In this document: positions 1 through 22,004 of the stretch, piece after piece
Layout of the letters: every line of letters begins with the position of its first letter
Position numbering within the stretch: position 1 is the first letter of the stretch
Origin: a virus
Virus record (IMG/VR): IMGVR_UViG_3300025767_002389
Location: 1-22,004 of that record
Length of the DNA stretch: 22,004 bases
Direction: 5' to 3' (one strand)
Program-made: the position numbers and the translations under genes
Notes under the pieces: model-generated
What the model was told of the DNA's origin: nothing
Database searches by the model: none
The model's input: the letters and a program-made list of their open reading frames with translations, nothing else

Positions 1-2
1 AT

Positions 3-3000
3 CTCGGTAAATTAAGATTTGAGTATCGTGGCGAGTGGACGAATGCTACTACGTACGAGGCTAATGACGTTGTCAAGTATGGCGGCAATCTTTACGTTTA
101 CAAATATGGTTTAAAAACTTCAGGCAATATTCCACAAACGTCTTCCCTGTATTGGGACCTGATGGTAGAAGGCTTTAAGTTTGAAGGTTCGTATGACTCT
201 GACACAACATATAATGTTGGCGACGGATTCTCATATGGTGGTATTGTTTATATCACAACAGCCAATAGTATAAGCGGAACACGTCCACCAAATGCTGGAT
301 ATTCTACGTTTACAGATGGTCTTCAATACGAAGGCGAATGGAGTAATTCAACTCAATACCAAAAGTCAGATATTGTTAAGTATGGCCCAAAGTCATATAT
401 TGCTTCTGCTGATCCTACAATTGGCTCGAATCCGTTAACAGGATCATGGCAAATATTTTCAGATGGTATATCTTTCGATAGCGCATATGATAGTACTGTT
501 ACATATAAGCCAGGTCAGGTTACAAAATGGGGCAATAATTCTTATATCGCAAATCAAGATATAGGTGCCGGAGATTCTCCAAATGTAGCTGGGAACTGGA
601 CTCAAATTATTGAAGGACAAAGTTGGAAAGATTCATATAATAGTTTAACAAAATATTATGAACATGATATTGTAACCTTTGCGACACGTACATACAAATC
701 TAAGCGTGATAACTTATTAAATGTTAGACCAGATACTAATACTGCTCTGTGGCAACTTATAGGTACTGGACTTAAGGCTGAAGGTATTTGGTCAGGCAGT
801 ACAGTATATTATGTGGATCAATTAGCAACATATGGTAATACGACATATAGAGCTAAAGCTGAAACAATTAACCAAGTTCCAGATGTGACGCCAGCTGTAT
901 GGGAAGAAATTGCTTCAGGTGTTGATACAAGAGGAAGCTGGGGTGGAGGAACACTATATTATAAAGGTGATATTATCGTTAACGGTAATAAATCTTATAT
1001 AAAAAATGCTTCATCGCACACTTCTAATACAACCTTTGATTCAGATAATTCTAATTGGACAACGTTAACCGACGGCGTTAGATATAGAGCTGGCGGATAC
1101 GATAGTTCTACTAGTTATTTAATTAATGACATCGTACAATATAGTACAAGCTCTTATATAGCTTTAGAGAATTTTAACGCTTCTGGAAACTTTGGTAGTG
1201 AACTAACCGCAGGCAAATGGGAATTACTCGCTGCTGGTGGCGGTTCGGTTCTTCCTTCTCTTGCGGTAAGCGATAAAGGTAAATTTTTAGGATCTACAGA
1301 TGGCGTTGCTTATAGCTGGCAATATCCTGGCAAAGCTGATAAAGTTTACTATGTTGCTGAAAACGGTAACGCAGATTCTGATTTGGGTCAAACGGTCGAT
1401 ACAGCTTGGGGATCTTTAAAATTCGCATTAGAAAATGTGACTGGTCCAGCTACTATCTTTGTTAAAGACGGTAGATATCGCGAAAACCTACCTATGACAA
1501 TTCCTGCTAACATTACGCTTAAGGGTGATGGTCAAAGGAACACTGAAATTCATCCAGCTGCTGGTGACTCAAGCAAAACTATGTTCTTTGTAAATAGTGG
1601 AGTTCTTGTTGAAGAACTTAAATTTACAGGACTTACTGGGTTTGCGCTAGATGCAACTAATCCTCATGATATTGAAGAAGCTACAATTGGTGGAGTTTAC
1701 TTTAGACTTGACCCAACTGCAGTTATTCTAAAATCTCCATATATTAAAGAATCAACAGCATTCTCAACCGGTGGCGTTGGAGCTGTTATTGATGGAGGGC
1801 TTAACAATAATCCAGCAAACCAAGGTTCTATGGTTTTCCACACATTTACGCAAGTACATAACGGTGGTGCTGGTTTCCATGTTCGCAAAAACGGTAAATC
1901 AGAAATCGTTTCTTGCTTTACATATTATTGTGATTTTGGCCTTGTAACATCTAGCGGTGGTAAGATTAGAGCTCTTAACTGTAATAACTCTTATGGTACT
2001 TACGGCGCGGTTGCTGAAGGATTTGATTCCAACGAAGTTGCAATTACAGGTAAAATCAGAGGTACTTCACTTCATTACGACGGTAATACGATAACTGGTG
2101 GCACTGAATTCAATGTAGGATCTAAGATTGTCGGTGAGACAAGCAATGAAAAAATAGATAGAGCGACTCGTGCTGCTAACGTTTCCTTCCATTCTCCCAA
2201 TCACGGCCTAACAACTGGTCAAAAAATATCTATTACAGGTTTGACACCTTCAACATGGGCGTCATTGTTCACGGCTGATAGTTATTGGGTTACGGCTACA
2301 GACTCTTCTAACTTTATACCTTATATCGACTCAGCAAGATCTACTGGTATTGATACACAAAATGCTGGCGGTAGAAACACTGTTACTACAACAATTACAG
2401 ATATTGCTCGTCAAAACCCAGTAAGATTAACTGTTACGACTGCGGCAAACGCTGATTCATATGCTCCTCACTATATACAAAGTGTTGGTGGTATGACTCA
2501 AATGAATAACCGCTGGGTCACGTTTGATAGTGGAGCTGCTACATCTGCATCTACTCTTTTTGCAAGAGAAGCTGAAAACGTTAAGATTCAAGTTAAAAAC
2601 GCTGGTAGCCAAACAGAATTGGCTGGTACGACTGGAGGGTCGACCCTGACATTTGGTTCTGCTAACCCAGCAATTACTCTTTATAGAGGTTCAAGATATA
2701 GATTTATTGGTGACTCGGCAAGCGCCGTAACAAAATCAGTTGCCGGTGGACGTTTCTATCTTTCTACTTCTACTAGCTGGGATTCAAGTAACTTTACAGA
2801 TGAATACACAACTGGAATTCTAAATAGTAGAAACAATCTTGATGGCGATTCAACTCTTGATAGTACAGTAGACGGACTACTCTTTGAAGTTGGACCTACA
2901 ACTCCAACAACGTTGTATTATAACTTTGACAGTGCTACTTCTGCTTCTCAAATGAGAGGGCAAATTAACATTGTTAATCCTCCGTTCATTGATGCTCAAT

Positions 3001-4130
3001 CATATAGCGTTTATACTTCTGGTGGTCAAGCTAGACTGATGGATTCAGGCGACTACTTCGACTCTGCTCATTGGAATGCTGAAGCTCCTACGGCTGACGT
3101 TATTAATACGCAACCTACTCAAGATAAAATCTACGTAGAAAATATCACTTTCCCAGGATTTGCCGGCGGTGAGCTTATTAGTCAAGGCGCAGTAAATGCA
3201 AGTCTTGCTAACTCAAACTTTTATCGAGGCCAATATGGCTATATTGTGTCAATTGATACTTTAACTGGACAGCCAAAACCTGGTCAATCTATATCGTTTG
3301 CGGGTGATGCTGATAGTGCGGGACAGGCAAGAGCCTATGTTGTTTCTAGCGTAACTGGATATGATTCAAGCACAGGGCAAGCGACATTAACATTATCGCA
3401 GCAAAAGCTTGAAACAAATGCTTCAACCGATGATACTAACGTAACAGTTAGAACTAATTATTCTCAGGTAAGACTTACAGGTCACGACTTCTTGAGTGTT
3501 GGTACTGGTGGAGTGACTACAACCAATTATCCTGGAACTCCAACGCAAGCTGCTTCTCAAGGAAACGAAGTTATTGAGACTGCCCCTGGTCGAGTTTACT
3601 TTATCTCGACTGACCAAGATGGTAACTTTAGAGTTGGTAACTACTTTAGAATTGACCAGGCTACTGGACGAGCAACCCTAGATGCATCTGCGTTTGACCT
3701 TTCTGGTTTGACTAGCTTGAGACTTGGTTCGATTGGTGCTCAGATTGGTGAATCAATTAACGAGTTCTCATCAGATGCAACGTTATCTGGTAACTCAAAC
3801 CTTGCTGTTCCAACAGAAAAATCAACTAAAGGTTATGTTGATCAAGCGCTAAAAGATATTACTTTATCATATGGATCTGGTGATTATGACTCTGCAAATA
3901 CGGTGTTTTACGAATGGGATTCTTCAAGAGATTCAGGCGGTAGACGCATTAAGGGTTATACTATAGGTAAGATAACATATTCAGATATTATTTACGATTC
4001 ATATACTGACGAGATAAATACATACAAAGAATACACTACCCTCGGGCATGGATATAGCGTAACAAGAAACGTTTCTATATTCTATAATAGCGATGGCTCA
4101 ATTGAAAGAATTCAGACTGCAGAGGTTTAA
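3..4130 (+). CDS. Large repeat-containing phage structural protein (tail-fibre/appendage-like), 5' end outside window
   Basis: The frame is open from the left edge (reading from base 3) to a TAA at 4128-4130, so the true start lies outside and at least 1375 residues are visible; the first internal ATG at 162 is not the start. Three regions can be seen. The N-terminal part has eight tandem ~50-residue modules (to about base 1241) with the pattern Y..GD.V.Y....Y.A....W....G. A middle part beginning near base 1340 (VYYVAENGNADSDLG, then AWGSLKFAL, DGRYREN, ITLKGDG) looks like a right-handed beta-helix. Downstream is an NHGLTTGQKISITG segment. The C-terminal third has RVYFISTDQDGNFRVGNYF and AVPTEKSTKGYVDQAL, which I associate with large virion proteins of marine T4-like phages. 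It is followed 9 bases later by the Cys-rich adhesin-like gene. A structural role is well supported; the exact location (fibre, baseplate or whisker) is inferred. Confidence 0.8.
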   Translation, partial: LGKLRFEYRGEWTNATTYEANDVVKYGGNLYVYKYGLKTSGNIPQTSSLYWDLMVEGFKFEGSYDSDTTYNVGDGFSYGGIVYITTANSISGTRPPNAGYSTFTDGLQYEGEWSNSTQYQKSDIVKYGPKSYIASADPTIGSNPLTGSWQIFSDGISFDSAYDSTVTYKPGQVTKWGNNSYIANQDIGAGDSPNVAGNWTQIIEGQSWKDSYNSLTKYYEHDIVTFATRTYKSKRDNLLNVRPDTNTALWQLIGTGLKAEGIWSGSTVYYVDQLATYGNTTYRAKAETINQVPDVTPAVWEEIASGVDTRGSWGGGTLYYKGDIIVNGNKSYIKNASSHTSNTTFDSDNSNWTTLTDGVRYRAGGYDSSTSYLINDIVQYSTSSYIALENFNASGNFGSELTAGKWELLAAGGGSVLPSLAVSDKGKFLGSTDGVAYSWQYPGKADKVYYVAENGNADSDLGQTVDTAWGSLKFALENVTGPATIFVKDGRYRENLPMTIPANITLKGDGQRNTEIHPAAGDSSKTMFFVNSGVLVEELKFTGLTGFALDATNPHDIEEATIGGVYFRLDPTAVILKSPYIKESTAFSTGGVGAVIDGGLNNNPANQGSMVFHTFTQVHNGGAGFHVRKNGKSEIVSCFTYYCDFGLVTSSGGKIRALNCNNSYGTYGAVAEGFDSNEVAITGKIRGTSLHYDGNTITGGTEFNVGSKIVGETSNEKIDRATRAANVSFHSPNHGLTTGQKISITGLTPSTWASLFTADSYWVTATDSSNFIPYIDSARSTGIDTQNAGGRNTVTTTITDIARQNPVRLTVTTAANADSYAPHYIQSVGGMTQMNNRWVTFDSGAATSASTLFAREAENVKIQVKNAGSQTELAGTTGGSTLTFGSANPAITLYRGSRYRFIGDSASAVTKSVAGGRFYLSTSTSWDSSNFTDEYTTGILNSRNNLDGDSTLDSTVDGLLFEVGPTTPTTLYYNFDSATSASQMRGQINIVNPPFIDAQSYSVYTSGGQARLMDSGDYFDSAHWNAEAPTADVINTQPTQDKIYVENITFPGFAGGELISQGAVNASLANSNFYRGQYGYIVSIDTLTGQPKPGQSISFAGDADSAGQARAYVVSSVTGYDSSTGQATLTLSQQKLETNASTDDTNVTVRTNYSQVRLTGHDFLSVGTGGVTTTNYPGTPTQAASQGNEVIETAPGRVYFISTDQDGNFRVGNYFRIDQATGRATLDASAFDLSGLTSLRLGSIGAQIGESINEFSSDATLSGNSNLAVPTEKSTKGYVDQALKDITLSYGSGDYDSANTVFYEWDSSRDSGGRRIKGYTIGKITYSDIIYDSYTDEINTYKEYTTLGHGYSVTRNVSIFYNSDGSIERIQTAEV
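12..1241 (+). repeat. Eight tandem ~50-residue protein modules in the structural protein
   Basis: Counting from the ATG at 162, modules begin near residues 5, 54, 103, 153, 204, 254 and 306, with one more upstream from about base 12. Spacing is 49-52 residues (about 150 bases). Each starts with an aromatic/hydrophobic strand (FKFEG, LQYEG, ISFDS, LKAEG, VRYRA), has a central D-I/V-V..G...Y segment, and ends in W...(S/T/A)DG. The repeats are clear in protein but have diverged in DNA, so this is an old duplication. The pattern resembles small carbohydrate-binding or fibre-shaft modules; binding is not shown by the sequence. Confidence 0.8.
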
Positions 4131-4139
4131 GGATAAAAA

Positions 4140-5363
4140 ATGACAATAGATGTAATAGCATATAACGCTCTGGCTAGATCAATTGATGCCAAAAAAGATC
4201 AAATAGCAGAACAAAGAAAACTAAGAGATTCCTCTAATGATTATGCAGATAATACAGTTAACGTGCTATCTAGCTATCAACAATTAATCGATAGTGCTGA
4301 CAGTTTTATTGGATGTTATACTCCTGTTGTTGCGGGTGGATATGATATTGAATGTTTCCATACAAAATATCAATCTTGTATGACTCCTCCAAGCGCTTGT
4401 GGGTTTAGCGGAATTAAAATGTTATGTGATTATATTGGCGGTGCAGTGACCGGCGAAATAAGAATGCAAGACTGTGGACAGATTGGTTCCCATGCACAAT
4501 GCGGTGTATCTTGTGCCTGGACAGCTCCAGCTGGAGTAAGCAGAGTTCAAGTGTTTGTACAAGCTCCAGGTGGTCCTTCTCTTATGGCTAACTGTTGTGG
4601 TGGATATGGCTATGGGCCAAATGGTGGCTTCTCGTCGACAGTTTACTGTATGAGCGCAGGCGATACTTTACAGTTATGCTCAGGTTGCTCTTGTTGCTGT
4701 TTTCCATACTGCTGTGGATACACGCTTTATAGGTCCTGTAATTCTTACGTATGTACCTGCATCGGTGGTGTTGCTGGTTGTATTATTGCTTGTTCTCCTC
4801 ACCCAAGTGGATGTTGTGAAACACAAGTAAGAAACACATACGGCGGCAGTGGAGGACTTGTATGTTATAACTTCTGGCATGGTTCACAGTGTTTATGTGG
4901 AGGATTTAGTCCTTGTCATAGCGGGGATCAAGGTAACTGTTGGTTTGATTGTTACGGACCATGGAATTGCGGAACCAATTGTCAATCAGGAAGAGATGCA
5001 TGCGGCCATCAATATGATTACTGTAGTCCTATTGTAACTGATGGATCGGCTGGTAATATTAATAACATAGTTCCTGGTTCATGCTTCTCATCACCTGGTT
5101 GGTGGCATTGGTGGGCACGTAGCGAAAATTGCCACTGGCATTGTACGCCTGGTACTGCATATGGACTTCAAGTTCAAACCTGTGACGCGCAATGCTGTTC
5201 ATGTACTGGTAATAACGTTTGTTGTGGTAGAAATAAATCTTGGGATCAAGGCTATTTTAGAGTTCAAGGACAAGGCGGAGCGTGGGGCATGCAGTGCGGT
5301 GGAAACACTAGTAACTGTTCTGATATGGGACGTTCTGGCGGCGTCTTTATTGCCTGGTGCTAG
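4140..5363 (+). CDS. Cysteine- and glycine-rich adhesin-like protein, paralog 1
   Basis: The 407-residue protein contains 47 cysteines (about 11.5 %), all after residue 58, many as CC, CxC or CCC. Residues 1-58 lack Cys and look helical and charged (DAKKDQIAEQRKL), possibly an attachment or trimerisation segment. From about residue 120 there is a WTAPAGVSRVQVFVQAPGG strand, then CCGGYGYGPNGGF, and the C-terminus ends GRSGGVFIAWC. This order (W..PAGV, G-rich core, GG.V.I at the end) recalls glycine-rich domains of phage tail-tip adhesins, here with cysteine in many positions. There is no signal peptide. The start has AAGGA upstream. It is a clear paralog of 6232-7383 and sits directly behind the large structural protein, so a receptor-binding tip role is likely but inferred. 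Metal binding is an alternative explanation for the cysteines. Confidence 0.72.
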   Translation: MTIDVIAYNALARSIDAKKDQIAEQRKLRDSSNDYADNTVNVLSSYQQLIDSADSFIGCYTPVVAGGYDIECFHTKYQSCMTPPSACGFSGIKMLCDYIGGAVTGEIRMQDCGQIGSHAQCGVSCAWTAPAGVSRVQVFVQAPGGPSLMANCCGGYGYGPNGGFSSTVYCMSAGDTLQLCSGCSCCCFPYCCGYTLYRSCNSYVCTCIGGVAGCIIACSPHPSGCCETQVRNTYGGSGGLVCYNFWHGSQCLCGGFSPCHSGDQGNCWFDCYGPWNCGTNCQSGRDACGHQYDYCSPIVTDGSAGNINNIVPGSCFSSPGWWHWWARSENCHWHCTPGTAYGLQVQTCDAQCCSCTGNNVCCGRNKSWDQGYFRVQGQGGAWGMQCGGNTSNCSDMGRSGGVFIAWC

Positions 5364-5371
5364 TATAAATA
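5364..5371 (+). promoter_or_regulatory. T4-type late promoter (TATAAATA)
   Basis: An exact match to the T4 late promoter octamer TATAAATA begins immediately after the stop of the first Cys-rich gene, about 30 bases before the ATG at 5401. The spacing leaves room for a short leader with the GGAG ribosome site at about 5384. Confidence 0.7.
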
Positions 5372-5400
5372 AGATTAGAATTTAACGGAGAAATTAAAAT

Positions 5401-6222
5401 ATGGCAACCCATACATTCACATTTAAGGTTCCAGATCTACAGCACGTGAATTCGTGGGAGGATGGGAGAACCGCTACTGGAACACTAAAAATGGACGGTG
5501 ATTCAGTAAAACTTTGGTTTATTCAAGGCGACATGGATCCGGCTCCAACGCTATTTGCTACTACATTTAATGAACAGCACGATAGTATTGGTCAATTCCC
5601 GCCTGTAACTCAAGCAGAATTAACAGAAGTAACTCTTAGCCCAGACACAGATAAAAATAAAATGTTTTTATGGTTAGCTAAGTACGAATCTGTTGGAGAA
5701 CTATTTGATAGCGACGAATGGCCAGAAGAAGTTAGAGTAGATACTCAAATCCCAAATAGGCCTGACGGTGTAACATGGAAAAAACTTTCTGATGCTTCAT
5801 GGTGTCCAAGATGGGCTTGGAAATTATGTATGAAAGACGGTCAAGTAGACGCGATGTTTAAAGCTGATGAAAACTTAACAAATTCAGATATGAACGCATA
5901 TAAGCGTAAACATAATGTTAAGTTTTATAGAGACAATTACGATTTAGGACCTGCTGCAGATTCTGATGCAGACGCATTTATGGCGGCTTGCGATCAATTT
6001 ATTGCTGATAATGCTGATGTTTATGCTTGGATGCTGACTCCAGAGGCTTTAGTACATGAAACTGGATTGGCTCCAAGAATTCCATTGTCTGTGGCTACTG
6101 CAATTAACAATATTCCTGAAGGTGATGGAATGGAATTTGCATATACACCTTGGGAAAATACCGCGCAAGCCCAAAAATTTATTGATTATCCAGACATCAT
6201 ATTTCACAGCGACTTAGACTAG
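5401..6222 (+). CDS. Unrecognised protein between two Cys-rich paralogs
   Basis: The 273-residue protein has no motif I can name. It starts MATHTFTFKVPDL with GGAG upstream. The first 100 residues look beta-rich; the middle is tryptophan-rich (WKKLSDASWCPRWAWKLC, about residues 125-142); the C-terminal 100 residues look helical and acidic, ending in FHSDLD. There is no signal peptide or transmembrane segment, and only a few cysteines, unlike its neighbours. It has its own late promoter and lies between two adhesin-like genes. A tail component or an assembly helper for the adhesins, in the way T4-type gp38 or Tfa proteins help fibres, would fit the position, but nothing in the sequence proves it. 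Confidence 0.75.
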   Translation: MATHTFTFKVPDLQHVNSWEDGRTATGTLKMDGDSVKLWFIQGDMDPAPTLFATTFNEQHDSIGQFPPVTQAELTEVTLSPDTDKNKMFLWLAKYESVGELFDSDEWPEEVRVDTQIPNRPDGVTWKKLSDASWCPRWAWKLCMKDGQVDAMFKADENLTNSDMNAYKRKHNVKFYRDNYDLGPAADSDADAFMAACDQFIADNADVYAWMLTPEALVHETGLAPRIPLSVATAINNIPEGDGMEFAYTPWENTAQAQKFIDYPDIIFHSDLD

Positions 6223-6231
6223 GAGTTATAA

Positions 6232-7383
6232 ATGCCTGATATTTTATATGCAGCAGCTTTAGATAAACAACTTTATCAGGACACTCAACTGTCTGTTGCG
6301 CAAGCACAAAAATCTGCTGCTGATTCAAGAAAATCTGGATGTCAATCCCTTGTGGCGCAATGCGCAACATGTTTAGCTTGTTGCCAATGTTGTGTTACGG
6401 TAGTTAAAACTCCTACAGCAAAAACTACTGAGATATGCATTCAACAATGCTTAGACCAATGCCCGATGTCTTGTACTGCTTGGGGACTTATTCCTGATAA
6501 ATGCGGTGCCACTGGTTGGTGTACATGGGATTTTGGTAACACAGAAACATATGTTATGTGTGGACCTTACAGAGGAAGATGTGGGACTTCCTGTAACTGG
6601 ACAGTCCCTGCTGGTGTTTGTTGTGTGCAATTTGATTTTTGGAGTCCTGGGGCATATGGCGGTACCGGATATTGCTGTGGTCACTCTGTATGGGGTGCAA
6701 ATGGTTCTTTTGGATCTATAACAATGTGTGTAACTCCGGGTGATATATATTGCATGTGCGCTGGTTGCGGACTGTGTTGCTCGGTGGGTCCCAGCTATCA
6801 CGATAATGGATTTAGAAGTGGTACTACTTCGATCGTTGGCAATGGGTTGGCGAATGTATGTGTTGATGGGCCAACGCCGCACTCACTAAAATATTTTAAT
6901 TGGGATAAGGGTATGCCCACGTGGTGCCGATCATTTAATTGCGGTGGCGGAAATGGTCAATGTCACTGTGGAGGTTTTTGGCAGTGCGCAGATAACAATT
7001 GTGCTACTTGTGGTGTTATCTGTGGTGGGGCCAATGATAGTATGCCGAACGGCAGGGTTTGCTTCGCAAAATCCCATTATTTTAAAGCCAGAGGTTCGGG
7101 CGGTGGATGTTATTGTAAAGATACTAACAACTATGGTTGGTACCGAGCAATCGGCGTTCCTCGTTTTCCTGGTGATGCTGACACTAACGGCCAATTTTGC
7201 AAATATGCAACTTCAAGCACATGTAATGGCTGTGAGTGGGGTGGTGGGATTTGTATGACTAATATTCCATGTATTCCTGGTATGGGAGCAAGCCCAAGTC
7301 ATATTATGGGTAGTTGTACAAACGCGTATGGCGGCTACCCTAGAGGCGGTGCTGTACGATTAGTATTTAAGTGTCCAATATAA
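6232..7383 (+). CDS. Cysteine- and glycine-rich adhesin-like protein, paralog 2
   Basis: The 383-residue protein has 45 cysteines (about 11.7 %). It shares the architecture of 4140-5363: CGTSCNWTVPAGVCCVQF matches CGVSCAWTAPAGVSRVQV, CCGHSVWGANGSF matches CCGGYGYGPNGGF, CMCAGCGLCC matches LCSGCSCCC, CHCGGFWQC matches CLCGGFSPC, and both end in a GG.V/A strand. The short N-terminal helix (about residues 8-34) is Cys-free and Ala/Gln/Ser-rich, followed by a Cys cluster (residues 37-55) that paralog 1 lacks. AGGAG lies 5 bases before the ATG. Overall similarity is moderate, so the two have diverged, perhaps for different receptors. Adhesin function is inferred from position and domain pattern. 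Confidence 0.72.
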   Translation: MPDILYAAALDKQLYQDTQLSVAQAQKSAADSRKSGCQSLVAQCATCLACCQCCVTVVKTPTAKTTEICIQQCLDQCPMSCTAWGLIPDKCGATGWCTWDFGNTETYVMCGPYRGRCGTSCNWTVPAGVCCVQFDFWSPGAYGGTGYCCGHSVWGANGSFGSITMCVTPGDIYCMCAGCGLCCSVGPSYHDNGFRSGTTSIVGNGLANVCVDGPTPHSLKYFNWDKGMPTWCRSFNCGGGNGQCHCGGFWQCADNNCATCGVICGGANDSMPNGRVCFAKSHYFKARGSGGGCYCKDTNNYGWYRAIGVPRFPGDADTNGQFCKYATSSTCNGCEWGGGICMTNIPCIPGMGASPSHIMGSCTNAYGGYPRGGAVRLVFKCPI

Positions 7384-7390
7384 TTTAATA

Positions 7391-7419
7391 TGTACATTTG
7401 TTTATGATTGATATATAAT
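7391..7419 (+). promoter_or_regulatory. Sigma70-like promoter for the rightward sugar genes
   Basis: TGTACA (7391-7396, 4 of 6 to the -35 consensus), a 17-base spacer, then a perfect TATAAT (7414-7419), about 30 bases before the ATG at 7450, which has GAGG upstream. It lies in the 66-base gap after the virion genes. No TATAAATA is present here, so this transcription unit appears to use host-type recognition. Confidence 0.55.
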
Positions 7420-7449
7420 AATACTATCTGAATTGAAATTGAGGAAATT

Positions 7450-8367
7450 ATGGATAAAGCCATCTTTATTAATGGTGGCGCAGGTCGTGTCATCTGCGCC
7501 ATCCCTGCGATAGAAAAACTCGCAAAAAACAATCCCGGAACAATTGTAGTATCAGAAGCATGGGGAGAATTATTTCTCGCTAGTCCCGTGCTTCGCGATA
7601 AATCTTTTATGCCACATACAAAAGGCCTTTTTGAAAATTACATTAAAGATCGTGAATGTATTTCGGTAGAACCTTATAGAATAAAAGAATATTACAATCA
7701 AGAATGCAATCTAATGACGGCATTTGATATAGAAATCAATAACGGTGACGGTAAGGATTTAGAACTAAATTTTGATTTATCTAAGCAAGTACAAGTTACA
7801 GCTTATAATTTTGTTGAAGAAGCTAAACAAAATTTAAACAAAGAAAAGGCTGTTTTATTCCAACCTTGGGGGCAAGGAGCAAAACAAGAAGGAAGATTTA
7901 TAATTGATTCTTCTGGAAGAAGTTTTGAATTGGTTGATGTTTTAGCTATTATGGAAGAGCTATCTAAAGAAGCGGTAGTTATTTTAATGTCAACATTTAA
8001 TATACCTACAGAAAAAAATATCCCATATGTCTGGACCGATCGATTCGATTTGTTACAATGGATGGGAGTAACTAATGCTGTTGACCACGTATTAGCGTGT
8101 GATTCTGTATCGCAGCATTTCGCCAACGCGCTTAAAAAGCCAGCCACTGTAGTTATTGGCGCTACTTTTCCAGAAAATATATCTTATCCTAATAATCCAA
8201 ATTTTAAAATTTTTGATTTAGGAAAAGATAAAAGAATTTATTCTCCTATTCGTATCGTGCATGAACCAGCATATGATTTAAATAACGAAGGTTTGATGCT
8301 TATGGAAGAAGCAAAAAGAAACGAAATAGTAAATTATGTAAAAGAGGAATTAAATAAAAATGAGTAG
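7450..8367 (+). CDS. Glycosyltransferase family 9 / heptosyltransferase-like protein
   Basis: The 305-residue protein has the outline of GT9 (ADP-heptose:LPS heptosyltransferase) enzymes: an N-terminal Gly-rich loop GGAGRVICAIPAIEKL (residues 9-24) where the family has a G.GD.....P....L segment; VLFQPWGQG near residue 136 at the start of the second Rossmann lobe; and CDSVSQHFANALKKPATVVIGAT near residues 216-238, corresponding to the family's D....H.A.A...P.V..FG nucleotide-sugar site. The length is slightly below the usual 320-350. It overlaps the carbamoyltransferase by 8 bases, so the two are probably translationally coupled. With the heptose genes nearby, ADP-heptose is the likely donor; the acceptor is unknown. 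The family assignment is fairly secure, the substrate is inference. Confidence 0.68.
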   Translation: MDKAIFINGGAGRVICAIPAIEKLAKNNPGTIVVSEAWGELFLASPVLRDKSFMPHTKGLFENYIKDRECISVEPYRIKEYYNQECNLMTAFDIEINNGDGKDLELNFDLSKQVQVTAYNFVEEAKQNLNKEKAVLFQPWGQGAKQEGRFIIDSSGRSFELVDVLAIMEELSKEAVVILMSTFNIPTEKNIPYVWTDRFDLLQWMGVTNAVDHVLACDSVSQHFANALKKPATVVIGATFPENISYPNNPNFKIFDLGKDKRIYSPIRIVHEPAYDLNNEGLMLMEEAKRNEIVNYVKEELNKNE

Positions 8368-10195
8368 TGGTTATATTTTAGGAATTACTCGAGGCCATAA
8401 TGGAGGGGCATGTCTAGTAAAAGATGGAGAAATCGTCTTTGCTATTGAAGAAGAAAGATTAACTAGATTGAAATACGATGGAGGCCCTTTAGCTTCTATT
8501 ATATTAGCTAGAGAACATATTCCTAAAGGGGAAAAATTAGATTATCTAGTTATCGCGCATACACAAAGGCTAGAGAACGCGGGTGTTATCGATTATAGCG
8601 GCGATGACATGTACACTGGCCTGTGCAGAAAAATAGGCCTATTAGAAGATCACCCCGCGAATAATAACGATAAAATTATTGATTTAGCTGACATTCATCA
8701 CAAACTTCATGCTGCATGTGCGTTTTATAGGTCTGGCTTTGATAAGGCTATAGCTGTTATTATTGACGGTGCCGGGACATTTTCGACTCTACAATCAGAC
8801 ACCTTTGTAAATGGCGAACCAGAGATTACCTTTGAAGTAGAATCTATTATTGAATGCGAGTATCCTAGCGAGTTTACAAATCTATATAAACACCATGGTT
8901 TAAGAACTGCTTGCAAATCTTCAACCGGGATGATTGAGAATGATCTTAAATTTTCGTATAAGCAGCCAAAAGAAAATTTCACTATTAGCGTAACTGATAA
9001 AGCTGGAATCGTCAAATGCTATGAATCTATAACAGAGTATTGTGGGTTTCAAGCTATTGAAGCAGGTAAAACTATGGGACTATTCCCATATGGTAAACCT
9101 GACGACAGACTTCCTCCGTTGTTTGATTATAATTGTAATTTAATTTTAAGCAACAGGAACGCGGTTGCTCCGCAGTATCCGCAAACTGGATATTTTAATG
9201 CTGAGCTTTACGAAGGATATAAGTTTAGCGAAGTAGAAAGAGAAGAACTAAGTAAACTAGAAAATAGAAAAAACGCTGCCTATTGGGTACAAACGGAAAC
9301 TCAAAAAGCAGCGGCGGCATATATTAGAAAAGCTTACGAACAAACAGGGCAAAAGAATATCGTTGTTTCTGGTGGCTATGGTCTAAATTGTGTAGCTAAT
9401 TATTTTTATAGAGAAGAATTAAAAGATCTTATTGACGAAGGCGTAAATATTTACTGTGAGCCTATTTCTTCTGATGCTGGTACTGCTATCGGCGCTGCGT
9501 TAATTGTATCTAACTATCTTTCGAAAAATACCACGCCGATGAAAGACGACTCATTATATCTTGGACCACAATACAACTACTCGAAAAATACTTTAAATGA
9601 TTTATGTGAAACACATTTAAATCAGGAATTTAAAGTAGACAACAACATTGAACCTGAAGATGTTGCTGATATTCTTTCAAATAGAAATATTGTAACTATG
9701 TTCCAAGGAAGATCTGAAAACGGTCCTAGAGCTTTAGGTAATAGAAGTATTCTTTACGATCCATCTGATCCAGATGGAAAAGACTTTGTCAATACTGTAA
9801 AAAATAGAGAATTTTTTAGACCTTTTGCCGGCTCAGTACTAGAAGAAGATGCACACGACTGGTTCGATTTAAAAGGACTAGACGCATCTCCTCATATGAT
9901 GTACGCTGTTAACGTAAAAGAAGATAAGCAGGATAAAATTAAATCTATCACTCACGTAGATGGAACTTGTAGAATTCAAACTGTAAATAGAGATCAGAAT
10001 CCACATTACTATGATCTAATTAAAGCCTTTAAGGAGAAGACTAATATACCAATGGTTTTCAACACTAGCTTTAATTTAGGCGGAGAACCATTGGTTGAAA
10101 CTTTAGAAGATGCTATTAAAACATTAGCTAAAAGTGAAATTAACTATATGTATTTGCCAGAGCTAAAACAGCTATTGACTATTACAACTAATTAA
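8360..10195 (+). CDS. Full-length carbamoyltransferase (NodU/CmcH/TobZ family)
   Basis: The 611 residues match the usual length of the family, which moves a carbamoyl group from carbamoyl phosphate to a hydroxyl through a carbamoyl-adenylate. The N-terminal Kae1-like domain shows LGITRGHNGGACLVKDGEI (7-25), EEERLTR (30-36), HHKLHAACAFY (113-123, metal-site histidines), IIDGAG (134-139) and SSDAGTAIGAA near 370. The C-terminal YrdC-like domain begins about 399 (LYLGPQYN) and holds GRSENGPRALGNRSIL near 450, NREFFRPFAGSV and FNTSFNLGGEPLV. The start overlaps the GT9-like gene, with GAGG upstream. It meets the leftward epimerase tail-to-tail with stop codons sharing bases. The likely substrate is the sugar transferred by its neighbour: 7-O-carbamoyl heptose is known from Pseudomonas LPS core. 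That link is inference. Confidence 0.92.
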   Translation: MSSGYILGITRGHNGGACLVKDGEIVFAIEEERLTRLKYDGGPLASIILAREHIPKGEKLDYLVIAHTQRLENAGVIDYSGDDMYTGLCRKIGLLEDHPANNNDKIIDLADIHHKLHAACAFYRSGFDKAIAVIIDGAGTFSTLQSDTFVNGEPEITFEVESIIECEYPSEFTNLYKHHGLRTACKSSTGMIENDLKFSYKQPKENFTISVTDKAGIVKCYESITEYCGFQAIEAGKTMGLFPYGKPDDRLPPLFDYNCNLILSNRNAVAPQYPQTGYFNAELYEGYKFSEVEREELSKLENRKNAAYWVQTETQKAAAAYIRKAYEQTGQKNIVVSGGYGLNCVANYFYREELKDLIDEGVNIYCEPISSDAGTAIGAALIVSNYLSKNTTPMKDDSLYLGPQYNYSKNTLNDLCETHLNQEFKVDNNIEPEDVADILSNRNIVTMFQGRSENGPRALGNRSILYDPSDPDGKDFVNTVKNREFFRPFAGSVLEEDAHDWFDLKGLDASPHMMYAVNVKEDKQDKIKSITHVDGTCRIQTVNRDQNPHYYDLIKAFKEKTNIPMVFNTSFNLGGEPLVETLEDAIKTLAKSEINYMYLPELKQLLTITTN

Positions 10196-10989
10196 AAAGG
10201 ATAGCGAAACTCGTATTGTCCAATGTACGATTCGAGTTTTGCGTTATCAGACATCGTAAAATCCTGATATTGATTTTTTAAAGTATCAGGCATAGGAATT
10301 TCTATAATTTCCTCTTTATTCATGTGCTCAGCTAATTCCATAAATGAGCGCGGAGTTCCTGTGCCAACATTTACGATGTCTGATTTTTCTATATCAAAAA
10401 ATAATTCATGAATTTTACACACGTCATCTACGTGAATAAAATCTCTAAAAATATTTTTACTTCCTTCAAACACCTTTACATAATTAAACTCTTTCCATTT
10501 AGTAATTAGTGAAGCGCTATCTCCTTTATGTTCATCGTGTGGACCCATGACATTGAAATATCTAAATCCTTGCACTTTAATAGGAAGTTTATCTATGCTT
10601 TTTAGCACTAGTCTATCAAAAAGGTATTTCGACCAAGCGTAGGGATTAGTTGGCATCTTTGTATCGTCTTCTTTAAAAGGATGCTTTGAATGTGCAGTTC
10701 CATAAACCGATGCTGAAGAAGCGTATTGTAGATCAACTTTATTTTCACAGCACGCTAGGAGCAACTTATAGCTAAAGTCATAATTATGATCCATAATTTT
10801 ATTAACATCAGTTTCTGTAGTACTTGATATTGCGCCTAAATGAATAACTAAATCCTGATCTGTTACATCTGGAAATCCACCAACTGTATCATTCCATTCG
10901 AATCCAGTAACCTTGTGACCCTTTGACTCTAAATATGGTTTCATGTTTTTTCCAATAAAGCCTTTGTGGCCGGTCATTAAAATTTTCAT
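10192..10989 (-). CDS. hldD: NAD-dependent sugar epimerase, ADP-glycero-manno-heptose 6-epimerase-like (HldD/RfaD)
   Basis: This is a short-chain (extended SDR) epimerase of 265 residues. It has GHKGFIG (7-13) for NAD binding, HLGAIS (50-55), SSASVYG (91-97) and the catalytic pair Y117/K121 in NPYAWSK. FRYFNVMGPHDEHKGDSAS is very close to the HldD signature (FRYFNVYGP...HKG.MAS), and FIHVDDV matches the later SDR motif. HldD interconverts ADP-D-glycero- and ADP-L-glycero-beta-D-manno-heptose. It is shorter than E. coli HldD (310). The ATG at 10989 is preferred over an upstream TTG at 11016 because AAAGGAA lies just before it and the Rossmann motif begins at once. The ATG overlaps the kinase stop as ATGA, so the two are coupled. 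The 3' end overlaps the stop of the facing carbamoyltransferase. Other nucleotide-sugar epimerases are less likely given the HKG motif and the neighbours. Confidence 0.85.
   Translation of the reverse strand: MKILMTGHKGFIGKNMKPYLESKGHKVTGFEWNDTVGGFPDVTDQDLVIHLGAISSTTETDVNKIMDHNYDFSYKLLLACCENKVDLQYASSASVYGTAHSKHPFKEDDTKMPTNPYAWSKYLFDRLVLKSIDKLPIKVQGFRYFNVMGPHDEHKGDSASLITKWKEFNYVKVFEGSKNIFRDFIHVDDVCKIHELFFDIEKSDIVNVGTGTPRSFMELAEHMNKEEIIEIPMPDTLKNQYQDFTMSDNAKLESYIGQYEFRYPF
10194..10248 (-). terminator. Possible terminator hairpin at the end of the leftward hldE1-hldD unit
   Basis: An inverted repeat with arms at 10204-10213 and 10233-10242 (GCGAAACTCG / CGAGTTTTGC), extended by GATA/TATC at 10200-10203 and 10245-10248, has a 19-base loop. 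Read leftward it is followed by a T-run (10198-10194) that runs into the epimerase stop codon. It lies in the last codons of the epimerase because the convergent genes leave no gap. The leftward stem has an A-C mismatch and a bulge, so strength is uncertain. Read rightward the stem is better paired (G-U) but lacks a T-run. Confidence 0.35.
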
Positions 10990-11858
10990 GCTAATTCCTT
11001 TATTGATGTAATCCAATCATCTGGACTAATTGTGTACGTACCGTTTTTTGAAACAGCAATACCAGCTAAGGTATTTGCCGCTCGAGTTATTCCTGAAATG
11101 CCCATTCCTGCTTCTATTCCTAATGCAATACCAGCCATAAATGTATCACCTGCTCCAGTGACATCTGATACTTCTTCAACTTTAGAAGGATAATGTTCTA
11201 TAGAGTCTCCTATTAACAAAACTCCATCTTCACTTAAAGTAATTACTAAATATTCCAATTCTAAATGATCTCTAGTCAGCTGAGCTTTTGCCATTAATTC
11301 TTTTGGAGTATTACATTTACCTACGTAATCTTCAAATTCTTTTCTATTAGGTTTTAATAAATAGGCACCTTTATAATTATCTAAAGATAACTTGGGATCT
11401 ACTAAAACTTTTCCTTTACAATTTTTTATTAATTTTTGTGGATTTTTAATAGTACCTTTATTATAATCGGATAAAACTAATATTCCGTTTTTTTGAATAT
11501 TCCATTTTTCCAAAATAGAATCTTCTAGTTTGGTATCTTGTATATATTCTTCATCATCAAGCCTAGACATATATCTGCCATTAGATATAACTCTAGTCTT
11601 AAGTGGAATCTTATCTGTTTTTATAAAATAAAAATTTTGAGAAGGCGGAAACATATAAGAGTTGTTAGTGTCATAATAACATCCTAATTTTGCTTCTGTA
11701 TATGTTTGCACTATATTATTATAAACATTACCACATCCTCCCCATCGCTTTTCGCGAGAGGTTAAATCTACAATGGGAACGGGTGCTTCTGGGGAAATTC
11801 GAGTTGTAGTACCATAGATGTACTCATCTATAATCATATCACCTGTTACATAAATCAT
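10986..11858 (-). CDS. hldE1: D-glycero-beta-D-manno-heptose-7-phosphate kinase (HldE N-terminal domain / RfaE1-like)
   Basis: This 290-residue PfkB-family sugar kinase matches the kinase half of HldE. Motifs in order: YVTGDMIIDEYIYG (3-16), RISPEAPVPIV (20-30, diagnostic for HldE), GGCGNVYNNI (40-49), LSDYNKGTI (129-137), VLVDPK (151-156), LLKPNRKEFE (167-176), LVITLSEDG (204-212) and DVTGAGDTF (232-240) with catalytic D238. The family phosphorylates C1 of D,D-heptose-7-phosphate. The nucleotidyltransferase half of HldE is absent here and is a separate gene at 14895-15293. The start is only 30 bases from the divergent heme oxygenase and has only a weak AGG upstream. It is coupled to the epimerase by an ATGA overlap. 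Confidence 0.88.
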   Translation of the reverse strand: MIYVTGDMIIDEYIYGTTTRISPEAPVPIVDLTSREKRWGGCGNVYNNIVQTYTEAKLGCYYDTNNSYMFPPSQNFYFIKTDKIPLKTRVISNGRYMSRLDDEEYIQDTKLEDSILEKWNIQKNGILVLSDYNKGTIKNPQKLIKNCKGKVLVDPKLSLDNYKGAYLLKPNRKEFEDYVGKCNTPKELMAKAQLTRDHLELEYLVITLSEDGVLLIGDSIEHYPSKVEEVSDVTGAGDTFMAGIALGIEAGMGISGITRAANTLAGIAVSKNGTYTISPDDWITSIKELA

Positions 11859-11860
11859 TA

Positions 11861-11868
11861 TATAAATA
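11861..11868 (+). promoter_or_regulatory. T4-type late promoter (TATAAATA) before the heme oxygenase
   Basis: An exact TATAAATA lies in the 30-base gap between the divergent kinase and heme oxygenase genes, 20 bases before the ATG at 11889. A GGAG ribosome site lies at about 11880. The spacing matches the other late elements in this window, so the bilin genes appear to be expressed with the virion genes. Confidence 0.65.
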
Positions 11869-11888
11869 CCTATTTCAATGGAGTTGTT

Positions 11889-12422
11889 ATGGCGTTACGT
11901 GATCTCGTTAAAGACGTACATACTGAAGCAGAAGAAAGCCCGTTTGCAAAGCTGCTCATGTCAGGTGCTATATCTAAGCATCAGTACGCTAACTATTTAT
12001 ATCAGCAAGAAATGATATATTTTAGGTTAGAACAAAGGGCAGATAAACTTGGCATATTAGACGATATACCTGATATTAAAAGACATCATAAAATTGTAGA
12101 AGACTTTCATTCGTTAGAAGTAAATGATAGTTTTAAACTATATCCCGTTGTAAAAGAATATTGCGATTATGTAGAAGGCATTGATGAATACCAATGCTGG
12201 GCACATATGTACGTTCGGCACTTTGGAGATATGTATGGAGGCAATATGATTTCGAAACGTATTCCCTTTGGTTCGCATAACATGTATAAATTTGAAGATA
12301 AAAAAGGCCTTATAGAATATGTTAGATCTAAGCTAGATGATGATATGTACAAAGAAGCACAAAGCGTTTTTAAATATGCAACAGCGCTGTTTAAGGAGCT
12401 AGAAAAAGAATATGATCTTTGA
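11889..12422 (+). CDS. ho1: Heme oxygenase (biliverdin-producing)
   Basis: The 177-residue all-helical protein matches heme oxygenase. The proximal heme ligand is probably H11 in DVHTEAEESPF, and the distal glycine-rich helix is YVRHFGDMYGGNMISKRIPFG (about 109-129, corresponding to the family's GDLSGG). It also has YLYQQEMIYFRLE. It opens heme to biliverdin IX-alpha, CO and iron using ferredoxin electrons. It is shorter than cyanobacterial HO1 (about 240), mainly at the C-terminus. It overlaps the bilin reductase by 11 bases, which supports a two-step pigment pathway. Heme oxygenase genes are known as auxiliary metabolic genes in marine T4-like phages. Confidence 0.87.
   Translation: MALRDLVKDVHTEAEESPFAKLLMSGAISKHQYANYLYQQEMIYFRLEQRADKLGILDDIPDIKRHHKIVEDFHSLEVNDSFKLYPVVKEYCDYVEGIDEYQCWAHMYVRHFGDMYGGNMISKRIPFGSHNMYKFEDKKGLIEYVRSKLDDDMYKEAQSVFKYATALFKELEKEYDL
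11994..12001 (-). promoter_or_regulatory. Possible leftward late promoter octamer inside the heme oxygenase gene
   Basis: TATTTATA on the + strand is an exact TATAAATA on the - strand, 135 bases upstream of the leftward kinase start at 11858. It lies within Asn-Tyr-Leu-Tyr codons of the heme oxygenase, so it could be chance in AT-rich DNA. If used, it would give a late transcript of the kinase-epimerase pair, antisense to the start of the heme oxygenase. Confidence 0.25.
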
Positions 12423-13062
12423 AAAACTTATAGATGCAAGTGAAAGAATGCGAGCAATAGTTGAAAACCTCGCTACTACGAAACACACTCACAATTTCCC
12501 CTGGCCTGCAGATACGTATTTGTCTCCTGACATTTGGCGAAGAGCCGATTTAGATATTATCGATGCACGAGAAGATCGTAAACTTTGGATGATGCATTTG
12601 TGTGTATATCCTCATATAAATGATCCTGCTCCAATATTTGGATTTGATGTTATTGCAGGACCAAATAAAGTAACTGGGGCCTTTCACGACTTTAGTCCTA
12701 TAGATCCTAATAGCCATATATTAGCACAATTCAAAGAGAATGTACACAGTTTTATTCCATCAAAGAAAAGAGAACTACCTGACTGGGCTAAAGCAATTTT
12801 TAGTGGATCAATGGTTTCAGCCGGAAACGTTAGAGATCCTGACGAACTACAAGAGCTGTTAGATCTTGCGGTTAATAACTTAGACTACTTCATCCATAAT
12901 ATAGGTCTTAGCACTGACAACGACTATACCGATAAACATAACTGGTATGCAATAAACCAAAAGAAAAACCCACACACTCCGAGAGTCATGGAGAGCATGG
13001 GCGTAGATCCTGGTGTCGTTAGGAAATATATAGACGAGTGTTTATTTCCTGAAATTACTTAA
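12412..13062 (+). CDS. Ferredoxin-dependent bilin reductase (PcyA/PebS/PcyX family)
   Basis: The 216-residue protein fits the FDBR fold. VYPHINDPAPIFGFDVIAG (66-84) corresponds to the strand entering the central sheet; GAFHDFSPI (89-97) carries the conserved Asp (D93); and YAINQKKNPHTPRVMESMG followed by YIDECLFPEI at the end matches the family's Y...Q..N..T.R.L...G and Y....LF motifs. It reduces biliverdin, made by the gene it overlaps, to phycocyanobilin or phycoerythrobilin. PebS is known from cyanophages, and PcyX, which also makes phycoerythrobilin, from uncultured ocean phages thought to infect non-cyanobacterial hosts. The present protein is likely one of these, but I cannot decide which by reading. 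AAGGAG lies about 13 bases before the ATG. The 3' end overlaps the facing HAD gene by 8 bases. Confidence 0.85.
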   Translation: MIFEKLIDASERMRAIVENLATTKHTHNFPWPADTYLSPDIWRRADLDIIDAREDRKLWMMHLCVYPHINDPAPIFGFDVIAGPNKVTGAFHDFSPIDPNSHILAQFKENVHSFIPSKKRELPDWAKAIFSGSMVSAGNVRDPDELQELLDLAVNNLDYFIHNIGLSTDNDYTDKHNWYAINQKKNPHTPRVMESMGVDPGVVRKYIDECLFPEIT

Positions 13063-13654
13063 GATTCTTTTCAAATTCTGAAAGTGATTTAAATATTCGT
13101 GTTTTCTTTTTTATCTTTTGATTAGCAAAACTATTAAGTTTCTTAATAGTTTCTTCTGTTGGATTAATTAGAGCGAACCTAGATCCTACTTTGAATGCAG
13201 CTTTTGCATCTGCAATAGTATGTCCCACATACCATCCGTTTTTAAATTTTAAATGAGGATGTTCATCTTCGCAGCGCTTAAACATACCAGCGCTGGGCTT
13301 TACATATGGATCTGCCTTTTCTGTTCCAACTGAATAAAATATTCCCTCAATAGAAAATATTCCTGCTTGGCCAAAATCTTCCATCATTTTTAAATTAGCA
13401 GCATTTACTTCAGACTCAAGTCTACCTTTTTCATCCATGATTAAAACGACTTTATATCCTTTTAATCTTAGGCTTCGTATAGACTCAAGAGCTCCTGGCA
13501 AATACGAGTAATCGTTATCAGTAAATACATTTTTTCTTTCTAATCCAATAGTTGTTTTTGGAAAACTCTTCGGCCAATCTTGTTGTATATTCTGATTCTG
13601 ATTTACTTTATTAGGATCAAAATCTGGCACTTCCATTGATGCTAAATCAACCAT
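13055..13654 (-). CDS. GmhB-like HAD protein with substituted catalytic residues
   Basis: The 199 residues align by eye with GmhB (D-glycero-D-manno-heptose-1,7-bisphosphate phosphatase): TIGLERKNVF (35-44) lies over the family's IFLDRDG.IN, YLPGALESIRSLRLKGYKVVLI (51-72) over the PG...AL..L...GY....T segment, YVKPSAGMF (117-125) over RKP.PGM, and YVGHTIADAKAA (142-153) over VGD...D..A. Three of four HAD motifs are altered: nucleophile D to E39, second D to K41, motif II T/S to M73, and motif IV D to H145. K119 and D149 remain. The Zn-binding cysteine loop of GmhB is missing. It is last in the leftward operon, overlapping the gene before it by 8 bases. It is probably a pseudo-enzyme or a repurposed binding protein rather than a working phosphatase. 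Confidence 0.65.
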   Translation of the reverse strand: MVDLASMEVPDFDPNKVNQNQNIQQDWPKSFPKTTIGLERKNVFTDNDYSYLPGALESIRSLRLKGYKVVLIMDEKGRLESEVNAANLKMMEDFGQAGIFSIEGIFYSVGTEKADPYVKPSAGMFKRCEDEHPHLKFKNGWYVGHTIADAKAAFKVGSRFALINPTEETIKKLNSFANQKIKKKTRIFKSLSEFEKNLK

Positions 13655-14552
13655 TATTTAAATACGCTAATACTGCGCCCTCTGCTGAACCACTATCGCT
13701 TGGATTTGGTGGTATGTATATATTATCAAATATTTTGCTTGCAATGTTTGGTACAGATTTGTTAAATGCGACTCCACCGCTTAACACAATATTGCGGCTA
13801 TCTGTAATTTCTTTTGCATGAATTAAAACTTTAGTTACTAAACTCTCAAAAATTGTACGCGTGGCGCTGGCTATTTCTTTTTTACCGCTATCCCACCACA
13901 TTTGTCTAGCTCCACGGTGAAAGTTTACTCTAAATTTAGGTAGTGGATCCCATTGTTTTATTATATCATTTTCCATTTGCGTTACTAATTGTGAAAATGG
14001 TGTATATGATCTGGACAGTTGTTCAAACGCAGCTTCATCTTGTTGCGGCTTTAATCCGATGCGATCTGTCATAGCTGAATAGAATAGTCCGATGCTATGA
14101 GGATATTTAGTTGACTTTATTTTTTTAAGTTTGCCATTTCTGGCTTTCCATATAGATGTACAATCAAATTCTCCAATACTATCAAGAACCACAATAGTGG
14201 CATCTTTAAATCCACTATTGTAAAAAGCTGCAGCATGAGATTCATGATGGCCTACGTATTTCCATTTACAGTTTATATTAAGATCTCGTAAATATCTTTT
14301 AATGTTATTTCTTTTAAAAGGATGTTTTTGTCCTGCTATAAATTGTCTAATAGATTTAAGATATGGATTTTCATACCAGATAACTAAATCAGGTTTGCCG
14401 TTTTTCTTGGCTTCATCTATACATTCTGGCGTGTGTCGAGAGCCTTTACCTGAAATAGTATTTACAAGTTTAAATCTATTTCCTAAGTTATTGTCTTTAA
14501 AAATAGCTACAGACCAATCATGACCGTTCTTTGACATACCCCATATTATCAT
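13647..14552 (-). CDS. Carbamoyltransferase-family protein with N-terminal (Kae1-like) domain only
   Basis: The 301 residues match only the first half of the NodU/CmcH family. Visible motifs are IIWGMSKNGHDWSVAIF (2-18), VGHHESHAAAFYNSGF (100-115, metal-site histidines H102/H103/H106), IVVLDSIGEFD (120-130), LSGGVAFN near 259 and NPSDSGSAEGAV near the end (D286). The C-terminal YrdC-like domain with the FRPFA and FNTSFN motifs, present in the paralog at 8360-10195, is absent. The following sequence is a different intact gene in another frame, so this is not a simple frameshift. Metal and ATP-site residues are kept. It starts at an ATGA overlap with the cupin stop. It may cooperate with the full-length paralog or act on an activated carbamoyl donor; this is inferred. 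The start at 14552 has no good ribosome site, consistent with coupling. Confidence 0.8.
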   Translation of the reverse strand: MIIWGMSKNGHDWSVAIFKDNNLGNRFKLVNTISGKGSRHTPECIDEAKKNGKPDLVIWYENPYLKSIRQFIAGQKHPFKRNNIKRYLRDLNINCKWKYVGHHESHAAAFYNSGFKDATIVVLDSIGEFDCTSIWKARNGKLKKIKSTKYPHSIGLFYSAMTDRIGLKPQQDEAAFEQLSRSYTPFSQLVTQMENDIIKQWDPLPKFRVNFHRGARQMWWDSGKKEIASATRTIFESLVTKVLIHAKEITDSRNIVLSGGVAFNKSVPNIASKIFDNIYIPPNPSDSGSAEGAVLAYLNNG

Positions 14553-14908
14553 TTTTGACTATTGCCTTTGGCAACCCTATAATTATCTTCTACTGAATCT
14601 GGAGTAGAAACTTCTATAATAGTTCCTTTTTTAACGCAGATTACTTGGTGTGGTGTTAAAGGTTTTATTCTTACCGAATCTCCTGGATTTAACCTTTGTT
14701 TTTTAACGTCTGCACTTTCTGTTTCAATAGTAAGTAAATCAAAGACTCCTTCAAGAACAAAAAATGTTTCGTCCTTTAGCGCATGAAAATGCATTGAAAA
14801 CCTTGCAGCTTCATTAAATACTAATAATTTCCCTGTGTACTTATCGTTAGTAGCAAAGATATTTTCATGGCCCCAGCCTTTTTCGACAAAGCCTTCAAGT
14901 TGCGTCAT
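14549..14908 (-). CDS. Cupin protein, phosphomannose isomerase type II-like
   Basis: The 119-residue single cupin has a complete metal site: H40 and H42 in FSMHFHALKDETFF, E47, and H87 in PLTPHQV. KGWGHE near the N-terminus resembles the PWG of type II mannose-6-phosphate isomerase, and EVSTPDSVEDNYRV resembles that family's C-terminal EDD..R..D.YGR segment. The family catalyses aldose-ketose isomerisation of sugar phosphates. The ATG at 14908 is chosen over an upstream TTG at 14923 because AAAGGA sits just before it. It overlaps the nucleotidyltransferase upstream by 14 bases and the next gene by ATGA. It could supply the sugar-phosphate isomerase step otherwise missing from the heptose pathway, or make a different sugar. 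Confidence 0.72.
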   Translation of the reverse strand: MTQLEGFVEKGWGHENIFATNDKYTGKLLVFNEAARFSMHFHALKDETFFVLEGVFDLLTIETESADVKKQRLNPGDSVRIKPLTPHQVICVKKGTIIEVSTPDSVEDNYRVAKGNSQK

Positions 14909-15293
14909 TACGAATCCTTTCAATAAATTTAGTAGTAGAATACCCTATTGTATATGGTATAATTTTAACTCTAGCTAAATCGTTACCAACAACATTATCT
15001 GGAACATAATCACCGCCTTTTGTAATTATATCCGGTCTTATATATTTAATTAACTCATAAGGAGTTGGCTCATCAAAAATATAAACTCGATCGACAAATC
15101 TTAAACATTCTAATGCAAGTTTTCTGTCTTCTTCTTTATTTATTGGCCTATCTGAACCCTTTAGTTTGCGTATACTGCTGTCGGAGTTAATGCCTACAAT
15201 AAGTCTTTCTCCCCAAAAGGCAGATTCTTTTAGATATTCTAAATGGCCTCGATGCAATATATCAAAGCATCCGTTTGTAAATACTGTTTTCAT
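14895..15293 (-). CDS. hldE2: Heptose-1-phosphate adenylyltransferase (HldE C-terminal domain / RfaE2-like)
   Basis: The 132-residue cytidylyltransferase-fold protein matches the second half of HldE. It has TVFTNGCFDILHRGHLEYL with the nucleotide-binding HxGH, LIVGINSDSSIRKLKGSDRPI (the family has NSD.SV+.LKG..RP), ALECLRFVD, IRPDIITKGGDY (family P..LVKGGDY) and a C-terminal STTKFIERI. It joins AMP from ATP to heptose-1-phosphate. The ATG at 15293 directly precedes the domain; an in-frame ATG at 15311 adds MCYNNI but is upstream of the probable transcription start. It heads a four-gene leftward operon with overlapping genes. The kinase half is a separate gene in another operon. Confidence 0.88.
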   Translation of the reverse strand: MKTVFTNGCFDILHRGHLEYLKESAFWGERLIVGINSDSSIRKLKGSDRPINKEEDRKLALECLRFVDRVYIFDEPTPYELIKYIRPDIITKGGDYVPDNVVGNDLARVKIIPYTIGYSTTKFIERIRNDAT

Positions 15294-15299
15294 GATATT

Positions 15300-15328
15300 A
15301 TTATAACACATTTCCTAGTGATTGTAAA
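15300..15328 (-). promoter_or_regulatory. Sigma70-like promoter of the leftward nucleotidyltransferase operon
   Basis: On the - strand, TTTACA (15328-15323, 5 of 6 to the -35 consensus), 17 bases, then a perfect TATAAT (15305-15300). Only six bases separate the -10 box from the ATG at 15293, so the transcript would start at or next to the start codon (leaderless). It is back-to-back with the gp13 late promoter at 15331. Confidence 0.68.
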
Positions 15329-15330
15329 CG

Positions 15331-15338
15331 TATAAATA
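15331..15338 (+). promoter_or_regulatory. T4-type late promoter (TATAAATA) before gp13
   Basis: An exact TATAAATA lies 28 bases before the gp13 ATG, followed by an AAGGAA ribosome site. It probably drives the gp13-gp17 gene run, which has no other late element until 19709. Confidence 0.75.
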
Positions 15339-15366
15339 GATAAAAGTTTTTGAAAAAGGAACGAAC

Positions 15367-16122
15367 ATGGCGGCACCCACATCAAGGCAAGGATTAATCG
15401 ACTATTGTCTTCGTAGACTCGGTGATCCTGTGATAGAGATAAATGTAGACGACGATCAGCTTGAAGAAAGAATCGATGATGCTTTACAGCTATACCAAGA
15501 ATTTCACTCTGATGCAACCGTAAAGACTTATCTAAAGCATCTGGTTACTGCAGATGATGTAGCTAATGAATACATTCCTATTTCTTCTGATATTATATAT
15601 GTATCACGGCTCTTACCGACTAATTCTGCGTTTGGTTCATCTAGAAACTTCTTTGACATTAAATATCAAATGATGCTTAATGATATTGCTGATATGCAAA
15701 ACTTTGCAGGAGATCTGGCTTATTACGAGCAATTACAACAATATCTATCGTTGTTAGATTCTAAATTAAACGGACATCCTCAAGTAGAATTTGCACGTAG
15801 ACAAGATAGACTATATATTCATGGTGCTTTTGCAGACAAAGAAATCAAGGCTGGAGAATATATCATTGCCGAAATATATCAAATTGTAGATCCGGAGACG
15901 TACACGAGCGTCTATGATGATATGTGGCTTAAAGACTATTCTACTCAATTGATAAAACAACAATGGGGTGCAAACTTAATTAAATTTGAAGGAATGGTTC
16001 TTCCAGGAGGAGTTCAGCTAAATGGTCGTCAACTTTTTGATGATGCTATAGCAGAATTAGATAGACTTAGAGAACGCATTCGCTTAGAACATGAACTTCC
16101 CCCTAACTTTTTTGTAGGTTAA
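15367..16122 (+). CDS. 13: Neck protein gp13
   Basis: The 251-residue protein has the N-terminal signature of T4-like gp13: RQGLIDYCLRRLGDPVIEIN (8-27), then DDQLEERIDDALQLYQEFH (29-47). It also has YVSRLL and MWLKDYSTQLIKQQWGANLIKFEGM toward the C-terminus. With gp14 it forms the head-tail neck that closes the filled head. T4 gp13 is 309 residues; marine relatives are shorter. The gene is first of a compact virion block, one base before gp14. Confidence 0.92.
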   Translation: MAAPTSRQGLIDYCLRRLGDPVIEINVDDDQLEERIDDALQLYQEFHSDATVKTYLKHLVTADDVANEYIPISSDIIYVSRLLPTNSAFGSSRNFFDIKYQMMLNDIADMQNFAGDLAYYEQLQQYLSLLDSKLNGHPQVEFARRQDRLYIHGAFADKEIKAGEYIIAEIYQIVDPETYTSVYDDMWLKDYSTQLIKQQWGANLIKFEGMVLPGGVQLNGRQLFDDAIAELDRLRERIRLEHELPPNFFVG

Positions 16123-16123
16123 T

Positions 16124-16996
16124 ATGGCAAGAAATATCTATTTTTCAGAATCTGTAAGATCTGAACAAAAGCTCTACGAGAATATAATCATAGAATCTTT
16201 AAAGATGTATGGTCAAGATCTGTATTATCTTCCTAGAACTATTGTTAATGAGAATAGAATACTTGGCGAAGATGTATCTTCTAAATTTAGTAACTCGTAT
16301 AAAATTGAAATGTACATAGAAAACACGGATGGATTTGATGGCGAAGGAGACTTATTCACTAAGTTCGGAGTTGAAATACGCGATGAAGCAACTTTCATTG
16401 TGTCTAAACGACGTTGGAATACTACGGTTGGTAAGGTTGATAACCAAATAGACGGTGAACGGCCAAGGGAAGGAGATATTATATTCTTACCTATGTCTAA
16501 ATCTATGTTTGAAGTTATGCACGTAGAGCATGAACAGCCCTTTTATCAACTGGCAAATCTTCCAACATTTAAGATGCGTTGTCAATTATTTGAATATAGT
16601 GGTGAAGATCTTGATACAGATTTATCTACGATAGATACTATAGAACAAACTAACGCATACGAGTTTGATATGGTATTAAGCGGAGTAACAGGATCGTTTA
16701 TCGTTGGAGAACGAGTGACACAAACTCTTACTGATGGAACAATACTTGGAGCTGAAGTATCTAAATGGGTATCCAGTACTAATTCACTTTCTGTTATACA
16801 CTTAGGTGGAAGTGATGGTAAATTTCATCTACCTTCAACAGCTAAGATAATTACTGGCGCAGAATCAAATGCTACAGGAACAGTTACATCGTTTACAGAA
16901 GATAATCAGTTACACGGTAATGAGCAAAATGATGATTTTGGCAATCTAGACTTTATTGACTTTAGCGAAACAAATCCATTTGGGGATCCTAATTAA
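16124..16996 (+). CDS. 14: Neck protein gp14
   Basis: The 290-residue protein begins ARNIYFSESVRSEQKLYENI and continues with YGQDLYYLPRTIV, the typical gp14 start, and has the SKRRW and RPREGDIIFLP segments found in this family. Together with gp13 it forms the neck to which the tail attaches. Residues about 180-265 form a Gly/Thr/Ser-rich module (GVTGSFIVGERVTQ, then ATGTVTSF) that may account for its length beyond T4 gp14 (256). The stop overlaps the gp15 ATG by one base (TAATG). Confidence 0.9.
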   Translation: MARNIYFSESVRSEQKLYENIIIESLKMYGQDLYYLPRTIVNENRILGEDVSSKFSNSYKIEMYIENTDGFDGEGDLFTKFGVEIRDEATFIVSKRRWNTTVGKVDNQIDGERPREGDIIFLPMSKSMFEVMHVEHEQPFYQLANLPTFKMRCQLFEYSGEDLDTDLSTIDTIEQTNAYEFDMVLSGVTGSFIVGERVTQTLTDGTILGAEVSKWVSSTNSLSVIHLGGSDGKFHLPSTAKIITGAESNATGTVTSFTEDNQLHGNEQNDDFGNLDFIDFSETNPFGDPN

Positions 16997-17781
16997 TGTT
17001 TGGTAATTATTTTTATCATCAACGAATACGTAAAGCCGTTGCAACTTTTGGTGCAATGTTTAATGATGTATACGTTTTGCGTAAAGATTCTAGTGGTGGT
17101 ATAATTAACACACAGAAGGTTCCGCTATCGTATGGACCACGCGCTAAATTTCTCGATAGAATCAGAGAAGTGCCAGATTTACAAGAAGCTAGAGTAGCAA
17201 TAAAGCTACCACGTATGTCGTTTGAAATAATGAATATATCGTACGATCCTGCAAGGCAGCTGCCAAAAAATAATATTACTGCTAGACCTAATGTTGCTGG
17301 AACCGTCTTATCTAGAAATAAAATTGAAGTAGGTGTTCCGTATATTATCAGCTTTCAGTTAAGCGTTTTTGCGAAAATGCAAGATGATGCGTTACAAGTG
17401 GTTGAGCAGGTTATACCATACTTTAATCCTCAATACACATTATCGATACAACCGTTCGAAGACATTGAAACTATTAAAGAAGACGTCCCTATTATTTTGA
17501 CTGGCGTCACAATGAATGACGATTATGAAGGAGAAGTTGCTTCTAGGAGAACTATAGTATATACTATGGACTTTGACATGCATGTTAATTTCCATGGTCC
17601 AGTCTCTAGTTCAGGTATTATTCGTACTGCTATTACAGATATTCTTGATATTAGATCAGGCCTAAACGATTCTGATATTCCTTTAGAAAGAATTACAGTA
17701 ACTACTAATCCTTCCGATGCCAGCCCAGATAGTGACTTTGGATTTACAAATACAATTATAGGAATTGACAGTGCATTATGA
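16996..17781 (+). CDS. 15: Tail sheath stabilizer and completion protein gp15
   Basis: The 261 residues match T4 gp15 (272). The start FGNYFYHQRIRKAVATFGAMFNDVYV is characteristic, followed by KVPLSYGPRAKFLDRI and KLPRMSFEIMNISYDPARQL, both strong in the family. gp15 forms the hexameric ring that terminates the tail tube and sheath and docks to the neck. It starts in a TAATG overlap with gp14 and ends in an ATGA overlap with gp16, so the three are coupled. Confidence 0.93.
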   Translation: MFGNYFYHQRIRKAVATFGAMFNDVYVLRKDSSGGIINTQKVPLSYGPRAKFLDRIREVPDLQEARVAIKLPRMSFEIMNISYDPARQLPKNNITARPNVAGTVLSRNKIEVGVPYIISFQLSVFAKMQDDALQVVEQVIPYFNPQYTLSIQPFEDIETIKEDVPIILTGVTMNDDYEGEVASRRTIVYTMDFDMHVNFHGPVSSSGIIRTAITDILDIRSGLNDSDIPLERITVTTNPSDASPDSDFGFTNTIIGIDSAL

Positions 17782-18122
17782 TGGATTCAAATACTGCTAA
17801 TAACGATTTCGAGTACGCTCGTAAAATATATCACGACCTTTTAGCAAAAGGATCGGAATCTATGGAAGAAATGATGGAGGTTGCAAGAGCGACTGAACAT
17901 CCTCGTGCCTTTGAAGTTTTATCTAATATGATGAAAAACATTGCTGACATCAATGGTAATCTTATGGATATGCATAAGAAGAAAAAAGATTTTCATCAAA
18001 ATAATACTAAAGCTTTACAAGGTGGAACTACTAATAATAATGTGTTTGTAGGATCTACGGCAGATCTACAGCGTATGCTACAAAGTGAGATGATTGATGT
18101 TACCCCAAACCCAAAAGAATGA
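17778..18122 (+). CDS. 16: Small terminase subunit gp16
   Basis: The 114-residue, helix-rich, charged protein sits between gp15 and the large terminase as in T4. DFEYARKIYHDLLAKGSESMEEMMEVAR (about 10-37) and HPRAFEVLSNMMKNIADING (about 41-60) match the central coiled-coil region of marine T4-like small terminases. gp16 forms the ring that regulates the packaging motor and binds DNA. It is shorter than T4 gp16 (164), lacking terminal extensions. The gene starts in ATGA with the gp15 stop. Confidence 0.85.
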   Translation: MMDSNTANNDFEYARKIYHDLLAKGSESMEEMMEVARATEHPRAFEVLSNMMKNIADINGNLMDMHKKKKDFHQNNTKALQGGTTNNNVFVGSTADLQRMLQSEMIDVTPNPKE

Positions 18123-19704
18123 TACATACCTAGGCAATCCTAATGTAAAACGAGACGGAATAGTAGCTCAATGGACAAATGAAGAAGTCCTAGAGTATGC
18201 TCGTTGCATGAAAGATCCAGCGTATTTTGCTATAACGTATTGTAAAATTATTTCCCTTGACGAGGGATTAGTTCCATTTGAGCTATATCCATATCAAGAG
18301 AAAATGTTTAATGAGTTTAACGCTAATAGATTTAACATTGTATTAGCATGTCGACAGTCTGGTAAATCCATATCTTCTGTAGCGTATCTGTTATGGTATG
18401 CATTATTTCACTCAGAAAAAACTATTGCTGTAATGGCAAACAAGGGTGCTACGGCTCGTGAAATGCTTGGCCGTATTACGCTTATGCTAGAAAATTTACC
18501 CTTCTTCTTGCAGCCTGGGTGTAAGGCTTTGAATAAGGGTTCAATCGAGTTTTCAAATAATTCGCGTATCGTTGCGGCAGCAACATCTGGATCTTCAATT
18601 CGAGGTATGTCTGTGTCGTTATTGTATTTAGACGAGTTTGCGTTTGTTGAAAATGATGCTCAGTTTTATACATCGACTTATCCGGTTGTTTCCTCTGGTA
18701 AAGATACTAAAATTATTATTACCTCAACTGCAAATGGTATTGGTAATGTATTTCATAAGATATGGGAAGGGGCTTCTCAGGGCATAAACGACTTTAAGCC
18801 TTTTCGCGTTGATTGGTGGGATGTTCCCGGCAGAGATGAGAAATGGAAAACCCAGACAGTAGCAAATACGTCTCAGCTACAATTTGACCAAGAGTTCGGT
18901 AATACATTTTTTGGCACCGGCGATACGCTAATTAATGCAGAAACTTTATTAAAGCTTCGAATGAAAAACCCTGTGCGCTTCCTAGAAGGAGGCGACCTTA
19001 AAATATATGAAGAAACACAAAGCGGGCATGAATATATCATGCTAGTAGATGTTTCAAAAGGAAGAGGACAGGATTATTCTACATTTAATTTAATCGACAT
19101 AAGCTCTAGACCTTTTAAACAGGTGGCCGTATATCGCAATAATACTATCTCTCCATTACTCTTCCCTAATATTATATATAAGTGGGCGAATTCTTATAAT
19201 AAGGCATATGTCGTAATTGAGTCAAATGATCAGGGTTCGCTTGTGACAAATGGTCTTTATCATGATTTAGAATATGAAAATATGCATGTCGAATCTGCGA
19301 TTAAAGCAAACGCATTAGGCGTAGAGATGACTCGTAAAGTTAAGAGACTTGGATGTTCGGCGTTTAAAGATATATTAGAAAATAATAAGTTAGATATTGT
19401 TGATGATGATACTATATTAGAAATATCTACATTTGTTGCTAAAGGTGTTTCTTATGAAGCTTCTAGCGGTAATCATGACGATCTAGTTATGAATTTAGTG
19501 ATGCTAGGTTATTTTGTATCAACACAATATTTCTCGGATATGACAGACATTAACTTAAAAGAAATGATGTTTAAAAATAAGATGAAAGAAATTGAAGATG
19601 ATTTACCTCCTTTTGGATTTATAGATGACGGTCTAGATGGAATTCAAAGGGAAGAAGATAGAACAGCCGGGCAGTGGGCGATAGAATATTTGCCAGATAT
19701 TTAA
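18097..19704 (+). CDS. 17: Terminase large subunit gp17
   Basis: The 535 residues have the two gp17 domains. The N-terminal ATPase has Walker A CRQSGKS (near residue 90) after the adenine-binding PYQEKMF, Walker B LLYLDEF (near 178), and a coupling ITSTANG. The C-terminal RNase H-like nuclease has LVDVSKGRGQDYS with its metal-binding Asp (near 318), VIESNDQGS and NHDDLVMNL. It powers DNA packaging and cuts the concatemer at headful length. The ATG at 18097 is chosen over an adjacent TTG at 18094. It lies inside gp16, overlapping it by 26 bases, without a strong ribosome site, so translational coupling is likely. T4 gp17 is 610 residues. Confidence 0.96.
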   Translation: MLPQTQKNDTYLGNPNVKRDGIVAQWTNEEVLEYARCMKDPAYFAITYCKIISLDEGLVPFELYPYQEKMFNEFNANRFNIVLACRQSGKSISSVAYLLWYALFHSEKTIAVMANKGATAREMLGRITLMLENLPFFLQPGCKALNKGSIEFSNNSRIVAAATSGSSIRGMSVSLLYLDEFAFVENDAQFYTSTYPVVSSGKDTKIIITSTANGIGNVFHKIWEGASQGINDFKPFRVDWWDVPGRDEKWKTQTVANTSQLQFDQEFGNTFFGTGDTLINAETLLKLRMKNPVRFLEGGDLKIYEETQSGHEYIMLVDVSKGRGQDYSTFNLIDISSRPFKQVAVYRNNTISPLLFPNIIYKWANSYNKAYVVIESNDQGSLVTNGLYHDLEYENMHVESAIKANALGVEMTRKVKRLGCSAFKDILENNKLDIVDDDTILEISTFVAKGVSYEASSGNHDDLVMNLVMLGYFVSTQYFSDMTDINLKEMMFKNKMKEIEDDLPPFGFIDDGLDGIQREEDRTAGQWAIEYLPDI

Positions 19705-19708
19705 ATAT

Positions 19709-19716
19709 TATAAATA
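19709..19716 (+). promoter_or_regulatory. T4-type late promoter (TATAAATA) before gp18
   Basis: An exact TATAAATA five bases after the terminase stop, 68 bases before the sheath ATG, in the 80-base gap. The leader carries a GAGAGG ribosome site about 10 bases before the ATG. This would give the highly expressed sheath and tube genes their own late promoter. Confidence 0.72.
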
Positions 19717-19784
19717 AGACTGAGTGAAAAAGAATCCGTATTATGAACCCGCATATAATTTAAATTTTCGAGAGGACAGAAATT

Positions 19785-21521
19785 ATGGCATTTTCAGAAT
19801 CTCCAGCAATTACCATTAGAGAGGTTGACGCATCTGGTGTGGTGCCAGCAGTTTCTTCTTCTACCGGTGCATTTGTTGGTAATTTCCGTTGGGGCCCAGT
19901 CGAAAAACCAATTCTGATTTCAAATGAAGCAGAACTGGCAGACACTTTCGGCACTCCTACGGCTGCAACAGCTGTCGATTTCCATTCGGCAGCGTACTTT
20001 CTCAAGTATACAAATGCTCTTCAAGTTGTTCGCGTATTAGGCGATACCGACGGTTATAACGCTTATAACCATAACGAAGCAGCAAGTGGAGCAAATGTCA
20101 GAATCAAAGACGGTGATGCATGGGATGCAGCGCTTGCAGGATTTGATTCCGATAAACACACATTTATAGCTAAATGGCCCGGCGCGCTGGGCAATAGCTT
20201 AAGAGTTTCCTTGTGCCCACAACAAGGTGCTGATTCAGCATTTGACGCTTGGGCATATAAAGACAACTTTGACACAGCACCAGGTACTTCACCGTTTGCT
20301 GAAGGTAAAACAGCTACTAATGACGAAGTTCACGTCGCTGTAATTGACAACCTTGGCAAATTCTCAGGTACTAAAGGCACAGTCTTAGAAACATATCCGT
20401 TCATGTCGTTGGCAAAAAATGCTAAGACACCTGACGGATCTACAAATTATGTAAGAGACGTAATCAATAGAAAGTCATCCTACATTTGGATGGCTGGGCA
20501 TGACTCTGATTATACAGTTGCAAATGCTGGGCTAGATGCTGATACAAGCGTTGATTTCCAACTTTCGGCTGGCGTCTTGGCTGCTAAAAACTACGATCTT
20601 ACCGAAGGTGATGAATCAGAAAATATGGACGTAGGTGACTATATTACTGGTTTTGATCAATTTGAAGACAAAGATAATATCCAAGTAGATCTTCTGATTG
20701 CTCCTCAAATGGCTTCAAGGATAGATACTACTACAATAGTTAATGATCTTGTAAGTATTGCTCAAGGTCAACGTAAAGATTGCGTTGTCGTTGCATCTCC
20801 CGCTAGATCAGATATTGTAGGCTTACAAGCCACCGCTGCTAATACTAATGCCGTCGCGACGGCAGCCACGTTTACAGCGTCATCGTATCTAGTAGTTGAT
20901 AATAACTATCTTAAAGTCTATGATAAATATAACGATGAGTTTATTTTTATCCCAGCAAACTCATCAACCGCAGGTGTTATGGCTGCGACTGATGTAACTG
21001 CGGCAACTTGGTTCTCACCAGCTGGCCCACGTCGTGGACAATATCTTGGTGTGACAGGTATCTCATACTCTCCGAACAAATCTCAGAGAGATGTACTATA
21101 TCGTAACGGCATTAACCCGATTGCGAATATTCCTGGTCAAGGGTTGCTACTATTCGGTGATAAGACAAAGCTTGCAAGACCTTCTGCATTCGATCGTATT
21201 AACGTACGTCGTTTGTTCTTGACTATCGAAAGGGCGATTGGAATCGCTGCTCGCAACGTTATGTTCGAATTCAATGATGAATTCACGAGAGCAGAATTTG
21301 TTGGCGTGGTTGAACCATTCTTAAGAGACATCAAAGGTCGTCGTGGCATAACTGATTTCCGTGTGATTTGTGACGAAACAAACAACACTGGTGCAGTTAT
21401 AGATAGAAATGAATTTGTCGCGACTGTCTTAGTCAAGCCTGCACGTTCCATCAACTTTGTTACTCTTAACTTTGTTGCTGTACGTACCGGAGTTGATTTC
21501 GCAGAAATCGCTGGTGTATAG
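19785..21521 (+). CDS. 18: Tail sheath protein gp18
   Basis: The 578 residues match contractile tail sheath proteins of marine T4-like phages. The N-terminus has AITIREVDASGVVP, TGAFVGNFRWGPVEKP and FGTPTAATAVDFHSAAYFL. The conserved C-terminal half has SPAGPRRGQYLGV, YRNGINPIANIPGQGLLLFGDKT, INVRRLFLTIERAI and FEFNDEFTRAEFV, ending in VRTGVDFAEIAGV. Subunits form the contracting sheath around the tube. It is shorter than T4 gp18 (659), with the difference in the middle variable, surface-exposed part. GAGAGG precedes the start. Confidence 0.96.
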   Translation: MAFSESPAITIREVDASGVVPAVSSSTGAFVGNFRWGPVEKPILISNEAELADTFGTPTAATAVDFHSAAYFLKYTNALQVVRVLGDTDGYNAYNHNEAASGANVRIKDGDAWDAALAGFDSDKHTFIAKWPGALGNSLRVSLCPQQGADSAFDAWAYKDNFDTAPGTSPFAEGKTATNDEVHVAVIDNLGKFSGTKGTVLETYPFMSLAKNAKTPDGSTNYVRDVINRKSSYIWMAGHDSDYTVANAGLDADTSVDFQLSAGVLAAKNYDLTEGDESENMDVGDYITGFDQFEDKDNIQVDLLIAPQMASRIDTTTIVNDLVSIAQGQRKDCVVVASPARSDIVGLQATAANTNAVATAATFTASSYLVVDNNYLKVYDKYNDEFIFIPANSSTAGVMAATDVTAATWFSPAGPRRGQYLGVTGISYSPNKSQRDVLYRNGINPIANIPGQGLLLFGDKTKLARPSAFDRINVRRLFLTIERAIGIAARNVMFEFNDEFTRAEFVGVVEPFLRDIKGRRGITDFRVICDETNNTGAVIDRNEFVATVLVKPARSINFVTLNFVAVRTGVDFAEIAGV

Positions 21522-21533
21522 GAGGTCAAATAG

Positions 21534-22004
21534 ATGGTTTTAGGCGTAGACGATTTTAAAGCAAAACTAGCAGGTGGGGGCGCTCGTCCCAATCTGTTTA
21601 AAGTTACTGTTAACTTTCCAACAGCTATTCCCACCGATGGGGATGCTGAATTGACATCTTTCTTGTGTAGAGCTGCGCAGTTGCCTGGCTCTACGATTCC
21701 TGCTATGACTGTTCCTTTCAGAGGCAGACAGTTACAAATGGCTGGTGATCGAACATTTGAGCCATGGAGCGTAACTTGTATCAACGATACAAACTTCACA
21801 ATCCGTAACTCTATGGAAAGATGGATGAATGGCATCAATGCTCATTCGTTGAATACCGGAGAAGTTAATCCAATAAATTATCAAGCTGATTTAAAAGTTG
21901 AACAACTAGATAAGGATGAAAAAGTCCTTAAGAGTTATAACTTTGTCGCTGCATTCCCAACAAGTATCTCACCTATTGAGCTTGCATATGATGCGAATGA
22001 TCAG
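21534..22004 (+). CDS. 19: Tail tube protein gp19, 3' end outside window
   Basis: The frame from the ATG at 21534 stays open to the right edge, giving 157 residues. It starts MVLGVDDFKAKLAGGGARPN and continues LFKVTVNFP, LCRAAQLPGSTIPAM and VPFRGRQLQMAGDRTFEPW, all characteristic of T4-like gp19, then RNSMERWMNGINAH and VAAFPTSISPIEL. It builds the inner tail tube. AGGAGG lies about 9 bases before the ATG, overlapping the gp18 stop, a strong site for an abundant protein. Confidence 0.94.
   Translation, partial: MVLGVDDFKAKLAGGGARPNLFKVTVNFPTAIPTDGDAELTSFLCRAAQLPGSTIPAMTVPFRGRQLQMAGDRTFEPWSVTCINDTNFTIRNSMERWMNGINAHSLNTGEVNPINYQADLKVEQLDKDEKVLKSYNFVAAFPTSISPIELAYDANDQ

Follow-up and report, generated by a model that had tools for sequence, protein, structure and literature searches.

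What are the two cysteine-rich proteins, A and B, that are encoded behind a tail fibre gene in this viral DNA, and what role do their cysteines play? The window, i.e. the whole stretch of 22,004 nucleotides that was analysed, contains the following features at this locus.

3..4130, plus strand: tail fibre protein, 5' end beyond the window (phrog_9851 tail fiber, E 1.8e-209)
4140..5363, plus strand: cysteine-rich protein A, receptor-binding-tip-like (407 aa, 47 Cys, 58 Gly; phrog_35878, E 1.4e-8)
5364..5371, plus strand: TATAAATA, T4-type late-promoter-like box in the gap 5' of the middle gene
5401..6222, plus strand: middle protein, candidate assembly factor or chaperone of the tips (273 aa, 3 Cys)
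6232..7383, plus strand: cysteine-rich protein B, receptor-binding-tip-like (383 aa, 45 Cys, 56 Gly)
6241..6333, plus strand: B residues 4-34, long N-terminal helix, presumed trimeric shaft or docking helix (AlphaFold2)
6529..7380, plus strand: B residues 100-383, predicted TNF-like β-sandwich and distal-loop domain with most of the cysteines (VIA-align to 7ypx_A)
7450..8367, plus strand: glycosyltransferase-9-like protein (phrog_8954, E 1.1e-113; weak Pfam PF01075)
8360..10195, plus strand: NolO-like carbamoyltransferase (PF16861, E 2.7e-61)

A and B are open frames with ATG starts, and a ribosome-binding-like sequence (taggag) lies 5' of B. The remaining 19 ORFs of the window contain 53 cysteines in 6459 residues (0.8%); at this background, the binomial chance of the cysteine count of either A or B is approximately 1e-37. 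The two proteins are homologous (43% identity over 70 aa, E 2e-12; BLASTP), share the motif DVLxYxALxE at their start, and carry aligned blocks: WTAPAGV in one paralogue with WTVPAGV in the other, CCGGYGYGPNGGF with CCGHSVWGANGSF, and CLCGGF with CHCGGF. The earlier note on this DNA had reported 47 cysteines in 407 residues and 45 in 383, had regarded the proteins as paralogs, and had aligned their W..PAGV, CCG...G.NG.F and CxCGGF blocks. Our residue counts confirm the former, the BLASTP E value bears out the paralogy, and all three blocks are present and align.

A is homologous to PSSM2_304 of P-SSM2. All 63 members of the family match phrog_35878, and B matches both phrog_35878 (E 2.4e-9) and phrog_4205 (E 0.0014); the P-SSM2 proteins are assigned to the former, and the S-CAM3 and S-SSM7 proteins to the latter. 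Both PHROGs are annotated “unknown function”, and the window pair belongs to the same group but is distant, with approximately 24-29% identity. Searched singly against Pfam, NCBIfam and PADLOC, neither A nor B nor the middle protein returned anything relevant, tblastn with A against cultured phages gave no match, and our literature search found no paper on the cysteine-rich families or on cysteine-rich cyanophage fibres. The suggestion that no such family had been described is supported. The families of A and B are widespread in marine T4-like phages and already in PHROGs, yet undescribed, and very probably represent a cysteine-rich variant of a known glycine-rich fibre tip.

The tail fibre gene directly 5' of the pair encodes Pfam CBM_5_12 repeats (E 2.3e-10) and has tail-fibre homologues in P-SSM2, S-CAM3, S-SSM7 and Mosig. 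The glycosyltransferase-9-like gene and the carbamoyltransferase gene are conserved downstream neighbours: the former has an equivalent at the same position in P-SSM2 (PSSM2_307), and the latter occupies the same position in P-SSM2, S-SSM7, S-CAM1, S-CAM3 and Sf-FS3. The conserved order is tail fibre, A, middle gene, B, glycosyltransferase and carbamoyltransferase. The earlier note had placed the pair in a T4-like tail, in agreement with its position after the tail-fibre gene, and had proposed a search for homologues beside structural genes; this search located the cassette of A, middle gene and B behind a tail-fibre gene both in P-SSM2 and in approximately 50 contigs of IMG/VR, and related tandem triplets in S-SSM7, Sf-FS3, S-CAM1 and S-CAM3. 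The TATAAATA box occurs five times in the window, at four of five sites in gaps just 5' of ORFs (5364, 11861, 15331 and 19709), and its total is not above chance. One scan of genome contigs with a single pattern detected no bacterial source of cysteine-rich proteins.

The AlphaFold2 model of B (pLDDT 76.4, pTM 0.74) comprises helices at residues 4-34 and 63-76, followed by strands at residues 106-380. Its top PDB match in Foldseek was the Pam3 fibre 7ypx (E 9.2e-5), and VIA-align of B residues 100-383 with 7ypx_A gave a Z of 12.3 (rmsd 3.8, 193 aligned). Next came the Bxb1 tail tip (Z 10.8) and the glycine-rich (TG) domains of the animal receptors ALK/LTK (Z 7-9), which share with B the TNF-like and glycine-rich fold alone; the next unrelated rows were at Z 4.4. 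PDB 6F45 (S16 gp38) was absent among the Foldseek and VIA-align matches listed for B, and the family profile, when compared with solved structures, yielded coiled-coil matches to the N-terminal helix only.

Pam3 gp24 consists of a helical shaft, a TNF-like domain and a glycine-rich tip with 39% Gly, and is structurally related to S16 gp38; gp24 was found in Pam3 virions, while its chaperone gp25 was not (PMC9608196). Like gp24 (PDB 7YPX/7YFW), B is predicted to proceed from a helix through a TNF-like sandwich to a distal loop domain. The sandwich is highly conserved and the distal loops are less so and rich in indels, as described for Pam3. In contrast to the gp24 tip, A and B contain approximately 15% Gly and 12% Cys, and the distal half of the family contains 16% Gly and 10% Cys. 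The gp38 adhesin of Salmonella phage S16 also binds its receptor through a glycine-rich lattice tip; however, it is attached to gp37 and has a three-layer lattice and a different middle domain.

A and B did not match Pfam Gly_rich_2 (PF21722) at its curated cut-off. This cut-off (24.3 bits) was passed by S-CAM3 gp156 (33.9) and S-SSM7_116 (26.4), and 9 of the 63 family members match the domain. The cysteine-rich proteins share with Gly_rich_2 the W-x-VP-x-GV start, the GxGGG loop, the PG-x-x-Y strand and the C-terminal G-x-V-x-I-x-Y strand, whereas cysteine-containing loops replace its glycine runs. The family profile matched the S-CAM3/S-SSM7 set (E 3.4e-27) and the plain glycine-rich domains (E 8e-6, Prob 83.8%), and plain glycine-rich proteins follow the fibre gene at the corresponding locus in Syn9, S-SM1, S-TIM4 and the pelagiphage Mosig. 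Since the predicted fold of B matches Pam3 gp24 and ordinary glycine-rich proteins occupy the corresponding locus, A and B are very probably paralogous receptor-binding fibre tips of a T4-like marine phage of the Kyanoviridae type, with a probability of roughly 0.8. An adhesin-like, glycine-rich frame with many cysteines had been proposed from the letters alone, and the Pam3 fold and the Gly_rich_2 matches of close relatives agree with it. In the virion, the N-terminal helical shaft would trimerise and dock to the fibre or baseplate, and the TNF-like β-sandwich would be followed by a bundle of distal loops contacting the receptor on the host surface. Cysteine would occupy many loop and sandwich-rim positions in the A/B variant.

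The middle gene possibly encodes a dedicated folding or assembly factor of the tips, like Pam3 gp25. As with gp24/gp25, the cassette has a smaller adjacent gene whose product, in a low-confidence model (pLDDT 58), shows N-terminal strands and C-terminal helices, including a helical hairpin at 161-203. In contrast to Pam3, a single middle gene is shared by two paralogues, and no sequence similarity between its product and the assembly-protein family could be detected. A homologue separates A from B in every distinct two-gene locus, 24 of 28 family members match phrog_9740, and the protein was present in five of six searched records with cysteine-rich genes and in neither of two records without them. 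The fold search with this low-confidence model gave no PDB match above Z 6 and merely middling helical matches, and tblastn with the middle protein against cultured phages gave no match. Membership in the Mu U/lambda Tfa assembly family was rejected (hhalign Prob 0.7%, E 0.087; 8-sequence profile). This 273-aa ORF, which is unrelated to A and B, lies inside the interval treated in the earlier note but was omitted there; it is a member of the cassette.

We collected 223 cysteine-rich cores, whose cysteine content is mostly 8-12%. No content falls between 2% and 5%, and the plain glycine-rich relatives have at most 1%. Cysteine richness is not a genome-wide drift, since genomes with cysteine-rich genes also encode plain glycine-rich domains (P-SSM2 L068, G004 L070 and G002 L071) that keep at most 1% Cys. 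Eleven positions hold cysteine in at least 90% of 63 sequences, and C210 is present in 223 of 223 cores, which is partly an ascertainment effect. The spacings CC, CxxC and CxxxC are mildly enriched, as are GxxC and GxxxC; a fixed Gly-Cys repeat was rejected, as there is no single strong period. Cysteine counts are not preferentially even (40 even, 28 odd), variable cysteines differ mostly singly between sequences and leave odd totals, and few cysteine pairs co-change on the tree. These results make it unlikely that the cysteines simply all pair in intrachain disulfides, and disfavour such complete pairing as their only explanation.

Oxidative locking after lysis and metal binding had both been raised in the earlier note. 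The chemistry that we consider at slightly below even odds is that the tip folds in the cytoplasm with its cysteines reduced and that, after lysis into oxic seawater, the approximately 11 near-invariant cysteines would form intra- or intersubunit disulfides and rigidify it. A search of 14 phage records for an Erv1/ALR sulfhydryl oxidase gave no match, and control genomes were equally without a match. Free surface thiols or another role appear rather doubtful. Slightly less probable still is soft-metal coordination, in which cysteine clusters such as C117/C179/C182/C183 would take up iron, zinc or copper within the cytoplasm, where thiolate-metal sites are favoured by reducing conditions during folding; the metal could stiffen the tip or engage host metal-uptake receptors, as the “Trojan horse” hypothesis envisages for iron in phage fibres. 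T4 gp37 binds iron through HxH motifs, as has been proposed for marine phages too (PMC11705849). That quartet is jointly missing in four sequences (L055 B, L051 B, L022 A and L018 A), but its co-loss equally fits disulfide pairs. Three cysteine columns (core columns 40, 123 and 257) change jointly on the tree; however, the majority of cysteines vary singly, His is the least conserved residue type and offers no conserved partners, and Pfam and NCBIfam gave no metal-protein match.

Cysteine may instead be mostly a tolerated side chain that drifted in at exposed positions with no common chemical role, main-chain hydrogen bonds keeping the distal lattice as in Pam3. Variable cysteine columns carry K, R, Q, N or E where they lack cysteine, and the missing parity bias and general pairing excess fit this explanation. 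It is nevertheless improbable, as among the residue types only Gly is more conserved than cysteine, and both the empty range of content and the low content of plain domains in the same genomes speak against it. We regard it as very unlikely that A and B are late-expressed non-virion proteins, released at lysis and directed at the cell surface or at competing phages. No cysteine-rich homologue was found in the searched genomes with published virion proteomes (S-SM1, S-PM2, Syn9 and S-TIM4), and, in favour of this reading, the adjoining genes encode surface-sugar enzymes. Yet the predicted fold and domain order are those of a virion fibre, the place after the tail-fibre gene is fixed, plain homologues occupy the corresponding position, and no secretion signal was noticed in the N-terminal helix.

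For phages in which most host-recognition proteins have yet to be assigned, our analysis offers named candidates for receptor binding. If A and B are fibre tips, host recognition by cultured cyanophages such as P-SSM2, S-SSM7 and S-CAM1/3 very likely relies on proteins with approximately 25-40 cysteines per chain. Proteins with so many cysteines made in a reducing cytoplasm would represent a chemistry undescribed for phage adhesins in the literature searched. It is conceivable, though unlikely on present evidence, that this large clade of marine phage tips swapped the glycine lattice for a thiol chemistry, metal-loaded or redox-switched upon reaching oxic seawater, that itself acts in host attachment. 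Cultured phages such as P-SSM2 make it possible to test a tip's redox or metal state directly.

Both of the Cys-rich ORFs described in the earlier note, A and B, proved to be real, with the Cys counts it had given. The interval also contains a third gene that was absent from that description. The large tail-fibre gene of the window and the genes that follow it show these features:

3–1200: repeated CBM_5/12 carbohydrate-binding modules (four stretches, E 2.3e-10) in the N-terminal part of the tail-fibre protein
4140–5363, plus strand: ORF A, 407 aa with 47 Cys
5401–6222, between A and B: the middle gene, 273 aa with 3 Cys
6232–7383, plus strand: ORF B, 383 aa with 45 Cys

With A and B set aside, Cys accounts on average for 0.8% of the residues encoded in the window; chance is thereby excluded as the source of the Cys richness (probability approximately 1e-37 for either ORF). 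A and B are paralogous, as had been claimed (43% over 70 aa, E 2e-12), and all three proposed motif blocks align between them.

The window derives from a T4-like phage of the Kyanoviridae type. Genes for head-closure, terminase, and tail-sheath occupy 15.4–22 kb, and the terminase best matches that of Phage C48C1 (73%). The pair is followed by a glycosyltransferase-9-like gene and a NolO-like carbamoyltransferase gene. Five copies of TATAAATA, the T4 late-promoter box, are present in the window, a number not above chance. Four of them lie in short gaps directly 5' of ORFs (5364, 11861, 15331, and 19709), one separating A from the middle gene, a placement suggestive of late expression. A minus-strand sugar cassette for the cell surface (10192–15311) encodes an epimerase, a PfkB-type kinase, a cupin/isomerase-like protein, a cytidylyltransferase, and a second, shorter carbamoyltransferase-like protein; P-SSM2 and S-CAM1 have related genes after their Cys-rich cassettes.

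The earlier note had likened these proteins to glycine-rich phage adhesin tips, and the comparisons bear this out. A and B match phrog_35878, and B weakly matches phrog_4205, both annotated as of unknown function; neither protein reaches Pfam. The relatives S-CAM3 gp156 and S-SSM7_116 exceed the cut-off of Gly_rich_2 (PF21722), which is matched at E <0.1 by 9 of 63 family members. Profile–profile comparison connected the family with the S-CAM3/S-SSM7 set (E 3.4e-27) and with plain glycine-rich domains (Prob 83.8%, E 8e-6). The AlphaFold2 model of B, built from the 63-sequence alignment (pLDDT 76.4, pTM 0.74), best matched the solved fibre of cyanophage Pam3 (Z 12.3, 193 aligned residues, rmsd 3.8, 17% identity). 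Next came the Bxb1 tail tip (Z 10.8) and ALK/LTK glycine-rich domains (Z 7–9), clearly apart from unrelated structures, which start at Z 4.4. In the Pam3 fibre, a helical shaft is combined with a TNF-like domain and with a glycine-rich tip, for which binding to the host receptor has been proposed (PMC9608196). Helices 4–34 (long) and 63–76 (short) of the model follow the Pam3 order. Conservation peaks at approximately residues 121–180 and the C-terminal strand, while residues 220–335 or so are the least conserved and carry most insertions, as expected if the stem is conserved and the distal loops vary. By homology, A probably adopts the same fold. The fold and kind of protein are already known; in the open-licence literature we found no description of the Cys-rich form, of its arrangement as a pair flanking one middle gene, or of its breadth in marine phages, in agreement with the claim that no such family had been described.

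The gene order is the same in Prochlorococcus phage P-SSM2: tail fibre, small ORFs, PSSM2_304 (A), 305 (middle), 306 (B), 307, and carbamoyltransferase, with 36 Cys each in A (356 aa) and B (355 aa). An IMG/VR profile scan yielded 52 loci. Exactly two Cys-rich ORFs were present in 50 loci, the P-SSM2 and AG-345-F15 records included, and every distinct two-ORF locus has the middle gene between the pair. S-SSM7, Sf-FS3, S-CAM3, and S-CAM1 carry a related form as tandem triplets. From the 301 stretches matched in a second scan, 80 loci were retained. All loci together provided 223 Cys-rich cores (at least 5% Cys, mostly 8–12%) and five plain glycine-rich cores (approximately 1% or less), with no member between 2% and 5%. 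Since P-SSM2 and two IMG/VR records hold both kinds, the Cys bias is a property of the protein family, not of the genome. The equivalent position downstream of the fibre gene encodes plain glycine-rich proteins (0–7 Cys) in Mosig, Syn9, S-SM1, and S-TIM4. Profile searches detected no Cys-rich homologue in S-SM1, S-PM2, Syn9, or S-TIM4, all of which have a published virion proteome according to PMC3037559 and PMC6224464.

The middle proteins form one family, with phrog_9740 matched by 24 of 28 members. Profile searches detected it in P-SSM2, S-CAM3, S-SSM7, and two IMG/VR genomes, but neither in C48C1 and Mosig, both without Cys-rich genes, nor in Sf-FS3 at E 0.1. A weak model (pLDDT 58) shows N-terminal strands and a C-terminal helical hairpin reminiscent of Pam3 gp25, a chaperone that is not in virions (PMC9608196). 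Sequence comparison with Mu and lambda assembly proteins was negative. Since the model is weak and this comparison negative, we infer a candidate chaperone from position and co-occurrence.

In the 63-sequence alignment, Cys ranks second to Gly in conservation, and Cys is conserved to 90% or more at 11 positions (B residues 117, 121, 148, 149, 176, 179, 182, 183, 210, 246, and 252). Cys210 is invariant in 223 of 223 sequences, partly through ascertainment because one search pattern contained that motif, and also in the first 63, which are free of this bias. C117, C179, C182, and C183 are jointly absent from four sequences in two groups. The pattern does not fit simple, full pairing of the Cys by intrachain disulfides. 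Cys counts are even in 40 sequences and odd in 28. In a tree from which Cys information was withheld, Cys columns 40 and 257, and likewise 40 and 123, co-change (p about 1e-7 and 8e-7, against a control minimum of 3e-7 among 2355 pairs), and joint changes of Cys pairs overall show no excess over control residues. Variable Cys are replaced by K, R, Q, N, and E more often, and by G less often, than expected, suggesting exposed positions. The observations agree with a small group of conserved, structural Cys alongside numerous exposed thiols that vary one by one. We propose that disulfides would form in part of the Cys after lysis (probability about 0.45), and intersubunit disulfides in a trimer may be among the bonds. 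The conserved set would accommodate metal sites as well as disulfides; metal coordination by the Cys seems to us the less likely of the two. Near the tip genes lie 2OG-Fe(II) oxygenase and leprecan-like genes in S-TIM4 and S-SM1 and a gene annotated as cysteine dioxygenase in S-CAM3, whose products might modify the tips.

In the window, a heme oxygenase gene (PF01126, 11889–12422) adjoins a ferredoxin-dependent bilin reductase gene (PF05996, 12412–13062), as in cyanophages. The pair is no proof of a cyanobacterial host, since pelagiphage Mosig is annotated with both, next to its neck genes. The photosystem gene psbA was found in 6 of 14 records. It was not found in G002, the large T4-like record of locus L046 (197947 bases, possibly partial), which has the Cys-rich pair; the hosts therefore need not all be cyanobacteria, and phages whose hosts are not cyanobacteria may also carry members of the Cys-rich family.
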